A stretch of DNA of 64,000 nucleotides, taken from NCBI GenBank assembly GCA_020832345.1, contig JAFIEY010000064.1, forward strand, positions 1 to 64,000, in the 5' to 3' direction. The translations under genes and the position numbers were made by a program. The stretch is from Cryomorphaceae bacterium. Its GTDB lineage: Bacteria; Bacteroidota; Bacteroidia; Flavobacteriales; Schleiferiaceae. The notes under the pieces were generated by a model that was given only the letters and a program-made list of their open reading frames with translations, ran no database searches and had not been told where the DNA came from. Numbering within the stretch: position 1 is the first letter of the stretch; every line of letters starts with the position of its first letter. Below, one piece after another: positions 1 to 64,000 of this stretch.

Positions 1-352
1 CATTGCACAAAAAATCACGGTCTCACGAAACCCCAACGAGTACCGAAAATAGTTCGGTCTCAAAACGACTAAACGACTAAACCTTAACCCCATTGCACAA
101 AAACTCCCGGCCTTACGAAACCTCCACGAATACCGAAAATCGTTCGGTCTAAAAACGACTAAACACCTAAACGACTCAACGCCTACACCTTAACCCCATT
201 GCACAAAAACTCCCGGCCTTACGAATCCTCCACGAATACCGAAAATCGTTCGGTCTAAAAACGACTCAACGCCTAAACATTCAACCCCATTACCAATAAA
301 CGCTCGGTATCTCGAAACTTCCACGAATACCGAAAATAGTTCGTTGCCCAAA
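1..352. repeat. Tandem array of 90-106 bp hairpin repeats
   Basis: Three full units start at 1, 91 and 197 with cattgcacaaaaa, and a fourth degenerate unit starts at 288. Unit lengths are 90, 106 and 91 bases. Each unit holds ACCGAA-(5 nt)-TTCGGT, which can form a 6-bp hairpin (42-58, 132-148, 238-254; decayed at 329-345). This is followed by a variable number of acgactaaac-like decamers and ends in aacccc. No coding potential is seen. The array ends right at the rel stop codon, so rel transcripts run into it. It has no T-run that would make it a classical terminator. It may continue beyond the left edge. Confidence 0.85.
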
Positions 353-2596
353 CTACCTATTCTTAAACCGCCTCTCCACTGATGTGATCCCTTCCACTTG
401 CTTCAGTTGCTCTACCACTTGGTTGAGGTGCATTTTGTCCTCGACGATGACGGTGATGATGCCTTCAAAAATTCCGGCATTTCCGGCGATGTTGATGGAC
501 TTGATGTTGACGTGTAATTGATTGGATATGATTTGGGTGACTTTATTGATCAATCCGACGGTATCAATGCCACGCAATACTAAAATGACGATGTTGTCCT
601 GGGTTTTTTCCAGAAGCCATTCGGCAGTTACGATGCGGTTGGCGAATTTACTTTGCAGGGATAATGCGTTAGGGCAATCGGTTCTGTGAACGTTAAGAGC
701 CCCGGAAGATGCGCGATAGCCAAAAACTTCATCGCCTGGAATCGGAGAACAACAATGGGCCAGTTTATAGTCCATTTTTTCGCTGTTTTTACCAAACTGC
801 AATACGAGATTTTCTTTGTTTTCTTCGTGGTCATCGAGCATTTGTTTGCCGCTTCGCCTAAAACGCTTGCGCAAATAACCCATAAACCGGTTGTTATTCT
901 GTCGTAAAAACTCCTTGATGTGGGTGTTATTGATCAGTCCTTTGCCAACTTTTTCGTAGAGTTGCTCTTCGTTTTTTAGATTGAAATAGCGCACCATGTC
1001 CTGCATCAGTCGTGGGGTGGACTTGACTTTAATGTAGGTAAGTTTACGCATCAGCGATTTTTCACCTTCTTCGACGATTTTCCGCTTTTCAATTTTTAAG
1101 GCGTTCTTGATGTTGGAACGCGCCTTGGCGGTTATGCTGTACTGTAGCCACTCCTGTTTGGGACGCTGTGCTTTGGAAGTGAGGATTTCAACCTGGTCGC
1201 CACTTTGTAGTTTGTTGCTCAAGGCCACCAGTTTGCCGTTTACTTTTGCCCCCAGGGTTTGGTTACCAATGTCGGTGTGGATTTCGTAGGCGAAGTCCAG
1301 CGGAAATGCGCCTTGTGGCAATCGAATCATATCGCCTTCCGGGGTAAAAACGAATATTTCGTCTGAAAAAAGGTTGAGTTTAAAGTTGTCCACAAACTCT
1401 ATAGCGGATGTGGCTTTCATTTCCAATAACTCTCTGACTTTGTTGAGCCACTCCTCCAGCAGCTCGTCGCTATAGGCGGGGTCATCTTTGTATTTCCAAT
1501 GAGCGGCATAACCGTTTTCGGCAATTTCATCCATTCGTCGCGACCGGATTTGCACTTCAATCCAGTGTCCATCGGGTCCCATTACGGTGATGTGGAGCGA
1601 TTCGTAACCGTTCGATTTGGGATTGGTAATCCAGTCGCGGAAACGAAGGGGGTTGGGTTTGTATAGTTTTGTAATAATGGAATAAACCCGCCAACAGTCG
1701 GCGCGTTCACTTTCTGGGGAACTATCGACGATTATGCGAATGGCAAACTTATCATAAATCTCTTCGAAGGGAACTTTTTGCTCCTTCATTTTTTTGCGAA
1801 TAGAGTAAACAGATTTGGTTCGCTCTTTAATGGTAAACTGCAATTCGGCCTTGTTCAATTGTTCTCGAACCCTGGAGGAAAAGGTTTTGAGATACCGGGT
1901 ACGGTCTGTGCGTTCTTCCTGAAGTTTTTGTTCAATTTCGCGGTGGACTTCGGGTTCGGTATATTTTAGGGACAGGTCTTCCAGTTCGGTTTTAATATTA
2001 TGTAATCCAAAGCGGTGCGCGAGGGGTGCGTAGAGAAACAGGGTTTCGGATGCAATTTTTCGCTGCTTATGTGCCTGCATGGATTCCATCGTTCGCATGT
2101 TGTGCAGACGGTCGGCCAATTTGATTAATATCACCCGAATGTCGTCCGAAATGGTGAGCAACATTTTGCGAAAATTCTCTGCTTGAACGGAAATATCTTT
2201 GTCAAATATCCCGGAAATTTTGGTCAATCCATCAATGATTTTGGCAATCTCATCGCCAAATAGTCTGCGGATATCCTCCAAGGTATAATCTGAATCTTCC
2301 ACTACATCGTGCATGAGCGCCGCCGCGATGGAGGTTTTGCCCAACCCAATTTCTTTACTTACGATAATGGCCACTTCAATAGGATGGAGAATATACGGCT
2401 CACCCGATTTTCTCCGTACATCTTTATGGGCGTCCATGGCCAAATCGAAGGCAGAGCGAATGAGTTTTTTATCAGCCTCAGAAAAATTCCTAATGGTAGA
2501 ACGCAATAGGGTTCTGTACCGGTTTAGAATTATTTTTTTCTCCTCCGCATCTGAATCCTCCTGATTTTTCACGACACTGTTGATGGACGTACTCAT
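353..2596 (-). CDS. rel: Bifunctional (p)ppGpp synthetase/hydrolase, Rel/SpoT family
   Basis: The 747-residue protein has the full long-RSH layout. An HD hydrolase domain spans about 45-200, with H71 and the HD pair H96-D97 in LMHDVVED. The synthetase domain (about 250-390) contains RFRDWITNPKSNGYESLHI. A TGS domain (about 405-470) begins IFVFTPEGDMIRLP, and a C-terminal ACT domain follows (about 670-745). An intact HD pair together with an R-x-R-D synthetase loop, rather than the ExDD of RelA, argues that it both makes and degrades the stringent alarmone. It is cytoplasmic and ribosome-associated in the family. It is monocistronic here: the hairpin array lies just downstream and a repeat-rich gap lies upstream. 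Start ATG is at 2594-2596. Confidence 0.96.
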   Translation of the reverse strand: MSTSINSVVKNQEDSDAEEKKIILNRYRTLLRSTIRNFSEADKKLIRSAFDLAMDAHKDVRRKSGEPYILHPIEVAIIVSKEIGLGKTSIAAALMHDVVEDSDYTLEDIRRLFGDEIAKIIDGLTKISGIFDKDISVQAENFRKMLLTISDDIRVILIKLADRLHNMRTMESMQAHKQRKIASETLFLYAPLAHRFGLHNIKTELEDLSLKYTEPEVHREIEQKLQEERTDRTRYLKTFSSRVREQLNKAELQFTIKERTKSVYSIRKKMKEQKVPFEEIYDKFAIRIIVDSSPESERADCWRVYSIITKLYKPNPLRFRDWITNPKSNGYESLHITVMGPDGHWIEVQIRSRRMDEIAENGYAAHWKYKDDPAYSDELLEEWLNKVRELLEMKATSAIEFVDNFKLNLFSDEIFVFTPEGDMIRLPQGAFPLDFAYEIHTDIGNQTLGAKVNGKLVALSNKLQSGDQVEILTSKAQRPKQEWLQYSITAKARSNIKNALKIEKRKIVEEGEKSLMRKLTYIKVKSTPRLMQDMVRYFNLKNEEQLYEKVGKGLINNTHIKEFLRQNNNRFMGYLRKRFRRSGKQMLDDHEENKENLVLQFGKNSEKMDYKLAHCCSPIPGDEVFGYRASSGALNVHRTDCPNALSLQSKFANRIVTAEWLLEKTQDNIVILVLRGIDTVGLINKVTQIISNQLHVNIKSINIAGNAGIFEGIITVIVEDKMHLNQVVEQLKQVEGITSVERRFKNR

Positions 2597-2723
2597 GAAT
2601 TGCCTTTTGTATTTAAAGTATAAAGGTAGGGTTTATGATTGTAATCCCCAAGAAAAATTTCTATAAAAGCAATGGTAATTTTTTTTTAAAAAGAGATGGA
2701 GGAGTGGAAAAGAGAAGCACCAT

Positions 2724-2809
2724 TGAGTCCAATTCAAAAAGAATGATTACAATCAAAATCTACCGACAAGGAAGATTTTGGCAGAAAAGGACTTTTTGGG
2801 GCAGCCGCA
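2724..2809 (+). mobile_element. Decayed, internally deleted copy of family-1 MITE-like element
   Basis: This keeps the left terminal repeat (TGAGTCC, then TCAAAAAGAATGATTACAAT) and the right half (taccgacaaggaagatttt through ggactttttgg). The middle is lost and the final GACTCA is degraded. It matches the copies at 6447, 49201, 52010 and 57077. It lies in the gap between DUF2452 and rel; I see no clear target duplication. Confidence 0.7.
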
Positions 2810-2890
2810 TGGTTTGTCTTTGAAAATAAAACGTCATATACGAGACTTTCAACCCAGAATGCTTTCGGGGTGAAATCCAAGGCGTACCGA

Positions 2891-2919
2891 TTAGAATCAG
2901 TCGGGATACCTGATTCTAA
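2891..2919. repeat. Perfect 10-bp inverted repeat
   Basis: TTAGAATCAG (2891-2900) and CTGATTCTAA (2910-2919) flank a 9-nt loop. It lies about 40 bases downstream of the DUF2452 stop codon in that gene's direction. It lacks a T-run, so it is not a typical intrinsic terminator. The rest of the 2597-2959 gap holds only this hairpin and the decayed repeat copy. Confidence 0.5.
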
Positions 2920-2959
2920 AACTCTGATTAACAAAGCCTATGGTGTTATATTACAAGGA

Positions 2960-3415
2960 CTAAATAATGTCCCAAGTGTGGTCTGCCAATAACCTAACAC
3001 TATGCTTAAACTTTCCCGGCATTGTGGAGCGCCCCCACTCATCCGGACCAATCATAGATAAAACAAAGGTGTTTTCGTCATCCTTTTCATACAAGTGATA
3101 CACATGATTGATTTCGGGTTTAAATCCGATTTTCGACTGGTATATCATTTCGGAAAGTTGCTTGCGTTTTTCGAGTTTTCGCGCTTGTTTTGCCAATAGT
3201 TCGATTTGCTCTTTTATCTGATTGAGCTGCATATCGGTCTGCTGTTGCATGGCAGAAAGCGAGCGACTTTTGTTTTTTTTGAGGTCGTCGGGACGCACCA
3301 CAGCGCTGCCTACCGTATGTGCATAAGGGAGTGTCGATGGCGTATCGGTAATGGTGTCCGGATCAATGGGGTTGACAAAAGTATTGTCCTTAGCTGCTTT
3401 TTCTTTTTCGCTCAT
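2960..3415 (-). CDS. DUF2452 domain protein
   Basis: The 151-residue soluble protein covers the whole DUF2452 family. The N-terminal block is VNPIDPDTITDTPSTLPYAH, followed by TVGSAVVRPDD. A Gln/Lys-rich helical stretch (about 50-90) is probably a coiled coil. The C-terminal blocks are GPDEWGRS and SVRLLADHTWDII. The family is common in Bacteroidota and has no known role. It has no signal peptide or membrane segment. It lies 56 bases downstream of the transketolase half in the same direction, so co-transcription is possible. Confidence 0.85.
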   Translation of the reverse strand: MSEKEKAAKDNTFVNPIDPDTITDTPSTLPYAHTVGSAVVRPDDLKKNKSRSLSAMQQQTDMQLNQIKEQIELLAKQARKLEKRKQLSEMIYQSKIGFKPEINHVYHLYEKDDENTFVLSMIGPDEWGRSTMPGKFKHSVRLLADHTWDII

Positions 3416-3471
3416 GTGGGTTTCCCGTTTCGATTACTTAAAGTGAACCCTGTACGCCCCATATTGTTCCC

Positions 3472-4323
3472 TCAATAGTCGCCCATGGTTTCAGGTAATT
3501 GAGCCAAAGCGCTTTCCAGCTGCTCATCGTTGGGTGCTACGCCGTGCCATTTGTGCGAACCCATCATGAAGTCAACGCCGGCACCCATTTCGGTGCGCAT
3601 AACAATGCAAACGGGTTTTCCGCGTCCGGATAGGTCAATGGCTTGTTTGAGGACATTGACAACAGTGGGTAAATCATTGCCAGCTGCGATAGTGACAACT
3701 TCCCAACCGAAGGCCGCAAACTTTTCACCGATGTTGCCCAAATCGAGGACATCTTCGGTGTTTCCGTCGATTTGTCGGCCATTGGCGTCGATGGTCGCAA
3801 TGAGGTTGTCAACTTTATTGGAGCCGGCATACATGGCCGCTTCCCAAATTTGACCTTCTTGCAGCTCACCGTCACCGTGTAGCGAAAACACCAATTTTTT
3901 ATCGGCATTGCGCTTTTTGGCCAATGCGGCGCCAATGGCGACCGAAAGTCCTTGTCCAAGTGACCCGGAGGCGATGCGAATACCGGGCAAACCCTCATGC
4001 GTGGTGGGGTGACCTTGAAGTCGGCTATTGATTTTCCGAAAGGTTTTAAGTTCCTCTACAGGGAAAAATCCGCATCGTGCCAATACACTGTAATATACTG
4101 GAGAAATATGTCCATTTGAAAGAAAAAACAAATCTTCACCCTTTCCGTCCATATCAAAATTTTTCGCATCGTAGGTCATGACGTGGCGATATAGCGCTAC
4201 AAAAAACTCCGTACATCCTAAGGAGCCTCCGGGATGACCCGAGTTTACGGCGTGTACCATGCGAACGATGTCGCGACGAACTTGCTGACAAAAATTGACG
4301 GAATCCTGCAAATCCTGATTCAT
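3472..4323 (-). CDS. tkt: Transketolase, N-terminal (TPP-binding) subunit
   Basis: The 283-residue protein is the thiamine-diphosphate half of a split transketolase in the non-oxidative pentose phosphate pathway. The TPP/Mg motif is GDGELQEGQIWEAAMYAG at 150-167, with the closing N181 in IDANGRQ. H30 lies in SGHPGGSLG. An open frame extends upstream to 4431, but the added residues do not look like transketolase. I chose MNQDLQDSVNF at 4323; MNFPPN at 4350 is the alternative. The C-terminal (pyrimidine-binding) subunit, usually next door in Bacteroidota, is not in the window. Downstream is the DUF2452 gene instead. Confidence 0.9.
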   Translation of the reverse strand: MNQDLQDSVNFCQQVRRDIVRMVHAVNSGHPGGSLGCTEFFVALYRHVMTYDAKNFDMDGKGEDLFFLSNGHISPVYYSVLARCGFFPVEELKTFRKINSRLQGHPTTHEGLPGIRIASGSLGQGLSVAIGAALAKKRNADKKLVFSLHGDGELQEGQIWEAAMYAGSNKVDNLIATIDANGRQIDGNTEDVLDLGNIGEKFAAFGWEVVTIAAGNDLPTVVNVLKQAIDLSGRGKPVCIVMRTEMGAGVDFMMGSHKWHGVAPNDEQLESALAQLPETMGDY

Positions 4324-4556
4324 ATTGATTGAGTTTGGGGGAAAATTCATTGAAATAATTGGACTAAAAGGGCGTGAATTATGATGTGTTTTCTTGGCGG
4401 CAAAGGTAAAACAAAGCGAGGTAAACCACATTATCTTTTCCCCGAATCAACAGACAAACTTGTTCACAAACAGTCTTTGCGAAAATTCGGCAACCACAGA
4501 TGAAGTCCCGGACACCAACCACGACTATTTTTATTTCCTTCTAATGGAATGAAAAC

Positions 4557-4587
4557 TTGTCTGCGGGGAACTGACTGAGTATTTTTG
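4557..4587 (+). promoter_or_regulatory. Bacteroidota-type promoter for the regulator gene
   Basis: TTG at 4557-4559 is followed after 20 bases by TATTTTTG (4580-4587), a full match to the TAnnTTTG -7 element. The ATG at 4604 lies 16 bases beyond, giving a very short leader. Confidence 0.6.
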
Positions 4588-4603
4588 TCCCAATAAGTCA
4601 AGC

Positions 4604-5914
4604 ATGTCCACCTATAAAATTTTATGTATAGAATCCAGACCGCTGATGCGAAATCTCGTTAGCGGACAGGAGGTTTTTGGGTGGTCATGGTCATTCTTTA
4701 CCTCCGTGGATGTGGCGCTTCGCAACATAGAGGTACCACCGGATTTGATTATAATCGATGGTGGCCAGGGTATCAAGCAAGATCAATTGCTTCGACTTCG
4801 GGATCACTTTCCGCTTGCTTATCTTCTGGGCGTTTTGGACGGAAATACAATGGCATCCATTCGGTTATACCACGATTGGGGCATGGATGAATTGGTCGAT
4901 CAGCAATGGGTACACGAAGCGTGGCTGTCGGGTTTGTTAAAGCGATTGGCCCATTGGTTCTCGCATTATCAGTCACTCACCGCCCTGCGAAATGAATTGG
5001 CAGCAAGTCATCATTTTGGCAATATCATAGGCGGTTCCCCAGCAGTACTGGAAATGATCAAGCATTTAAAAAAAGCCGTAAAATCTCATGTAGCCGTTTT
5101 GCTTCAGGGAGAGCCCGGTGTTGGCAAAGAAATGATAGCCAGAACCATACATGCTAATTCCACTTTTAGGGAAGGCCCTTTTGTACACTTTTCACTTTCC
5201 GGATTGGGAAGCAGTGCATTTGCCAAGGAATTGCTCAGCAATCCGGAAACCCAAACCAAAAAAATCAACGCACTGCGCAAGGCCGCTGGTGGCACACTTT
5301 ACTTAAGTGAAGTGGAAGTTCTTAGTCTTCAGCAACAAAATGCACTATACCTCGCTTTGAGCGAAATACTTTCAACCAATCACACCCCGGGTACGCGACT
5401 TATTTTTTCTTCTCAAAGTGATTTGGGACACCTGTCAGAAAGTGGAGCATTTTCATTACCTCTTTACCAGGATATTTCTCAATTGATTGTAAAAGTTCCT
5501 GCTTTACGAGAAAGGGGAAATGACGTTGGAATTTTGGCTCAGCATTTTTTGACTGTCTTTTCCGAAGAAAACAACAGTCCAAAGAAATCGTTTTCTCCCG
5601 TCGTTTTGCAGTGTTTTTTGTCGTACGACTGGCCGGGCAACATCAGAGAACTCAAATCGACTGTGGAGTTGGCGGCGGTCATTTCAAAAAAACCGGTGAT
5701 CGAAATGGACAGCATTTCCATTCCGGCGGCAAAGACATTCGACACCCATACGGTTATTTCCAACGATAAAACCCTTCGGGAATACATTGCAGATTTGGTT
5801 CAGTATCAATTGGGGCTTCATCAAAATAACGTGGTGGAAACCGCCAAAAAATTAGGTGTTGGGAAATCTACGATTTACCGGATGATTCAGAATGGGGAGG
5901 TGAAAATTCTCTAA
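4604..5914 (+). CDS. Sigma54-activator-like AAA+ regulator with degenerate receiver and no GAFTGA
   Basis: The 436-residue protein has the NtrC-like layout. A receiver-like domain (1-125) keeps an Asp at the phosphorylation position (D52, DLIIID) but lacks the conserved Thr/Ser and Lys. An AAA+ domain (about 138-375) has Walker A GEPGVGKE (169-176). A Fis-type helix-turn-helix follows (about 408-430, VVETAKKLGVGKSTIYRMIQ). ALRERGNDVG and YDWPGNIREL are typical of the family. Two key features are missing. The sigma54-contacting GAFTGA loop, expected about 205-220, is replaced by LLSNPETQTKK, and the Walker B Asp is Ser (TLYLSEVE, S235). It is probably a transcription regulator that cannot remodel sigma54 in the usual way. 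It is monocistronic, with its own promoter. Confidence 0.85.
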   Translation: MSTYKILCIESRPLMRNLVSGQEVFGWSWSFFTSVDVALRNIEVPPDLIIIDGGQGIKQDQLLRLRDHFPLAYLLGVLDGNTMASIRLYHDWGMDELVDQQWVHEAWLSGLLKRLAHWFSHYQSLTALRNELAASHHFGNIIGGSPAVLEMIKHLKKAVKSHVAVLLQGEPGVGKEMIARTIHANSTFREGPFVHFSLSGLGSSAFAKELLSNPETQTKKINALRKAAGGTLYLSEVEVLSLQQQNALYLALSEILSTNHTPGTRLIFSSQSDLGHLSESGAFSLPLYQDISQLIVKVPALRERGNDVGILAQHFLTVFSEENNSPKKSFSPVVLQCFLSYDWPGNIRELKSTVELAAVISKKPVIEMDSISIPAAKTFDTHTVISNDKTLREYIADLVQYQLGLHQNNVVETAKKLGVGKSTIYRMIQNGEVKIL

Positions 5915-5922
5915 GAAAAAAA

Positions 5923-6357
5923 TCAATCGACACTATTGGGTAAAGGTTCGTGACCGATTACCACATATTCGTAGATGCGCCAATTGACTTTAGAGGAGTC
6001 GCTTTGACTGGGATCGCCCAACAACTGGCAGCTTATAATATCGCCGGGTTTAACGCCGGGTAGGTCGAATCCGAGGTCTTTAAATTTTTCCTGTGAACGG
6101 GTAGGATTGGTGGTATAAAAGAACGAAGTCATAAAAAACTCACCTTCAAGGGGTGTAAATTTAGCCAAATCACCTTTTCTTTTCAGGTCCTTTACAAATA
6201 CAATGGCATGCCTGTCGGAATGAGGAATTACATTGATAACTTGCAGGATGACTTTGTGGAACTCATCGTTGAGAACGCGGGGTGGAGGGGGATCCTGCGC
6301 CCGTGCGACATCATTAAAAAACAGGCCAAAAGCCAAAAACAAAAAATACCTAATCAT
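5923..6357 (-). CDS. Small secreted hypothetical protein
   Basis: The protein has 144 residues from MIRYFLFLAFGLFFNDVARAQ, a clean Sec signal peptide with likely cleavage after ARA. The frame opens up to 6438, but the earlier start would bury the signal peptide, so I chose 6357. The mature part is small and polar, with no family I recognise. VKPGDIISCQLLGDPS suggests a beta-rich fold. It converges on the regulator gene with 8 bases between stop codons. A family-1 MITE-like element lies about 90 bases upstream of the start and may have changed its promoter. Confidence 0.65.
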   Translation of the reverse strand: MIRYFLFLAFGLFFNDVARAQDPPPPRVLNDEFHKVILQVINVIPHSDRHAIVFVKDLKRKGDLAKFTPLEGEFFMTSFFYTTNPTRSQEKFKDLGFDLPGVKPGDIISCQLLGDPSQSDSSKVNWRIYEYVVIGHEPLPNSVD

Positions 6358-6446
6358 AGTTGTATAAGATATAAGCCAATCGAAATGCAAATTTTGATTG
6401 AGGGACAAAGGTAAAGAAAGGCGGTGTTTAAAGTGCAATTAAAAAT

Positions 6447-6583
6447 TGAGTCTGCTCAAAAAAGTCCCTTTCTGCCAAAATCTTCCTTGTCGGTAGATTT
6501 TTGAATCCTCACTAACAGATGGTTAGCTCCGGTTCAATAATCATCTCGATTTTGATTGAAATCATCCTTTTTGGAGTGGACTC
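6447..6583 (-). mobile_element. Family-1 MITE-like element, 137 bp, complete
   Basis: The ends are TGAGTCTGCTC... and ...GAGTGGACTCA, imperfect inverted repeats of about 18 bp. A direct AAAT flanks each side (6443-6446 and 6584-6587). Relative to the 49201 and 57077 copies it is inverted and nearly collinear over its whole length. It holds no open frame of significance. It lies in the gap between the acetyltransferase stop codon and the small secreted protein. Confidence 0.85.
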
Positions 6584-6600
6584 AAAATTACGAATTTTTA

Positions 6601-6615
6601 GACCGAACGATTTTC
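6601..6615 (-). repeat. 15-bp copy of the hairpin-array motif
   Basis: On the minus strand this reads GAAAATCGTTCGGTC, identical to the motif in array units 2 and 3 (134-148, 241-255). It is followed by a T/A tract resembling the array. The same 15-mer also occurs at 7251-7265 inside the acetyltransferase gene. The copy is 4 bases past that gene's stop codon. Confidence 0.5.
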
Positions 6616-6619
6616 AGTT

Positions 6620-7522
6620 TCAAACATTCATCAATCCTATCCCCCAATACCTATAATTCGCATAAGTCCGTTCTGTAGCACCAAATCGCTGATAAAATTC
6701 CTCCAAGCCTGGAATATCACTTCCCTCAAAATCAAACACCCCTCCCCTGCTTGCGCCTTGCATCAACATGTTGTCGATTAACTTCGTTAAACCACCGTGA
6801 TTGCGTCCATAGTCATCTTGGCCACTGAAAAGAAAAACCATGCGCTTTCCGGTAAACGCAACAAATGCAGATGCACAAACGGCATTTCGTTCATCATACA
6901 CTGAATAAACCGACCCCATTTTCCTGTAAATCAATGTGTAAATTATTTGCTTCATCCGACCATAGTGCCATTCGGTGAAATTTGACAGCTTGGCACCACG
7001 GTTATTGCGAAACAAACGAACCAAAACATCTGGACTATCATTTTCCAAAATGGTCAAACCAGCTTTATCTGCACGCTTAAGATTCCGTAGGGTTTGTTTA
7101 TGATATCTGCCGTAAATGGTTTCGTAGGAATCTTGTAAATCAATTTCGTAGGTTCGGCGTAGGATGTGCTTAATTTCTTTGGGAAATGCATTTCCTACGT
7201 TGAAATACATATCCCGATGAATATACTTCCTGGGAATGGCAGAAATAAACGACCGAACGATTTTCTCATCGACTTTTTCTTCACCAAATATACCGAGTTG
7301 CTGTACCCCATACGGACGATACAGGTAGGGAATTAAGCCCCATTTTTTATTGTAAACCAAAGGCATCACCCACTCGTAATCGCCGTAAACCAATACATCC
7401 CAGTTTTTTGCCACCATATCTAAATACCAATGGTAGGCATAAAAATGTCCGGATGGATCACGGCGAATACAATTGTCCCATTTTTCTTCATCTAAATTTT
7501 CTTGGGCGATAAGCTGAATCAT
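6620..7522 (-). CDS. FemAB/GNAT-like acyltransferase
   Basis: The 300-residue protein resembles the FemAB-like branch of GNAT enzymes (Acetyltransf_6). The N-terminal part includes FYAYHWYLDMVAKNWDVLVY and the central part FRNNRGAKLSNFTEWHYGRM. The C-terminal part has AFVAFTGKRMVFLFSG and ends in a FEGSDIPGLEEFYQRFGA block typical of this group. The family transfers acyl or aminoacyl groups to cell-wall or lipid precursors; the substrate here is unknown. Its start codon overlaps the deacetylase-like gene's stop as ATGA (7519-7522), indicating translational coupling. It is the last gene of the guaB-led train. Confidence 0.75.
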   Translation of the reverse strand: MIQLIAQENLDEEKWDNCIRRDPSGHFYAYHWYLDMVAKNWDVLVYGDYEWVMPLVYNKKWGLIPYLYRPYGVQQLGIFGEEKVDEKIVRSFISAIPRKYIHRDMYFNVGNAFPKEIKHILRRTYEIDLQDSYETIYGRYHKQTLRNLKRADKAGLTILENDSPDVLVRLFRNNRGAKLSNFTEWHYGRMKQIIYTLIYRKMGSVYSVYDERNAVCASAFVAFTGKRMVFLFSGQDDYGRNHGGLTKLIDNMLMQGASRGGVFDFEGSDIPGLEEFYQRFGATERTYANYRYWGIGLMNV

Positions 7523-8829
7523 CCTTGTTGATTGTATTTTAGCATTTCCTCAAAATTATGAACCCAACCCTGCCATTGCTTTTCCAATTCACTAAAGGTC
7601 CGATTGTGCCAAACTAAAATCAAATGACCGTTCACGGATTTTATCCGATCAGCAAAAACCTTCATTTCTTTTAATCCTTTTTCAGGACTCAAAGCTTTTT
7701 TCTCCGAATAGTAAGTGTCTAAAAAGGGAAATGGGAAAATCTTCAAATCTGTAACGGTATTGGCCTCCACATCAAAAAAGCGAAAAGGCAAGGATGTACC
7801 AGCACGAAAACCAGGTCTTTCCGGAAACCCCATCGAATAATCTTCTTTGATACCCATTTTCACCAATTGACGATAGGTTTTGGGAAATTGTATTCGGATA
7901 TAGTGTTGTCTTGATCTGTAAACGGGTTCATCAATAATTCCTTCTAAGGTTTTTTTCTCCTTCATCAGTGCTTTGACATTGGAATAGGCAGCATAAGATG
8001 GATGCCAACCAATAAAAGCACGCTCCTTCATACCGCGTAAAATTTTCCGAAAACCATCTGAATCTGGACTTAGGCTTCTATCGTGAGAAGACAATGCGGC
8101 ACAAAGCACAAAATGAATATAGGGAACTTTATACTTATCAACGAGCGACCATTGTTGTTCATAGGTATAATACGGATCCTTCCGAACAGAAAAAAGTGAC
8201 CGCAACCTATGAGGCAATGTTCTTTGGCGCACAAAAAGCGAACGAAATAATCCCAATATGGTTCTAAAAAATCCCTTGTGCGCAAAAGCCGTTGCATTAT
8301 CAACATCTACGGTAGCCAGCACTTTAAACTCCGGTCTTTTAAAGGGATCCATTTTCCACTTTTGACATAAGTGATCCACCAACATAATTCTCCATTGATC
8401 CACAACAGGGTATTCTAAAAACCCCATGGCGTATGCCAGACTTTCTTTTGCCGGAAACCGACCGTGCTCATCTCGCTTGGCATCACTGTACTCTTCGTAT
8501 CTGCTCAGGCAAAAGAACATAGCTGCCAGCAAATCAAATCCAAAATCTCCATCACCGGGAAAAAGCAATACATCCTTACCCTCGCCGTGTACTTTTACCT
8601 TACACTTACGATAGGTATCCCCTTCTAAAAATCCACTATTGAAAATTCGCGGATGATCACCATGTTTTAAGGCCGTTCTGGAATACTCCAGTTTACAGGA
8701 CCCATCTTTTGATAAAAAGGTTTTTTCGTCATGATATAATGTATAGGAAACACCCAGCCAGTCATGCAGGAGTGTGTCCAGCATATATTTAAGTCTCGGG
8801 GATTGATATGGAGAATAAACATGTATCAT
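7519..8829 (-). CDS. Polysaccharide-deacetylase-like protein
   Basis: The 436-residue protein has a Bacteroidota-type N-terminal extension (about 1-170, including FPGDGDFGFDLLAAMFFCLS) before a NodB-like core. The core opens with VLATVDVDNATAFAHK near 177, in the TFDxD position of polysaccharide deacetylases. GWHPSYAAY and HLILVWHNRTFSE fit later metal or active-site strands. No signal peptide is seen, so it probably acts in the cytoplasm on a sugar or lipid-linked precursor. It overlaps both neighbours by 4 bases (7519-7522, 8826-8829), a tightly coupled set with the SDR and the acyltransferase. The exact activity is inferred. Confidence 0.7.
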   Translation of the reverse strand: MIHVYSPYQSPRLKYMLDTLLHDWLGVSYTLYHDEKTFLSKDGSCKLEYSRTALKHGDHPRIFNSGFLEGDTYRKCKVKVHGEGKDVLLFPGDGDFGFDLLAAMFFCLSRYEEYSDAKRDEHGRFPAKESLAYAMGFLEYPVVDQWRIMLVDHLCQKWKMDPFKRPEFKVLATVDVDNATAFAHKGFFRTILGLFRSLFVRQRTLPHRLRSLFSVRKDPYYTYEQQWSLVDKYKVPYIHFVLCAALSSHDRSLSPDSDGFRKILRGMKERAFIGWHPSYAAYSNVKALMKEKKTLEGIIDEPVYRSRQHYIRIQFPKTYRQLVKMGIKEDYSMGFPERPGFRAGTSLPFRFFDVEANTVTDLKIFPFPFLDTYYSEKKALSPEKGLKEMKVFADRIKSVNGHLILVWHNRTFSELEKQWQGWVHNFEEMLKYNQQG

Positions 8830-9533
8830 GTTACGAGAAGTCCTCCGTTAAAATGAAGTGTTTGTCCGGTGACGTATTCTGCATCAGCACTGATGAGATA
8901 TTTGATCAGACCGACAATTTGGTGCGTTTTCCCAAGGGCACCCTTAGGGATTTTTGAAATGATTTGCGTTTGAATATCCGCCGGTACCTGATGAATCATT
9001 CCAGCATCCAAATATCCCGGTGCAATGGCGTTCACAGTGATATTTCTGTCGGCTAACTCAAGGGCTTGCGTCCGCATTAAACCAAGCAGGGCAGCTTTAG
9101 AGGCTGCGTAAGGAGCCGTTCCCGGCATTCCCTGCAAAGCAACAACCGAACTGATGTAAATTATTCTTCCCGCTAATGACTTTCGCATATTTGGAATACA
9201 CATTTGGGAAAAATGAAAAGCCGCATCCAGATTAACCGCCATTACCCTAGACCAGTCTGTCATGGCAATTTTCCAACTCATACCATTGGAATTTATCCCC
9301 GCATTATTGATTAAAACATCAGGGTATCCAACCGTTTCAATGGTCTTTTGAAATAGTTTTTCCCTTTCCTCAAAATTTGAAATATCTGCGGAAAATACAT
9401 AGAGGTTTTGGTGCGAATCCAAGGCTTTTGGGTTTTCTCCAACCTGCGCAATAACGACATGTCCCTCTGCCAAAAGTTGACGGGTAATTTCCCGTCCAAT
9501 TCCGCCGGACGCGCCTGTAAGAAAGACAATCAT
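8826..9533 (-). CDS. SDR-family oxidoreductase, FabG-like
   Basis: This is a classical short-chain dehydrogenase of 235 residues from MIVFLTGASGGIG. It has the TGxxGGIG nucleotide site, NNAG in VLINNAGIN, catalytic Ser in YISSVV, and YAASK for Tyr/Lys. The C-terminal GQTLHFNGGL is typical of 3-oxoacyl-ACP reductase relatives. I chose 9533 because ATG overlaps the aldehyde dehydrogenase stop as ATGA (9530-9533), the same arrangement as the next two junctions. MYSG at 9545 is an alternative. The substrate is unknown; the context suggests an envelope or lipid-linked metabolite. Confidence 0.85.
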   Translation of the reverse strand: MIVFLTGASGGIGREITRQLLAEGHVVIAQVGENPKALDSHQNLYVFSADISNFEEREKLFQKTIETVGYPDVLINNAGINSNGMSWKIAMTDWSRVMAVNLDAAFHFSQMCIPNMRKSLAGRIIYISSVVALQGMPGTAPYAASKAALLGLMRTQALELADRNITVNAIAPGYLDAGMIHQVPADIQTQIISKIPKGALGKTHQIVGLIKYLISADAEYVTGQTLHFNGGLLVT

Positions 9534-10882
9534 GCCCGAATACATTTAATGTTTACAAATTCTCTAATGCCCTCCTTCGAGAGTTCCCTTCCGTATCCAC
9601 TAGCTTTTTGGCCGCCAAAGGGTAATCGAGGATCAGATTTGACCCACTGATTGATAAACACGGAGCCATCTTCAAACTTTTTAGCCAGCTGTCGAGCTTC
9701 AGCAACATTTGCTGTAACAATGGCCACCCCGAGTCCGTATTTTGTCTTTTTGGCCAACTTAATTCCTTCCTCAGGCGTTTTATACGTGGTAATACACGCG
9801 AGTGGCCCAAAAGTTTCCTCGTCGAAGGCCGGCATTCCGGGAACTACATCTGTTAGGATTGTTGGGGTAAACAAACAATTTTTTCGTTTTCCACCAAAAA
9901 CAATCATTGCCCCCATCTTGACGGATTTTTTCATTTGGGATTCGAGGTGCTCGGCTAAATCCAAGCGGGCCATGGGGCCAATTTGCGTAATTTCATTTAA
10001 TGGGTCACCTACCACCAATTTCTCCGCTTCGGATATCATGGCATCAACAAAACGATCTTTCCATTCTTCGGGAATAATAATTCGCTTTGCCGCAATACAA
10101 CTCTGACCTGCATTGGAAAACCTACCCTTAACCGCGAGTTTTACGGCCAGTCCAAAATCCGCATCTGGTCGAACCAACAAAGCGTTACTTCCGCCCAATT
10201 CTAAAACACATTTTTTTAATGCCGCTCCTGCGCGTGAAGCTACCTTTCGCCCCGCTGCTTCACTGCCAGTTAGAGAAACGGCGCGAATGGCATCGTGGTC
10301 GATGAGATTTCCGGTTTGTTCAACGGAGGCAAATAATTGCGTAAATGCATGTTTTGGAAAACCTACCCGTAAGAATGCTTCCTCAACGGCCAGGGAACAA
10401 AGCGGTACGGTGGGTGCGTGTTTGACCAAAACGGCATTTCCTGCCAGCATGGTGGGAATAGCAAAACGCAAAACTTGCCAAAATGGATAATTCCACGGCA
10501 TAATACCCAACACAACGCCCAGGGGATCGTACTGAATATAACTTGCTTTAGATTCGGTGTGAATTTCTTTGGTCTTTAGAAATGCTTGTGCATGATCGGC
10601 ATAATATCTTGCAAGCGCTGCGCATTTTGTAATTTCCAAACGCGCTTCCACTATGGGTTTCCCCATTTCTATGGTAATACTATGGGCATAAGCATCCCTA
10701 TTAACTTCTAATTCATTGGCCAAGCGACTCACCAAGCGACATCTTTCTGGTAATTTTACCTTGCGCCAGGTTTTAAAGCCGCGCCAAGACTGAGCAACCT
10801 TATCCATCAATTCCGCATCACTCAAGGTGGGAAAAGCGCCTGATTGTTTTTCGTTATAAGGATTTATGCTAACGAATTCCAT
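9530..10882 (-). CDS. Aldehyde dehydrogenase, succinate-semialdehyde dehydrogenase type
   Basis: The protein has 450 residues from MEFVSINPYNEK. It carries the ALDH motifs: PWNYPFW with the oxyanion Asn, LTGSEAAGRKVA at the nucleotide site, LELGGSNALLV with the general-base Glu, and the nucleophile Cys in NAGQSCIAAKR. Overall spacing is closest to NAD(P)-dependent succinate-semialdehyde dehydrogenases, but the true aldehyde cannot be read from sequence. A longer frame reaches 10918; I prefer 10882, which overlaps the upstream peptidase gene by 19 bases. It is coupled to the downstream SDR by ATGA. Confidence 0.87.
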   Translation of the reverse strand: MEFVSINPYNEKQSGAFPTLSDAELMDKVAQSWRGFKTWRKVKLPERCRLVSRLANELEVNRDAYAHSITIEMGKPIVEARLEITKCAALARYYADHAQAFLKTKEIHTESKASYIQYDPLGVVLGIMPWNYPFWQVLRFAIPTMLAGNAVLVKHAPTVPLCSLAVEEAFLRVGFPKHAFTQLFASVEQTGNLIDHDAIRAVSLTGSEAAGRKVASRAGAALKKCVLELGGSNALLVRPDADFGLAVKLAVKGRFSNAGQSCIAAKRIIIPEEWKDRFVDAMISEAEKLVVGDPLNEITQIGPMARLDLAEHLESQMKKSVKMGAMIVFGGKRKNCLFTPTILTDVVPGMPAFDEETFGPLACITTYKTPEEGIKLAKKTKYGLGVAIVTANVAEARQLAKKFEDGSVFINQWVKSDPRLPFGGQKASGYGRELSKEGIREFVNIKCIRA

Positions 10883-12000
10883 AATTCGGTATGATTGTTT
10901 TGTATCGCATTTTTCCAAACTAGTGGTAGTTTTTCAATTACAGTTCCAATTTGAAATTGAATTTCAGAAAGAGAAACCGACGTTTCATTTTTCATATCTA
11001 ATTCCCAATAACCCTTCAAATGATTGAGTTTTCCAGCTGAATCAAACACCAGCAAAAATGCGTCTTTATTCGGTACAAATTGCAATTGAAACGCAAAATC
11101 TAAAACAAAGTTTCCGACTTTACAGTTTAATAATTTAACATCGCGAAGCGCGTCCTTATTTTCCTGAAGTGCATAATAGTATTTTCCAGAATGCGCTAAA
11201 TCTCTGGTGTTTGGATGACAAATACAATGCAGTGCTTGGAGAAGGAAGTTGGTTGTTCGCAAACGTCCAGTATCTCTATTAATAACACATCCACCAGTTT
11301 CCACCAAAATGGTTGCGATACCCATTTCCTGAAAATAATCGCCCATGGCTAAAGGGTAAAATGCATCGGAAAAACGCGCTGTTTCGCGCAAAGCATTTGG
11401 AGTCCATTTTGACACAACACAGCCAATAAGGGAAATGGCCCTTTCTCTATGGTGAATAATTCCAAAATAATCCGGTGAAAATGCGGGTGCAAGTAGCGAA
11501 ATGGTCGCGGGCATTCCCGATTCTCCTACGGAAAATATACTTCTTTGGTCATGCATGTTGAAGGCCCAATGGGGTTCAATCTTTTTCACACAATCCAGAA
11601 GAAATTTCGCTTCGGGTGATACGGCAGTTCGCGCATCCCGGTTAATGTCTATGCCCAATGCATTATATCTCGAAAATGATTCAGCTCCATCCGGGTTAAG
11701 GATGGGAATTATATAAAGTGAAACTGTTCGAAAAGTATTCCCTGCCTCTGAGGGGTTGTTTTCCCAATGATGCAGTAAATCGAGAATGGAATACGAAGCG
11801 CTGCTTTCGTTTCCGTGCATTTGCGTCCAAATCAACACCTTGATGCCCCCGGTTCCTCGATGATAACAACGCAAGGGACGACCCAATACAGAATGTCCTT
11901 CATCTACCAATGACCATCCTTTCAACAAACTATCTGCATACCGGTAGAAGGTGTCTGCCGTCAGTTGCGGTTTGGTCGGTAATCCGTGAAGTGTTGTCAT
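10864..12000 (-). CDS. M14-family zinc carboxypeptidase-like protein
   Basis: The 378-residue protein has the M14 zinc ligands in TQMHGNESSAS (H62, E65), a downstream His in AFNMHDQRS, and a candidate general-base Glu in ILVETGG. LNPDGAESFSRYNALGIDIN is the usual substrate-site block. No signal peptide is seen, so it is likely cytoplasmic or uses another export route. The C-terminal 100 residues are extra and unassigned. It begins 2 bases after MoxR and overlaps the aldehyde dehydrogenase by 19 bases, so it is one operon. It may process peptidoglycan or peptide-like precursors; this is inferred. Confidence 0.82.
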   Translation of the reverse strand: MTTLHGLPTKPQLTADTFYRYADSLLKGWSLVDEGHSVLGRPLRCYHRGTGGIKVLIWTQMHGNESSASYSILDLLHHWENNPSEAGNTFRTVSLYIIPILNPDGAESFSRYNALGIDINRDARTAVSPEAKFLLDCVKKIEPHWAFNMHDQRSIFSVGESGMPATISLLAPAFSPDYFGIIHHRERAISLIGCVVSKWTPNALRETARFSDAFYPLAMGDYFQEMGIATILVETGGCVINRDTGRLRTTNFLLQALHCICHPNTRDLAHSGKYYYALQENKDALRDVKLLNCKVGNFVLDFAFQLQFVPNKDAFLLVFDSAGKLNHLKGYWELDMKNETSVSLSEIQFQIGTVIEKLPLVWKNAIQNNHTELWNSLA

Positions 12001-12002
12001 CC

Positions 12003-12977
12003 TCAGGATGTATACAGCAGTTGGCGAATCAATTGATCGACGGACAATCCGTCTGCTTCAGCTTTATAGTTGCGCAAAACACGGTGGCGCAATACGGGAA
12101 GTGCAATCGCTTTTACATCTTCAATATCCGGTGAAAGTTTTCCGTGCAATAGCCCGTGGCATTTTGCGCCATTTACGAGGTGTTGTCCTGAACGCGGTCC
12201 GGCACCCCAACTAAAATATTGTTGTGCAAGTTCATTTGCCGGATCATTGGGACGGGTTTTTCTCGCCAATTGTACAGCATAAGAAACTACATTATCTGCG
12301 ATGGGCACATCGCGAATTAAATCTCTGATTTCAATAATGTCTTTTTCGGAGAGAACATTATTTATGGTTTTGGGCAAAAAACCCGTCGTTTGTTTAACGA
12401 TGACCATTTCTTCTGCTTCGGAGGGATAATCAACAAAAATATTGAACATAAAACGGTCGAGTTGGGCTTCGGGCATGGGGTATGTTCCTTCCTGTTCGAT
12501 GGGGTTTTGTGTGGCCAATACGAAAAAAGGCTTTGGCAACTCCATACGTTTTCCCGCTACCGTCACGGATTTTTCCTGCATGGCTTCCAAAAGTGCAGCC
12601 TGGGTTTTTGGAGGTGTCCTGTTGATTTCATCTGCTAAAACTACATTGGAAAATACAGGTCCTTTGATAAAGGTAAACTGGCGTTTTTCGTCTAAAATCT
12701 CACTACCGGTAATATCGGAAGGCATTAGGTCTGGGGTAAACTGAATCCGTGAAAACTTTAGTCCCAAAGATTCTGCAAGTGTATTCACCAATAATGTCTT
12801 GGCTAATCCCGGCACACCAATCAAAAGGGCATGTCCACCACTAAATAAAGAAATCAGCAATTGGTCAATTACGTCGTCTTGTCCAACAATGACCTTGGCA
12901 ATTTCCTTTTTTAAAATTTTGTATTTATCACTTACTTGTTGTGCTTGTAGTACTCGATCTTGATTTTCTTGGGCCAT
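12003..12977 (-). CDS. MoxR-family AAA+ ATPase
   Basis: The 324-residue protein has Walker A GVPGLAKT (54-61), Walker B VVLADEINR, and the family block QAALLEAMQEKSVTVAGK. ATQNPIEQEGTYPMPEAQLD is almost invariant in MoxR proteins. These ATPases act as chaperones for protein maturation, usually with DUF58/VWA partners, none of which are next to it here. The start codon shares one base with the upstream parvulin gene's stop (TAATG at 12975-12979), so it is translationally coupled to the periplasmic chaperone genes. Confidence 0.94.
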   Translation of the reverse strand: MAQENQDRVLQAQQVSDKYKILKKEIAKVIVGQDDVIDQLLISLFSGGHALLIGVPGLAKTLLVNTLAESLGLKFSRIQFTPDLMPSDITGSEILDEKRQFTFIKGPVFSNVVLADEINRTPPKTQAALLEAMQEKSVTVAGKRMELPKPFFVLATQNPIEQEGTYPMPEAQLDRFMFNIFVDYPSEAEEMVIVKQTTGFLPKTINNVLSEKDIIEIRDLIRDVPIADNVVSYAVQLARKTRPNDPANELAQQYFSWGAGPRSGQHLVNGAKCHGLLHGKLSPDIEDVKAIALPVLRHRVLRNYKAEADGLSVDQLIRQLLYTS

Positions 12978-14344
12978 TAGTTAGAGGTATTTTCTATTTT
13001 AATCCAATTATTTGAAAAGCTCCTACAGTCAAAAACATTTCGATTGATGTTTATATATGTTGAGCTAATGTACCGTTCTACCCAGTTTCGCATTCGTTCC
13101 TTCGATTTTTTCTGCATGGCCATGCTTTTGATAAACTGGTAATCCTCCCTCAGGTTTGCACGGTGTGGTTCAATTTTGCGATGCAATTTTACAATACGAA
13201 ACCCTTCCTTTCCGTCTTGTTTTCTAAAAAAAGTAGCTTTGCTAATTTCTCCTTCATTCAACCGTTCTACGGTAACAAAAATATCTCTTTGCAGTTCACC
13301 TGCTTCAAAACGCGCCTCTCCCGTTTGCGGGTTCATCATCAAACCCCTGTTAAATTTGGTTTGCTCATCCATCGAAAAGCGCTCAACCGCTTGTTCAAAA
13401 GTAATAAAACCCTCGGCAATTAAATCCCGTATGGAGTCTAGTCGTTTTTTTGTGGTTTCCAGATTTTCGTCAGAGATTTTTGGTCGAACGAGAATATGGC
13501 GAACGTCTAATTCTTCTCCCCTACGTTGCATAAGTTGAACAATGTGATAGCCAAACTCTGTGAGAAAGGGATCGGATATTTCACCTTTTCGGAGGTTAAA
13601 AGCTACTGCTTCAAACTCCTTGACAAATTGACCGCGTTTGATGCCCTTATATTCTCCACCACTTTTTGCTGAACCGGGATCTTCGCTGTACAAAACAGCC
13701 AACGAGGAAAAACTACTTCCACCTTCGATACGCTTTTTTAATCCTTTAAGCTTTTCTATTGCCTCTTCTTTTGCCTCCTTGTCTATTTCCGGAAAAATCA
13801 CCAACTGAGACAGTTCAACCTGTGCGTTGATAACGGGAATACTGTCCACAGGAAGGTTTTGGAAAAATATCTGCACCTCAGAAGGTGTCACTTCAACATT
13901 TCTATTGATTTTTTGTCGCATTCGTTGCACCACCAAACTTTCGTAAACGATAGGATAAATCATCTCCTTGATTTGCGGAATCGTTTTATCGTAATACTCC
14001 TCCACCCTTTCTTCGGAACCCATTTGTTGAATGAGCATTTGTAAACGACTTTCAATTGTCGATTCAACTTCATCCTCACCTACCTCAACACTATCTATTT
14101 CGGCGCGATGCAACATGAGTTTGTCCATCAGCATCTCTTCAAACACCTCACAAAGATCTTCTTTGGTTTTATCCATAAATCCTTGACGAACATAATCCAA
14201 ATGACGACTTTCAACCTCAGATTTTAAAATGATATTGGCACCGACAACCGCTACTACGCCATCGGCAACTACTTGTGCATTGGAGTTGAATCCAACAGAA
14301 ATAAAAACCAAAGGCAGAAGTTTACTTAAAAATTTCCACCGCAT
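12977..14344 (-). CDS. surA: SurA-like periplasmic peptidyl-prolyl isomerase/chaperone
   Basis: The protein has 455 residues from MRWKFLSKLLPLVFISVGFN, a Sec signal peptide ending NAQ. An alternative start lies 5 codons upstream at 14359. A SurA N-like helical region (about 30-170) precedes two parvulin domains, about 175-280 (YSEDPGSAKSGGEY, EFGYHIVQL) and about 285-395 (VRHILVRPK). SurA escorts outer-membrane proteins to the BAM machinery. The gene overlaps the upstream lipoprotein gene by 23 bases. It lies between that gene and moxR in a cluster of three parvulin-like genes downstream of guaB. Confidence 0.87.
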   Translation of the reverse strand: MRWKFLSKLLPLVFISVGFNSNAQVVADGVVAVVGANIILKSEVESRHLDYVRQGFMDKTKEDLCEVFEEMLMDKLMLHRAEIDSVEVGEDEVESTIESRLQMLIQQMGSEERVEEYYDKTIPQIKEMIYPIVYESLVVQRMRQKINRNVEVTPSEVQIFFQNLPVDSIPVINAQVELSQLVIFPEIDKEAKEEAIEKLKGLKKRIEGGSSFSSLAVLYSEDPGSAKSGGEYKGIKRGQFVKEFEAVAFNLRKGEISDPFLTEFGYHIVQLMQRRGEELDVRHILVRPKISDENLETTKKRLDSIRDLIAEGFITFEQAVERFSMDEQTKFNRGLMMNPQTGEARFEAGELQRDIFVTVERLNEGEISKATFFRKQDGKEGFRIVKLHRKIEPHRANLREDYQFIKSMAMQKKSKERMRNWVERYISSTYININRNVFDCRSFSNNWIKIENTSN

Positions 14345-15179
14345 TTTTGGATAAGCCATCTTTGAATAATTTTTGTTCTAGTCGCTCTAAAGTTTGCAAT
14401 TTGCGTTGGTTGAGCAAAATACTTTGAATGGTACTTTCGACATAGTGTAGCGGCGCCGGACTTCCCTTAGGGCGAATTGCCGTTAATTGCACCAAATAAG
14501 TAGATTTTTCATCGGAGATTTCAATTTTGGTTTTCCCTGCTGAAATTTCAGATTCCATTCCCTCCAGAAGGGGTAATAATTTGACAAAATCCTGAAAGGA
14601 ATACCACACCGTATCATCAACGGAGATGTTTCTTGCATATTGCAAGGCCAAATCCATAAACTTTTCTCTATCCGTGGCTTTTGCACTAAAAAACAATTGT
14701 TTAAGCCTATTATTGTTACTCAAGTTTGCAGGAAACTCTGCAAACTCTACCTGAAATATTTTTTCTGAAAGAGTAAATTGCTCTTTATTTTTATCGTAAT
14801 ACCCTTCAATTACTTCGCGGCTCAAAACGGTGTCAAGATTTTGCTTCAGGTATTCCTGATGATAGGCAAAAATTAATAAATCGCGGCGATAATCTTCAAT
14901 TTGCCAGTCGAAGAGCTTTTGTTGTTCGGAGAGGTTAAACTCCGCTCTGTCGAGTAATAATTGATCTTTTACCCAACGGTTTACATAGCGATTGATAAAC
15001 CTAACACTATCGGCAGAATCTTTAGGTATATTTAATTCACGATCCAAAAACTCTTGATATGTAAGTGTTTTATCCAAAACTCTGGCAAAAACAATTCCTT
15101 CACCTTCCTGTTTTTGAAAATATTCACAGGAGGTGAAGGAAATCAATAAGAGCATCAGTAACGCTTTGCGGATGGTCAT
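14322..15179 (-). CDS. Parvulin/SurA-N-like periplasmic lipoprotein
   Basis: The 285-residue protein has a lipoprotein signal MTIRKALLMLLLISFTSC (lipobox Cys18), so it is anchored in the cell envelope. The body resembles SurA-type chaperone regions: YVNRWVKDQLLLDRAEFN, a helical stretch, then YYDKNKEQFTLSEKIFQVEF leading into a weak parvulin-like fold. The substrate groove motif HIL.K is not recognisable, so it may be a chaperone without isomerase activity. It overlaps the upstream parvulin gene by 4 bases (ATGA, 15176-15179) and surA by 23. Confidence 0.75.
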   Translation of the reverse strand: MTIRKALLMLLLISFTSCEYFQKQEGEGIVFARVLDKTLTYQEFLDRELNIPKDSADSVRFINRYVNRWVKDQLLLDRAEFNLSEQQKLFDWQIEDYRRDLLIFAYHQEYLKQNLDTVLSREVIEGYYDKNKEQFTLSEKIFQVEFAEFPANLSNNNRLKQLFFSAKATDREKFMDLALQYARNISVDDTVWYSFQDFVKLLPLLEGMESEISAGKTKIEISDEKSTYLVQLTAIRPKGSPAPLHYVESTIQSILLNQRKLQTLERLEQKLFKDGLSKNAVEIFK

Positions 15180-17134
15180 TGGTTGATTTTGGGTTCTACT
15201 TTTTTAAAGTTCGCTTCAAAAAGGGTGTAGGAAAATTTATCCTTTAAATTCTCAACCCATCTCTTTTCAAGTTCTTTTTGGTACAGTGCAGAAACAGCAC
15301 CCCAGCATTCTTCAAGTTCCATGGGTCTGGAGGGCAATACTTCTTTAATCTCAACAACGAGATACATATCGTCATTTCCGGCAAAATACACGGCTCCCTT
15401 TCCATTTCGATTCCATATTTTATCTACCTCTGAATATGTACCTTTATCAATTAACCTATCTTCTTGAGAAACAGCTAATGCATTAGATTTTAAGGCTTTT
15501 TGAATAATCTTATCCGTATTTTTTCCTTTATCTAATCGCTTGGCTAATTTTTTGGCAACCTTTTTATTCTGAACGGAATACACGACAGTTTGAGCACGTT
15601 CAGGCAATTGGAATGAATCGCGGACGGTGGCAAAAAAGGCTTCCAAACCTGCAGTATCCGTCATGCTGGGTCGCCAAATTACCTCTTCCAACAATTCAAA
15701 TAATAAAATTCCGTTCCGGTACTCTTGAACCAAATAACGAAAATCTGGATACTTTTCTTCAAGCTTGCTGTTTTCATAATCCAAAATCCGTTGATCAGAC
15801 CAGTGGGCAAAATGTGCACGACCCAAACCTTCTTTTGAATCACCTTGAATGGTTCGATAGCTTTTGGAAATATGTCTGGCAAAGTCGCGAACCCCAAAAG
15901 ATTTTCCGTTGAGTTCAAAAAGCGGTGCATCTTTTAAATTATCGGGAACATCATAGCCTTTCTCTGCCAAATCTCCTGGCAGGCTCTGAATATAACGCGC
16001 TAAATTGCGCTCATTTACACTAAAGTTATATTCCCTTTTTAGCTTGCTTATGGCATTTTGACGAGTCAAGTTTGAACGCTCATCCCGCTGAACCTTTTGG
16101 GTAATTGAGGACTTTACCGATTCAAAGGTTGGGATTTGGGGACGATCTAGTATTTTGATGATATGCCAGCCGTAAGGTGTTTTAATGGGTTCACTGATGT
16201 CTCCTACGCGATCCATCGCAAAGGCGGCTTCCTCAAACTCATTTATCATGTCATTAATACCAAATGGTTGAAGTTCTCCGCCCTTTCCGGCTGTGTTTTT
16301 GTCTTCAGAAAACTGACGGGCCAGTGTTGCGAAATCATCTCCGGCCTGAACTTTTTTATAAACCTCACGAATTCGGGCTTCTGCCTTTTCCTTTTGTTCG
16401 GTTGTACTCTTATCGTTGGCAATGGTCATGATGTGAGCCACCTTTATGGTGCCACGTGCGATGCGCTTGTCGGTAGGCATTACCAAGTGATACCCAAACC
16501 GCGAACGTACAGGCTTACTTACACGGTTTACATCCGTGCGGTATGCCGCCGACTCAAAAGGATAAACCATGTCAAATACGTTAAAATAACCCAGATCGCC
16601 ATTTCTAGCAGCTGAGTAATCGTCTTCCGAGTATTTGGCGGCTAATTTTCCGAAATTTGAAGCGTCGTCATTTATTTCAGATTTAATTTTCACTATTTTA
16701 TTATACGCCTTTAGGGTGTCGGAAGGACTGGCATTTTCGTCAACCTTTATCATAATGTGGCTGGCCCTTACGTCGGTTTTGCTGCGTTCATAAGCTTCGT
16801 AAACCAATTTTTCGTCGGTGCGCTTGTCCATCAAATATGGTTTGGCCAACTGCGAGCGGTACGAATTAAATTCATTCTTCACTTGGGGCAGAGTGTCCAA
16901 ACCACGGCTTTCGGCCTCCTTTACCTTTAATTTAAAATTGAGGTAAAGTTCTAAATACTCCAATGGGGTTTTGGGATCAATCTCCTGCCCGATATCTCTG
17001 TTTTTGTTATAAACGGCGGAGAATTCACCCGCGGTTACGGAGTCCCCTTCAATTTCAAAAATAACTACATCCTGCCATTGTGCGGAAACACTTCCGGCGA
17101 AAACCATTAATACAAAAAAGAGGTATTGTTTCAT
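15176..17134 (-). CDS. Periplasmic peptidyl-prolyl isomerase with two parvulin domains
   Basis: The 652-residue protein has a signal peptide (MKQYLFFVLMVFAGSVSAQ). It carries a chaperone-like N-terminal helix region and two complete parvulin domains. One spans about 115-225 (RASHIMIKVDE, RFGYHLVMP) and the other about 230-335 (VAHIMTIAND, PYGWHIIKILDRPQ). A long C-terminal half, about 340-652, is probably a second substrate-handling region. It likely helps fold outer-membrane or T9SS-exported proteins. It lies 31 bases downstream of guaB and is coupled to the lipoprotein gene by ATGA. Confidence 0.9.
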   Translation of the reverse strand: MKQYLFFVLMVFAGSVSAQWQDVVIFEIEGDSVTAGEFSAVYNKNRDIGQEIDPKTPLEYLELYLNFKLKVKEAESRGLDTLPQVKNEFNSYRSQLAKPYLMDKRTDEKLVYEAYERSKTDVRASHIMIKVDENASPSDTLKAYNKIVKIKSEINDDASNFGKLAAKYSEDDYSAARNGDLGYFNVFDMVYPFESAAYRTDVNRVSKPVRSRFGYHLVMPTDKRIARGTIKVAHIMTIANDKSTTEQKEKAEARIREVYKKVQAGDDFATLARQFSEDKNTAGKGGELQPFGINDMINEFEEAAFAMDRVGDISEPIKTPYGWHIIKILDRPQIPTFESVKSSITQKVQRDERSNLTRQNAISKLKREYNFSVNERNLARYIQSLPGDLAEKGYDVPDNLKDAPLFELNGKSFGVRDFARHISKSYRTIQGDSKEGLGRAHFAHWSDQRILDYENSKLEEKYPDFRYLVQEYRNGILLFELLEEVIWRPSMTDTAGLEAFFATVRDSFQLPERAQTVVYSVQNKKVAKKLAKRLDKGKNTDKIIQKALKSNALAVSQEDRLIDKGTYSEVDKIWNRNGKGAVYFAGNDDMYLVVEIKEVLPSRPMELEECWGAVSALYQKELEKRWVENLKDKFSYTLFEANFKKVEPKINQ

Positions 17135-17165
17135 TGTTGATACAATTTAGCGTTAAACGTTTATT

Positions 17166-18641
17166 TTACTTTCTACTATAATTAGGTGATTCCCTGGTGA
17201 TGACAACATCGTGGGGGTGACTTTCATGTACACCTGCGGCAGTAATTCGGCAGAATTGAGCGGTTTGTTGCAACGTGGCAATATCCTTTGCCCCACAATA
17301 ACCCATTCCGGCCCGCAAGCCTCCAACAAACTGGTAAATAACCTCGGCTACATCACCACGATACGGCACACGACCGACGATTCCTTCGGGAACCAATTTT
17401 TTAATATCATCCTCCACATCTTGAAAATAGCGATCTTTAGAACCACTTTGCATGGCTTCTACCGATCCCATCCCCCGATATGTTTTGTATTTTCTTCCTT
17501 CGTAAATTAAGGTTTCACCGGGAGTTTCTTTGGCACCAGCGAGCAAACTGCCCAACATCACACTTGATGCACCGGCAGCTATGGCTTTCACAATATCTCC
17601 GGTATAGCGAATACCTCCATCAGCAATAACCGGAATACCACTTCCGGCGATGGCATTGCTCACCTCCATCACCGCAGTAAGTTGCGGTACACCAACGCCA
17701 GCTATTACACGAGTCGTGCAAATAGATCCGGGGCCAATGCCCACTTTAACCGCATCTGCACCTGCATCGACCAAATATTTTCCTGCAGCACCAGTTGCCA
17801 CATTTCCAACTACTACATCCAAGTCTGGGAATTTAGTCTTTACACTTTTTAGTGCCAAAACCACGCCTCGGGTATGTCCATGCGCTGTATCAATAATAAT
17901 GGCATCTACATTTGATGCAACCAATGCTGAAACGCGTTCTACCACATCTGGTGTGACCCCAACGGCAGCGGCAACCCGCAACCTGCCGAAGGTGTCTTTA
18001 TTAGAATTCGGTTTTAATTTAAGTTTACTTATATCCCGAAAGGTAATTAGTCCTACCAAGGTTCCGTCTTTTTTAATGACGGGAAGTTTTTCCACTTTGT
18101 GTTGTTGCAGAATAATTTCCGCCTGCTCCATGGAGGTATTTTCAAAAGCGGTAATCAAATCTCCTTTGGTCATGATGTCCCGAACCAAACGGTCATCATC
18201 GCGTTCAAAACGCAGGTCGCGGTTGGTCAGGATGCCGACGAGCTTTTTGTTTTCATCGACGATGGGGATTCCGCCGATTTTATACTCCGACATCATTCGT
18301 TTTGCTTCGCCAATGCGATTTTCTGCACGCAAAGTAACCGGGTCGAGGATCATACCACTCTCCGCCCTTTTCACTTTTCTGACTTCAATAGCTTGCTGTT
18401 CTATGCCCATATTCTTGTGAAGGACACCAATACCTCCCTCCTGCGCCATTGCGATGGCCATTGAGGATTCGGTTACAGTATCCATGGCCGCGCTGATAAT
18501 GGGTGTGCGCAGCGGAATGTTCCTCGAAAATTTAGATTCAATAAGCACTTCTCGTGGAAGCACTTCTGAATAGGCAGGCAGAAGTAAGACATCATCGTAT
18601 GTGAGTCCCTCTCCTTTAACTTTTGTATTGTCAAAAGACAT
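17166..18641 (-). CDS. guaB: IMP dehydrogenase
   Basis: The 491-residue protein catalyses NAD-dependent IMP to XMP oxidation, the committing step of GMP synthesis. The two CBS domains are inserted at about 95-215 (VTLRAENRIGEAKRMMSE; DLITAFENTSMEQAE). The catalytic loop is GPGSICTTRVIAGVGVPQ with the active Cys. The flap region YRGMGSVEAM and the ending GVHESHPHDVVIT are typical. Length matches the family. It heads the long minus-strand gene train and has a good -7 element upstream (18668-18675). Confidence 0.97.
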   Translation of the reverse strand: MSFDNTKVKGEGLTYDDVLLLPAYSEVLPREVLIESKFSRNIPLRTPIISAAMDTVTESSMAIAMAQEGGIGVLHKNMGIEQQAIEVRKVKRAESGMILDPVTLRAENRIGEAKRMMSEYKIGGIPIVDENKKLVGILTNRDLRFERDDDRLVRDIMTKGDLITAFENTSMEQAEIILQQHKVEKLPVIKKDGTLVGLITFRDISKLKLKPNSNKDTFGRLRVAAAVGVTPDVVERVSALVASNVDAIIIDTAHGHTRGVVLALKSVKTKFPDLDVVVGNVATGAAGKYLVDAGADAVKVGIGPGSICTTRVIAGVGVPQLTAVMEVSNAIAGSGIPVIADGGIRYTGDIVKAIAAGASSVMLGSLLAGAKETPGETLIYEGRKYKTYRGMGSVEAMQSGSKDRYFQDVEDDIKKLVPEGIVGRVPYRGDVAEVIYQFVGGLRAGMGYCGAKDIATLQQTAQFCRITAAGVHESHPHDVVITRESPNYSRK

Positions 18642-18667
18642 AATTCAGCAATTTAGTAAATTGCACG

Positions 18668-18694
18668 CAAAATTACACATTGTAATCCACCCAA
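18668..18694 (-). promoter_or_regulatory. Promoter of guaB and its downstream gene train
   Basis: Read on the minus strand, TTG (18694-18692) is followed after 16 bases by TAATTTTG (18675-18668), a full TAnnTTTG match. It ends 26 bases before the guaB start codon. Confidence 0.55.
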
Positions 18695-18790
18695 CGGTTT
18701 TTTTTTACATGGAATTTATTGGGATTGAAAAAAGTGTACACCTTGAAAACAAAGACATTTAGGTAAAAAAAGACAAAGACAAAACGAAAA

Positions 18791-18816
18791 AAGGAGCCCG
18801 AAGGCTCCTTTTTTTA
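18791..18816 (-). terminator. Intrinsic terminator of giant cargo gene 1
   Basis: AAGGAGCC-CGAA-GGCTCCTT (18791-18810) is a perfect 8-bp stem with a tetraloop and A/T runs on both sides. On the minus strand it follows the stop codon at 18814 at once. It also separates this gene from guaB. Confidence 0.9.
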
Positions 18817-21800
18817 TTTTATTAACGTGAATGTACCTCGCAATTCCTGCGGCAAATCACCCACTGACTGGTATCTAATCAGATAAGTGTAAACGCCGGT
18901 GGGTGCAAGTTTGCCCCCTACATAACCATCCCAGCCTTCGTTGGGGTCTTTGGCTTCGTAAACCACTTTACCCCAGCGATCGATGACAATCATTTCAAAG
19001 TTTGACATATCGACATAGCGATTCATCACACCAAATCGTCTATTGGCTTCAATTGGAGATAGTGGATTGAAAGCATTGGGCAATACCAACTTTGCCTTTT
19101 GGGTCACACACCTGCGGTTTGACCGGCTACGGAATGGTCCATATCCATCAGGTATCGGAAGCGGATTATTGATTTCAACCGCACGGACATAATAGCACAG
19201 GGTTGATTTATCGGAAGCTACGTTCCCAATTCGATCCACAAAAATGGTATCGTTGGGTCCTAAATTATCCGTCAGCAAACTAAAGCTTTCTTCTGGGCCT
19301 TCAGATCGGTAAACCTCATAACGAACTAATTCCCCCACGAAACCTTTATAGCTATTCCAGCTTACCCAATTTTGTTCATTGGACTTGGCTTCTACTTCCA
19401 CCAATATATTGTTTACGATATTGGAAGTTGTATCCACTCCACCACAACTATCAGAAGCGGTCAATCTATAATAATACACTCCATCATTTGGCTGAGCCAA
19501 ATAATCAATGTATGTAAAGGTATAAGGTGCCGTTCTTGGAGCTTGAATGGTTGTCATTTCAAAATAAGTACCATTGCGTTTTGTAGCGCGTTCGATAATT
19601 ATTTGATCGGCATCCGCATTTCCATCCACAAATCCTCGGAAGAAAATTCCATCTCCTCTTACATCCGTTTCAGAGAGATAAAGAATTTCGGATGGAGATG
19701 GCACACCTGGGAACATACATTTGGGGCAGGAAACGGATTCACGAACACTATCCATGTGGATTGCAACTGCTTTATAACAGTAACTTGCACCAGCAACAAA
19801 GTCTGTTTGTACGAAAACCGTATCATTTGGTCCACCGACAAAAAGCACCTCATCTAAGAGAACGGTACCCATTTGGTCATCGATGTCAGCTCGCAATTCA
19901 TACCCAATGATACTATTGCCCCAGCCCGGTCGATAACGATTCCATGTTAACGTATTTGTTCCACCACAAACATCCACATCACTATTCAGTAATAAAGTAT
20001 TGTGGGGAATAACTAAATCAATGTCACTAACATTATCACAACTATCAGCAGAAACAACTTTAAACCTTTCAATTCGTGAATCTGCCATAGAGTTTTGCCA
20101 GATATAAGGGGCCATTCCACCCACCGTATCGATAATTTCCCAATCGTTAATGGTTTCGTTGAAATAGAGAACGTAATAATGAACGATATCACCGGTATTC
20201 GAGGCTTGAAAATCAATCACAGCTTTACCGTCGTTATTTACGGTAACTACATTAATCACAATGGTGTCGTCATTGGTTACATCTGAAAACAAATCACCAT
20301 CAATATTGGAGTAACTATAGCAACTAAAAGAGGAATCTGCATTTACAGATCGGTATCTTACCCTAAAGTTTATATCTAATGAGCAGATTGGAACACCTTC
20401 TACCCAATCGCGAAGGGTTGATGCGCCTATTACCATCCAGTTATCCGAACCTGCCGGAATTTCAGCCTGTACCTCGTAGGTAATGGTTGTTGTATCTGCC
20501 GGTCGGGGGTCGTTCCATTTTAAGTCGGCTGTATCCTTATCAGGCGTGTTTAATGGAAAAGAGGTTAAATCAAGATCAATTGTTCCTACCACATTTGAAC
20601 CGGAGGTCAGGAAGTCACAATCCACATTTGTTCTAACTTTAAAAAAGGAAGGATGTGGAAAAGTATCTGCTATAGACCAAGTTCCCGGATTATAGTCTCC
20701 AATGGAATCAATTTTGAAAAAATTACCAACACCTACCGTATCAACCTCAATGATGTGGTAATTAAATTTAAATCCTGTATCAGCATTTGGTAAAAAGTCT
20801 ATATCGATAAATCCATTTCCATTTCGTGAAACACAAAATAGCTCTGGATTAGAACCTGTACCCGCTTGCACATCAACAATTACAGTAATTAAGGATCGTG
20901 CATTTGCAGGACAGAAGTTATCTTCCATTTTAAGGTAATATACATATTCGTTGGAGAAAACTCCACATCCAGTTTCTGACGCTAAATGCTGGCAATCAGT
21001 TTCCCAGAAAAATTCAATGGTATTGTTTAATGTAGCCACATATCCTGACTGTCCGGTTGCCGGATTAATAAGGGCACATGGCGCGTTTAGGCAGTCATTT
21101 GTATCTGTCCAATTTGATCCACCCAATTGTCCACTGGCCGCCATAAAGGTAATGGTTTGAAATTGGCTATTTGGCAACAAATCAAAATCCTGAGCGTTTA
21201 GGGTAAATCTAACGGTATCTTTTGCCATAACGGTAAAGCGGAAGGTATTTACTGCCGGAGTGGTCATGGTAAGTGTGGTATCCGGAATAAAGGTAACAGA
21301 AGGTGGGTTATTTACTGGAACGGGCATAGGCGGATTGGCTCCGGTATATGCCACGGCACAATTAATTGTTACAATTTGAATGTCCCTGTATATTGCAGCA
21401 ACGGGAATACCGCATTTATAGGCAGTAACTTCGGTATTGGTTAACCATTGACCATTGGTGTGGGATTCAAAACTCACCAAACCGGAAACGGGATCCATAA
21501 CGGCGCCAACATTAGGTGGTGTGGTAGGTAGTGGGTTATTAAAGGTATAAGAACCAGTCCAATTCACACCTGTCGTTGGATTTACCAATGGCACACCCCA
21601 ATCATATACAATGGAATCTAGTTCCACGTCAAAAGCCAGAGGGCCATACAAAAATTGATAGCCAATACATGAAACTACGTTTGGCTGCTCCAAAAATTTA
21701 GGAGAATTATCGTAACAGGGAAAATTATTCTTAAATGGTGGGAAAGCTCCGTGGGTTCTTGGGTTGGCCACATCCGGATAGGGATAAAGCTCGGCTTTTA

Positions 21801-22359
21801 GGTACATTGAGCCACCGCCTGAATTAGAGGAACTATTCCGAAATCCCCCTCCAAACTGCATACCAACCACCCATGCGCCATTAAGCGCAGGCGCGCCATT
21901 GAGTTGCATGGCATTTGAACGATAAATGAATTCCGCAACCGCTCCATTGGGCGCTTGGCTTCCCCCTGTAGGTCCAGACCAATTGTTTTGTGTAGTAATA
22001 GGAACTCCACAATTCCATGTAAGGCCTGGTGAAAAACAGGATGGGGACACATCTAATTGTGACACCAATATACTTGGCGAAGAATTTGGGCCACCACCGG
22101 CATACCCGGCAATTACAAAGTTTGGTTGGGCACTATTAAAAATTGAAATAGCACCCGTGCAATCTCCATAGAGTTTTGCCACAAATACAAACTTTCCGTG
22201 ATCGCCCACGGTAAAGTTTGAGTTGAGTTCGGCATTTATTGCCAGGCGATTGTCCTGAGAGATGCAATACCAGATGATTTCACCTCCACGCATGTGGGAA
22301 GCGGAAAGTTCTAATATTGACGCTATGGCCAACAATAGAAAAAGGATACGTGTGCGCAT
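18814..22359 (-). CDS. Giant secreted protein, T9SS gliding-type C-terminal domain (paralogue 1)
   Basis: The protein has 1,181 residues from MRTRILFLLLAIASILELSA, a Sec signal peptide. The frame opens 8 codons earlier, but that start would spoil the signal. The mature N-terminus SHMRGGEIIWYCISQDNRL belongs to the SHxxGGE surface-protein family. Several beta-sandwich, fibronectin-III-like segments fill the middle (about 400-1080; DKDTADLKWNDPRP, ETDVRGDGIFFRGF). The last 85 residues (LVLPNAFNPLSP, IDRWGKVVYEAKDP, APTGVYTYLIRYQ) are the CHU/gliding-motility C-terminal domain used for T9SS export and surface anchoring. It is the most diverged of three tandem copies, with its own promoter element and terminator. 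Confidence 0.9.
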   Translation of the reverse strand: MRTRILFLLLAIASILELSASHMRGGEIIWYCISQDNRLAINAELNSNFTVGDHGKFVFVAKLYGDCTGAISIFNSAQPNFVIAGYAGGGPNSSPSILVSQLDVSPSCFSPGLTWNCGVPITTQNNWSGPTGGSQAPNGAVAEFIYRSNAMQLNGAPALNGAWVVGMQFGGGFRNSSSNSGGGSMYLKAELYPYPDVANPRTHGAFPPFKNNFPCYDNSPKFLEQPNVVSCIGYQFLYGPLAFDVELDSIVYDWGVPLVNPTTGVNWTGSYTFNNPLPTTPPNVGAVMDPVSGLVSFESHTNGQWLTNTEVTAYKCGIPVAAIYRDIQIVTINCAVAYTGANPPMPVPVNNPPSVTFIPDTTLTMTTPAVNTFRFTVMAKDTVRFTLNAQDFDLLPNSQFQTITFMAASGQLGGSNWTDTNDCLNAPCALINPATGQSGYVATLNNTIEFFWETDCQHLASETGCGVFSNEYVYYLKMEDNFCPANARSLITVIVDVQAGTGSNPELFCVSRNGNGFIDIDFLPNADTGFKFNYHIIEVDTVGVGNFFKIDSIGDYNPGTWSIADTFPHPSFFKVRTNVDCDFLTSGSNVVGTIDLDLTSFPLNTPDKDTADLKWNDPRPADTTTITYEVQAEIPAGSDNWMVIGASTLRDWVEGVPICSLDINFRVRYRSVNADSSFSCYSYSNIDGDLFSDVTNDDTIVINVVTVNNDGKAVIDFQASNTGDIVHYYVLYFNETINDWEIIDTVGGMAPYIWQNSMADSRIERFKVVSADSCDNVSDIDLVIPHNTLLLNSDVDVCGGTNTLTWNRYRPGWGNSIIGYELRADIDDQMGTVLLDEVLFVGGPNDTVFVQTDFVAGASYCYKAVAIHMDSVRESVSCPKCMFPGVPSPSEILYLSETDVRGDGIFFRGFVDGNADADQIIIERATKRNGTYFEMTTIQAPRTAPYTFTYIDYLAQPNDGVYYYRLTASDSCGGVDTTSNIVNNILVEVEAKSNEQNWVSWNSYKGFVGELVRYEVYRSEGPEESFSLLTDNLGPNDTIFVDRIGNVASDKSTLCYYVRAVEINNPLPIPDGYGPFRSRSNRRCVTQKAKLVLPNAFNPLSPIEANRRFGVMNRYVDMSNFEMIVIDRWGKVVYEAKDPNEGWDGYVGGKLAPTGVYTYLIRYQSVGDLPQELRGTFTLIK

Positions 22360-22456
22360 AATGATTAAGGTTTTGAGATACACTTTTTAGGTCTCTTTAA
22401 ATTCTGACCAAAGAAACAATAAAAATTAATCACTTCTAAACTAAAAATTGTTAAAG

Positions 22457-22488
22457 GCAAAAGTAACTTATTTAAAGATAACTTTTGC
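22457..22488 (-). promoter_or_regulatory. Promoter element with overlapping dyad, upstream of paralogue 1
   Basis: On the minus strand TACTTTTG (22465-22458) matches TAnnTTTG. It is one arm of an inverted repeat, GCAAAAGT...ACTTTTGC (22457-22464 and 22481-22488). The dyad could be an operator. The leader to the ATG would be about 95 bases. Confidence 0.45.
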
Positions 22489-22498
22489 TATGTAAACA

Positions 22499-22530
22499 AA
22501 AAAAGGAGGCAAAATTGCCTCCTTTTTTTT
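22499..22530 (-). terminator. Intrinsic terminator of giant cargo gene 2
   Basis: AAGGAGGCAA-AA-TTGCCTCCTT, a 10-bp perfect stem, is flanked by A and T runs. It lies 17-48 bases past the stop codon at 22547 on the minus strand. Confidence 0.9.
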
Positions 22531-22546
22531 CAAATCTCAGTATTTC

Positions 22547-25500
22547 CTATTGGATCAGGGTAAATGTGCCCCGTAGTTCTTCCGGCAAAGCACCCTCGGT
22601 TTGGTAGCGGATCAAATAGGTATAAACGCCTGTGGGTGCAATACTTCCATCCACATATCCATTCCATTCTACATCGGGGTCCTTGGTTTCAAATACCACT
22701 TTTCCCCAGCGGTCAATAATTATCATTTCAAAATTATTGATGTCCACAAAGCGATTTTTGGCGCCAAAGGTGCGGTTTGCTTCAATTGTCGAAAGTGGCT
22801 TAAAGGCATTGGGGAGCACCAATTTGGCTTTTTGCGTTACACAAGCGCGATTAGAACGGCTTCGGAAAGGACCATATCCATCGGGAAGGGGTAACGGATT
22901 ATTGGTTTCGATGGCGCGTACGTAATAGCAAAGTGTGGAAACATCCCCAGGCACATCCCCTATCCTATCAACAAAAACTGTGTCATTTGGTGATACATCT
23001 TCGGCTATTAAACGATAACTGCCTTCTTCTCCTTCTGCGCGATAAACTTCGTAACGGTCTAATTCTCCGGCAAAGCCTTTATAGCTATTCCAAGTAATCC
23101 AGTTTTGCTCATTGGGTTTGGCTTCGACTTCAACATGAATATTGTTTACCGTATTTGAAATGGTATCAATACCGTCACAACTATCAGCAGCTAAAATTCG
23201 GTAATAATACACACCATCCTGAGGCTTGGCCAAATAGTCGATATAGGTAAATGTATAAGGTGCAGTTTGAGGTGCCTGAATTTTTGCAACTTCAAAGAAG
23301 GTGCCGTTGGGTTGAGTTGCTCTTTCAATTACAATGATATTGGCGTCTGCCTCTCCATCGGTAAAGCCCCTGAAGAAAATCCCGTCTCCGCGTACATCCG
23401 TCTCTGATAAGTACAACAGCTGTGTCGGCTGTGGTACCCCGGGATTCATGCATTTCGGGTATGAAAAAGATTCTCTGACACTGTCCATGTGAATGGCCAC
23501 CACCCGATAGCAATATTCCGCTCCGAAAACAAACTCATCCTGAACATAGGAAGTGTCGTCAGGGCCTCCGGAAAATAACACCACATCGGTTGTCATACCC
23601 AAATTAGGATCATCTATATCAGCTCGCAATTCATAACCTATCAAACTATTTCCCCAGCCTTCTTCATATTTATTCCAAGTCAGGGTATTGGTTCCGGCAC
23701 AAATATCAACATCAGAGTTTAACAATAAGGTATTGTGAGGAATTACCAATTGATCGTCACTGATATTACCACAACTATCTACGGAGAGCACCTTGAACTT
23801 TTCGGGGCGTGTATCAGCCTCGGAGTTTTGCCACTCATAAGCGGCCATTCCGCCGACGGTATCAATGATGTCCCAAGAATTGGTCATTTCGTTGAAGTAC
23901 AAAATATAGTAATGGACAATGTCTCCTGTATTGGAAGGTTGGAAATCAATAACAGCATTTCCATCTTCATTTACGGTGACAAAATTTATTCGCATGGTAT
24001 CGTCATTGGTAACATCTGAGAAATTTTCGCCAATCATATTTGAATAACTAAAACAAGTGAGCGTTGAATCCTGATTGACCATCTGGAAACGAACTCTAAA
24101 ATTCACATCCATATCACAAACTGAAACAGCTTCAATCCACTCCCGTTCAGTAAGGCTTCCCATAAAAACCCAATTATCGGAACCAGCGGGAATTTCTGCT
24201 TCAATCTCATAAGTCACCGGTACAGAATCATTGGGACGTGGGTCATTCCATTTTAAGTCCGCTGTATCCTTATCCGGAGAGACTTGCGGCAAGGCAGATA
24301 AATCCAAATCAATCGTTCCAGAAATTAAAGATGATGGTGTTACAAAGTTGCATCCAACGTTCATATTGATTCTGAAATAACTGGGGTGTGGAATGGTATC
24401 AGGAATAGTCCAAGTACCGGGATCATAATCGTAAACGGTATCTATTGGAAAGAAGTTTCCTGTTCCCAATGTATCTATTTCCAATATATGAAAATTAAAT
24501 CTAAAGCCGGTATCCGCACCAGGAATAAACGATAAGTCAACGCTTCCGACTCCGTCACGAGAGGCGCAATACAAATCTACAGGCGTAGAGGATGCTCCCG
24601 CTTGTACATCTACGATAACAGTCACCAAAGACCGTGAAGGGGTAGGACAAAAATTATCTTCCATTTTTAAGTAAAATACGTATTCATTTGAAAACACGCC
24701 GCACCCTACTTCAGAAGCCAAATGGTTGCAATCGGTTTCCCAAAAGAACTCCACAGTATTATTTAGCGTGGAAACATAACCGGTTTGGCCGGTTGCTGGA
24801 TTCAATAATGCACATGGTGGATTATTACAATTGAGGGTATCATCCCAATCAGGACCGCCCAATTGCCCACTTGCAGCTTGAAAGGTAATGGTTTGAAACT
24901 GGCTGTTTGGAAGCAGGTCAAAATCTTGAGCATTCAGAGTAAATGCCACGGTATCACCGGCTTCTACTGTAAAGCGAAATACATCAGGCGCCGGAGTTGT
25001 CATGGTAAGGGTTGAATCCGGAATAAAGGTAACCGATGGCGGGTTGTTAACCGGAGGGGTGATTGGTGGATTGGCCTGTGTGTAGGCAGCTCCACAATCC
25101 GCGGTAATAATTTGAATATCGCGGGAAATTAGTGCTACCGGCAATCCACATTTATAAGCAAGCACTTCTGTATTGGTTGTAAAAACACCTGCCACATGGG
25201 ATTCAAAGGTAATAAGACCGGAAACTGGATCCAAATTGGCGCCTACACTTGGCGCAGTAGAAGGCAGTGGGTTGGTCGCAGAATATCCGGCAGAAAAAGT
25301 TACAGCATTGTTGGGTGGGCCAACTAAGGGCACACCCCAATCATATACAATTGAATCCAATTCAACGTCAAATGCCAATGGCCCATAAGTAAATGGCTCC
25401 CCCATACAAGAAACTACGTTGGGTAATTCCAAAAATTCCGGTGAATTATCGTAGCAGGGATTCATACTTCTAAAAGGAGGGAGAGCACCATGGGTTCTGG

Positions 25501-26107
25501 GATTTGGCACATTGGGATAAGGATACATTTCAGATTTCAGGTAAAAGTTTCCACCATTTACATTAGTAGCATTGTTTCGACAACAATGTCCGGCACCGGC
25601 AGTTGTTTGCAGTCCAATAATCCATGCACCGTTTTGTGGAGGTGAACCATTGAGTTGAAAAGCATTTGAACGATAAACATGTTCTGAAACCGCTCCAACC
25701 CCATTAAGTGGACCGGAAGCACTATTGCTGGCAGTTGGGGGATTACATGTCCATCGCAAATCACTGGAATAACAATCCGGAGAAATATCTGTTGAAGCAA
25801 CTAAAATTACCGGTGAAGAATTGGGTCCTCCCCCACTATAACCTCCTATATTAAACTGCATTTGAGTCACAAAAGACGTAACAAAAATATTATTTAGTCC
25901 GCCGCAATCGCCGTAAAGTTTTGCAACAAAAACAAATTTCCCGTGATCGGCTACGGTGAAATTAGAATTGAGTTCAGCATTAATTTCCAATCTATTGTCC
26001 TGTGATATACAATACCAAAAGATTTCTCCACCCCGAACATGCGAGGCTTCGGCATTAAATATGATTAATAATGGTAGTAAAATTAGTAAACGCTTAAATG
26101 CTTTCAT
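22547..26107 (-). CDS. Giant secreted protein, T9SS gliding-type C-terminal domain (paralogue 2)
   Basis: The 1,186-residue protein has signal peptide MKAFKRLLILLPLLIIFNAE, then SHVRGGEIFWYCISQDNRLE. It has the same domain order as its neighbours: an SHxxGGE-type N-terminal region (20-350), a Cys-containing block with ETDCNHLASEVGCGVFSNEY (about 470), repeated fibronectin-like sandwiches, and the CHU C-terminal domain (LVLPNAFKPLST, IDRWGKVVFETKDP, APTGVYTYLIRYQ). It is nearly collinear with paralogue 3, with long identical stretches, which indicates a recent duplication. It is probably exported by T9SS to the cell surface as an adhesin or motility-related protein. The ligand is unknown. Confidence 0.9.
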   Translation of the reverse strand: MKAFKRLLILLPLLIIFNAEASHVRGGEIFWYCISQDNRLEINAELNSNFTVADHGKFVFVAKLYGDCGGLNNIFVTSFVTQMQFNIGGYSGGGPNSSPVILVASTDISPDCYSSDLRWTCNPPTASNSASGPLNGVGAVSEHVYRSNAFQLNGSPPQNGAWIIGLQTTAGAGHCCRNNATNVNGGNFYLKSEMYPYPNVPNPRTHGALPPFRSMNPCYDNSPEFLELPNVVSCMGEPFTYGPLAFDVELDSIVYDWGVPLVGPPNNAVTFSAGYSATNPLPSTAPSVGANLDPVSGLITFESHVAGVFTTNTEVLAYKCGLPVALISRDIQIITADCGAAYTQANPPITPPVNNPPSVTFIPDSTLTMTTPAPDVFRFTVEAGDTVAFTLNAQDFDLLPNSQFQTITFQAASGQLGGPDWDDTLNCNNPPCALLNPATGQTGYVSTLNNTVEFFWETDCNHLASEVGCGVFSNEYVFYLKMEDNFCPTPSRSLVTVIVDVQAGASSTPVDLYCASRDGVGSVDLSFIPGADTGFRFNFHILEIDTLGTGNFFPIDTVYDYDPGTWTIPDTIPHPSYFRINMNVGCNFVTPSSLISGTIDLDLSALPQVSPDKDTADLKWNDPRPNDSVPVTYEIEAEIPAGSDNWVFMGSLTEREWIEAVSVCDMDVNFRVRFQMVNQDSTLTCFSYSNMIGENFSDVTNDDTMRINFVTVNEDGNAVIDFQPSNTGDIVHYYILYFNEMTNSWDIIDTVGGMAAYEWQNSEADTRPEKFKVLSVDSCGNISDDQLVIPHNTLLLNSDVDICAGTNTLTWNKYEEGWGNSLIGYELRADIDDPNLGMTTDVVLFSGGPDDTSYVQDEFVFGAEYCYRVVAIHMDSVRESFSYPKCMNPGVPQPTQLLYLSETDVRGDGIFFRGFTDGEADANIIVIERATQPNGTFFEVAKIQAPQTAPYTFTYIDYLAKPQDGVYYYRILAADSCDGIDTISNTVNNIHVEVEAKPNEQNWITWNSYKGFAGELDRYEVYRAEGEEGSYRLIAEDVSPNDTVFVDRIGDVPGDVSTLCYYVRAIETNNPLPLPDGYGPFRSRSNRACVTQKAKLVLPNAFKPLSTIEANRTFGAKNRFVDINNFEMIIIDRWGKVVFETKDPDVEWNGYVDGSIAPTGVYTYLIRYQTEGALPEELRGTFTLIQ

Positions 26108-26157
26108 GGCGCAAGAATTTAGGTTAATGTTTACGATACTATATCGTTTACAGTGTT

Positions 26158-26165
26158 CAAATTTA
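26158..26165 (-). promoter_or_regulatory. -7 promoter element of paralogue 2
   Basis: The minus strand reads TAAATTTG, a full TAnnTTTG match, about 50 bases before the start codon at 26107. No good -33 box is seen. The same octamer lies upstream of paralogue 3. Confidence 0.45.
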
Positions 26166-26235
26166 AGACATTATACGTGCTAAAAATTCTCCAAATGAGT
26201 CAACCCCTTGTTTGATTTAGGCAACGGGGTAAAAA

Positions 26236-26258
26236 AAAAGAGACCCGAAGGCCTCTTT
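26236..26258 (-). terminator. Intrinsic terminator of giant cargo gene 3
   Basis: AAAGAGACC-CGAA-GGCCTCTTT forms a stem with one mismatch and a CGAA loop like that of gene 1, with A and T tracts at its edges. It lies 27-49 bases beyond the stop codon at 26285. Confidence 0.85.
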
Positions 26259-26284
26259 AGATTTTTTATAGTGAAAATGATCCG

Positions 26285-29200
26285 TTATTGTATCAGTGTG
26301 AAGGTGCCTCGAACCTCTTCGGGCAATGCACCCACCGATTGATAGCGAATGAGATAGCTATATACACCTGTTGGTGCCAGAGAACCTCCAATATATCCAT
26401 CCCATTCTATATTTGGATCTTTGGTTTCAAACACAACCTTGCCCCAGCGATCTATAATAATCATCTCAAAGTTGTTTACATCGGCAAAGCGATTCTTGGC
26501 ACCGAAGGTTCGGTTTGCCTCAATCGGTGATAGTGGTTTAAAGGCATTTGGAAGAACCAACTTGACTTTTTGCGTAACGCATGCTCGATTTGAACGACTG
26601 CGGAATGGACCGTAACCATCAGGAAGGAGTTGTGGATTATTGGTCTCAACGGCGCGGACATAATAACAAAGTGTCGAAACATCCTTAGCAACATTACCTA
26701 TTCGATCAACATAAACCGTGTCATTTGGCGATACATTTTCTGCTATTAGGCTAAAACTTCCATCTTCGCCTTCAGCACGATACACTTCATATCGATCCAA
26801 ATCCCCGGCAAAACCTTTGTAACTATTCCAGGTAACCCAATTCTGCTCATTGCGTTTGGCCTCTACTTCCACCTTAATATTATTTACAATGTTGGAAATG
26901 GTGTCAACACCGTCACAACTGTCAGCAGCAATGATTCTGTAGTAATACACCCCATCATTGGGTTTTGCCAAGTAATCAATATAGGTAAAGGTATAGGGCG
27001 CTGTTTGCGGCGCTTGAATTCTTGCTAACTCAAAATATGTTCCGTTCCGCTGTGTCGCCCTTTCTACAATAATGGTATTGGCATCTGCATCACCATCGGT
27101 AAAGCCACGGAAGAAAACACCATCGCCACGGACATCAGTCTCCGACAAATACAATAACTCGGTTGGCTGTGGTACACCGGGATTCATACATATTGGGTAA
27201 GAAGAAGACTCCCTTACACTGTCGAGGTGGATAGCAACTACTCGATAACAATATATCGCACCGGATATAAATTCTTCCTGAATAAATGATGTATCATTCG
27301 GGCCTCCGGTAAACAAAACTACATCGGGCATCATACCCACATTGGGATCATCTATATCTGCACGCAATTCATATCCAACCAGGCTATTACCCCAACCCTG
27401 CGCATATCTATTCCAAGTGAGGGTATTGATTCCTTCACAAACATCTACCTCTGAGTTTAGCACCAAAGTATTATGGGGAATCACCAATTGATCGTCGCTA
27501 ATGTTTCCACAACTATCTACGGAAAGTATTTTAAATTTCTCGGGGCGGGTATCGGCTTGAGAGTTTTGCCATACATAGGCAGCCATACCACCAACCGTAT
27601 CGATAATGTCCCATGAGCTTGTCATTTCGTTAAAGTACAGAATATAATAGTGGACAATATCTCCGGTGTTGGAAGGTTGAAAATCAATAACAGCAAGTCC
27701 ATCTTCATTTACGGTGACATAATTAATACGCATGGTATCATCATTAGTGACATCTGAAAATTGAGCTCCAGTCATATTGGAATAACTGTAACAGGACAAT
27801 GTCGAATCTTGATTGACCATTGCGAAGCGAACCCTAAAGTTAACATTCATATCACAAACAGAAACGGCTTCAATCCATTCCCGATCAGTTAGACTACCCA
27901 AAAACACCCAATTATCTGATCCCGCCGGAATTTCTGCTTCTATCTCATAAGTCACTGGCACGGAATCATTGGGTCTCGGATTATTCCATTTCAAATCTGC
28001 TGTATCTTTATCCGGCGAAACCAGTGGTAATGGAGTTAAGTCCAAAGCCATTGTTCCGGCAATAAGTGAAGGAGGTGTTGTAAATTCACATCCAACATTC
28101 ATACGGATTCTAAAGTAGCTTGGATGGGGAATGGTATCGGGAAGAGACCAGGTAACCGGATCATAATCATAAATGGTATCAATGGCAAAAAAGTTCCCTG
28201 CCCCAACCGTGTCAATTTCCACGATGTGAAAATTAAACCTAAAACCGGTATCCACACCGGGAATAAATGAAAGATCAACACTACCCATTCCGTCGCGAGA
28301 GGCACAATACAAATCAACCGGGGTTGAAGACGCACCTGCTTGAACATCTACCACGACCGTTACAAGAGAACGAGAAGGTGTAGGACAAAAGTTGTCTTCC
28401 ATCTTCAGATAAAAAACGTATTCATTGGAAAACACGCCGCAACCAACTTCAGAAGCCAAGTGATTACAATCCGTTACCCAAAAGAATTCAACCGTATTAT
28501 TGAGTGAAGCTACATATCCAGTTTGACCTGTTGCTGGATTCAGTAATGCACAAGGGGGGTTGTTACAATTATTGGTATCTGTCCAGTTTGAACCACCCAA
28601 CTGACCACTGGCGGCTTCAAAGGTTATGGTCTGAAACTGGCTATTGGGCAGCAAGTCGAAATCCTGCGCATTTAGAGTAAAAGCGACTGTATCACCTGCT
28701 TCTACCGTAAAACGAAAAATATCCGGTGCAGGGGTTGTCATTGTTAATGTTGAATCCGGGATAAATGTAACTGAGGGTGGGTTGTTTACCGGTGGGGTAA
28801 TGGGCGGGTTAGCTTGAGTATAAGCAGCAGCACAATTGGCTGTAACAATCTGAATATCACGAGAAATTAGTGCTACTGGCAAGCCACATTTATAGGCCAA
28901 AACCTCTGTATTTGTGGTATAAGTTCCCGCTGCGTGAGATTCAAAAGTTATTAACCCAGTTACCGGATCTAAATTAGCTGCAACACTTGGGGCGGTGGAA
29001 GGCATAGGGTTGGTGGCAGAAAAGCCCGCAGAAAATGTTACGGAGTTATTTGGCGGACTGATAAGTGGTGTTCCCCAATCGTAAACCAGAGAATCTAACT
29101 CAATGTCAAACGCTAAAGGCCCATAAGTGAAAGGTTCTCCTATACAAGAAACCACATTGGGTAATTCAAGAAATTCTGGTGAGTTATCATAACAGGGATT

Positions 29201-29845
29201 CATGCTTCTAAAAGGTGGTAAAGAACCGTGTGCTCTTGGGTTAGCAACGTTAGGATATGGATACATTTCCGACTTGAGGTAAAAGGTTGGTTGTCCATTC
29301 ACATTATTTGAACCATTTCTGCAACAATGCCCTGCACCAGCTGTTGTTTGAAGTCCTATGACCCATGCACCGTTCGTCGGTGGAGAACCATTGAGTTGGA
29401 AAGCATTGGATCGATACACGTGTTCAGAAACGGAACCCGCTCCATTTAATGGACCTTGGGCACTATTGCTATTGGTAGGTGGATTGCACGTCCAGCGCAA
29501 GGCACTAGAAAAACAATCCGGAGAAATATCTGTTGAAGAAACCAATATTACTGGAGAAGAGTTTGGTCCTCCACCACTGTATCCACCTATATTAAATTGC
29601 ATGGTGGTAACAAAGGAGTTTATAAAAATGTTATTTGCCCCGGTACAATCACCATAAAGCTTGGCCACAAATACAAATTTTCCGTGGTCGGCTACGGTGA
29701 AATTAGAATTAAACTCAGCATTAATTTCCAATCTATTATCTTGCGAAATACAATACCAAAAAACTTCACCACCCCGAACGTGAGAAGCTTCAGCAAGAAA
29801 GGTGAAACTCAATGCAACTAAAAGCGCTCCGATAATTTTTTTCAT
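26285..29845 (-). CDS. Giant secreted protein, T9SS gliding-type C-terminal domain (paralogue 3)
   Basis: The 1,186-residue protein has signal peptide MKKIIGALLVALSFTFLAEA and mature start SHVRGGEVFWYCISQDNRLE. Layout and Cys positions match paralogue 2 almost residue for residue: AGAGHCCRN near 165, TDCNHLASEVGCGVFSNEY near 470. The CHU-type domain closes the protein (LVLPNAFKPLSP, IDRWGKVVFETKDP, APTGVYSYLIRYQ). The signal peptides of the three copies differ far more than the mature N-termini, so the mature domain is under constraint. It is the promoter-distal member of the array as drawn and is transcribed towards paralogue 2. Confidence 0.9.
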   Translation of the reverse strand: MKKIIGALLVALSFTFLAEASHVRGGEVFWYCISQDNRLEINAEFNSNFTVADHGKFVFVAKLYGDCTGANNIFINSFVTTMQFNIGGYSGGGPNSSPVILVSSTDISPDCFSSALRWTCNPPTNSNSAQGPLNGAGSVSEHVYRSNAFQLNGSPPTNGAWVIGLQTTAGAGHCCRNGSNNVNGQPTFYLKSEMYPYPNVANPRAHGSLPPFRSMNPCYDNSPEFLELPNVVSCIGEPFTYGPLAFDIELDSLVYDWGTPLISPPNNSVTFSAGFSATNPMPSTAPSVAANLDPVTGLITFESHAAGTYTTNTEVLAYKCGLPVALISRDIQIVTANCAAAYTQANPPITPPVNNPPSVTFIPDSTLTMTTPAPDIFRFTVEAGDTVAFTLNAQDFDLLPNSQFQTITFEAASGQLGGSNWTDTNNCNNPPCALLNPATGQTGYVASLNNTVEFFWVTDCNHLASEVGCGVFSNEYVFYLKMEDNFCPTPSRSLVTVVVDVQAGASSTPVDLYCASRDGMGSVDLSFIPGVDTGFRFNFHIVEIDTVGAGNFFAIDTIYDYDPVTWSLPDTIPHPSYFRIRMNVGCEFTTPPSLIAGTMALDLTPLPLVSPDKDTADLKWNNPRPNDSVPVTYEIEAEIPAGSDNWVFLGSLTDREWIEAVSVCDMNVNFRVRFAMVNQDSTLSCYSYSNMTGAQFSDVTNDDTMRINYVTVNEDGLAVIDFQPSNTGDIVHYYILYFNEMTSSWDIIDTVGGMAAYVWQNSQADTRPEKFKILSVDSCGNISDDQLVIPHNTLVLNSEVDVCEGINTLTWNRYAQGWGNSLVGYELRADIDDPNVGMMPDVVLFTGGPNDTSFIQEEFISGAIYCYRVVAIHLDSVRESSSYPICMNPGVPQPTELLYLSETDVRGDGVFFRGFTDGDADANTIIVERATQRNGTYFELARIQAPQTAPYTFTYIDYLAKPNDGVYYYRIIAADSCDGVDTISNIVNNIKVEVEAKRNEQNWVTWNSYKGFAGDLDRYEVYRAEGEDGSFSLIAENVSPNDTVYVDRIGNVAKDVSTLCYYVRAVETNNPQLLPDGYGPFRSRSNRACVTQKVKLVLPNAFKPLSPIEANRTFGAKNRFADVNNFEMIIIDRWGKVVFETKDPNIEWDGYIGGSLAPTGVYSYLIRYQSVGALPEEVRGTFTLIQ

Positions 29846-29874
29846 GAGAATGTAAATTTTTGGCTTACAACGGA

Positions 29875-29882
29875 CAAATTTA
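29875..29882 (-). promoter_or_regulatory. -7 promoter element of paralogue 3
   Basis: The minus strand reads TAAATTTG, identical to the element of paralogue 2, 30 bases upstream of the start codon at 29845. No clear -33 box is seen. Confidence 0.45.
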
Positions 29883-30016
29883 GTTAAAATATTTTACATT
29901 TTCACCATTGAATCAGTATAAAGCCGTTAAAGTTATTAAACGAACCTTATTGTTGAGCAAAGGAAATTCTGAAATCCATATATTGTTCACAATAGTTAAC
30001 GATCCTTAAATAGATT

Positions 30017-31072
30017 TTAAACGATTGTCATCCATCCGTATTTATCGGCAATACGTCCGCTGCGAATCCCCGCCAAATGAGATTTTACCTTGACGGCAAA
30101 TCCATCGCTACCCTGCGCGGGTATGGCGTAATCGCGCTCGCGAAATCCAATCACCGAAATGGGACTTATAACCGCAGCTGTTCCCATTCCAAAGGCCTCC
30201 GTCAGTTTTCCTTTTTCAATCGCCTCTATTACTTCGGAAACTCGAACGGGCGCTTCCTGTACTTCTATACCCCAATCTCTTGCAATGGTCAATACACTAT
30301 CGCGGGTAATTCCCGCCAAAATGCGTTCACTCAAAGGTGGTGTCCGCAATACGCCATCAATCATAAAAGCAATATTCATAGTGCCTGATTCTTCGATGAG
30401 TTCGTGATTGCGGTGGTCCGTCCAAATAATTTGGGTATAACCTTTTTCCTGTATCTTTTTAGCCGGATAAAATGAACCGCCATAATTTCCCGCAGCCTTT
30501 GCGTACCCAACGCCGCCATCGGCGGAGCGGACAAATCGCTCCTCAATATAGACTTTTACATCCCCTGAATAATACGCTCCAACAGGTGAGGTTAGAATGC
30601 AAAAAACATATTCCTCTGAGGGTCGGGCGGCAATAAATTCGGAACTCCCATACATAAAGGGTCGGATGTAAAGTGATATACTTTCGTCTTTGGGCACCCA
30701 ATCTTTATCAAGTTTAATGAGTTCCGTTAATCCTTTCATGAAAATTTCTTCGGAAACCTGCGGAATACACATACGTTCTGCGGATTTGTTCAAGCGCAAA
30801 AAATTATCGTGCGCGCGAAAAACCCCAACACGTCCGTCGGCCATACGGTAGGCTTTTTGGCCTTCAAAAATAGCCTGACCATAATGAAGTGTGTGTAAAG
30901 CCGGAGACACCTCTATTTTTCCATAAGGTTTGATGTGTGGTTCTCCCCATTTTCCATTCTTATACTCACACCACAACATATGGTCTGAAAAAATTTTCCC
31001 AAATGGCAAATCTGCATAATCAACATCGGGTTGGCGACTTTTAGAAATTTTGGTTATCTTCATATTTTTCAT
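30017..31072 (-). CDS. ilvE: Branched-chain amino acid aminotransferase
   Basis: This is a 351-residue fold-type IV PLP enzyme for the final step of Leu/Ile/Val synthesis or the first step of their breakdown. The PLP lysine lies in GVGYAKAAGNYGGSF. The cofactor and substrate block is HELIEESGTMNIAFMIDG, and LSERILAGITRDSV follows. Length and the N-terminal FGKIFSDHMLWCEY fit the larger eukaryote-like BCAT group used by Bacteroidota. MKITKISK at 31063 is an alternative start. It is monocistronic; a family-2 element begins about 30 bases upstream of the start. Confidence 0.94.
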   Translation of the reverse strand: MKNMKITKISKSRQPDVDYADLPFGKIFSDHMLWCEYKNGKWGEPHIKPYGKIEVSPALHTLHYGQAIFEGQKAYRMADGRVGVFRAHDNFLRLNKSAERMCIPQVSEEIFMKGLTELIKLDKDWVPKDESISLYIRPFMYGSSEFIAARPSEEYVFCILTSPVGAYYSGDVKVYIEERFVRSADGGVGYAKAAGNYGGSFYPAKKIQEKGYTQIIWTDHRNHELIEESGTMNIAFMIDGVLRTPPLSERILAGITRDSVLTIARDWGIEVQEAPVRVSEVIEAIEKGKLTEAFGMGTAAVISPISVIGFRERDYAIPAQGSDGFAVKVKSHLAGIRSGRIADKYGWMTIV

Positions 31073-31102
31073 TAATTATTAAACAATAAAAGCGCATTAA
31101 TT

Positions 31103-31262
31103 AGTATCTGTCTATAAAGTCTGATAACGGCGTTATGTTTGCCTGAAATTAAGGTTATTTACTAATTGTAAACTCACTGTTTTTCCCCAGATAGCTATCG
31201 GGGTCACAAGCCTCTCTCTCTAACTTTCTAGCCTAGTCACTTTTACTTTATGGTCAGACCCT
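31103..31262 (-). mobile_element. Family-2 MITE-like element, about 160 bp
   Basis: The ends AGTATCTGTCTATAAAG and CTTTATGGTCAGACCCT form an imperfect inverted repeat. The body has a CCCC(A)GATAGCTATCGGGG hairpin at about 31186-31203. The whole matches the 35041-35197 copy in inverse orientation. The flanking 4-mers AATT and AATC are near duplicates. It lies in the gap between ilvE and the zapB-like gene. The rest of that gap (31265-31630) is A/T-rich with no gene I can support. Confidence 0.75.
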
Positions 31263-31633
31263 AATCATTAACCTAAAAATGTAAAACCTTAAAAAAACAA
31301 GCGAATCAACTTTTAAAAAAGGATGGACTTTCGCATGAAAATACAATTCATGAATTTAGTTACCACTCATTTCTTGAATTTACTATAAACAAACAATTGT
31401 GATTCTTGTCGTAGGATTTATGGTGTATTTTTAGTGTTGAACGCAAGCAAAAATACAATTCAGAAACGACATTAATAAGGGAATCAAACTATTTCACATT
31501 TCATCTAAAGTGGAATAAAGCCTACAGAGATAAAATTAAACATTAAAAATTAGCACCTAAAACAATGGATTACCCTTTTTTTACCCCAAAATATAAAGCG
31601 TAAAAAAAATGGTAAATTTTCAGGTCTTATTTA

Positions 31634-31641
31634 TACATTTG
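31634..31641 (+). promoter_or_regulatory. -7 element for the zapB-like/zapA operon
   Basis: TACATTTG matches TAnnTTTG fully and ends 19 bases before the ATG at 31661. The -33 region is only A/T-rich. Confidence 0.5.
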
Positions 31642-31660
31642 CGTAAGTCAACGGACATCC

Positions 31661-31942
31661 ATGCAGAGTGTAGAAGAAATGTTGGAACAACACCTCGTCT
31701 TATTGAAAGACAAGATGGAAGCATGCCAACATCTTATGCAGGACAACCTCCAACTTCACCGGCAATTACAGGTGGAACGCGAAAAAAACGCAAAACTACA
31801 GGAGGAAATTTCAGCATTGCGACGTGCGGATTCCGTCGGCAGCCGCGCTGCGGTTTTGTCAAACGCTAACCGACAAACCAAAGCGTGGATTGATAGATTG
31901 GTGCAGGAAATAGACACTTGTCTGGAAACCCTAAACCGATAA
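31661..31942 (+). CDS. Small coiled-coil protein, ZapB-like
   Basis: The 93-residue, mostly helical protein has heptad patterning from residue 5 to about 55 (MLEQHLVLLKDKMEACQHLM, QLQVEREKNAKLQEEISALR). Bacteroidota often encode such a coiled-coil protein directly before ZapA, and it is probably a cell-division accessory. This rests on position and coiled-coil character, not on a clear family motif. It lies 13 bases upstream of zapA in one operon. Confidence 0.7.
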   Translation: MQSVEEMLEQHLVLLKDKMEACQHLMQDNLQLHRQLQVEREKNAKLQEEISALRRADSVGSRAAVLSNANRQTKAWIDRLVQEIDTCLETLNR

Positions 31943-31955
31943 ATGTAAAGCGAAA

Positions 31956-32249
31956 ATGGCAGACGACCACATCCGAATATCACTGCAAATTCTCAATCGC
32001 ACCTACCCGATTACGGTAAAGCGAGTTGAGGAAGAGGCTGTGCGTGCTGCCGCTAAGAATATAAACGATCAATTGACCAAAATGCAGCGTTCCTATAACA
32101 TTGATCACAATCAGGATCTGCTTTCCATGGTCGCCATTCAATTGGCTACAAAACTCGAAAATTTGCAACGACTGCGAAACAAAGAGCACGAAACCATCGT
32201 TGATTATTCCAATCGCTTTCATTTGTTGTTAGGGAAACAGACAACATAA
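31956..32249 (+). CDS. zapA: Cell division protein ZapA
   Basis: The 97-residue protein matches ZapA: an N-terminal beta strand region (HIRISLQILNRTYPITVKRV) and EEEAVRAAAKNINDQLTKMQ, then a long coiled-coil helix. The family binds and bundles FtsZ at the division site. It follows the zapB-like gene. The structured RNA begins 5 bases after its stop codon, matching the zapA-6S RNA order known from gamma-proteobacteria. Confidence 0.92.
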   Translation: MADDHIRISLQILNRTYPITVKRVEEEAVRAAAKNINDQLTKMQRSYNIDHNQDLLSMVAIQLATKLENLQRLRNKEHETIVDYSNRFHLLLGKQTT

Positions 32250-32253
32250 CCCT

Positions 32254-32443
32254 TCCCGCGCATTTCTATTATGTACTAAACTTAACACGATTCCTATAGG
32301 AAGGTGGCTCGGGCGGATTAAAGCAGGCCTCACCCCTTCTCGAAGGGTGTCAGCGTTTTAAAACCTGACCAGAGGAAACTTGACGTCGTTCGGAATCTTC
32401 CGAACCTGTCTTTACGAAGTTTAGACAGCAGAATTGCGCGGGA
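32254..32443 (+). ncRNA. ssrS: 6S RNA candidate
   Basis: The 190-nt region lies between zapA and rny. The ends pair as TCCCGCGCA(T)TTCT with AGAAT(T)GCGCGGGA, 13 of 14 positions. Inside that, CTAAACTT pairs with AAGTTTAG. An internal hairpin GTTCGGAA-TC-TTCCGAAC and an apical CACCC...GGGTG stem complete a long, bulged rod. A T8 tract follows directly (32444-32451). Length, a closed rod with a central unpaired region, and zapA linkage all fit 6S RNA, which sequesters primary-sigma RNA polymerase. The structure is seen directly; the identity is inferred. Confidence 0.78.
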
Positions 32444-32466
32444 TTTTTTTTAATTTATTACAACAG

Positions 32467-34002
32467 ATGAACACAATTATAATTTCAGGACTTGCCGGAT
32501 TAGTTGCCGGAGCAGCCATCACTTTTATCATTCAAAAGCTCGGGCTCAAAAGCCAAGCACAGGCCATTATTAAAGCCGCGGAAAAAGAAGGCGAAAACAT
32601 TAAAAAGGATAAAATCGTTCAGGCCAAAGAAAAGTTCTTGGAACTCAAAGAGGAACACGAATCCATCATCAAAAAACGGGAGCGCAAAATGCAGGAGGTG
32701 GAGAAAAAGATGAAGGAAAAAGAGGTGCAGGTCAATCGGCAAATCGAAGAACACAACCGAAACAGAAAAAAACTGGAGCAAAATCTGGAAGCCTTTGACC
32801 GAAAAACTGAAGGTTTGCAAAGAAAATTGGATGAGGTAAAAAGCATCCGCGAAAATCAAATCAAACAACTTGAAGTTATTAGCGGATTTTCCCCCGAAGA
32901 GGCCAAATCCCAACTGATGGAAACGCTTAAGGATGAAATTAAATCCGAATCAGCAGCCTATATCCAGCAGGCTACCGAAGAAGCCAAACTCACTGCAAAC
33001 AACGAAGCCCGCAAAATTGTGGTGCAAACCATCCAGAGAATCGGTACTGAACAAGCCATTGAAAATGCAGTTTCGGTCTTCAATATCGAAAATGACGATG
33101 TGAAAGGGAGAATCATTGGTCGCGAAGGGCGGAATATCCGTGCCATAGAAGCCGCAACAGGTGTCGAAATCATCGTGGATGATACGCCGGAAGCCATCAT
33201 TTTATCTTGCTTTGATCCGGTTCGTCGGGAAATTGCCCGACTGGCACTGCATCGTTTGGTTACCGATGGGCGAATCCACCCGGCGCGAATCGAAGAGGTC
33301 GTGGCAAAAGTGACCAAAAGCATCGAAGACGAAATCATAGAAACCGGGAAACGAACTGTCATCGACCTCGGCATTCACGGACTTCACCCGGAATTGGTGA
33401 AAATTATCGGTCGGATGAAATATCGTTCTTCCTACGGGCAAAACCTTTTACAACACAGTCGGGAAGTTGCCAACCTTAGCGCCATTATGGCCGCAGAACT
33501 CGGACTCAATGTAAAACTTGCCAAACGAGCGGGCTTACTTCACGATATTGGGAAAGTACCCTCAGAAGAAAGTGAATTACCCCACGCCATTCTCGGCATG
33601 AAATGGGCTGAAAAATACGGAGAGAAACCCGATGTTTGCAATGCCATTGGTGCACATCACGACGAAATTGAAATGACCTCCCTCCTATCTCCCATCATTC
33701 AGGTATGTGACGGAATTTCCGGTGCTCGTCCTGGTGCCCGTCGTCAAGTGATGGAGAGTTATGTGCAACGATTAAAAGATCTCGAAAATTTAGCCATGAG
33801 CTATCAAGGTGTCAATAAGGCTTTTGCCATTCAGGCCGGACGCGAATTGCGCATCATGGTAGAAAGCGAACAAATTGACGATAAAAAAGCGGCAGAAATC
33901 TCCTATGATGTTAGCCAACGCATACAAAACGAAATGACTTATCCCGGTCACGTAAGAGTGACGGTCATTCGCGAAACCCGCGCCGTTAACGTAGCGCGTT
34001 AA
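32467..34002 (+). CDS. rny: Ribonuclease Y
   Basis: The 511-residue protein starts at [15 protein letters not shown] (ATG 32467). The frame reads open to 32434, but that would run through the RNA's terminal stem. It has a membrane anchor (3-23), a long charged coiled coil (30-190), and a KH domain with [20 protein letters not shown]. An HD domain follows ([31 protein letters not shown] with the HD pair). It is a membrane-attached endoribonuclease that initiates mRNA decay. Length is standard. Confidence 0.96.
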
Positions 34003-34049
34003 AACAAAGAAATAGAAATACCGGAAAACCGGTTGATTAATCCATTTTT

Positions 34050-35042
34050 ATGATCAATCCAGACAAACAAGTTTTTGACAACATTTTACAAACCATTGGA
34101 AACACTCCATTGGTTCGCCTAAACGAAATCGCTAAAGACATTCCCGCTCAAGTATTTGGAAAGATCGAGTACTTCAACCCCGGACATTCAACCAAAGACC
34201 GAATGGCCATAAAAATGGTGGAAGACGCTGAGCGCGAAGGTAAAATTCAACCCGGAGGAACCATCATAGAATGTACATCGGGCAACACTGGGATGGGATT
34301 GGCCCTCGCCGCCATCGTAAAAGGGTACAAATTGATTTGCACCATGAGCGACAAACAGAGCAAGGAAAAAATGGATGTGCTGCGGGCCATGGGTGCTGAG
34401 GTTATCGTTTGCCCAACCAATGTTTCGCCCGACGACCCCCAATCATATTATTCAGTGGCGGAACGTCTTAACAAAGAAATCCCAAACTCATTTTATCCGT
34501 ATCAGTACGATAACCTTAGCAACCGTCTGGCCCATTACGAAACCACTGGCCCTGAAATATGGGAGCAAACACAGGGAAAAATAACCCACTTTGTAGTAGG
34601 CGTTGGCACCGGAGGAACCATCAGCGGCGTGGGTAAATTTTTAAAAGAAAAAAATCCAGACATTCAAATTTGGGGCATCGACACATACGGATCAGTTTTT
34701 AAAAAATATCACGAAACCGGGGAGTTTGATGCTTCCGAAATTTACAGCTACATCACCGAAGGAATTGGGGAAGATATTATACCCAAAAACGTAGATTTTG
34801 ATACCATCGACTTATTTGAAAAAGTGACCGATAAAGATGGTGCATTAACCACCAGAGAATTGGCGAAGAAAGAAGGATTGTTTTTGGGCTATTCCTGTGG
34901 CTCTGCATTCCAGGGACTTCGTCAGCTTAAAGACAAATTAAAACCCACGGATGTCGTCGTCGTTCTTTTCCACGATCACGGAAGTCGGTACGTCGGAAAA
35001 GTTTATAATGATGGGTGGATGAAGGAACAAGGTTTTATTTAG
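34050..35042 (+). CDS. Cystathionine beta-synthase-like PLP enzyme
   Basis: The 330-residue fold-type II PLP enzyme has its Schiff-base Lys at K49 in GHSTKDRMA. It has the phosphate/substrate loops TSGNTGMGLA and GVGTGGTISGVG. The C-terminal GSRYVGKVYNDGWM is characteristic of cystathionine beta-synthase catalytic cores rather than O-acetylserine sulfhydrylases. The C-terminal CBS regulatory domains are absent, as in many bacterial forms. It begins 47 bases after rny. The TAG stop (35040-35042) has its last two bases in the family-2 element; without the element the frame would end in TAA at the same codon. Confidence 0.88.
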   Translation: MINPDKQVFDNILQTIGNTPLVRLNEIAKDIPAQVFGKIEYFNPGHSTKDRMAIKMVEDAEREGKIQPGGTIIECTSGNTGMGLALAAIVKGYKLICTMSDKQSKEKMDVLRAMGAEVIVCPTNVSPDDPQSYYSVAERLNKEIPNSFYPYQYDNLSNRLAHYETTGPEIWEQTQGKITHFVVGVGTGGTISGVGKFLKEKNPDIQIWGIDTYGSVFKKYHETGEFDASEIYSYITEGIGEDIIPKNVDFDTIDLFEKVTDKDGALTTRELAKKEGLFLGYSCGSAFQGLRQLKDKLKPTDVVVVLFHDHGSRYVGKVYNDGWMKEQGFI

Positions 35043-35197
35043 AGCTTGTCCATAAAGCAAAGTGGCTGAACTAGAAAGTTCGAGAGCGAGGCTTTCGACC
35101 CCGATAAATATCGGGGAAAAGCGGAGTTTACGTTTGGTAAATGAGCATTTTTCAGCATTCGCATAACGAAGCTATCAGACCTTTATAGACAGCCACA
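35041..35197 (+). mobile_element. Family-2 MITE-like element, 157 bp, between convergent stop codons
   Basis: Termini are AGAGCTTGTCCATAAAG and CTTTATAGACAGCCACA. There is a perfect hairpin CCCCGATA-AA-TATCGGGG in the middle (about 35099-35116). Direct ATTT copies flank it (35037-35040 and 35198-35201). It fills the entire space between the CBS-like stop codon and the GT39 stop codon. It matches the 31103-31262 copy inverted. Confidence 0.85.
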
Positions 35198-35199
35198 AT

Positions 35200-36783
35200 T
35201 TAAAGGGGTTGTACCGAATACCCGACACTACCAACACCTCCACTAATATTGCCTTGGAAAATAGCATACGTGGATTTATGGGTATCATCTATGGGTTTGA
35301 TCCAAACCATTTTTAAATCGGCATTGGCTTTCGGCTGCTGATTCGGTTGGAGAACCACGTACCGATTGGGCACATACTTTCTGAGATATACCTCCAGACT
35401 GGGGTGTTTTTCGAGTTCCTCATGTGCAATAAAAACCCGATCATATTTTTTGACACTTTTCACCATGTATTTTACCGCACCCCAGTGATGACGAAATGCG
35501 TGGGGCACACTAAGCCAAAAGGCAAAAGAAGAAATCAAACCATACACCAACCACCGACGGAACTTTTCCCGGGGATTGCAAGTGTGGATTTTCCATATCA
35601 TCAGCAGTGCTCCTAGTGAAAGCAAAATACCGGGAATCAACACCCAAAGCCAACTTCCGGGCTTCATAATAAAAATCATGGTTGATGAGGTTACGATCAG
35701 AGCAACGGCCAAAACGGCCGATTGAACGATGGGGGCAAATAGCAGAGGAAACTTCTTTACCTGTCGCGACCAGTCGAGCATAATGGATGCAATAATCACC
35801 GAAAATGCTGGAAACGACAACATGGAAAGCCAGGCTACCTTACCGCCAAGAACAATATAAGGAATCCATGCTGCCCCGGCCCAAAGTGCAAAAAACTGTT
35901 TTGGTGCACCACGGCGAATAAACACCTTTACCGTGCGCAGAATCGCTCTGGGAATAAACACCACAAAGGGCAAAAAGGCAAAAACAAAAACCAACATTTC
36001 CCAATGCGAGAAAAAGGGAATGGAAAGGGTATTGGTAAACGTCCAGATGTAGCCATTTTGCTCAATGAACTCCAGCACAAAACCCGGCTCTTGTTTTTCG
36101 GCTAAAAACACCCAAAAACCCAGTGGCAACAATGCCAATCCCAAACTTAAAACCATCGAAGGTTTTATGAGTATTTTTCCCCTTGGGTGAAATATCGCCA
36201 GCAATATAATCAGCAAAAAAACAAATATTAATACAGATGGGCCTTCCGTAATCAGGGCAAGTGAAAGCATAAATGAAATCAGCACCAACCAGCCCGAACT
36301 TTCATAAACGAGATATCGGTGCAGTCCGATCACCATTGTCGTGACAAAAAACAGCAAAGGACTATAATGAAAACCTACATTCCCGATTAGGCCTACGGCA
36401 ATATTTCCCGCAAAAACCACCAGCGAAGCCATCCCCAAAAGTCGATCGAAGCGATTAACGTGGAAAAATAACGTTAAAAAAGTGAGCAACATAAACAGCA
36501 TTGCGGGAAACCGGGCGCCAAATTCATTGATTCCAAAAATCTTTTGACTAATGGCCATAAGCCAAAAATTAAAGGGTGGAAAAGTAATATTTGGGGTAAG
36601 CCAATTTCCGGTTTCCAGGATATTCGCAGCGGCCAGTACATTGATAGCTTCCTGATTATCAAAAAGAGGAAACACCGTAATGCCCAAAATTAGAATTAGG
36701 ATAACGCTAAATACCGCCCACTTGGCCAAGGCGTTATTGGTAGATTCAGAAATAGAAAATCTATTCATTGACGAAGTATTCAA
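35200..36783 (-). CDS. GT39/ArnT-like membrane glycosyltransferase
   Basis: The 527-residue polytopic protein has about 11-12 hydrophobic segments and a soluble C-terminal tail (about 430-527). The N-terminal FDNQEAINVLAAANILETGN, then WLTPNITFPPFNFWL, is the conserved first periplasmic loop of GT-C enzymes that use polyprenyl-phosphate sugars (PMT/ArnT group). The acceptor is unknown and may be a lipid or protein in the envelope. MNRFSISES at 36768 is an alternative start. It diverges from rplS. Confidence 0.82.
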   Translation of the reverse strand: MNTSSMNRFSISESTNNALAKWAVFSVILILILGITVFPLFDNQEAINVLAAANILETGNWLTPNITFPPFNFWLMAISQKIFGINEFGARFPAMLFMLLTFLTLFFHVNRFDRLLGMASLVVFAGNIAVGLIGNVGFHYSPLLFFVTTMVIGLHRYLVYESSGWLVLISFMLSLALITEGPSVLIFVFLLIILLAIFHPRGKILIKPSMVLSLGLALLPLGFWVFLAEKQEPGFVLEFIEQNGYIWTFTNTLSIPFFSHWEMLVFVFAFLPFVVFIPRAILRTVKVFIRRGAPKQFFALWAGAAWIPYIVLGGKVAWLSMLSFPAFSVIIASIMLDWSRQVKKFPLLFAPIVQSAVLAVALIVTSSTMIFIMKPGSWLWVLIPGILLSLGALLMIWKIHTCNPREKFRRWLVYGLISSFAFWLSVPHAFRHHWGAVKYMVKSVKKYDRVFIAHEELEKHPSLEVYLRKYVPNRYVVLQPNQQPKANADLKMVWIKPIDDTHKSTYAIFQGNISGGVGSVGYSVQPL

Positions 36784-36867
36784 TACGGTTGCGAAAGTAG
36801 CGTATTTTTGGGAATTATACCGCGCTTACTTTTTAAAAAACACCTTTACCAATACAAATATTTATTG

Positions 36868-36875
36868 TAGATTTG
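36868..36875 (+). promoter_or_regulatory. Promoter of rplS
   Basis: TAGATTTG is a full TAnnTTTG match, with TTTA at 36845-36848 a further 19 bases upstream as a weak -33 box. The leader to the rplS ATG is about 75 bases. Confidence 0.55.
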
Positions 36876-36955
36876 CGCCCTGTTTTACAGCGGGATGATT
36901 AACCACTGGCAATCGTTGTGCATGTTGACATCCGATTAATTAAATTTTACTTGTC

Positions 36956-37303
36956 ATGGACATTGTATCTTACGTTCAGGATCAGTACATCACCAAAAAA
37001 GATGTGCCCGAGTTTTCTTCCGGTGATACCATCACCGTGTATTACCAAATTCGCGAAGGCGAAAAAGTACGTACCCAGTTTTTCCGCGGTATTGTTTTGC
37101 AACGTCGCGGTGCAGGAGCTACCGAAACTTTTACCATTCGCAAAATGAGTGGCAACGTCGGTGTTGAGCGTATTTTTCCCATCAATTCTCCCTCTATTGA
37201 AAGAATTGAAGTCAACAAAAAAGGTAGTGTACGTCGTGCACGTATCTTTTACCAAAGAGAGCGTACCGGTAAATCGGCACGTATCCGTGAGCGTCGCGGT
37301 TAA
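36956..37303 (+). CDS. rplS: 50S ribosomal protein L19
   Basis: The 115-residue protein is full length for L19. Family blocks are FSSGDTITVYYQIREGEK, FRGIVLQRRGAGATETFTIR and ERIFPINSPSIERIEV. The Arg-rich C-terminus is KGSVRRARIFYQRERTGKSA. It lies at the 30S-50S interface. It stands alone with its own promoter-like element and a strong terminator, rather than in the rpsP-rimM-trmD-rplS operon known from many bacteria. Confidence 0.97.
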   Translation: MDIVSYVQDQYITKKDVPEFSSGDTITVYYQIREGEKVRTQFFRGIVLQRRGAGATETFTIRKMSGNVGVERIFPINSPSIERIEVNKKGSVRRARIFYQRERTGKSARIRERRG

Positions 37304-37324
37304 TATCTCCGGCGAAAAAATCAA

Positions 37325-37357
37325 AAGGCCCTTGCAATTGCGAGGGCTTTTTTTTTT
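37325..37357 (+). terminator. Intrinsic terminator of rplS
   Basis: GCCCTTGCAATTGCGAGGGC (37328-37347) is a self-complementary stem with one G-U pair, followed by ten T. It begins about 22 bases after the rplS stop codon. Confidence 0.93.
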
Positions 37358-37366
37358 AGCCTTTCA

Positions 37367-37374
37367 TACATTTG
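37367..37374 (+). promoter_or_regulatory. -7 element of the peptide-binding lipoprotein gene
   Basis: TACATTTG matches TAnnTTTG and ends only 5 bases before the ATG at 37380. If used, the mRNA would be leaderless or nearly so. The -33 region overlaps the rplS terminator. Confidence 0.4.
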
Positions 37375-37379
37375 CCAAT

Positions 37380-39005
37380 ATGTTTCGCAAAATCCTTCCT
37401 TTGATTTTGATTGTGGCCTATGCCTGCGGACGGGAAACCAGTCGCGGTGACCACAGAATTTTTCGCTACAATGAAGCCGCAGGAATTCCCGGTCTGGATC
37501 CGGCCTTTGCGCGAGCACAGTCCTCAATTTGGCCTGCTCACCAAATTTTTTCCACGCTGGTAGAACTGGATTCTGCATTGCATATCCAACCCGGATTGGC
37601 CCGCGATTGGAAAATTAGTACTGACGGTCTGACCTATACTTTTCTCTTGCGAAAAAATGTGTACTTCCACCCCCACCCCGCATTTGATGGCACCCGCGTA
37701 TTTCGCGCCAAAGATGTGGTGTACTCATTTAATCGCATCAAATCGCCGGCTACATCCTCACCCGGCGCATGGACCATGCAGTGGGTTGATTCGGTTTTTG
37801 CGGAAAACGACTCGGTAGTTTCCATCCGATTATCTGCACCATTCTCTCCCTTTTTGCGAGTGCTCTCCATGAAATACCTGTCGATTGTTCCCCGCGAAGC
37901 CGTGGAAAGCAAAGCCATATCTTTCGCTGAAAACCCCAGTGGTACCGGACCATTTTATCTCAAAAAATGGATTCCGGGAGAAAAATTGATCTTGCGAAGA
38001 TTCCACGAATATTATGATGGTGTGCCAAAAAAACACCTCGAAGCAATTGTGGTGCGATTTATCCCCGACAAACTATCGGCCTTTCTGGCCTTTATAAAAG
38101 GTGATCTCGATTTTATTTCCGGACTAGACGTCTCGTATCGCGATGAAATAATCGACATTAATGGAAACCTTCAGAACAAATATGTGGGTAAAATGCGACT
38201 GGAAACCACGCCTTACCTCAACACCGAATACCTCGCATTTGACACCCAACGTTTAAAGAAAAATCAATCACCCTACGGAAATCCCGATATCCGCAGGGCC
38301 ATTCACCTCGCCATCGACAAAGAGAAAATGGTGAAACATCTTTTGCGGGGCATGGCTACTCCGGCCACTAAGGGCATGACACCTCCGGCGCTGTGGCCAA
38401 CAAATCACAATGATATTTCGCATTTCAACTACCAACCCGATACAGCCCGAAAATTATTGGCCGCAGCAGGCTATCCCGGAGGAAAAGGATTACCCGAAAT
38501 CATATTACACACCAACCCCGGATATCAGGACATGGCAGAGTTCATCCAACGAGAGGTGCAGTCCATTGGGATTCCCATAAAAGTAGATGTGGGACCCCCA
38601 GCTACTTTACGCCAACAAATGGCTTCCGGTAAAATTGATTGGTTTCGCGCTTCCTGGATAGCCGATTATCCCGATTACGAAAATTTTATGCTGTTATTTT
38701 CCGGCGAAAATGCACCCCCCAATGGCCCAAATTACTCAAGACACCAACACGATAAAAGCGATGCGTATTACCAACGTATTTCCATATTGCAACCTGGAGA
38801 GGAAAGGGATAGCATTTGGACCATGATGGAATTACTTGTTCGCGATCATTCGCCCGTTATCCCCCTGTTTTACGACCGGGTTATTCGTTTGATCAACCCG
38901 GATGTGCAAAATTTTCCCATCAATGCGCTCAACTTATTGGAATTGAGAAACACCTATAAAATCAATTCAAGCGAAAAGTTACCAAAACCGGAAAGTGATC
39001 GCTAA
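37380..39005 (+). CDS. ABC-transporter substrate-binding lipoprotein, oligopeptide type (SBP_bac_5)
   Basis: The 541-residue protein starts at MFRKILPLILIVAYAC, a lipoprotein signal with lipobox Cys16. The open frame extends upstream through rplS, but that part is a shadow. Family motifs include AAGIPGLDPAFARAQSSIWP, LARDWKISTDGLTYTFLLRK, RAKDVVYSFNRI and NPSGTGPFYLKKW. The fold binds peptides or similar solutes outside the inner membrane. No permease or ATPase genes are adjacent, so partners lie elsewhere. The last 44 bases overlap the convergent EEP gene. Confidence 0.9.
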   Translation: MFRKILPLILIVAYACGRETSRGDHRIFRYNEAAGIPGLDPAFARAQSSIWPAHQIFSTLVELDSALHIQPGLARDWKISTDGLTYTFLLRKNVYFHPHPAFDGTRVFRAKDVVYSFNRIKSPATSSPGAWTMQWVDSVFAENDSVVSIRLSAPFSPFLRVLSMKYLSIVPREAVESKAISFAENPSGTGPFYLKKWIPGEKLILRRFHEYYDGVPKKHLEAIVVRFIPDKLSAFLAFIKGDLDFISGLDVSYRDEIIDINGNLQNKYVGKMRLETTPYLNTEYLAFDTQRLKKNQSPYGNPDIRRAIHLAIDKEKMVKHLLRGMATPATKGMTPPALWPTNHNDISHFNYQPDTARKLLAAAGYPGGKGLPEIILHTNPGYQDMAEFIQREVQSIGIPIKVDVGPPATLRQQMASGKIDWFRASWIADYPDYENFMLLFSGENAPPNGPNYSRHQHDKSDAYYQRISILQPGEERDSIWTMMELLVRDHSPVIPLFYDRVIRLINPDVQNFPINALNLLELRNTYKINSSEKLPKPESDR

Positions 39006-40035
39006 GGGGTTTATCCTTGCCCACCACGATAAAATTCGTTGGCTTTAAAAATTTAGCATCATAAAGAACCCAATCAATTCGCAACGGCATCAGTTGTTCC
39101 ACATAGGTTCTACCCGTTCCCGATCCAATCTCTACAAATGAATCTTCAAGGGTTTTTCGCAATTTCTTATGGGTATAGGAAGCAGGCGCATCATTCATGT
39201 CCCCCATTAAAATAACTGAGTGGGGGCTTACCTCGATAAATTCAGCCAAGGTTTCAAGTTGCTTGCTCCTTCGACGAAAACCTTTAAACAATTGGTTGGA
39301 TAGGTTTTTTACTTTCAATTGGAAATCGTCGGAATTATCAGCCTCGCGCAATCGGTAAAAATCTTTCACATCAAAATAAAAAGATGCCAAATGGACATTG
39401 ATCACCCGGATGATGTTTCCGCGCACCTTGATATCCGCATAAATAAATGAATTGTTGAATCCCTCAGTTTGGTCGAAATTTACAACACCTTTATCTACGA
39501 TGGGGAAACGACTATATATGGCCTGCCCAAAAGTTTGTTTTTGATTATTTAGGTGAACAAAAGAATAGGGATAAGAAATATTGGGGGTTTGGCTGTATTT
39601 ATAATATTCCTGAATACCGAGGATATCGGGGTTGTGCTGCAAAATAAGATTTAATTGACTTTGCGGGACATCCGGTGCATCAATCCATTCATATACATTA
39701 AACATCCTCACGTTATACGTCATCACCGTAAAGTGATCTTCTCCAGATATTGTGACGCCCTTATTGCCAAACGAAACCCAGTTGTGAAAAGACGGCATCG
39801 CCAAAAGTGTAACGGCCAATAACCACCATGCATAGGTTTTTTTTCTAAAGGCAAAGTATATTAAAAACAAAAGGTTTAACAACAGGAAAATAGGAAGCGC
39901 CAAAGAAAACACCCCCAAAAATGGCACTACATGAGGAGGTATCCACATGGCCAAAAGGGAAATTAACAAAGCAACCATCACCAATAATGAAAGTAACTTT
40001 ATGGTACTTCTAAACAAAATTTTGGGCAAGCGCAT
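38962..40035 (-). CDS. Membrane-anchored endonuclease/exonuclease/phosphatase-family protein
   Basis: The 357-residue protein has three hydrophobic helices in the first 90 residues, then an EEP catalytic domain. Motifs are MTYNVRMF, ILGIQEYY (metal Glu), VINVHLASFY, LMGDMNDAPA (Asp-x-Asn) and LSDHFPVLV (catalytic Asp-His). Members cleave phosphodiesters of nucleic acids or lipids; the target here is unknown. It is the last gene of the glmM-led operon, 30 bases after the cysteine desulfurase. Its 3' end overlaps the convergent lipoprotein gene by 44 bases. Confidence 0.86.
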   Translation of the reverse strand: MRLPKILFRSTIKLLSLLVMVALLISLLAMWIPPHVVPFLGVFSLALPIFLLLNLLFLIYFAFRKKTYAWWLLAVTLLAMPSFHNWVSFGNKGVTISGEDHFTVMTYNVRMFNVYEWIDAPDVPQSQLNLILQHNPDILGIQEYYKYSQTPNISYPYSFVHLNNQKQTFGQAIYSRFPIVDKGVVNFDQTEGFNNSFIYADIKVRGNIIRVINVHLASFYFDVKDFYRLREADNSDDFQLKVKNLSNQLFKGFRRRSKQLETLAEFIEVSPHSVILMGDMNDAPASYTHKKLRKTLEDSFVEIGSGTGRTYVEQLMPLRIDWVLYDAKFLKPTNFIVVGKDKPLSDHFPVLVTFRLN

Positions 40036-40065
40036 AAAATTTTTGCTTTGATGGAAATTATGAAA

Positions 40066-41175
40066 TCAAGATACCAGACGAACCAAAGTTTGGCAAGCAC
40101 TTAAAACCTGATCCTTGGTATTGCCAAATCCGAAAGACATTCTCAAATGAATTTGATTTCCGGGCTTATTCATGGCTTCAATCACATGAGAAACCTGATG
40201 ACTTCCGGATTGACAGGCACTTCCGGCACTGAGCATCACACCTTCGATGTCCAAAGCCATAAGGAGTTGTTCCGCTTTTTTTGCGGAGGGAAAAGAAAAA
40301 TGGAGAATATGCGGTGCGCCGTCCTCGGCATTAATCTCCAGTCCCGGGATGGAATTTAGCGCCTTTATCGCAATAGACTTTAAGTCGGCCATTAGGTTTC
40401 GTTTTTCCATCCGCGAATCAAAGTTTGATCGCCAGGCCTTTGCCATACCGGCAATCCCATAAACATTTTCGGTTCCGGGTCGCATTTTCCTTTCCTGACT
40501 TCCGCCTTTCCATAGCGAATGCTTACCCGTTTCGCGAGCTACAAACAGCAACCCCACACCTTTAGGGCCATTGAATTTGTGGGCGGAAAGACTGAGATAA
40601 TGTATTCCCAAATCTCGTGGGGTAATATCCTGAAATAGCGCAGCCTGCACCGCATCACAGAAAAATAGACCATCGTATTTTCCCACAATTTGTCCGATGC
40701 TTTTAACCGGATGAATCAATCCTGTTTCATTGTTGACATACATCAATGCCACCAGCGTCTTTCCGGGATGCGCTTTTATGGCATTTTCCAGTTCCGTCAT
40801 GGAAATTTGGCCCTTGTTATTCACCGCGAGAACCAGCTTTTTGATCTGATGTTTTTGGGCCAGAAAATCAACAGAATCCAATACAGCTTTGTGTTCTGTT
40901 GCAGCGGTAATTATAAAATCACATCCGTCGAGAATAGCGGATTGCAAACCCAAAAAGATAGATTCAGTGGCGCCACTGGTGAAAAAAATTTCACCCGGTG
41001 TAACGCCAAAATCTGTAGCAAACGTCTTTCTCGCTGTTTCTACCACCGCTTTAGCTTTGCGGCCATTGGCATGAGATGAGGAGGGATTCCCCCAAGATTC
41101 AGTCAAAACATCATTTACAACCGATATAACCTCCGGAAGCAAAGGTGTGGTAGAAGCGTGATCGAGGTATATCAT
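40066..41175 (-). CDS. Cysteine desulfurase, IscS/NifS type
   Basis: The 369-residue PLP enzyme takes sulfur from cysteine for Fe-S clusters or thiolation. Motifs are MIYLDHASTTPLLPEV, TSGATESIFLGLQ and the PLP Lys in LSAHKFNGPKG. The persulfide-forming Cys lies in SAGSACQSGSHQVSHV. It is shorter in the active loop than E. coli IscS and resembles group I NifS-like forms. No iscU or other Fe-S genes lie nearby. It follows a second class V aminotransferase gene by 19 bases. Confidence 0.9.
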   Translation of the reverse strand: MIYLDHASTTPLLPEVISVVNDVLTESWGNPSSSHANGRKAKAVVETARKTFATDFGVTPGEIFFTSGATESIFLGLQSAILDGCDFIITAATEHKAVLDSVDFLAQKHQIKKLVLAVNNKGQISMTELENAIKAHPGKTLVALMYVNNETGLIHPVKSIGQIVGKYDGLFFCDAVQAALFQDITPRDLGIHYLSLSAHKFNGPKGVGLLFVARETGKHSLWKGGSQERKMRPGTENVYGIAGMAKAWRSNFDSRMEKRNLMADLKSIAIKALNSIPGLEINAEDGAPHILHFSFPSAKKAEQLLMALDIEGVMLSAGSACQSGSHQVSHVIEAMNKPGNQIHLRMSFGFGNTKDQVLSACQTLVRLVS

Positions 41176-41194
41176 AAAAAATTAATCAGAACAT

Positions 41195-42694
41195 TTATAA
41201 CCCTGACAGCCAATGAACTGCCATTTCCCTTTCTTCCTTTCGACCATTAGCGTGTACAAAGGCATTTGATCGGTGAATTTGATGGTAATCACGACTTAGT
41301 TTGGGGTAATTATATGCGATTTCCTCAAGGGCATCGGCAATAAATTTCACATCATCATAAGTCATGGTGGGATGAAGCGAAAGCCTGACCCATCCCGGTT
41401 TGTCCGAGGCATCACCTTCGTCAATTTTTCTGGTGATGTCGCTGCTCAGTTCCGGAGATACATTGAGTAAAAAATGCCCGTAGGTACCCGCACAGGCACA
41501 ACCTCCACGCACCTGAATTCCGTAATGGTCACTCAACAGACTTACGGCCAAATTATAATGAACCTTTTCGTAATAGAATGAAATGGCCCCAAGTCGTTCC
41601 ATGTTTTGTTGGGCGAGAATTTGCATACCGGGAATTTTCCGCATGCGACCCAACATATATTCGATTAAAATCTTTTCACGGACATGGATGTTTTGTGTGC
41701 CCATTTCTTCTTTTAAACGAATGGCCAGTGCTGCTTTAATCGCTTGAAGAAAACCCGGCGTACCGCCATCTTCACGGGTTTCAATATCGTCAAAATAACG
41801 GTGTTCCCCCCACGGATTTGTCCAAGTTACAGTTCCGCCACCCGGGCCGTCCGGCACTTTCAAATTATATAAATCCCGATTAAACACAACCACACCCGGA
41901 CTTCCGGGGCCGCCCAAAAACTTATGTGGCGAGAGAAAAACGGCATCCAATCTACACGCCTCTTTTTCCGGGTGCATATCGATATCTACATAAGGCCCTG
42001 AACAGGCAAAATCCACAAAACAATAACCACCGGCGCTATGAATTCGTCGGGCGATTTCCCCATAATTTGTCAAAATTCCGGTAACATTGCTACAGCCGGT
42101 AACACTGGCAATTTTTACAGCGCGGTCTTTGTGTTTCTCCAATAAATGGTCGAAGTGTTGCAAATTGACGCAACCACTTTCATCTGCTTCAATTAACTCC
42201 ACTCTGGCAATGGTTTCCAACCACGAAGTTTGATTGGAGTGATGTTCCATGTGGGTAATAAAAACAACCGGACGCTCCTCCTCTTTAATGGTGATTTTAT
42301 CCGCGAATTGTTCGGGTAATTTTAATCCTAAAATTCGTTGAAGCTTTAAAACAGCTCCGGTCATACCCGTTCCTGCAAAAAGCAAGACATCGCGATCATT
42401 CGCATGTACATGTTCTTTTATGACCTTTTTTGCCTGATCATAAGCATTGGTCAGCAGCGCACCGGTAAAAGAAGTTTCGGTATGTGTATTGGCAACAAAA
42501 GGTCCTATTTCTTCAGAAATTCGTTTTTCAATGGGCGCATATAGTCGTCCGCTCGCAATCCAATCGGCATAAATCAAACGCTTTTTACCAAAAGGGGTTT
42601 CGTATTCCGCATCAATACCCACAATATTATTGCGGTAAGGGGCGAAATATGCCTCCAGGTGATCCAGTTGAACTTCTGTTTGTTGCATAACCAT
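41195..42694 (-). CDS. Class V aminotransferase (cysteine desulfurase-like)
   Basis: The 499-residue PLP protein of aminotransferase class V is larger than SufS/IscS. The N-terminal IYADWIASGRLYAPIEKRIS and NTHTETSFTG are followed by THMEHHSNQTSW and VDFACSGPYVDID. The PLP Lys lies in LSPHKFLGGPGSPG, and RGGCACAGTYGH is a Cys-rich loop in the position of the desulfurase Cys. It probably acts in sulfur or selenium transfer, but the substrate is unproven. MQQTEV two codons downstream is an alternative start. It lies 4 bases downstream of glmM. Confidence 0.82.
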   Translation of the reverse strand: MVMQQTEVQLDHLEAYFAPYRNNIVGIDAEYETPFGKKRLIYADWIASGRLYAPIEKRISEEIGPFVANTHTETSFTGALLTNAYDQAKKVIKEHVHANDRDVLLFAGTGMTGAVLKLQRILGLKLPEQFADKITIKEEERPVVFITHMEHHSNQTSWLETIARVELIEADESGCVNLQHFDHLLEKHKDRAVKIASVTGCSNVTGILTNYGEIARRIHSAGGYCFVDFACSGPYVDIDMHPEKEACRLDAVFLSPHKFLGGPGSPGVVVFNRDLYNLKVPDGPGGGTVTWTNPWGEHRYFDDIETREDGGTPGFLQAIKAALAIRLKEEMGTQNIHVREKILIEYMLGRMRKIPGMQILAQQNMERLGAISFYYEKVHYNLAVSLLSDHYGIQVRGGCACAGTYGHFLLNVSPELSSDITRKIDEGDASDKPGWVRLSLHPTMTYDDVKFIADALEEIAYNYPKLSRDYHQIHRSNAFVHANGRKEEREMAVHWLSGL

Positions 42695-42698
42695 TGCT

Positions 42699-44081
42699 TT
42701 AAATCATTCCTTCAATCTCCGCCACAAAGGATTGCGCTACCTTATCCGCCTCCCCTTGTGTGCCCGCTTCCGAATAAATCCGTATAATGGGTTCCGTGTT
42801 TGATTTCCGCATGTGAACCCATGAATCTGAGAAGTTTATTTTTAAACCATCGATGGTTTCCGGATTTTTATCGGCGTACTTCTTTTGCAAAGATAGTAGA
42901 ATTTCATCAGGGTTTGTATGTTCTTTGAGTTGAACTTTATTTTTACTCATTAAATAGTTTGAGTACCCCGCCCTCAATTCCGAAAGCGATTTTCCGGTTT
43001 CTGCCAAATGAGAAAGGACTATGGCCACACCTACAAGTGCATCACGACCGTAGTGGAGTGCCGGAAGAATAACACCTCCATTACCTTCACCACCGATCAC
43101 AGCTCCAACGTCTTTCATTTTTCGCACAACGTGAACCTCACCAACAGCACTGGTATGGCGTATTTGATCATATTTCTTCGCCAAGTCATCTAAAGCCCTG
43201 GAAGAAGACATATTAGAGACCACCGGACCAACATTTTTTGACAACCAAAAATCCGCTGCGGCAACCAGGGTATATTCCTCGCCGAACATATTTCCATTTT
43301 CATCGATAAACGCCAGGCGATCTACATCCGGATCGACCACAATACCCATGACGGCCTTTTGCTTTTTCACCTCATTCATAATATCAGATAGGTTTTCGGC
43401 CAAGGGTTCCGGGTTATGGGCAAAATGACCGTGCATTTCACTGTTGATTACCGTATAGTTGGTTACCCCCAAAGCTTTTAAAATGGCGGGAATGGCTATT
43501 GCACCTACACTATTGATACCATCGATAACCACTGAAAAATTCTTTTTGGCAATGGCCGCAGCATTGATTTCCGGTAGTGCTAGAATGGCTTCAACATGTT
43601 TTTCGAGGGCGTCATTTGAGGTGGAAACACTACCCAAATCCTGAACTTCAGCATACGTAAAATCACCCTCCTTTGCGAATTTTAAAATTTTAGCACCCTC
43701 ATCGGCATCGAGAAACTCACCGTGATGGTTGAGTAATTTTAAAGCATTCCAATGTTCGGGATTATGAGATGCCGTGAGAATAATACCCCCATCCGCGGCT
43801 TGTCGAACCACTTCCATTTCCACGGTAGGTGTGGTGGCGAGGTCACAATCAATGACGTCAATACCGAAAGAAGTAAGCGTTTGAGAAACAATACTTTTAA
43901 CCATATTTCCCGAAGGACGGGCATCACGTCCAATAACAACCTTTAACGTACCTTTGCGGGCATTACGAAGCCAGGTAGCGTAGGCAGAAACAAAAGCGAC
44001 AATGTCAGGTGGTGTGAGGTTTTTACCGGGTACGCCACCAATGGTTCCGCGAATACCGGATACAGAAGCTATTAAAGCCAT
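42699..44081 (-). CDS. glmM: Phosphoglucosamine mutase
   Basis: The protein has 460 residues from MALIASVSGIRGTIGG. The frame extends to 44207, but the extra 42 residues match nothing in the family. The phosphoserine loop is TASHNPEHWNALK (S105). The metal site is GIVVDPDVDRLAF, sugar specificity is set by EGNGGVILP, and the phosphate site is MRKSNTEPIIRIY. It interconverts glucosamine-6-P and glucosamine-1-P for UDP-GlcNAc, peptidoglycan and LPS. It is the first gene of an operon with the class V aminotransferase, the cysteine desulfurase and the EEP protein. Confidence 0.93.
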   Translation of the reverse strand: MALIASVSGIRGTIGGVPGKNLTPPDIVAFVSAYATWLRNARKGTLKVVIGRDARPSGNMVKSIVSQTLTSFGIDVIDCDLATTPTVEMEVVRQAADGGIILTASHNPEHWNALKLLNHHGEFLDADEGAKILKFAKEGDFTYAEVQDLGSVSTSNDALEKHVEAILALPEINAAAIAKKNFSVVIDGINSVGAIAIPAILKALGVTNYTVINSEMHGHFAHNPEPLAENLSDIMNEVKKQKAVMGIVVDPDVDRLAFIDENGNMFGEEYTLVAAADFWLSKNVGPVVSNMSSSRALDDLAKKYDQIRHTSAVGEVHVVRKMKDVGAVIGGEGNGGVILPALHYGRDALVGVAIVLSHLAETGKSLSELRAGYSNYLMSKNKVQLKEHTNPDEILLSLQKKYADKNPETIDGLKINFSDSWVHMRKSNTEPIIRIYSEAGTQGEADKVAQSFVAEIEGMI

Positions 44082-44192
44082 AGGAATGAAGTTTAAATTT
44101 TTGCCAAAAATACACCAAAGCACAAGGTATTCAAATCCTTTTTTATTAATTGGCCATGTTGAAAACATCGTGAAAAAAGCCGAAAAAAAGAA

Positions 44193-44223
44193 TTTGCAAA
44201 AAGCCAAATGTTTTGTATTTTTA
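44193..44223 (+). promoter_or_regulatory. Promoter of the TPR-DUF368-aroE-DUF349 operon
   Basis: TTTG (44193-44196), 19 bases, then TATTTTTA (44216-44223): 7 of 8 to TAnnTTTG at the standard spacing. The ATG is at 44252. Confidence 0.5.
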
Positions 44224-44251
44224 TACGATATTAAATATTACCCCATCTTTT

Positions 44252-45628
44252 ATGTTTGACCCGGGAAATTTTGATTATAAAAAACTAGTTGAGCGGTACG
44301 AAACCATGCTTAATCAGGGCGATGAGTTTTTCTTTGACGTTGAAGATTTTCAACAGATCTGTGATCACTATTTGCACAATGGAAAAGTAGAAAGCGCACT
44401 AAAAGCATTGAATTACGCTATTGGTCAACACGCGTTCTCCTCCGATTTATTGGTGCGGCGTGCTCAGGTTTTCCTCGATCTCCACCGATTGATTGAAGCG
44501 TTGATCGATATCGATAAGGCGGAAAACATGGATCCTGAAAATGCCGACTTATTCCTCACCAAGGCCGAGTGGCACTCAAAAAAAGGACAACACACCAAAG
44601 CCGTTCAAAACCTTAAAAAAGCTGGAGAATTGCTGGGCAGCATGGAAGAAGTCAATATTCTTTTGGCCCAGGAATACCTCGAATTGGCCGATTACCAAAA
44701 GGCCGCTCATCACTTTAAAGCGGTATTATTGGATGATTTCGACGACGGATCCGCACTATTTAGTCTTTCCTTTTGCTACGATATGTTGGGCAAAAACGAA
44801 GAACTCATCGATTTTTTGAAACAATATATCGAAGAAAACCCCTATTCGGAAATTGCCTGGCATCAACTCGGTTTGGTACATCAAAAAAACAAAGACTACG
44901 AAAAAGCCATTGAAGCATTTGACTATGCCTGTGTAATTGACGATTTGTTTTCGGCAGCGCATTACGAAAAAGCTCGGGCTTACGAACTACTCGGCCAGCA
45001 TCAAAAGGCCATTGACATTTATATTGATCTTCTGGAGTTGGAAGACCTCAATGCCTATACCTATTTAAGAATTGGATTGGCGTACCGAGAAATGGGCGAC
45101 GATAAGCAGGCCATGCGGTATTATCAAAAAGGTTATCAGGAAGATCCCGATATGGAGGACGTCCTATTAAATATGGTAAACCTTTGTGAAGAAAATGAAT
45201 CTTGGCGAGAGGCCGTATTTTATGCAAAGAAACTCACAACCGTTTCCGACAGTCAGGGATTTAAATTCTACAGTGCTATAATTCATCACAAGGCCGGGCT
45301 GATTGACGAGGCCATTGAAATGCTGGCCAACCTCATGCAACAAGAAGATGCCCCGCCAGAGGTGTATCTCATGTACTCCGAATTGATGTTTGAAATGGAG
45401 TATTACACCGATGGGTTAGACATTTTATATTTGGCCATGGAATACTTCCCTGAAAATCCGGAAATTCAACTCCGCCTGGGCGCCATTTTATACCAAATGC
45501 AAGAATACGATGAGTCCCTTATATACTTCAAAAAAGCATTAAAACTCAATCGGAATATGGTGGACGATTTTATGATTAAGTTTCCCGCCATCAAAGACGA
45601 TCCCATCATCCAAAACCTTCTTAGCTAA
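44252..45628 (+). CDS. Tetratricopeptide-repeat protein
   Basis: The 458-residue protein is built of about 11-12 TPR units from residue about 35 to the end. Examples are SALKALNYAIGQHAFSSDLL, KDYEKAIEAFDYACVIDDLF, GDDKQAMRYYQKGYQEDPDM and QEYDESLIYFKKALKLNRNM. It has no signal peptide or membrane segment, so it is a cytoplasmic scaffold. I chose MFDPGNFDYKKL because the upstream in-frame extension overlaps the promoter. It is the first gene of a four-gene operon, 9 bases before the DUF368 gene. Partners are unknown. Confidence 0.88.
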   Translation: MFDPGNFDYKKLVERYETMLNQGDEFFFDVEDFQQICDHYLHNGKVESALKALNYAIGQHAFSSDLLVRRAQVFLDLHRLIEALIDIDKAENMDPENADLFLTKAEWHSKKGQHTKAVQNLKKAGELLGSMEEVNILLAQEYLELADYQKAAHHFKAVLLDDFDDGSALFSLSFCYDMLGKNEELIDFLKQYIEENPYSEIAWHQLGLVHQKNKDYEKAIEAFDYACVIDDLFSAAHYEKARAYELLGQHQKAIDIYIDLLELEDLNAYTYLRIGLAYREMGDDKQAMRYYQKGYQEDPDMEDVLLNMVNLCEENESWREAVFYAKKLTTVSDSQGFKFYSAIIHHKAGLIDEAIEMLANLMQQEDAPPEVYLMYSELMFEMEYYTDGLDILYLAMEYFPENPEIQLRLGAILYQMQEYDESLIYFKKALKLNRNMVDDFMIKFPAIKDDPIIQNLLS

Positions 45629-45637
45629 ACCAAAGCC

Positions 45638-46588
45638 ATGCGTTTTTCACCTTCCACCTCAATTAAAGGCCTTGCAATGGGTCTCGCAGAAATAGTTCCC
45701 GGAGTTTCTGGCGGCACCATTGCATTCATTACGGGTATTTATGAAAAATTAATTATCACGATTAGGAAAATTGACAAAACTTTTTTCTCATTGTTATTCA
45801 AAGGAAAATGGAAGGCACTTTCCGAACACCTGGATTTTGGCTTTATCTTTTCACTTATTTTGGGCATGCTTATCGGAATCGTTGTCGGGGTATTTGGTAT
45901 TACTTACCTAATCGACAATCACCCCATTTCCATTTGGGCATTTTTCTTTAGTCTAATTGCTGCCTCTTCGTTTTTGGTGGCCAGAGATGTGAAGCGGTTT
46001 AATTGGCAAACCATTTTATTTATTGTGGTCGGAACTGCTTTTGCCTTTTGGGTCACAAGCGGACAGCCCAGCACCGAACGAACCTCGTTGGGTTTTGTCT
46101 TCATTAGCGGCATTTTGGCCATTTCAGCCCTGTTGCTTCCTGGTCTCAGTGGCAGCTTTGTCCTTTTACTTCTGGGTATGTATGCTTATATCATTCCAGC
46201 CCTTCGCGATTTACTCGGTGGCGACCTTTCCAACATTCCCATTGTCGGAACATTTATGGTGGGTTGTTTGGTTGGTGTATTCACCTTAAGCAGGGTGTTG
46301 CACTGGGGATATATGAAGTACCGCGATCCGGTTCTCGGACTGTTGACCGGATTTATGTTGGGTTCATTAAATAAAATTTGGCCATGGCAAAAAGTAATTC
46401 TCACAGAAATTGATTCAAAGGGTCGTGAGATCGTTACCTACAGCAAATCCGTTAGTCCCAAGGCATTTGCCGCCTTAGAGTCCAACCCAATTTTTGGCAC
46501 TGAACCTTCCATGGTATCTTCTGTGGTGATTATGTGTCTGACTTTTATAGTGGTCATATCCATCAGCCTTAGCAGCAAAAAGTATTAG
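45638..46588 (+). CDS. DUF368 membrane protein, PopT-type undecaprenyl-phosphate transporter
   Basis: The 316-residue protein has about eight membrane segments. It carries the family hallmark KGLAMGLAEIVPGVSGGTIA (10-29) and its inverted-repeat partner SALLLPGLSGSFVLLLLG. DUF368 proteins of other bacteria (PopT) are reported to return undecaprenyl phosphate across the inner membrane for cell-wall and polysaccharide synthesis. That role is transferred here by family. The gene lies between the TPR gene and aroE with 9 and 1 bases of spacing, so all are translated from one mRNA. Confidence 0.88.
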   Translation: MRFSPSTSIKGLAMGLAEIVPGVSGGTIAFITGIYEKLIITIRKIDKTFFSLLFKGKWKALSEHLDFGFIFSLILGMLIGIVVGVFGITYLIDNHPISIWAFFFSLIAASSFLVARDVKRFNWQTILFIVVGTAFAFWVTSGQPSTERTSLGFVFISGILAISALLLPGLSGSFVLLLLGMYAYIIPALRDLLGGDLSNIPIVGTFMVGCLVGVFTLSRVLHWGYMKYRDPVLGLLTGFMLGSLNKIWPWQKVILTEIDSKGREIVTYSKSVSPKAFAALESNPIFGTEPSMVSSVVIMCLTFIVVISISLSSKKY

Positions 46589-46589
46589 A

Positions 46590-47315
46590 ATGCGTTTTGG
46601 ACTTATCGGAAAATCCCTGACGCATTCGTTTTCTCCGCAATATTTTCGAGAAAAATTCAATCGAGAAAATCTGGTTAATTATACCTACCAAACTTTTCCA
46701 ATAGATCGGCTGGAACAGTTTCCGGAATTACTGGCATCCAAACCGGAAATTCGGGGACTAAATGTTACCATTCCCTATAAAACAGACATTATTTCCTACC
46801 TCGATGAAATAGACGCTAAGGCCAGGGAAATAGGCGCCGTCAACACCATTGCATTTTTTGAAAAAAAATTATTTGGCTACAACACCGACGCTCCGGCCTT
46901 TGGGGAGACCATCGAAACGCTCCATCAAAAACCAGAAACGGCCCTTATTCTCGGCACCGGAGGAGCATCTTTAGCCGTTGCACAATCACTTAAAGAAAAA
47001 GGAATTACATATCAACATGTAAGTCGAAACCCAGATGAAAATCAACTGTCATATCAACAAATTACCGACCTTTCTAAGTTTGATTTAATCGTCAATTGCA
47101 CCCCTTTGGGCACCTTTCCAAATGTGCAAAACGCACCAAATTTACCTTATCACACCTTGAGCCCGCAACAAATACTGTACGATTTGGTATATAATCCAAA
47201 TATGACTGTATTTTTGCAGCACGGTAAAACACGAGGTTGCCAAATAATGAACGGATACGCCATGTTGGTCAGACAAGCTGAACTCGCATGGGAAATCTGG
47301 AAAAGCACATTTTGA
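46590..47315 (+). CDS. aroE: Shikimate dehydrogenase
   Basis: The 241-residue protein reduces 3-dehydroshikimate with NADPH in the pathway to aromatic amino acids. The substrate motif is SLTHSFSPQYF, the catalytic Lys is K64 in LNVTIPYKTD, and the partner residues are N85 (GAVNT) and D100 (GYNTDAPAF). The nucleotide loop is LGTGGASLAVA, and NCTPLGTFP follows. It is slightly shorter than the E. coli enzyme (272), as is usual in Bacteroidota. It lies one base after the DUF368 gene. Confidence 0.95.
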   Translation: MRFGLIGKSLTHSFSPQYFREKFNRENLVNYTYQTFPIDRLEQFPELLASKPEIRGLNVTIPYKTDIISYLDEIDAKAREIGAVNTIAFFEKKLFGYNTDAPAFGETIETLHQKPETALILGTGGASLAVAQSLKEKGITYQHVSRNPDENQLSYQQITDLSKFDLIVNCTPLGTFPNVQNAPNLPYHTLSPQQILYDLVYNPNMTVFLQHGKTRGCQIMNGYAMLVRQAELAWEIWKSTF

Positions 47316-47327
47316 AGATATAAAACC

Positions 47328-49223
47328 ATGGAAGAGGAAAACAAAGACCTTCAGCCCCAAACTGAACAGGATTCCGGGACTGCAACTACGCAACAAGCGG
47401 ATAAGGATTCAGCAGAAACTGCACCTGAAGAAGCTGTGGAAAATGCTGATGCGCCCGAAGAACAACCAGCTAAGGTGAAAGTAGCAGATTCACTAACGGT
47501 TCGTCCTGCACCCGAGGAGCTTTATGCCAATATGAATGTAGAGGCATTGCTCAAGGAGGGTAAAAAACTTTTGGGTGAAGAAAATGTGTTTGCTGTAAAA
47601 GCGCAGTTGGAGTACATACGGGATGAAGTGAAAAAGCAACTGGATAAGGTGCTTAACGAGAAAAAGGAAGCCTTCATCAACGAGGGCGGAAATGAAATTG
47701 ATTTTGAGTACAACCAACCCGAGCGGGATACCCTTCGCGAAATTTACCGTGAATACCGTGCAAAGCGCAAGGCTCGACAAGAAGCCATTCAAAAAGAACA
47801 AGAAGCCAATCTCGATCGCAAAAAAGACATCATCGAAGAGATAAAGGCATTGGCGCAACGAGAAGAAAGTCTTGGAGAAACCTTTCCCGCCTTTCGCGCA
47901 CTTCAGGAAGCTTGGAAAAACACCGGACCAGTGCCAAAAAGCGAAATGAACGAGTTGTATCGCAATTACCACTTCTACGTAGAGGCCTTTTACGATTATG
48001 TGCAAATCAACCGGGAACTTCGCGATCTCGATTTCAAAAAGAATAAGGAAATCAAAGAAAAGCTCATCGAAAAGGCTGATAAGCTTTCAGAGGAAACCGA
48101 TGTCATAAACGCCATGCGCACCTTGCAAAAACTGCACAAACAATGGAAAGAGACCGGACCGGTAGAGCGCGAACTGCGAGAGGATTTATGGGAAAAATTT
48201 AGTGCGGCTACCAAAGTCATTCACGACAAACGCGATGCATTTGAGGAGGAGAGAAAACAGGAAGCAGAGGATCGCATCGCAGTAAAAGCCAAGATTTGTG
48301 AGTTGTTGGAGGATATTGATTTGGACAAAGTCAACTCCCATAAACTTTGGCAAAAAACCATGAAAACCCTGGATGAAGCCAATGCGAAGTACAAGGCTGC
48401 CGGTTATGCCAAACACCCCGACAATGATACCCTTTGGGAGCGTTTCCGCGAAGTTAACAGAAAATTTCACCGGGCGAAAAATGCTTTCTACAAGGAGATG
48501 AAGCAAGTCCACCAAGAAAACCTTGAAGCTAAGAAAGCCTTAATTGAAAAGGCGGAAGCCCTAAAGGATTCTGAGGATTTTAAAGAAACGGCCAATACCC
48601 TGAAAAAACTCCAAAGCGATTGGAGAAAAATTGGTCCCGTTGCCCGAAAGGACAGTGACAAAATTTGGCATCAATTCCGCAGTGCTTGTGACCACTTCTT
48701 TAATCGAATGAAAGACAGGCATAAGGAGCGGGAAGTAGCTTTGGAGGGCAATCTTGAAGAAAAGAAAAAACTATTGGAAGAACTTAAAACGCTCGAAAGT
48801 GCCGATAAGAATATGCTGATGGATTTACTCAAACGTTGGAAAGATGTTGGACCAGTTCCCGCATCTCAACGTGAAATTGAATTTGAGTGGAATAAGCTTG
48901 TTGATGTAAGTTTTGAAAAAATTGACATGAACAAGATGGAGTCTTCAGCAATTCGCTACCGGGCAAAGGTTGAAACCATGAAGCAGTCGGAGGGTATGGA
49001 TAAATTACAAAAGGAGCAACAATTTTTGCGACAGAAAATGGATGAAGCCCGCAGGGAATTATCGCAACTTGAAGAAAACATGGCCCGGGTAACCGGAAGT
49101 TCGGATAACCCATTCATGAAAGAAATAAAGAAGAACCTTCGCCATCGTGAAGAGCAAGTTGCACTGTTAAAAGTAAAACTGCAAATCGTAAAAGAAATGA
49201 TGAGTCCACTCCAAAAAGGATGA
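47328..49223 (+). CDS. DUF349 repeat protein
   Basis: The 631-residue, highly charged helical protein has an acidic, low-complexity N-terminus (1-60). At least five DUF349 repeats follow (about 130-560), each with the WK.GPVP...LW..F pattern: WKNTGPVPKSEMNELYRNYH, WKETGPVERELREDLWEKF, WRKIGPVARKDSDKIWHQF, WKDVGPVPASQREIEFEWN. A coiled coil ends the protein. No function is established for the family. The last residues, MSPLQKG, and the stop codon are encoded by the left terminal repeat of a family-1 element at 49201, so the native C-terminus has been altered. Confidence 0.88.
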   Translation: MEEENKDLQPQTEQDSGTATTQQADKDSAETAPEEAVENADAPEEQPAKVKVADSLTVRPAPEELYANMNVEALLKEGKKLLGEENVFAVKAQLEYIRDEVKKQLDKVLNEKKEAFINEGGNEIDFEYNQPERDTLREIYREYRAKRKARQEAIQKEQEANLDRKKDIIEEIKALAQREESLGETFPAFRALQEAWKNTGPVPKSEMNELYRNYHFYVEAFYDYVQINRELRDLDFKKNKEIKEKLIEKADKLSEETDVINAMRTLQKLHKQWKETGPVERELREDLWEKFSAATKVIHDKRDAFEEERKQEAEDRIAVKAKICELLEDIDLDKVNSHKLWQKTMKTLDEANAKYKAAGYAKHPDNDTLWERFREVNRKFHRAKNAFYKEMKQVHQENLEAKKALIEKAEALKDSEDFKETANTLKKLQSDWRKIGPVARKDSDKIWHQFRSACDHFFNRMKDRHKEREVALEGNLEEKKKLLEELKTLESADKNMLMDLLKRWKDVGPVPASQREIEFEWNKLVDVSFEKIDMNKMESSAIRYRAKVETMKQSEGMDKLQKEQQFLRQKMDEARRELSQLEENMARVTGSSDNPFMKEIKKNLRHREEQVALLKVKLQIVKEMMSPLQKG

Positions 49224-49338
49224 TTTCAATCAAAATCGAGGGGATTTTCGAACTGGAGCTAAATAACTGTTAGTGAGGATTCTAAAACCTACCGACAAGG
49301 AAGATTTTGACAGAAAGGGACTTTTTGGAGCAGACTCA
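49201..49338 (+). mobile_element. Family-1 MITE-like element, 138 bp, reference copy
   Basis: Terminal inverted repeats TGAGTCCACTCCAAAAAG and CTTTTTGGAGCAGACTCA match at 16 of 18 positions. ATGA is duplicated at both sides (49197-49200, 49339-49342). No transposase or useful frame is inside. The left end supplies the stop codon of the DUF349 gene. Confidence 0.88.
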
Positions 49339-49374
49339 ATGATGGCATCCTACGCCCGTTTGAAGTGCATTAAA

Positions 49375-49411
49375 AAAGCGGACAGTAAATTGATTACTGT
49401 CCGCTTTTTTT
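49375..49411. terminator. Bidirectional intrinsic terminator between DUF349 and tRNA-Val
   Basis: AAGCGGACAGTAA-TTGA-TTACTGTCCGCTT is a 13-bp perfect stem, with a T-run on the plus-strand side and another on the minus-strand side. It ends the TPR-aroE-DUF349 transcript on plus and the tRNA-Val transcript on minus. Confidence 0.93.
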
Positions 49412-49412
49412 G

Positions 49413-49487
49413 TGAGCGATACTGGATTCGAACCAGTGACCCCTACCCTGTCAAGGTAGTGCTCTGAACCAACTGAGCTAATCGCCC
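49413..49487 (-). tRNA. tRNA-Val (anticodon GAC)
   Basis: Read on the minus strand, the acceptor GGGCGAT pairs with ATCGCTC. The D-arm contains TTAGCTCAGTTGGT. The anticodon arm is CTACC-TTGACAG-GGTAG with anticodon GAC. The T-arm holds GGTTCGAATCC. The discriminator is A, and CCA is not encoded. It reads GUC and GUU valine codons. Confidence 0.95.
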
Positions 49488-49498
49488 TCTATGGTCGG

Positions 49499-49506
49499 CA
49501 AAGGTA
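49499..49506 (-). promoter_or_regulatory. -7 element of tRNA-Val
   Basis: The minus strand reads TACCTTTG, a full TAnnTTTG match, 11 bases upstream of the tRNA 5' end. A good -33 box is not obvious. Confidence 0.45.
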
Positions 49507-49535
49507 ATACAAAACCACTTTTGCGCTGTAAATTT

Positions 49536-50405
49536 TTAGTAAAAAATATCTAGGGCTGCATTATACGCCGTTTCAAGTGCAAGGGTATTTAAACCGTGTT
49601 GAAGCTTGTGATTTTCTGCAAAAGTCACTAGTTTTTCCGTAGGCATATTTCCAACCAAATCGTCTTTTGCCATGGGACAACCGCCAAATCCTCGAATGGC
49701 ACCATCAAATCTCCGGCAACCTCCTGCATAAGCTGCTTCTACTTTTTGGTGCCAATCCTCATAAGGCGTGTGCAAATGGGCACCAAAGGTTACCTCGGGC
49801 AGCGCCGGAATAAGATGATTAAAAACACTTTGAATGTCATGGGTTTTGGCCATGCCTACGGTATCTGACAAACTTAAAATTTTCACGCCCAATCCCGCCA
49901 GTTCCCGCGCCCACTTTTCCACCAAATCTGGAGACCATGATTCCCCATAAGGATTTCCAAAACCCATGGAAATATAGACCACCAGCGACTTATCGTTTTC
50001 TGTACAAATCTCTTGAAGTCGCTTTACCAACTGTAGGGATTCATCAATAGATTTATTGGTGTTTCGTTTTTGAAATTCTTCAGATATGCTAAAGGGATAA
50101 CCCAGAAAATGAACTTGAGGAAATTTGATGGCATCTAGTGCTCCCCTTTCATTGGCCACAATGGTGAGCAATTTACTTTTACTGTCCTTCCATTCAATTT
50201 TTTCTAGGACCTCTGCCGTATCACGCATTTGCGGAATGGCTTTGGGCGACACAAAACTGCCGACATCAATGGTGTGAAATCCCACCTTGAGCAAGCGATT
50301 GATATAGCGTATTTTCTGTTCGGTGGAAATAAAACGATGAATACCCTGCATGGCGTCTCGTGGGCATTCAATAATGGAAATAGCATCTTCGTAATTCGAA
50401 GCCAT
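49536..50405 (-). CDS. Hydroxymethylglutaryl-CoA lyase
   Basis: The 289-residue TIM-barrel enzyme splits HMG-CoA to acetoacetate and acetyl-CoA at the end of leucine breakdown. The N-terminal IIECPRDAMQGIHRF keeps the catalytic Arg of the usual GPRDGLQ. LSLSDTVGM and AHLHTPY carry metal ligands. The signature GFGGCPMAKDDLVGNMPTE holds the active-site Cys. It is close to the family's usual 295-300 residues. It lies 49 bases downstream of pyrD and 48 bases upstream of tRNA-Val, all on the minus strand. Confidence 0.92.
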   Translation of the reverse strand: MASNYEDAISIIECPRDAMQGIHRFISTEQKIRYINRLLKVGFHTIDVGSFVSPKAIPQMRDTAEVLEKIEWKDSKSKLLTIVANERGALDAIKFPQVHFLGYPFSISEEFQKRNTNKSIDESLQLVKRLQEICTENDKSLVVYISMGFGNPYGESWSPDLVEKWARELAGLGVKILSLSDTVGMAKTHDIQSVFNHLIPALPEVTFGAHLHTPYEDWHQKVEAAYAGGCRRFDGAIRGFGGCPMAKDDLVGNMPTEKLVTFAENHKLQHGLNTLALETAYNAALDIFY

Positions 50406-50454
50406 AAAATATTTTTAGATATTTGGAAAATAAAAAATGTAAAAATACAAATGA

Positions 50455-51468
50455 TTAAAGTGAATCTGCAATTCGTCGCACCATTGCCGGTCCCTCGTAA
50501 ATAAAACCGGTATAAACCTGCACCAAATCAGCACCGGCATCAATTTTTGCTTGGGCGTCTTCCGGGGTAAAAATACCTCCACTTGCCACAATCGTAAAAA
50601 GTCCCTTTCCCTTTTTCGCCAAATATGACACCACATGCGTTGATTTTTCCGCAACCGGCATACCACTCAATCCTCCCGCACCAATGGCTTCTACTTCGCC
50701 TGCATCGGTTTTCAAACGACTCCGGTCGATGGTTGTGTTGGTGGCAATCACCCCTTCGAGTTTTAATTCCAGAACAATTTCCACAATATCATCAAGTTGA
50801 GTGTCCTCCATATCGGGGGCGATTTTCAATAGTAGTGGTTTTGGGTTTGGAAAAGATTTGTTTTTATCGGCCAGGGTTTTAAGCAATTCCTTAAGGGGTT
50901 CCTTTTCCTGCAATGCCCGAAGACCAGGCGTATTGGGGGAACTCACATTTATCGTAAAATAATCGACATAAGGGTGAAGCGCCTCTAAACCCAAAATATA
51001 ATCCTGGGTCGCATCTTCATTGGGGGTGATTTTATTTTTCCCAATATTTCCGCCCACAATAAGATCAGCAGGACGGCTTTTCAACCGCTCAATCATGGTA
51101 TCCAATCCGTCATTATTAAACCCCATCCTATTAATAAGGCCTTTGTCTTTAGGCAGTCTAAACAAACGCGGTTGCGGGTTACCCGGTTGGGCTTTTGGCG
51201 TCACCGTGCCCACTTCAATAAAACCAAAACCGAGGTGTTTTAACGACTTATAAAACTGCGCATTTTTATCAAAACCGGCAGCCAACCCCACCCGATTGGG
51301 AAAGGTTATCCCCATGCAGGTATAAGGATTCTGAGCATGATATATGCGTTTGAATAAGAATTTAGCACCGGGAATAATCGTGACAAACTTCAGGGCATAC
51401 AAAGCGATATAATGCGATTTTTCGGGGGAAAAGAAAAACAAGAAAGGGCGTACAATGCGCTTATACAT
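50455..51468 (-). CDS. pyrD: Dihydroorotate dehydrogenase (quinone), class 2
   Basis: The protein has 337 residues from MYKRIVRPFLFFFSPEKSHY. The frame runs on to 51567 and would overlap smpB, so I used the internal start. The N-terminal helical extension is the membrane/quinone-binding part of class 2 enzymes. The FMN and substrate blocks are NRVGLAAGFDKNAQFYKSL, NVSSPNTPGLRALQ (with the class 2 Ser) and ATNTTIDRSRL. GGLSGMPVAEKSTHVV and VASGGIFTPEDA close the site. It makes orotate for pyrimidine synthesis. Confidence 0.95.
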   Translation of the reverse strand: MYKRIVRPFLFFFSPEKSHYIALYALKFVTIIPGAKFLFKRIYHAQNPYTCMGITFPNRVGLAAGFDKNAQFYKSLKHLGFGFIEVGTVTPKAQPGNPQPRLFRLPKDKGLINRMGFNNDGLDTMIERLKSRPADLIVGGNIGKNKITPNEDATQDYILGLEALHPYVDYFTINVSSPNTPGLRALQEKEPLKELLKTLADKNKSFPNPKPLLLKIAPDMEDTQLDDIVEIVLELKLEGVIATNTTIDRSRLKTDAGEVEAIGAGGLSGMPVAEKSTHVVSYLAKKGKGLFTIVASGGIFTPEDAQAKIDAGADLVQVYTGFIYEGPAMVRRIADSL

Positions 51469-51565
51469 AAAGATTTTCTGTAAAAAGATGGCAATAAATT
51501 TCCGACCACAAAAGTACAAACCAGGGAGGCTATTAACCACAATTCTATTGTAAATTCGCGCCCCC

Positions 51566-52012
51566 ATGGCAAATACAACTGTAAAAAATCGTCGAGCCCG
51601 CTACGACTACGAATTTCTCGACACTTTTGTGGCCGGGCTGCAATTGTACGGCACAGAAATTAAGGCAATTCGAGAAGGTAAAGCTGCATTAAACGACAGT
51701 TATTGTTTGTTTCTCGGTGATGAACTTTTCATTCGCGGAATGTACATCGGAGAGTATTCCCACGGAAATATCAACAACCACGAAACCTACAGAGACCGAA
51801 AACTTTTGCTCCAAAGAAGGGAGTTGGAAAAGTTGACCACCAAAATGAAGAATGTGGGAAACACCATTGTTCCGGTGAAGCTTTTTATCAACGAGCGCGG
51901 TTTAGCCAAACTGGAAATTGCTTTGGCCAAAGGTAAAAAGACCTACGACAAACGCGATTCCATAAAGGAAAAAGATGTAAAAAGGGAAATGGATCGAAGG
52001 ACTAAATTTTGA
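51566..52012 (+). CDS. smpB: SsrA-binding protein SmpB
   Basis: The 148-residue full-length protein partners tmRNA in rescuing stalled ribosomes. Motifs are [35 protein letters not shown] and the basic C-terminal tail [20 protein letters not shown]. It diverges from pyrD. The stop codon TGA (52010-52012) consists of the first bases of a family-1 element. Removing the element and one ATTT copy restores TAA after the same last residue. Confidence 0.95.
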
Positions 52013-52077
52013 GACCACTCCAAAAAGATTGATTTCAATCAAAATCGACGAAGAGTGGACTTTTTGGGGCAAACTCA
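52010..52077 (+). mobile_element. Family-1 MITE-like element, internally deleted (68 bp), between convergent stop codons
   Basis: It has the terminal repeats TGAGACCACTCCAAAAAG and GACTTTTTGGGGCAAACTCA but lacks the central 70 bases. ATTT is duplicated at both ends (52006-52009, 52078-52081). It occupies the whole space between smpB and the convergent glycosyltransferase gene. Confidence 0.85.
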
Positions 52078-52080
52078 ATT

Positions 52081-53136
52081 TTAATTTTCCATTGTCGAAA
52101 AAAAACAAGCTGCATACGCATCACTAATCGATTGCCAATCCGGCACATCGTATTTCACCCTTTGGGGTTGTGCTTCTTTCATTGTGGATTCCAAATCGTT
52201 TTTATCCGCAAAATACCCCAGCGCATTTTCACCTATAACTGTTCGATTAAAAGGATTTTCATGGGCCACAATTGCGCAACCGGATGCCATAGCTTGAATT
52301 AAACTCGGATTGGTTCCACCTACACTATGACCGTGAAAATACAAGCTGCAATCTCGACGCAAACGCGCCGCCACGGATTTATCATACACCCCACCCAACC
52401 AAATTCGCATTTCACTTGGGGGGTACTTTTTTAATAGCTGACGACTATATGAATTTCGTGTATTACCACAAATGACCAAGGGGCGAATTCCGCCATTTGC
52501 ATGAGCTTCCAAAATGGTATGGACATGATTTTCAGGTTCCATACGGGCCATCAGTAAATCAAAGGATTTTACACCGGATAATTTAGATGGCAACTGCTTG
52601 GATGGTTCAATATGGGTGGCTCCATAGCCGATTATTGTAGGTTGAACCCCATAGGTCTTGTTTACATATTCCGCAATAACGGGATGATCTGCAATGCAAT
52701 GATCGCTTTTGGTTGCCGCAATTTTTTCTGCCCACCCCAAAAACCGCTGAACCAGTGGCGCATATTTGCTGCGTTTCCATTCCAGTCCATCCATATTGCT
52801 GATATGCTTTGCACCTTTTGGCCACAACCAATACCACAGCGTATTACTGGTATAACCGAGATGTAAGCATATATCAAAATTTTGCCGACGCGCATGTAAT
52901 AGACAAAACAAATCGTAAAAAAACTGTCCAAACGTACCCAGAAAAACTTCCGGATTAAAACGAGAAATTAGGGTTGCGCCTTTGTATTCTTTTTGGTGGT
53001 AGGAATGATTATGGGTTTGATATACCGTGACCAAATGTCCGTCTTGGGAGAGATGTTCAGCCAAGTGCTCGGCGAGTTCTTCAAACCCGCCATACTGATT
53101 GGGAATGCCCCGGGTGCCTAAAATTGCAATGCGCAT
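52081..53136 (-). CDS. Glycosyltransferase family 4 (DUF1972 type)
   Basis: The protein has 351 residues from MRIAILGTRGIPNQYGGFEE, the DUF1972/GT4 start with the GxxxxYGG donor loop. An in-frame start 7 codons upstream overlaps the neighbour and is less likely. The C-terminal Rossmann half has LLMARMEPENHVHTILEA, GGTNPSLIQAMASGCAIVAH and the usual E of retaining GT-B enzymes replaced by NPSLIQAM. It probably adds rhamnose or a related sugar to a surface polysaccharide. It lies 10 bases downstream of a second GT4 gene. Its stop codon abuts a MITE-like element. Confidence 0.85.
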   Translation of the reverse strand: MRIAILGTRGIPNQYGGFEELAEHLAEHLSQDGHLVTVYQTHNHSYHQKEYKGATLISRFNPEVFLGTFGQFFYDLFCLLHARRQNFDICLHLGYTSNTLWYWLWPKGAKHISNMDGLEWKRSKYAPLVQRFLGWAEKIAATKSDHCIADHPVIAEYVNKTYGVQPTIIGYGATHIEPSKQLPSKLSGVKSFDLLMARMEPENHVHTILEAHANGGIRPLVICGNTRNSYSRQLLKKYPPSEMRIWLGGVYDKSVAARLRRDCSLYFHGHSVGGTNPSLIQAMASGCAIVAHENPFNRTVIGENALGYFADKNDLESTMKEAQPQRVKYDVPDWQSISDAYAACFFSTMEN

Positions 53137-53146
53137 GATTCGATGG

Positions 53147-54229
53147 TTATTTTTCAAAATAGGCTTGGTAGTGTTTAGTCAATTCATCCACGTGACGGGT
53201 GATAGAAAACTGCGAAAAATATTCGATTTGACTTTTTGTAACATCTTGCAATAAAGCCTTTTCAATGGCAATTTCTATGCTTTCAATATTTTGGGGTTTG
53301 CAGTAAAACGCATAATCACCAAAAACGGAGCGCGTATCACCACCTTCTCCCACCACAATTGATTTTCCCATTACGGCACCCTCAAGAGCCGACAATCCTG
53401 TGGTTTCAAAAAAGCTAGGCAGTGCCACCACCTTGCATTTTCTCATCACTTCAATCATTTTCAGCTGAGGTTGATGCCCGTAAAAAACAACAGAATCACC
53501 GGCTACTTTTCGGCATTCCTTCTCATACGCAACATTTCGCACACTGGCCTTGCCAAAAATATGCAGTGGCCAACGGCGTTTGTTGCAAATTTTAATCAAC
53601 GGTAAAACCCCTTTTCTCGGTTCGATATACCCGGCGAAAAACACACCATTTCCCACTTCTTTATTAGTGCGAAAAAAATGCATGGCTACCCCCAACGGAT
53701 TTACGAAGTAATTAGGCGGAATCAGAAGTCCCTCCTGTCGCAGTCGATGTAGTTCATTTTCCGTAGAAGCAATAAGTCCGGAGCAGGCATTCAAAGCCAT
53801 TTGCATACTCCTCTTTTGTCCGAGAAATAAATATCGCCAACCGGGAAAAGGAATTTGCCCCTTAAAATATCTTCCGAAGGTTTTTATGTATTCCGCGCCG
53901 AATTTACCGAAAACCCGTGCAATAAATCGACGAATCAAGTTCGGTGAGGCCAAATCCATTATATGAAAATCCACCCAAATGGAAAATATAAAAACCGGAA
54001 TACCCCGATTTAGGGCGGGTAAGATTTCTGCCGGCCGGCCTAAGTTAAAGGCCTGTATAAGTTGGTATTGCGACCAATTGAGCACCTTTTCATGGGAAAC
54101 CACATCGACTAAAAAGCCGCGTTTGCGAAGTTCCGTGGCAGTAGAATTCACCTGCACCACATCCCCTCCGGGATTGTGATTGGCATCACTGCGCAATAAG
54201 AATAGTATTTTTGTACTTTTGTTCAACAA
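53147..54229 (-). CDS. Glycosyltransferase family 4
   Basis: The 360-residue GT-B protein has an N-terminal domain with NPGGDVVQVNSTATELRKRG, the nucleotide-sugar acceptor-side loop. The C-terminal donor-binding region has GVFFAGYIEPRKGVLPLIKI and VVALPSFFETTGLSALEGAV. The ET.GLSALEG motif carries the Glu that binds the donor in GT4. It likely acts in capsule, O-antigen or exopolysaccharide synthesis. It is the first of two adjacent GT4 genes and is divergent from the cupredoxin gene. No other sugar genes lie next to the pair. Confidence 0.85.
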   Translation of the reverse strand: MLNKSTKILFLLRSDANHNPGGDVVQVNSTATELRKRGFLVDVVSHEKVLNWSQYQLIQAFNLGRPAEILPALNRGIPVFIFSIWVDFHIMDLASPNLIRRFIARVFGKFGAEYIKTFGRYFKGQIPFPGWRYLFLGQKRSMQMALNACSGLIASTENELHRLRQEGLLIPPNYFVNPLGVAMHFFRTNKEVGNGVFFAGYIEPRKGVLPLIKICNKRRWPLHIFGKASVRNVAYEKECRKVAGDSVVFYGHQPQLKMIEVMRKCKVVALPSFFETTGLSALEGAVMGKSIVVGEGGDTRSVFGDYAFYCKPQNIESIEIAIEKALLQDVTKSQIEYFSQFSITRHVDELTKHYQAYFEK

Positions 54230-54278
54230 AACATGGCCTCTAATGGTTATGCAAGTATAATAGTAAAATCAACAACGC

Positions 54279-54806
54279 ATGAAAAAAGTTATCGTTTTAG
54301 CAGGAATGTTTTTGGCAGCAGCTTGTGGGGGAAATGAAGCATCAAAAGATGAGTCTCAGCCAAAAGCACCTTCCGCCAAGGAAACTACACCCAAAGCAAC
54401 TGAAGATACACAATCTGAATTTACCGAAGGAGAAATCATTGAACTCCAGTTACGCACCACTGGGGAAACCATGGCGGATATGGAATTTGAACCCAAACAG
54501 TTGAAAGTTCCTGCGGGCTCCACCGTAAAAATCATCCTCGACAATGTTGCCGAATCTGGTGCCATGGTTCACAACTTTGTTCTTATTGAAAGAGGAAAGT
54601 CCGAAGAGATTTATCCACTGGCGCAAGAGGCAGGAGCAGAAAACAATTTTGTTCCAGACCACCCATCCGTTTTGGCATATACGCCTATGGCGCAACCGGG
54701 AGAAACCGTTAAAGTAGAATTTGAAGCCCCTGCATCCGGGATTTATCAATTTATCTGCACCTATCCGGGACATGCTTCTATGAAGGGAATCTTCATAGTG
54801 GAATAA
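54279..54806 (+). CDS. Cupredoxin (azurin/plastocyanin-like) lipoprotein
   Basis: The 175-residue protein has signal MKKVIVLAGMFLAAAC (lipobox Cys16). An acidic/Lys/Thr/Pro linker (20-50) leads to a cupredoxin domain (about 55-175). Type 1 copper ligands are visible as H98 (MVHNF), C160, H165 and M168 in FICTYPGHASM. It is probably an electron carrier tethered to the membrane on the periplasmic side, donating to a terminal oxidase or reductase. It stands alone, convergent with apbE, with a shared terminator. Confidence 0.9.
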   Translation: MKKVIVLAGMFLAAACGGNEASKDESQPKAPSAKETTPKATEDTQSEFTEGEIIELQLRTTGETMADMEFEPKQLKVPAGSTVKIILDNVAESGAMVHNFVLIERGKSEEIYPLAQEAGAENNFVPDHPSVLAYTPMAQPGETVKVEFEAPASGIYQFICTYPGHASMKGIFIVE

Positions 54807-54813
54807 AAAAACT

Positions 54814-54850
54814 AATCCATTGGGTGCTCATTTGTACCCAATGGATTTTT
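54814..54850. terminator. Bidirectional intrinsic terminator between cupredoxin and apbE
   Basis: AATCCATTGGGT and ACCCAATGGATT form a 12-bp perfect stem around a 10-nt loop. T-runs lie on both strands' exits (TTTTTTT on plus; the A-tract at 54804-54811 read on minus). Confidence 0.9.
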
Positions 54851-55873
54851 TTATTGAATGCTACTAAAAGTCTCATTTTCTTCTTCCTGCCATCCGCGAT
54901 ATTTATCGTAATGAATCAAGTACACACCAAGATCTTTTCTCTTTTGCATAAACTTTCGGGCAGATTCCAAACCCATAACTAAGATGGCGGTTGCGTAAGC
55001 ATCTGCGTCCATACAACTGGGAGCGATAACCGTTACACTCATTAGTGGATTTTTGGTAGCCCTTCCATTCTTAGGATTTAAGGCGTGGGAATACCGATTT
55101 CCAGTCAAGGTATCCTCAATAAATTTCCGATAGCTGCCCGAGGTTGCCAACCCCGCATCTTTTAAGGCAATTATCCTTTGAAACTTATCCGTGCTTTTTT
55201 CCTCTAGGGGTTCTTCAATACCGATTTTCCAAATATCTCCATCAATATTTTTTCCCAAAGTCCGGAGTTCTCCTCCCACCTCTACGAGATAATTCAGCAC
55301 CCCACGAGATTCGAGAAATTCTGCGATAACATCTACCGTGTAACCCTGGGCAATGGCATTAAAGTCCAGTTTATACCCTTTGGGTAAAGCAAAGGAATCC
55401 GTATTTGAAATATCGACATTTTCAAGTCCGACAAACTGCATTGCACTATCAATTCTGACAGAATCCGGAACTTGCTGCCTTTTTCGTTCAAAATTCCAAA
55501 GTTTCATAATGGGGTAAACAGTGGGATCAAAAAAGCCATCGGTTTTGCGATGCACCTCAACTGAATTAGCCAAAACTACCTTAAAATGCTCGTCCAATGG
55601 AAGCACCTCCCCTCGATTAATCCGGGAAATCAAACTATTAGGGCGATAGGTTGACATGCTCTGATCGATGACCTCTAAAATAGAATCAATGGCAGGTTGA
55701 AAATGCACATTGGGTGGAGCTACATAGGAAATGGCATACGTACTTCCTTGTGCCCGACCATAGTCCGTCCGTTGAACCAGTTGATCAGGATTTGAACAAC
55801 CGGAAAACAGAAATGCAAAAAGTATTATAATTCCAAAGGGCCATCCTGAAAGCGATGGAAAAAATCGCAGCAT
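54851..55873 (-). CDS. apbE: FAD:protein FMN transferase ApbE
   Basis: The 340-residue protein has a lipoprotein signal ending LFSGC (Cys26). It attaches FMN to Thr residues of periplasmic/membrane flavoproteins such as NqrB, NqrC or RnfG. Motifs are QGSTYAISY, LDFNAIAQGYTVDVIAEF, VEVGGELRTLGKN, and the metal/FAD region GLATSGSYRKF with YSHALNPKNGRATKNPL and CMDADAYATAILVMG. It lies 12 bases downstream of ychF; the cupredoxin gene is convergent. Confidence 0.94.
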   Translation of the reverse strand: MLRFFPSLSGWPFGIIILFAFLFSGCSNPDQLVQRTDYGRAQGSTYAISYVAPPNVHFQPAIDSILEVIDQSMSTYRPNSLISRINRGEVLPLDEHFKVVLANSVEVHRKTDGFFDPTVYPIMKLWNFERKRQQVPDSVRIDSAMQFVGLENVDISNTDSFALPKGYKLDFNAIAQGYTVDVIAEFLESRGVLNYLVEVGGELRTLGKNIDGDIWKIGIEEPLEEKSTDKFQRIIALKDAGLATSGSYRKFIEDTLTGNRYSHALNPKNGRATKNPLMSVTVIAPSCMDADAYATAILVMGLESARKFMQKRKDLGVYLIHYDKYRGWQEEENETFSSIQ

Positions 55874-55885
55874 ATCGCGGTTTAT

Positions 55886-56980
55886 TTAAACATTAAATCT
55901 AAAGTGCATGACGTCGCCGTCTTTTACAATGTATTCCTTCCCTTCTACCCTGAGTTTTCCGGCTTCTCTGGCGGCAGCTTCGGATCCAAACTTCGCATAA
56001 TCTTCAAAGGCAATAACTTCCGCCCGAATAAAACCCTTTTCAAAATCACTGTGGATAACGCCGGCAGCTTGCGGTGCGGTAGAGCCAATGGGAATAGTCC
56101 AAGCGCGAACTTCCTTTTCTCCGGCAGTAAAGTATGTTTGTAAATTGAGTAGTGAATAAGCAGTTCGGATGAGTTTATTCACTCCCGGTTCGGTTAGTCC
56201 TAAATCACTTAGAAACATTTCCCGCTCCTCGAAGGTTTCCAATTCGGAAATATCCGCTTCGGTTGCTGCGGCTAAAACAATGATTTCCGCATTTTCTCCG
56301 GCAACAGCCTCACGCACTTTTTCCACATAAGCATTTCCGGTTTTCGCAGAAGCCTCATCTACATTACATACATATAAAACAGGCTTGGCCGTTAAGAGTT
56401 GCGATTTTTTCAACCAAATCTCTTCATCTTCAGAATCCAAAGGACAAGATCGGGCCGAGTTCCCCATCTCTATATGTTTTACCAATTTGCTGTAAAAATC
56501 AGATTCCTTTTTGGCTGATTTATCACCTACACGTGCAACTTTATTGGTTTTTTCGAAAAGCTTCTGTGCGGTTTCCAAGTCCTTCAACTGAAGTTCAATA
56601 TCGATTACCTCCTTATCGCGAACGGGATTTACACTGCCATCGACATGGGTCACATTTTCATTTTCAAAACAGCGCAAGACGTGAATAATGGCATTGGTTT
56701 CCCTGATGTTTCCCAGAAATTGATTTCCCAGTCCTTCACCTTTACTGGCACCTTTCACCAAACCGGCGATATCTACAATTTCCACGGTGGCAGGCTGCAC
56801 CCTTTGTGGGTTGACCAATTCTGCGAGTTTTTCCAAGCGGTGATCGGGAACATTGACCATGCCCACATTGGGTTCAATGGTACAAAAAGGATAATTTGCC
56901 GATTGTGCTTTTGCACTCGACAAACAATTGAAAAGGGTTGATTTCCCAACGTTGGGTAAACCGACAATACCACACTTCAT
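55886..56980 (-). CDS. ychF: Redox-regulated ATPase YchF (Obg-like)
   Basis: The 364-residue protein has P-loop GLPNVGKSTLFN (7-18), the switch region TIEPNVGMVNVPD, and DIAGLVKGASKGEGLGNQFL. The YchF-specific base site NVDE (in YVCNVDEA) replaces NKxD, so ATP is preferred over GTP. A C-terminal TGS domain closes the protein (ending VKDGDVMHFRFNV). It binds ribosomes and acts in stress and catalase control in other bacteria. It likely shares an mRNA with apbE. Confidence 0.96.
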   Translation of the reverse strand: MKCGIVGLPNVGKSTLFNCLSSAKAQSANYPFCTIEPNVGMVNVPDHRLEKLAELVNPQRVQPATVEIVDIAGLVKGASKGEGLGNQFLGNIRETNAIIHVLRCFENENVTHVDGSVNPVRDKEVIDIELQLKDLETAQKLFEKTNKVARVGDKSAKKESDFYSKLVKHIEMGNSARSCPLDSEDEEIWLKKSQLLTAKPVLYVCNVDEASAKTGNAYVEKVREAVAGENAEIIVLAAATEADISELETFEEREMFLSDLGLTEPGVNKLIRTAYSLLNLQTYFTAGEKEVRAWTIPIGSTAPQAAGVIHSDFEKGFIRAEVIAFEDYAKFGSEAAAREAGKLRVEGKEYIVKDGDVMHFRFNV

Positions 56981-57076
56981 GCGCGATGATTTATTAGTTG
57001 TAGCTATTAATGATTAAATTGGCGGCAAAGATAGTGTGGAAGAGGTTGAATAAATTACTTTTGCAGCCTTAAACCA

Positions 57077-57220
57077 TGAGCCCACTCCAAAAAGGATGAT
57101 TTCAATCAAAATTGACGCGGAGGGGATTTTTGAGTCGGAGCTAACCAATTGTTAGTGAGCATTCAAAAATATACCAACAAGGAATATTTTGGCAGAAAGG
57201 GACTTTTTGGAGCAGACTTA
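57077..57220 (+). mobile_element. Family-1 MITE-like element, 144 bp
   Basis: Termini are TGAGCCCACTCCAAAAAG and CTTTTTGGAGCAGACTTA; the body is collinear with the 49201 copy. Flanking 4-mers are ACCA and AACA, a 3 of 4 match. It lies in the 442-base divergent gap between ychF and the NAD(P)-binding protein gene. The remainder of the gap holds only the -7 element at 57313. The short open frame inside it is not a gene. Confidence 0.85.
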
Positions 57221-57312
57221 AACATAGCAGATATTATTTACCTGAATAAGTCGTGGGGAAAATCATTTTCAAATTGCCATAAAAGAAAATTTTTACTTTC
57301 GATAAAATTAGT

Positions 57313-57320
57313 TACATTTG
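57313..57320 (+). promoter_or_regulatory. -7 element upstream of the NAD(P)-binding protein gene
   Basis: TACATTTG matches TAnnTTTG fully, about 100 bases before the ATG at 57423. No clear -33 box is seen. Confidence 0.4.
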
Positions 57321-57422
57321 TAATTTGTTGCGAACAATTAACATTGGATAATTTTTGCTTGTAACAAGCGTGTTTTTAGCCGTATATAAAGATAACCAAA
57401 AACGATTTGCCACGGGCAACAA

Positions 57423-58088
57423 ATGGATAAGAGACGAATAGCATTGGTGGTTGGTGGTAGTGGGCTTATCGGTAACTTCCTTGTCAGGGACTTATCGCTA
57501 AATGCAGCCTATAGGGAAGTTCGTATATTGGGTCGAACTGAATCGGATATAACGCACAAAAAAATCACCTTTTACCCTTCTCAATTGATCGCAGATGAAT
57601 TCCCTCGCAGTGCTTTTGCCGGGGTAGATGATATTTTTTGTGCGGTGGGTACAACCCAGAAAAAAACACCTGACAAAAAGGAGTATTACGAAATTGATTG
57701 CGGTATTCCTTCGAGGATAGCTGAACTTGGGCGAATTTTTAAGGCAGAGAAATTTTTGGTGGTAAGTTCCATCGGGGCTTCCGTGGAAAGCAGATTTTTC
57801 TATTTGCGCACCAAAGGTGAAATGGAAGAAAAGGTGATTCAAAGTGGTGTGCCCGTCATTGAAATTTTTCGCCCTTCTACTTTGCTGGGCAAACGGAAGG
57901 AATTTCGACTTGGCGAGGGCATCAGTAAATTTTTAGATCCGTTTACAAGATATTTTGTTCCAAAAAAATACGCGGGAATTCACGCCCACTGTGTTTCAAA
58001 AGCGATGATTATTCGGGCACTTGACGAAACAGAACCGTCTATAAACGTATGGGAATCTTATCAAATAAAGGAGCTTTGTAAAATTTAA
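57423..58088 (+). CDS. NAD(P)-binding Rossmann protein, HTATIP2-like atypical SDR
   Basis: The 221-residue protein has the nucleotide loop VVGGSGLIGNFLVRDL at 9-24. CAVGTTQKKTPDKKEYYEID and VVSSIGASVESRFFYLRTKG then follow, with Tyr-x-x-x-Lys in the position of the SDR catalytic pair. IEIFRPSTLLGKRKEFRLGE completes the pattern. This is the oxidoreductase HTATIP2-like family found in many bacteria without a fixed substrate. It converges with the HdeD-like gene with 8 bases between stop codons. Confidence 0.83.
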   Translation: MDKRRIALVVGGSGLIGNFLVRDLSLNAAYREVRILGRTESDITHKKITFYPSQLIADEFPRSAFAGVDDIFCAVGTTQKKTPDKKEYYEIDCGIPSRIAELGRIFKAEKFLVVSSIGASVESRFFYLRTKGEMEEKVIQSGVPVIEIFRPSTLLGKRKEFRLGEGISKFLDPFTRYFVPKKYAGIHAHCVSKAMIIRALDETEPSINVWESYQIKELCKI

Positions 58089-58096
58089 AAGCGAAA

Positions 58097-58708
58097 TTAA
58101 TAATCCTCTTCTCTTTTTTTATCCTCATCCGAAAAATCATCGGTATAGTCATCGTTTTTAGATTCTTCAATTTCCAGTTCAAGTCGTTCGGCTTTTCCGG
58201 GACGAATTTTAAATGACAATAAGGTAAGGTAGGCGCCCAAAAGCAGGCTATATACCCCGAGTAAAAAACCATCAATTCTAGAATCTTCAGCAAAGGGATT
58301 GAGAATAATAACAATACCCAAGGCGACGGATATCATCCCGTTGATTTGCAATAACCACTTTTGCTTTTCCGACCGCAAGGCCATATAAATTAAGACAAAC
58401 CCTATTCCAACGGCCCAACCGCCAACCAAAATCCGGAAAAATTGCACCACTTGTTCGGTATAGAGAAGCACAAAAAAACCAAGTGCCAAATCAACAATGG
58501 CCAACAATAAAGGGAAAATCCAATTTCTCTCCTGTCGTTTCCACTGAATGGCCAAATAAAATGTAATAATCCCGAGCAACAACATGGTAATTCCCCAATA
58601 GGTAAAGACCAATTCAAAATCATCAAATCCGAAAATGAAAAGTGCCAACAGCGCAAGCACCCCACCACGAATGGATAATAACCACCACTTTCGCTTAATT
58701 TCTTTCAT
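58097..58708 (-). CDS. HdeD/DUF308-like membrane protein
   Basis: The 203-residue protein has six hydrophobic helices between 8 and 168, arranged as three helix pairs (GGVLALLALFIFGFDDFELV, YWGITMLLLGIITFYLAIQW, WIFPLLLAIVDLALGFFVLL). This is the DUF308 pattern. It ends in an acidic tail (KNDDYTDDFSDEDKKREED). HdeD in E. coli is tied to acid resistance, but no function can be claimed here. It lies 2 bases downstream of the small membrane protein gene, so the two are co-transcribed. Confidence 0.75.
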   Translation of the reverse strand: MKEIKRKWWLLSIRGGVLALLALFIFGFDDFELVFTYWGITMLLLGIITFYLAIQWKRQERNWIFPLLLAIVDLALGFFVLLYTEQVVQFFRILVGGWAVGIGFVLIYMALRSEKQKWLLQINGMISVALGIVIILNPFAEDSRIDGFLLGVYSLLLGAYLTLLSFKIRPGKAERLELEIEESKNDDYTDDFSDEDKKREEDY

Positions 58709-58710
58709 GT

Positions 58711-58941
58711 TTACTCGTTTTTATTTTGCTTCTTTTTACTTGCTTCCTCCCTCGCCTTTCGTTGTTGTTTGTTCCAATAAATATAGAAAATAACCAACAG
58801 CAGCGGCATGACAATGTACAACACGATATTCCAAGGATTACTAAAATCTACTGGCACATCGTCCATGGTGACCAAATCCTGACTTTGCGCGAAAATGATG
58901 GATTGAAATAGCCCAAAAACAAAAAGGAAAAAAATCCGCAT
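58711..58941 (-). CDS. Small single-pass membrane protein with signal peptide
   Basis: The 76-residue protein has signal peptide MRIFFLFVFGLFQSIIFAQ. A short outer segment (DVPVDFSNPWN) is followed by one membrane helix (IVLYIVMPLLLVIFYIYW) and a basic cytoplasmic tail (NKQQRKAREEASKKKQNKNE). It resembles small conserved Bacteroidota proteins of unknown role. It is coupled to the HdeD-like gene. Confidence 0.7.
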   Translation of the reverse strand: MRIFFLFVFGLFQSIIFAQSQDLVTMDDVPVDFSNPWNIVLYIVMPLLLVIFYIYWNKQQRKAREEASKKKQNKNE

Positions 58942-59089
58942 AATATATTTTTTGACAAAGATAAATGTCGAGGTGGAGCTTTGAAAATTTTTATTTGAAA
59001 TTGCGTGTTCACCCGCTTCCTGCTGTTAAAACCATGTTTAAAAAAAACTAAACGTCCCTGAAAAAAATTAATAAGACCGTATTTAGTTG

Positions 59090-59097
59090 TAAATTTG
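59090..59097 (+). promoter_or_regulatory. -7 element of the subtilase gene
   Basis: TAAATTTG matches TAnnTTTG. The same octamer precedes two of the giant T9SS cargo genes. It lies 132 bases before the ATG and directly before a large inverted repeat. Confidence 0.45.
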
Positions 59098-59099
59098 TG

Positions 59100-59135
59100 G
59101 ATTGAATTAAAAAGAAAACCGAATTTAATTCAATC
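59100..59135. repeat. 12-bp perfect inverted repeat in the subtilase leader
   Basis: GATTGAATTAAA (59100-59111) and TTTAATTCAATC (59124-59135) flank a 12-nt spacer, starting 2 bases after the -7 element. It may be an operator or form a hairpin at the mRNA 5' end. A second dyad (GTTAAAAT ... ATTTTAAC) follows within 40 bases. Confidence 0.55.
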
Positions 59136-59229
59136 AAATTTTTGGTTAAAATTTGTGATATACCATTTTAACTAAAAACTATTAATGTTAATTGGCTGTT
59201 TTGCCACAAAATGAATGTAATAAAAACAC

Positions 59230-62200
59230 ATGAGGAAACTGTTTACTTTTATCGTTCTGGGTGCCCTCTCCCACGGCCTGTTTGCGCAAAAACCCATTTT
59301 ACTCAACAACGCAAATCTCGAACTGCCAAACAATGTTGAAAGCCACCAAGCTGGTGAAAACGAAGCCTACAATGGATTAATTGTTCGGGTACTTCAATTT
59401 GACCAGATTCCCACCGAAGCCACCATTCGCAAAATGGAAGCCGCAGGTATTACACTGCTTGACTATATTCCCCACAACGCCTATCAAGCTTCTATTCCCG
59501 TAACTGTGACCGGAAGTATGCTTAAGAGGTGGGGCGTCCGTTCTTCGATAATTCCCAATCGGGAATTTAAACTTTCCAACAACCTATATAACGGAATCAT
59601 TCCAGAACATGCAGACCAAGGAAACGAGCGGGTTGAAATTGTCATTATTCCATTTGCCCACGTGCCAGCGCAACACCTTGCCGCATCCATTCATATCGAC
59701 CATTTTGATGTAATTCAGGTTATCGATCAGGGCAACTTTATCGAAGCCATTTGCAAAATAGCGGACTTGGGGCAGCTCGTCAACCATCCGCTAATCTCCA
59801 ACATTCTGGAAGCCGAAGTGCCCGGAGAAAAGGAAAACAACACCGCCATCACAAGTCATAGGATCAACTACATCAATGGCACCCACGCACCCGGATACAG
59901 TTATACGGGTGAAGGTGTAAAAGTATCCCTTGGAGACGATGGTGAAATTGGCCCCCACATCGACTATAAAGGAAGACTGGATCAATCCAATGCAGGAGCG
60001 AGCAACGGCGATCACGGCGACCACGTAGCGGGAACCATTTTTGGCGCAGGAAACAGAGATCCACGCGGACGAGGCATGGCCCCCGGCGCAGAAATGCTAT
60101 ACTATTCCTATCCGGCCAATTTGAATAACACCACTGCGGATTACAACAACGAAGGCATTAGAATCACTTCCTCATCTTATAGTAATGGATGTAACGCTGG
60201 ATACACCAATTTTGCCCGCACCATGGATCAAACCTCGCGGCAACTCAACGGACTCATGCACGTTTTTTCAGCTGGTAATTCAGGAACTTCAAATTGTGGA
60301 TATGGTGCAGGTACCGGTTGGGGAAATATCACCGGTGGTCACAAAGTTGGGAAAAATGTTATTGCAGTAGGTAATCTTACCCGGCTAGACAACATCGCAA
60401 ATTCCAGCTCACGCGGCCCTGCCCACGATGGTAGAATTAAACCCGAAGTTTGTGGTGTGGGTACGCAGGTTTTCTCCACCACTTTCCCTCACGAATACAC
60501 CACCAAAACTGGAACCTCCATGTCATGTCCCGGTGTTTCGGGGTCTCTGGCGGTGCTTTACGAAGCTTATGAAGACCTGACTTCCAATGCGCCCCACGGG
60601 GGCTTGATGAAAGCACTATTGATGAATGGCGCTCAAGATTTGGGAAATCCCGGGCCGGATTATATTTACGGTTTTGGACGAATTAATATGCGTAAGTCTT
60701 TGCGCATGGTTGAAAACAACTGGATCATCAGCGGTTCAGTAAGTCAAAACAACAATAACAACCACACCATTACTGTGCCCGCAGGGGTTACCCAAATGCG
60801 GGTTATGGTGTATTGGACCGACCGCGAAGCCAATGTAAACGCGGCCAAAGCATTGGTAAATGATTTAGACATGGTGGTAACTCAAGGGGCCAACACATAC
60901 CAACCTTTTGTGCTAAATCCAACACCCGTTCCTGCCTTATTAAACGCAGCGGCCACCACAGGCGTTGATACACTCAACAACGTAGAGCAAGTCGTTGTGA
61001 ACAATCCTTCAGCCGGAAATTATACGGTGAACATCAATGGAACTGCTGTACCATTCGGCCCTCAAAACTATCACATTGTATATTACTTTGAAAACGAATT
61101 ACTAGAACTCACTTATCCCGTAGGAGGAGAAAGCTTTGTCCCCGGAAATCAGGAAATAATTCGTTGGGATGCGCCTCCGGCTACGGGTAATTTCACATTA
61201 CAATACAGCGCAAACAATGGATCTACATGGACAAATATTGCAACGGTAGGTCAAAATAGTCGCCATTACACCTGGACCGTCCCTGTATTGATGAATGGAC
61301 AAATAAAAGTACGTATTTCCCGAGGAAGCGAAGTGAGTGAGAGCGATAGTTTAACCATTGCACAAGTTCCTCAAAATTTAGCTTTTAGTCAGATCTGTCC
61401 CGACACCACCACCCTGCAATGGAGTCCTGTTTCCAATGCTGGCGGATATGTTGTTTACAAATTAGGCAACAAATATATGGATTCCGTAGGGTTCACCACC
61501 GGGACTAGTTTTATGGTAGGTAACGTTAGCGCCTTTGATGACCATTGGTACAGCGTTGCAGCTGTAGCGCCCAACGGAGGAATAGGAAGAAGGGCGCTGG
61601 CCATTCAATCCGGTGGAAATGGATATTTTAATTGTATAGTCTATAAAGATTTGGAAGCTGCCCATTTGGTCAGTCCACAAAACGGTTTATACCCCAATTG
61701 TGCAACAGACTCCATAGAAGTTGCCCTATGGGTAAAAAACAACGGCATCGATACCGCCACAAATTTCTCCATTAATTTTAGAATAAACGGAGGTGCGGTA
61801 ACCAGTCAAAATTTCAATCAGGTGATAGTAAGTGGCGATTCTGCGCTAATCCAAATGAATAGTTACATTCAACCATTATCAACCACTGTAAATAATATCA
61901 AAGTATGGGTGAGTATGCAAAACGACCAAAGTTTTCGAAATGATACAGCATACGCTATGATTGAAACTTATGGCAGCGGAAGCCAAACCCTGCCATTCGT
62001 TATGGACTTTGAAAATGAATCTACTTGTCCAACGACCTCCAACTGTGAAGGAACAGTTTGTCCGCTCGGCAATGGCTACATAAACGCGGAAAATGGCGTA
62101 TTTGACGATATCGATTGGCGGGTGAACTCCGGCGGCACACCCTCTAATAATACCGGGCCAATGGTTGACAATACCCTCGGCACTGCTTCGGGAAAATATG

Positions 62201-64000
62201 TCTATCTGGAGGCCACTGTTTGTTTTGAAAAAACCTCGTATTTATATACGCCCTGCGTTGACTTATCCAATGCAAGTGCACCCATTTTGGAATTCTATCA
62301 TCACCGAAGGGGCAACTCCCTCGGCGACCTCAACGTGGAAGTCTTTTATCAGGGGCAGTGGCACCAACTTATGCCTACCATTGTGGCCAATACCGGAAAT
62401 GTTTGGACGCGTTACGAAGCCAATCTGGTTCCGTATTTGGGTGAAACCATCGCTGTGAGATTTCGGGGTGAAACCAACACCAGCTGGCAAGGGGATATTG
62501 CACTAGACGACATTGTATTTAAGGAATCAACCGATATTCCCGTTGCAGATTTTGTCGCTATAGACTCAATTGCTTGTCCGGCAGTTGAAGTTAAACTTGA
62601 AGATTTAAGTTCCGGCACACCCAATACATGGAATTGGTCTATTTCTCCCGGCACCTACACCCTTGCGCCTGGTAGCAGTCTGACAGACCGCGAACCAAGG
62701 GTTATTTTCAATGCACTGGGAAATTATTCAGTTACCTTGGCAGCCAGTAATAACAACGGTGGTGACACACTAACCAAGACCAACCACATCACCATTACCG
62801 ACGGACTTGCTTTGCCATACCTAGGCGTTTACAGCAATAGTACAGGCGCGGTATTGCCCGGTTGGGCCATTGAAAACCCCGACAATTCAGACACTTGGGA
62901 ATTGGTACCTAACCTGCCCAATCCGAGCAGCAACGCAGCCGTACGGGTTAACAACCACGGCTATAATGCCCCGGGTGAGCGAGACCATTTAATTTCTCCC
63001 ATTTTTGATTTAAGCAACCAGACCAGGGCTTATCTAATTTTTGATTATGCCTACACACCGTATAATTCCAACTTCACCGACTCATTGCAAGTTGATATTG
63101 CTGTAGGCTGTGAAGGTGATTTTGACGACGTATTATTTTACGATGGAGGAACAGCCTTATCCACCACGGGGAATTTCTCCACTGCGTTGTTTGTGCCAAA
63201 CATGAATCAATGGTCATCAGATACCATTGATTTATCTACTTATATAGACAATAGTGTCAGGTTTAGATTCACCAATATCAACGGTTACGGAAATGTCATG
63301 TACCTCAATAATTTCCGGATTGTAGATACGCTGATGGATGCGCCAAATGTTAGTATTGCCGCTAATGTTGCGGAAGGTTGTGTAAACGACACCGTTATAT
63401 TCTCCCAAACCTCCACTAACGGAACACAATTCAATTGGAACTTCGGCAATGCAGCTACCCCAAGTACTGCTACCGGGCCGGGACCACATGCAGTTGTGTA
63501 TGGATCCACAGGAAATAAAAACATCAGTGTGACGGCCACCAATGCCGGAGGACAAAGTGCTGACGTTATTTCTTTAAACGTAGAGAACGCACCCTTTGCA
63601 GCATTTAACCAAGTCATCAACAACCTGGAAGTAACCTTTACCGATGTTTCAATTGGTGGCGCAACGGCCTGGCATTGGGATTTCGGAGATGGCAACAGTT
63701 CAACTGCCCAAAACCCCGTTCACAATTACGCGGCTTCCGGCACTTATACCGTTGTGCAAACTGCCACCAATGACTGTGGAGACCGAACCTTTACGCGTGA
63801 TCTTACAGTTGAAAATATTGGTGTTGCATCCTTTAATAGCTTGCCGTCATGGAAATTATTCCCCAATCCAGGACAAGGCACATTTACTGTAGAAATACCA
63901 GAAGAGGTAAATGCATATCGCATGCAAATCATCGACCTTGAAGGGCAAATTCTAATGGAGGAAGTATTTGTAGAAAGTCCGATTAGCAGAGAAGTAAATA
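59230..64000 (+). CDS. Giant secreted subtilisin-like protease with T9SS sorting domain (right end cut off)
   Basis: This frame is open for 1,590 codons to the window edge. It has signal peptide MRKLFTFIVLGALSHGLFAQ. The S8 catalytic domain (about 205-490) has D236 (VSLGDDG), H262 (GDHGDHVAGTI), oxyanion Asn in FSAGNSG, and S430 in GTSMSCPGVSG. Downstream there is a beta-sandwich, then fibronectin-like segments and two MAM-like regions (near 930 and 1220, with MDFENES and LPGWAIENPD). PKD-type domains follow (WHWDFGDGNSSTAQNPVHNY), and the start of a type A T9SS sorting domain (WKLFPNPGQGTFTVEI) at about 1540. It is predicted to be an extracellular or surface protease. The terminal domain continues past 64000. 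Confidence 0.93.
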   Translation, partial: MRKLFTFIVLGALSHGLFAQKPILLNNANLELPNNVESHQAGENEAYNGLIVRVLQFDQIPTEATIRKMEAAGITLLDYIPHNAYQASIPVTVTGSMLKRWGVRSSIIPNREFKLSNNLYNGIIPEHADQGNERVEIVIIPFAHVPAQHLAASIHIDHFDVIQVIDQGNFIEAICKIADLGQLVNHPLISNILEAEVPGEKENNTAITSHRINYINGTHAPGYSYTGEGVKVSLGDDGEIGPHIDYKGRLDQSNAGASNGDHGDHVAGTIFGAGNRDPRGRGMAPGAEMLYYSYPANLNNTTADYNNEGIRITSSSYSNGCNAGYTNFARTMDQTSRQLNGLMHVFSAGNSGTSNCGYGAGTGWGNITGGHKVGKNVIAVGNLTRLDNIANSSSRGPAHDGRIKPEVCGVGTQVFSTTFPHEYTTKTGTSMSCPGVSGSLAVLYEAYEDLTSNAPHGGLMKALLMNGAQDLGNPGPDYIYGFGRINMRKSLRMVENNWIISGSVSQNNNNNHTITVPAGVTQMRVMVYWTDREANVNAAKALVNDLDMVVTQGANTYQPFVLNPTPVPALLNAAATTGVDTLNNVEQVVVNNPSAGNYTVNINGTAVPFGPQNYHIVYYFENELLELTYPVGGESFVPGNQEIIRWDAPPATGNFTLQYSANNGSTWTNIATVGQNSRHYTWTVPVLMNGQIKVRISRGSEVSESDSLTIAQVPQNLAFSQICPDTTTLQWSPVSNAGGYVVYKLGNKYMDSVGFTTGTSFMVGNVSAFDDHWYSVAAVAPNGGIGRRALAIQSGGNGYFNCIVYKDLEAAHLVSPQNGLYPNCATDSIEVALWVKNNGIDTATNFSINFRINGGAVTSQNFNQVIVSGDSALIQMNSYIQPLSTTVNNIKVWVSMQNDQSFRNDTAYAMIETYGSGSQTLPFVMDFENESTCPTTSNCEGTVCPLGNGYINAENGVFDDIDWRVNSGGTPSNNTGPMVDNTLGTASGKYVYLEATVCFEKTSYLYTPCVDLSNASAPILEFYHHRRGNSLGDLNVEVFYQGQWHQLMPTIVANTGNVWTRYEANLVPYLGETIAVRFRGETNTSWQGDIALDDIVFKESTDIPVADFVAIDSIACPAVEVKLEDLSSGTPNTWNWSISPGTYTLAPGSSLTDREPRVIFNALGNYSVTLAASNNNGGDTLTKTNHITITDGLALPYLGVYSNSTGAVLPGWAIENPDNSDTWELVPNLPNPSSNAAVRVNNHGYNAPGERDHLISPIFDLSNQTRAYLIFDYAYTPYNSNFTDSLQVDIAVGCEGDFDDVLFYDGGTALSTTGNFSTALFVPNMNQWSSDTIDLSTYIDNSVRFRFTNINGYGNVMYLNNFRIVDTLMDAPNVSIAANVAEGCVNDTVIFSQTSTNGTQFNWNFGNAATPSTATGPGPHAVVYGSTGNKNISVTATNAGGQSADVISLNVENAPFAAFNQVINNLEVTFTDVSIGGATAWHWDFGDGNSSTAQNPVHNYAASGTYTVVQTATNDCGDRTFTRDLTVENIGVASFNSLPSWKLFPNPGQGTFTVEIPEEVNAYRMQIIDLEGQILMEEVFVESPISREVN

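Follow-up and report, generated by a model that had tools for sequence, protein, structure and literature searches.

The gene at positions 4604–5914 (forward strand) of the window, by which we mean the whole 64,000-nucleotide stretch of DNA analysed, encodes a degenerate, bEBP-like regulator of the NtrC family with 436 aa, in which the predicted fold of the family is kept and the catalytic residues are lost. Judging from its sequence, the gene is real and maintained, and the protein is probably motor-dead. We think it likely that the regulator is a DNA-binding protein that acts without sigma-54, functionally like VpsR, TyrR, DhaR and the NtrC of Rhodobacter capsulatus.

The family and domain assignment was based on the ORF, Pfam, an AlphaFold2 model and Foldseek. 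The protein consists of a receiver-like domain (residues 1 to about 120), a linker helix, an AAA+ domain (140–300), a lid (301–371) and an HTH (about 390–436), and Pfam matched Sigma54_activ_2 (1.5e-22), Sigma54_activat (5e-20) and AAA_lid_14 (3e-20). In the model, whose input was a 41-row alignment of the window protein and viral-contig relatives only, receiver, AAA+ domain, lid and HTH are all present (pLDDT 87.5), and its Foldseek matches were NtrX, NtrC1, VpsR and the AAA+ domains of ZraR and FlrC, with a target TM of about 0.85. Pfam, model and Foldseek together show the domain set expected of a sigma-54-dependent bEBP, an AAA+ domain of the Sigma54_activat type followed by lid and HTH. 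A structural prediction of the L1 loop had been proposed in the preliminary description, and the stretch around residues 211–220 was modelled with low confidence (pLDDT about 58).

The state of each motif was called by alignment of the protein against intact relatives, and all features given below lie on the forward strand. In the receiver-like domain (4628–4906), E10 and D52 are kept, the second acid is replaced by S11, and the switch Ser/Thr and Lys are lost. This domain can be recognized only in the alignment and the model; with only E10 and D52 remaining and no Response_reg match at E≤1 in Pfam, it does not look like a phosphorylatable response regulator. In the AAA+ domain, Walker A (GEPGVGKE, residues 169–176, 5108–5131) and sensor II (WPGNIREL, 343–350, 5630–5653) are intact, and K175 of Walker A, E236 of Walker B and R348 of sensor II are still present. 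The L1 region ELLSNPETQTKKINAL (209–224, 5228–5275; low model confidence) has a shorter loop without GAFTGA, and aligns as ELLSN-PE-----TQTKK in the regulator versus ELFGH-EKGAFTGA in intact relatives. Walker B (TLYLSEVE, 231–238, 5294–5317) reads LYLSEVE versus LFLDEIG in intact relatives, i.e. the Asp is replaced by S235 and Glu236 is kept. A frameshift or an assembly artefact was considered and rejected; the other frames around L1 contain no GAFTGA, and codon-position GC is like that of the neighbouring genes. Thus, what the preliminary description had read from the sequence, i.e. an L1 without GAFTGA, a Ser in place of the Walker B acid, retained Walker A and late AAA+ motifs, and a receiver with one Asp and other key residues lost, was borne out by the alignment.

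Further losses were absent from that description. The switch-asparagine region (FSLSGLG, 196–202, 5189–5209) has S197 in place of Asn, sensor I is altered and reads SSQ, and the arginine-finger segment changed from FREDLYYRL in intact relatives to FSLPLYQDI (283–291, 5450–5476), in which both Arg are gone (S284 and D290). The two positions correspond to R162 and R168 of PspF. The role of R168 has been described (PMC7175178). The regulator therefore has neither the GAFTGA of a sigma-54 activator in L1 nor the residues with which such activators hydrolyse ATP, i.e. the Walker B Asp-Glu pair and the arginine fingers (S235, S284, D290). Because the arginine fingers and the switch Asn are also lost, the earlier claim that such a protein should not open sigma-54 complexes is now well supported, on grounds beyond those given at the time. 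The HTH recognition segment (VGKSTIYRMI, 419–428, 5858–5887) is as in intact relatives, and the regulator has the NtrC-type AAA+ domain plus HTH with a deleted or altered L1 that characterizes the GAFTGA-less, sigma-70-acting bEBP homologues.

The regulator gene lies between a divergent gene for the transketolase N-terminal subunit (3472–4431, reverse strand) and a convergent, conserved gene with no Pfam hit (5923–6438, reverse strand), and a synteny chain of homologues of these two genes connects all five regulator genes of the genus. In three congeners (G001, G002 and G004), the transketolase gene (83–84% identity) flanks a divergently oriented, intact GAFTGA regulator. Like the window regulator, these proteins stand in the slot beside transketolase, with similar length and the same HTH, but unlike it they carry the full GAFTGA, the Walker B DE, the arginine fingers and the receiver acids. 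In G003 no regulator lies alongside transketolase, and a homologue (62%) of the ORF at 5923–6438 directly precedes a degenerate regulator (L049:3589-4890), which is an open frame without GAFTGA, reads YLDGI and FHQELHQLL, and has GPAGSGKK, and Asp-Gly at Walker B. Between the genome of the window (G000) and its congeners, other bEBPs are 72–80% identical, compared with about 33% for this regulator. When four other proteins were concatenated, the resulting tree separated G000 and G003 from the three intact species (support 100/100), which is consistent with a single onset of degeneration in G000 and G003; the two sequences eroded differently, and there may have been two onsets. In gene trees, with branches of 4–10 changes per column, the regulator could not be placed, and its clade with the intact congeners was neither rejected by the tree test (p-AU 0.46) nor demonstrated. 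Since the extreme branch length makes this placement uncertain, synteny and family resemblance are the grounds for orthology. A search of genome contigs for close relatives returned a single distant match, from Clostridia. Elsewhere in the window, the reverse strand carries three tandem paralogues of large secreted type (18814–29845; about 1186 aa, 69–86% identical), of which the one scanned has a C-terminal CHU_C type IX secretion signal, and a single tRNA-Val (gac) gene at 49412–49487. From gene content, the host belongs to the Bacteroidota and probably to the Flavobacteriales.

To ask which parts of the protein were retained, positions invariant in 27 intact relatives were used as the reference. 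The window protein keeps 13/14 of them in the HTH and 19/23 in the lid, but just 31/85 in the AAA+ core and 9/32 in the receiver, and the corresponding counts of the G003 copy are 12/14, 16/23, 38/85 and 10/32. Retention in lid and HTH versus the rest gave a Fisher p of 3e-8, which is indicative as the positions are not fully independent. Among the intact congeners, the AAA+ core is the best conserved part (82% identity), followed by HTH (78%), receiver (71%) and lid (60%). When neutral decay was simulated down to 33% identity, at least nine stops arose in 300/300 runs and the frame stayed open in 0/300. Because domain retention is biased and neutral simulation always gave stops, the sequence data indicate that the gene is maintained, its DNA-binding end best of all. 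A former sigma-54 activator heading to a pseudogene would agree with the intact orthologues in three congeners, the strong rate acceleration of the gene, the loss of receiver and motor residues, and the lack of an Hpt gene beside the regulator in G000. However, the 436-codon frame is open with ordinary codon-position GC, the second degenerate copy in G003 is open too, HTH and lid invariants are retained far above those of other parts, and no simulated frame survived, so that decay appears very improbable. The preliminary description had named intact orthologues as a sign that this copy is just decaying; positional orthologues with GAFTGA do exist in three congeners, but the decay they were to indicate is contradicted.

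In many genomes of the order, a small Hpt-domain gene lies directly downstream of the intact regulator (L048:2756-3058, L047:10766-11074 and equivalents). Of the 15 genomes with a match, 13 have the Hpt gene directly adjoining the regulator, G001 and G002 included. G000, G003 and G004 gave no match. As G004 is intact although no Hpt gene was detected, the absence of Hpt alone is not diagnostic. In the family survey of 394 genomes of the order, 65 had a match at E≤1e-36, and among the family sequences examined a GAFTGA-like L1 was lost in L001/L028, L023/L024 and L026/L027. By sequence, GAFTGA loss thus also occurred in two further lineages of the order, making at least three in all. L023/L024, from genera g16 and g8 within the same family, have Walker B and receiver intact. 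L026/L027 (family f2) have FIEGF or FFEGF at Walker B, and in L027 the receiver is intact and an Hpt gene adjoins the regulator. These four sequences are at different stages of motif loss. The three groups look like steps along one path, although this is a cross-lineage pattern and does not establish in which order the events took place.

Relatives without GAFTGA have been described before. TyrR, DhaR and HupR are bEBP paralogues with a defective GAFTGA that use sigma-70, as inferred also for VpsR and YplP (PMC3162934). VpsR and the NtrC proteins of R. capsulatus and Caulobacter lost GAFTGA and use sigma-70; in both NtrC proteins L1 deletions remove the motif and both act at sigma-70 promoters, where VpsR works without ATP (PMC10274813). 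VpsR of Vibrio cholerae (PDB 7v2b) is the second-best PDB sequence match of the regulator. Since it ranks last of 35 for the intact orthologue, this suggests that the regulator converged on the VpsR pattern; the sequence is near VpsR, yet synteny makes the regulator an orthologue of the canonical regulator of the genus. Both proteins have the NtrC-family receiver/AAA+/HTH architecture, and in alignment with the regulator VpsR has no GAFTGA, no Walker B Asp (LLLND) and neither of the arginine fingers (FNEELYHYI). VpsR differs in being Proteobacterial, in controlling polysaccharide genes and binding c-di-GMP, and it is distant over the AAA+ domain. The two NtrC proteins resemble the regulator in the removal of GAFTGA by an L1 deletion, but they use a phosphorylatable Asp whereas the receiver of the regulator is eroded, and Caulobacter NtrC depends on residues of Walker A and B whereas Walker B of the regulator is eroded. 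TyrR, DhaR and HupR have sensory domains and ligands different from those of the regulator. DhaR is its best NCBIfam match; identity with DhaR (162 bits, cut-off 551) or TyrR (93 bits, cut-off 576) was rejected.

A check for rpoN had been recommended, and the gene is present in G000 (Sigma54_DBD on contig C59, E=7e-53), together with three bEBP-type proteins other than the regulator; hence, sigma-54 control continues without it. One of these, on contig C153, is a related, intact, GAFTGA-bearing paralogue that adjoins a hybrid kinase containing an Hpt domain. This paralogue, the two other bEBPs, rpoN and the AAA+ fold retained in the model would suit a dominant modulator, which hetero-oligomerizes or competes for sites with intact bEBPs and so damps sigma-54 transcription. 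However, G003 has the degenerate protein without such a close paralogue, and the HTH is just 43% identical to that of the C153 paralogue, so we consider this unlikely. A scan of the window for sigma-54 promoters gave 2 matches versus 5.9 expected, i.e. no excess, and among inverted repeats next to the regulator gene there was no convincing operator. In the alignment of the transketolase–regulator spacer, CAAAGGTA (TACCTTTG on the transketolase strand; 4400–4410) is conserved in four congeners, and no conserved regulator site was seen. Upstream of the transketolase gene, this element resembles the flavobacterial primary-sigma −7 box, for which the motif TAnnTTTG has been reported (PMC9723704).

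The likely role as a DNA-binding protein independent of sigma-54 probably arose as follows. The ancestor would have been a phosphorelay-controlled sigma-54 activator with receiver, GAFTGA-bearing AAA+ motor and HTH, a type whose gene often has an Hpt gene as its neighbour. In the G000 and G003 lineages, the loop that contacts sigma-54, the residues for ATP hydrolysis and the phospho-switch would then have eroded, while selection held the HTH and the adjacent lid. The present protein probably still binds a DNA site of the ancestral type as a dimer or oligomer and regulates primary-sigma promoters directly as an activator or a repressor, possibly holding nucleotide unhydrolysed as a structural ligand. 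The roles offered in the preliminary description included DNA binding, repression and action with primary sigma; a DNA-binding role independent of sigma-54 fits the retention of HTH and lid, activator and repressor are not distinguishable from sequence, and the conserved HTH could equally belong to a protein merely blocking other regulators. As a sub-case, Walker A and sensor II may bind nucleotide without hydrolysis and thereby set oligomer state and promoter action. Such a nucleotide- or ligand-gated switch, which the preliminary description had raised in the form of an ATP switch, is possible given that K175, E236 and R348 are kept, and has precedents in VpsR, which binds c-di-GMP, and in R. 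capsulatus NtrC, for which ATP binding but not hydrolysis is needed (PMC10274813, PMC11139211); against it stand the loss of the Walker B Asp in the regulator, and GPAGSGKK and the Asp-Gly at Walker B in the G003 copy.

We tentatively propose, with considerable doubt, that a sigma-54 activator was converted within this genus into a hydrolysis-dead, phosphorylation-blind regulator which kept its sites, that its regulon moved to primary-sigma control, and that relatives represent graded intermediates in which GAFTGA, then Walker B and then the receiver were lost. GAFTGA-less bEBP homologues are already known, mostly from a few Proteobacteria, and the useful part is the switch within one genus, in which congeners have intact orthologues in the same gene slot. 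These genomes provide natural pairs from before and after the loss, in which the rewiring of a sigma-54 regulon could be tested. They also show that a Pfam match by itself is no valid ground for calling such proteins sigma-54 activators.

Follow-up and report, generated by a model that had tools for sequence, protein, structure and literature searches.

What allows a 68-bp element to lie exactly on the facing ends of two convergent genes, with both proteins ending as they presumably did before it arrived? The question is raised by a junction within a stretch of 64,000 nucleotides, analysed as a whole and hereafter called the window. There, smpB (148 amino acids, positions 51566-52012, plus strand; Pfam SmpB PF01668, E 1.6e-54) converges on a gene for a group 1 glycosyltransferase of 358 amino acids (52081-53157, minus strand; Pfam GT group 1 / DUF1972). 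A MITE-like element, TGAG...CTCA, occupies positions 52010-52077 of the plus strand as a shortened member of a 144-bp family, and two copies of ATTT border it (52006-52009 and, from the sequence reading, 52078-52081), in keeping with the 4-bp duplication that is the rule in this family. Its terminal inverted repeats, delimited by direct reading and by the family consensus ends, are TGAGACCACTCCAAAAAG on the left (52010-52027, plus strand) and TGAGTTTGCCCCAAAAAG on the right (52060-52077, minus strand), and they match at 13 of 18 positions. The 3' end of smpB reads ...AAA TTT TGA, the stop TGA (52010-52012) being bases 1-3 of the element. As for the glycosyltransferase, its stop TAA (52081-52083) lies outside the element and shares with the right ATTT only its first plus-strand base, the last T. 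The original prediction of a 68-bp element between ATTT flanks, whose initial TGA serves as the smpB stop, thus agrees with the coordinates 52006-52081.

Removal in silico of the element together with one ATTT gives GGACTAAATTTTAATTTTCC, where smpB ends in ...TKF-TAA and the glycosyltransferase in ...MEN-TAA, their stops overlapping in a four-base TTAA. The predicted empty junction was therefore reproduced, and so was the claim that both C-termini are the same before and after insertion, since the excision leaves both proteins as they are. The reconstructed target, CTAA-ATTT-TAAT, scores above 99.9% of the genome positions when evaluated with the family's own motif. SmpB stops within about 3 residues of the SmpB ends of relatives, and in some of these (KREMDRRMKY and KREHDRKLKF) the last residue falls at the same position; neither truncation nor read-through, which would have spoken against the proposal, is thus indicated.

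The element belongs to a family which, counted by its ends in the 4.03-Mb genome, is represented by 358 left ends (≤3 mismatches) and 486 right ends (≤2 mismatches), or about 360-490 ends; reversed-pattern controls for both ends gave 0 matches. The terminal inverted repeats are 18 bp long, with the consensus ends TGAGTCCACTCCAAAAAG / TGAGTCTGCTCCAAAAAG, and these small, multicopy elements have no coding capacity. Among 295 paired copies found in a 2.0-Mb sample, the size classes are 57, 86, 127, 133, 138 and 144 bp, of which all but the 144-bp form look like internal deletions of that form. The smpB copy corresponds to the 144-bp consensus minus 76 bp, with 8 mismatches and with the deletion bounded by two direct repeats of the GGGGA/TTTTTG type; on C165, a copy of 67 bp has lost nearly the same segment. 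At position 12, the two ends co-vary (C/C in 139 copies, T/T in 96, mixed C/T in 45). Each main size class contains both the C/C and the T/T variant; this applies also to the 127- and 133-bp classes, which have one unusual internal deletion in common, and the distribution suggests a concerted change of the two ends. The inverted repeats, the duplication, the co-varying ends and the size classes are, in their anatomy, those of a MITE.

Four further copies are found in the window: one of the 86-bp class (2724-2809, plus strand), two of the 138-bp class (6447-6584, minus strand, duplication AAAT; 49201-49338, plus strand, duplication ATGA) and one of the 144-bp class with a degraded duplication, ACCA/AACA (57077-57220, plus strand). 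Rfam covariance models run against the window matched only a tRNA, and a pattern scan of IMG/VR gave one 18-mer match, which is about chance level. At the assembly level, many contigs start or end inside family elements (e.g. C59:1, C177:86, C79:85, C171:86 and C78:85), the family thus fragmenting the assembly.

Concerning the target, a 4-bp duplication with at most one mismatch was found in 194 of 291 sampled copies, 152 of them exact. In a previous subset comprising 155 copies, exact matches numbered 88 at 4 bp and at most 10 at any other length. The target itself is symmetrical, TTAA-N4-TTAA, and at 151 exact-duplication sites the duplicated bases are preceded by A and followed by T in about 90% of the cases. 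Because TAA and TTAA are parts of this motif, the insertion offsets at stops follow it; the exact placement thus goes with the target motif, which TAA/TTAA stops match, and need not be stop-codon targeting as such.

The distribution of the copies relative to genes was analysed on the 2.0-Mb sample, about half of the genome being read base by base. All recognised copies were first taken out in silico, and a simple codon-usage gene caller was applied to the emptied sequence, giving 1503 genes (87% coding). For the control, positions were sampled with weights given by the target motif of the family. Since this motif was trained on mostly AT-rich intergenic insertion sites, the control leans towards intergenic positions and should be conservative. 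Insertions with an intact duplication lie inside called genes in 11% of the cases vs. 69% expected, and intergenic insertions lie between convergent genes in 31% vs. 10.5% expected (Fisher, 3e-11). Whether copies lie at convergent stops more often than expected had been suggested as a check, and they strongly do: convergent gaps of ≤20 bp hold 8 insertions vs. 0.25 expected (O/E about 32), and a slightly wider search interval gave 9 matches among 64 tight convergent junctions. The O/E values for longer convergent gaps are 26 (21-100 bp), 17 (101-300 bp) and 2.2 (>300 bp), to be set beside 0.35 in tandem gaps of ≤20 bp and 0.13 inside coding sequence. Divergent gene pairs flank about one fifth of the copies. 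Excision in silico inside genes, examined for restoration of the reading frame, showed no peak at 4 bp; the cases were too few, because hardly any true intragenic copies exist.

At the scale of the stop codon, the exact C-terminus is kept at 68 of the 74 gene ends near intact insertions. Insertion behind the stop has an O/E of 7.7 (60 vs. 7.8) and placement of the element's TGA exactly over the stop one of 7.0 (6 vs. 0.86), vs. 1.3 for insertions cutting the last codons (6 vs. 4.7). Replacing the stop is therefore about as well tolerated as landing behind the gene, and the idea that such a site is nearly cost-free, first proposed for smpB, holds as a general rule. The six exact replacements are located at L145:7030-7086, L167:3398-3454, L189:6106-6162, L041:14444-14500, L045:3983-4039 and window:52010-52077. 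The copy at C78:3398-3454 reproduces the smpB geometry exactly, with overlapping TTAA stops, the plus-strand stop turned into TGA and the minus-strand stop kept; at a third TTAA-type junction (C99), the other offset was taken and one protein was lengthened. All exact replacements involve short forms of 57 or 68 bp (6 of 39 short vs. 0 of 147 long copies; Fisher 6e-5, post hoc), short forms being only a fifth of the intact copies.

The anatomy, the duplication, the motif, the genome-wide enrichment and the exact stop replacement in six copies are direct observations, and the reading that we favour, with a probability of about 0.85, is that of a selfish, non-autonomous, MITE-like element which was moved in trans, landed on a stop-like motif and was kept since nothing was broken, selection filtering the copies. 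A transposase acting in trans would have cut a 4-bp staggered target with a preference for TTAA-N4-TTAA, and the element would have entered CTAA-ATTT-TAAT at the smpB / glycosyltransferase junction, whose expected uninterrupted form is CTAAATTTTAATTTT and in which TAAT begins with the smpB TAA stop, overlapping the TAA of the facing gene. Owing to the 4-bp duplication, the last smpB codon would then have been preserved, and the element-initial TGA would have replaced the stop of smpB at an unchanged position; the glycosyltransferase would have retained its own. The smpB copy would have survived because nothing was broken, and the same filter, applied to hundreds of insertions, would leave copies downstream of genes and in tight convergent gaps, with nearly none in coding sequence. 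Purifying selection would thus be the probable cause of the positional bias.

Two observations are left unexplained by this simple account: the excess of copies immediately downstream of stops, and the restriction of exact stop replacement to short forms. Within convergent regions of >100 bp, positions ≤30 bp from a stop are 12.8-fold enriched vs. 3.7-fold for the middle, and in tandem gaps the figures are 4.9-fold behind stops vs. 1.6-fold before starts. The near-stop excess in these convergent regions is not predicted by plain damage avoidance, unless long gaps hide uncalled genes, nor can the motif-weighted control account for it. Both contrasts would be expected if insertion were actively directed towards the 3' ends of genes and towards convergent junctions, with transcription termination, supercoiling or a host factor for instance as the guide, selection having a lesser part. 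We nevertheless consider such steering unlikely: the gradient running from coding sequence through operon gaps, then divergent and tandem gaps, up to convergent gaps is the one that damage avoidance predicts. The gene caller was simple, moreover, and genes may have been missed in the middle of long gaps.

The location of the copies behind genes could also mean that they are kept as working stem-loops at mRNA 3' ends (termination, protection against exonucleases or insulation of facing genes), as proposed for REP elements. The consensus sequences do fold well (-22.0 kcal/mol for the 57-mer and -56.4 kcal/mol for the 144-mer), and of 200 shuffled versions of the 68-bp smpB copy, 198 fold less well than the copy itself. 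However, TTTT occurs within 10 nt in only 91 of 387 flanks, so these are not classic terminators; the copies between divergent genes fit poorly with such a role, and the conserved CA/CA mismatch in the stem, along with the target duplication, is what a transposase end predicts. A function at 3' ends thus appears rather improbable as the reason for their retention. Even more doubtful is the proposal that the short 57/68-bp form would be a module made of a stop codon plus a stem-loop, kept because it is helpful, or that its transposition would be steered to gene ends.

In none of the genomes of the genus that were searched does smpB adjoin this glycosyltransferase, and a protein scan of GTDB genomes, in which the best glycosyltransferase match has 49% identity, showed smpB as a neighbour at none of the best 80 loci. 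We infer the insertion event at the smpB junction, an empty allele not having been seen. That no insertion occurred, the ATTT flanks being coincidental and the stretch resulting for instance from recombination between copies that joined two flanks, might be argued from the same gene neighbours occurring in no genome searched, so that the junction could be a rearrangement, but it is highly improbable given that the 4-bp duplication is exact and falls on a high-scoring target motif, that both ends of the element are complete and that both proteins end normally.

As mentioned above, the favoured reading of a MITE moved in trans calls for a transposase, which would have been supplied from elsewhere. 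In the approximately 2.0 Mb read base by base, no autonomous IS or transposase with the family ends was found, and whole-genome searches with five DDE or rve families (PF01609, PF13751, PF00665, PF13701 and PF13612) and with Y1_Tnp gave no match carrying them. The six PF01609 matches were rejected as partners since they lack family ends, the only exception being a MITE near C96; an rve-type partner was likewise discarded, the PF00665 match, the sole rve gene (C160), having other ends than the family. Pairs of terminal inverted repeats 0.2-6 kb apart with a matching duplication were also considered, two of the candidates being near 0.3 kb and the others 0.9-3.8 kb, and they contained either a MITE or ordinary genes. 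Contigs often end inside the elements, and a repeated IS could therefore be missing from the assembly. The family ends resemble IS3-type ends (TGA...TCA, AAAAGT). A DDE transposase gene is present on a short contig, C239, whose composition is unlike the rest and which is possibly a contamination.

Of four congeneric genomes, two yielded a handful of copies and the other two none at the threshold used. The source genome, with its hundreds of copies, measures 4.0 Mb, and these congeners 2.3-2.6 Mb. Given the few or absent copies in congeners, the expansion of the family is therefore recent in this lineage relative to the genus. Diverged copies, with CCGAAAAG at both ends, were found in a genome of another genus of the same taxonomic family.

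As a whole, the family shares with the bacterial MITEs described so far (NEMIS/Correia, RUP, Nezha, Chunjie, QMITE2, BrickBuilt and MITEAba12; PMC10969869, PMC6382973) a small size, a non-coding and intergenic nature, terminal inverted repeats, a target duplication, many copies and size variants arising by internal deletion. It differs from them by its own sequence and ends, by its hundreds of copies in one Bacteroidota-type genome, by a quantified bias towards tight convergent stops and by a mobilising IS that was not found. A location at gene ends has precedents: QMITE2 of Coxiella was reported mainly in 3' untranslated regions (PMC10969869), and GTAG-tagged REP elements are mostly downstream of genes, between convergent or unidirectional genes, where their termini often provide the stop codon of the flanking gene, TAG (PMC3733652). 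The present family is like the latter both in its gene-downstream and convergent location and in termini that supply stop codons. REPs, however, are palindromes of 20-40 bp tied to a tyrosine (Y1/RAYT) transposase, unlike the present elements with their 4-bp duplication and ends on both sides. Membership of the REP/RAYT system was rejected, the ends being TGAG, the length 57-144 bp and the duplication 4 bp; only one Y1_Tnp, a degraded one, is present in the genome. Finally, the G-rich heptamer repeats of Xanthomonas and Nostoc lie ≤50 bp from stop codons and sometimes overlap them (PMC4692102); these are simple-sequence repeats and not transposable elements, and their likeness to the family is one of location near stops. 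As far as our searches reach, novelty lies in the sequence family, in the number of copies that this lineage carries and in the tolerance map obtained by measurement, the kind of element and its behaviour being already known.

The family, whose target motif is known and of which about 200 insertions can be dated, amounts to a natural saturation-insertion experiment. In the resulting tolerance map, convergent gaps come out best, tandem and divergent gaps tolerate much less, and coding sequence and operon gaps hardly anything. Moreover, the terminal TGA lets the element land on a stop codon at a measurable rate while the protein remains unchanged.

Two other sets of repeats were observed in the window. 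Positions 18814-29790 hold three units of about 3.7 kb in tandem, which share about 70-78% of their sequence and are probably large repeated protein genes, and four head-to-tail 91-bp repeats, 63-84% alike, lie at the very start of the window (1-378).
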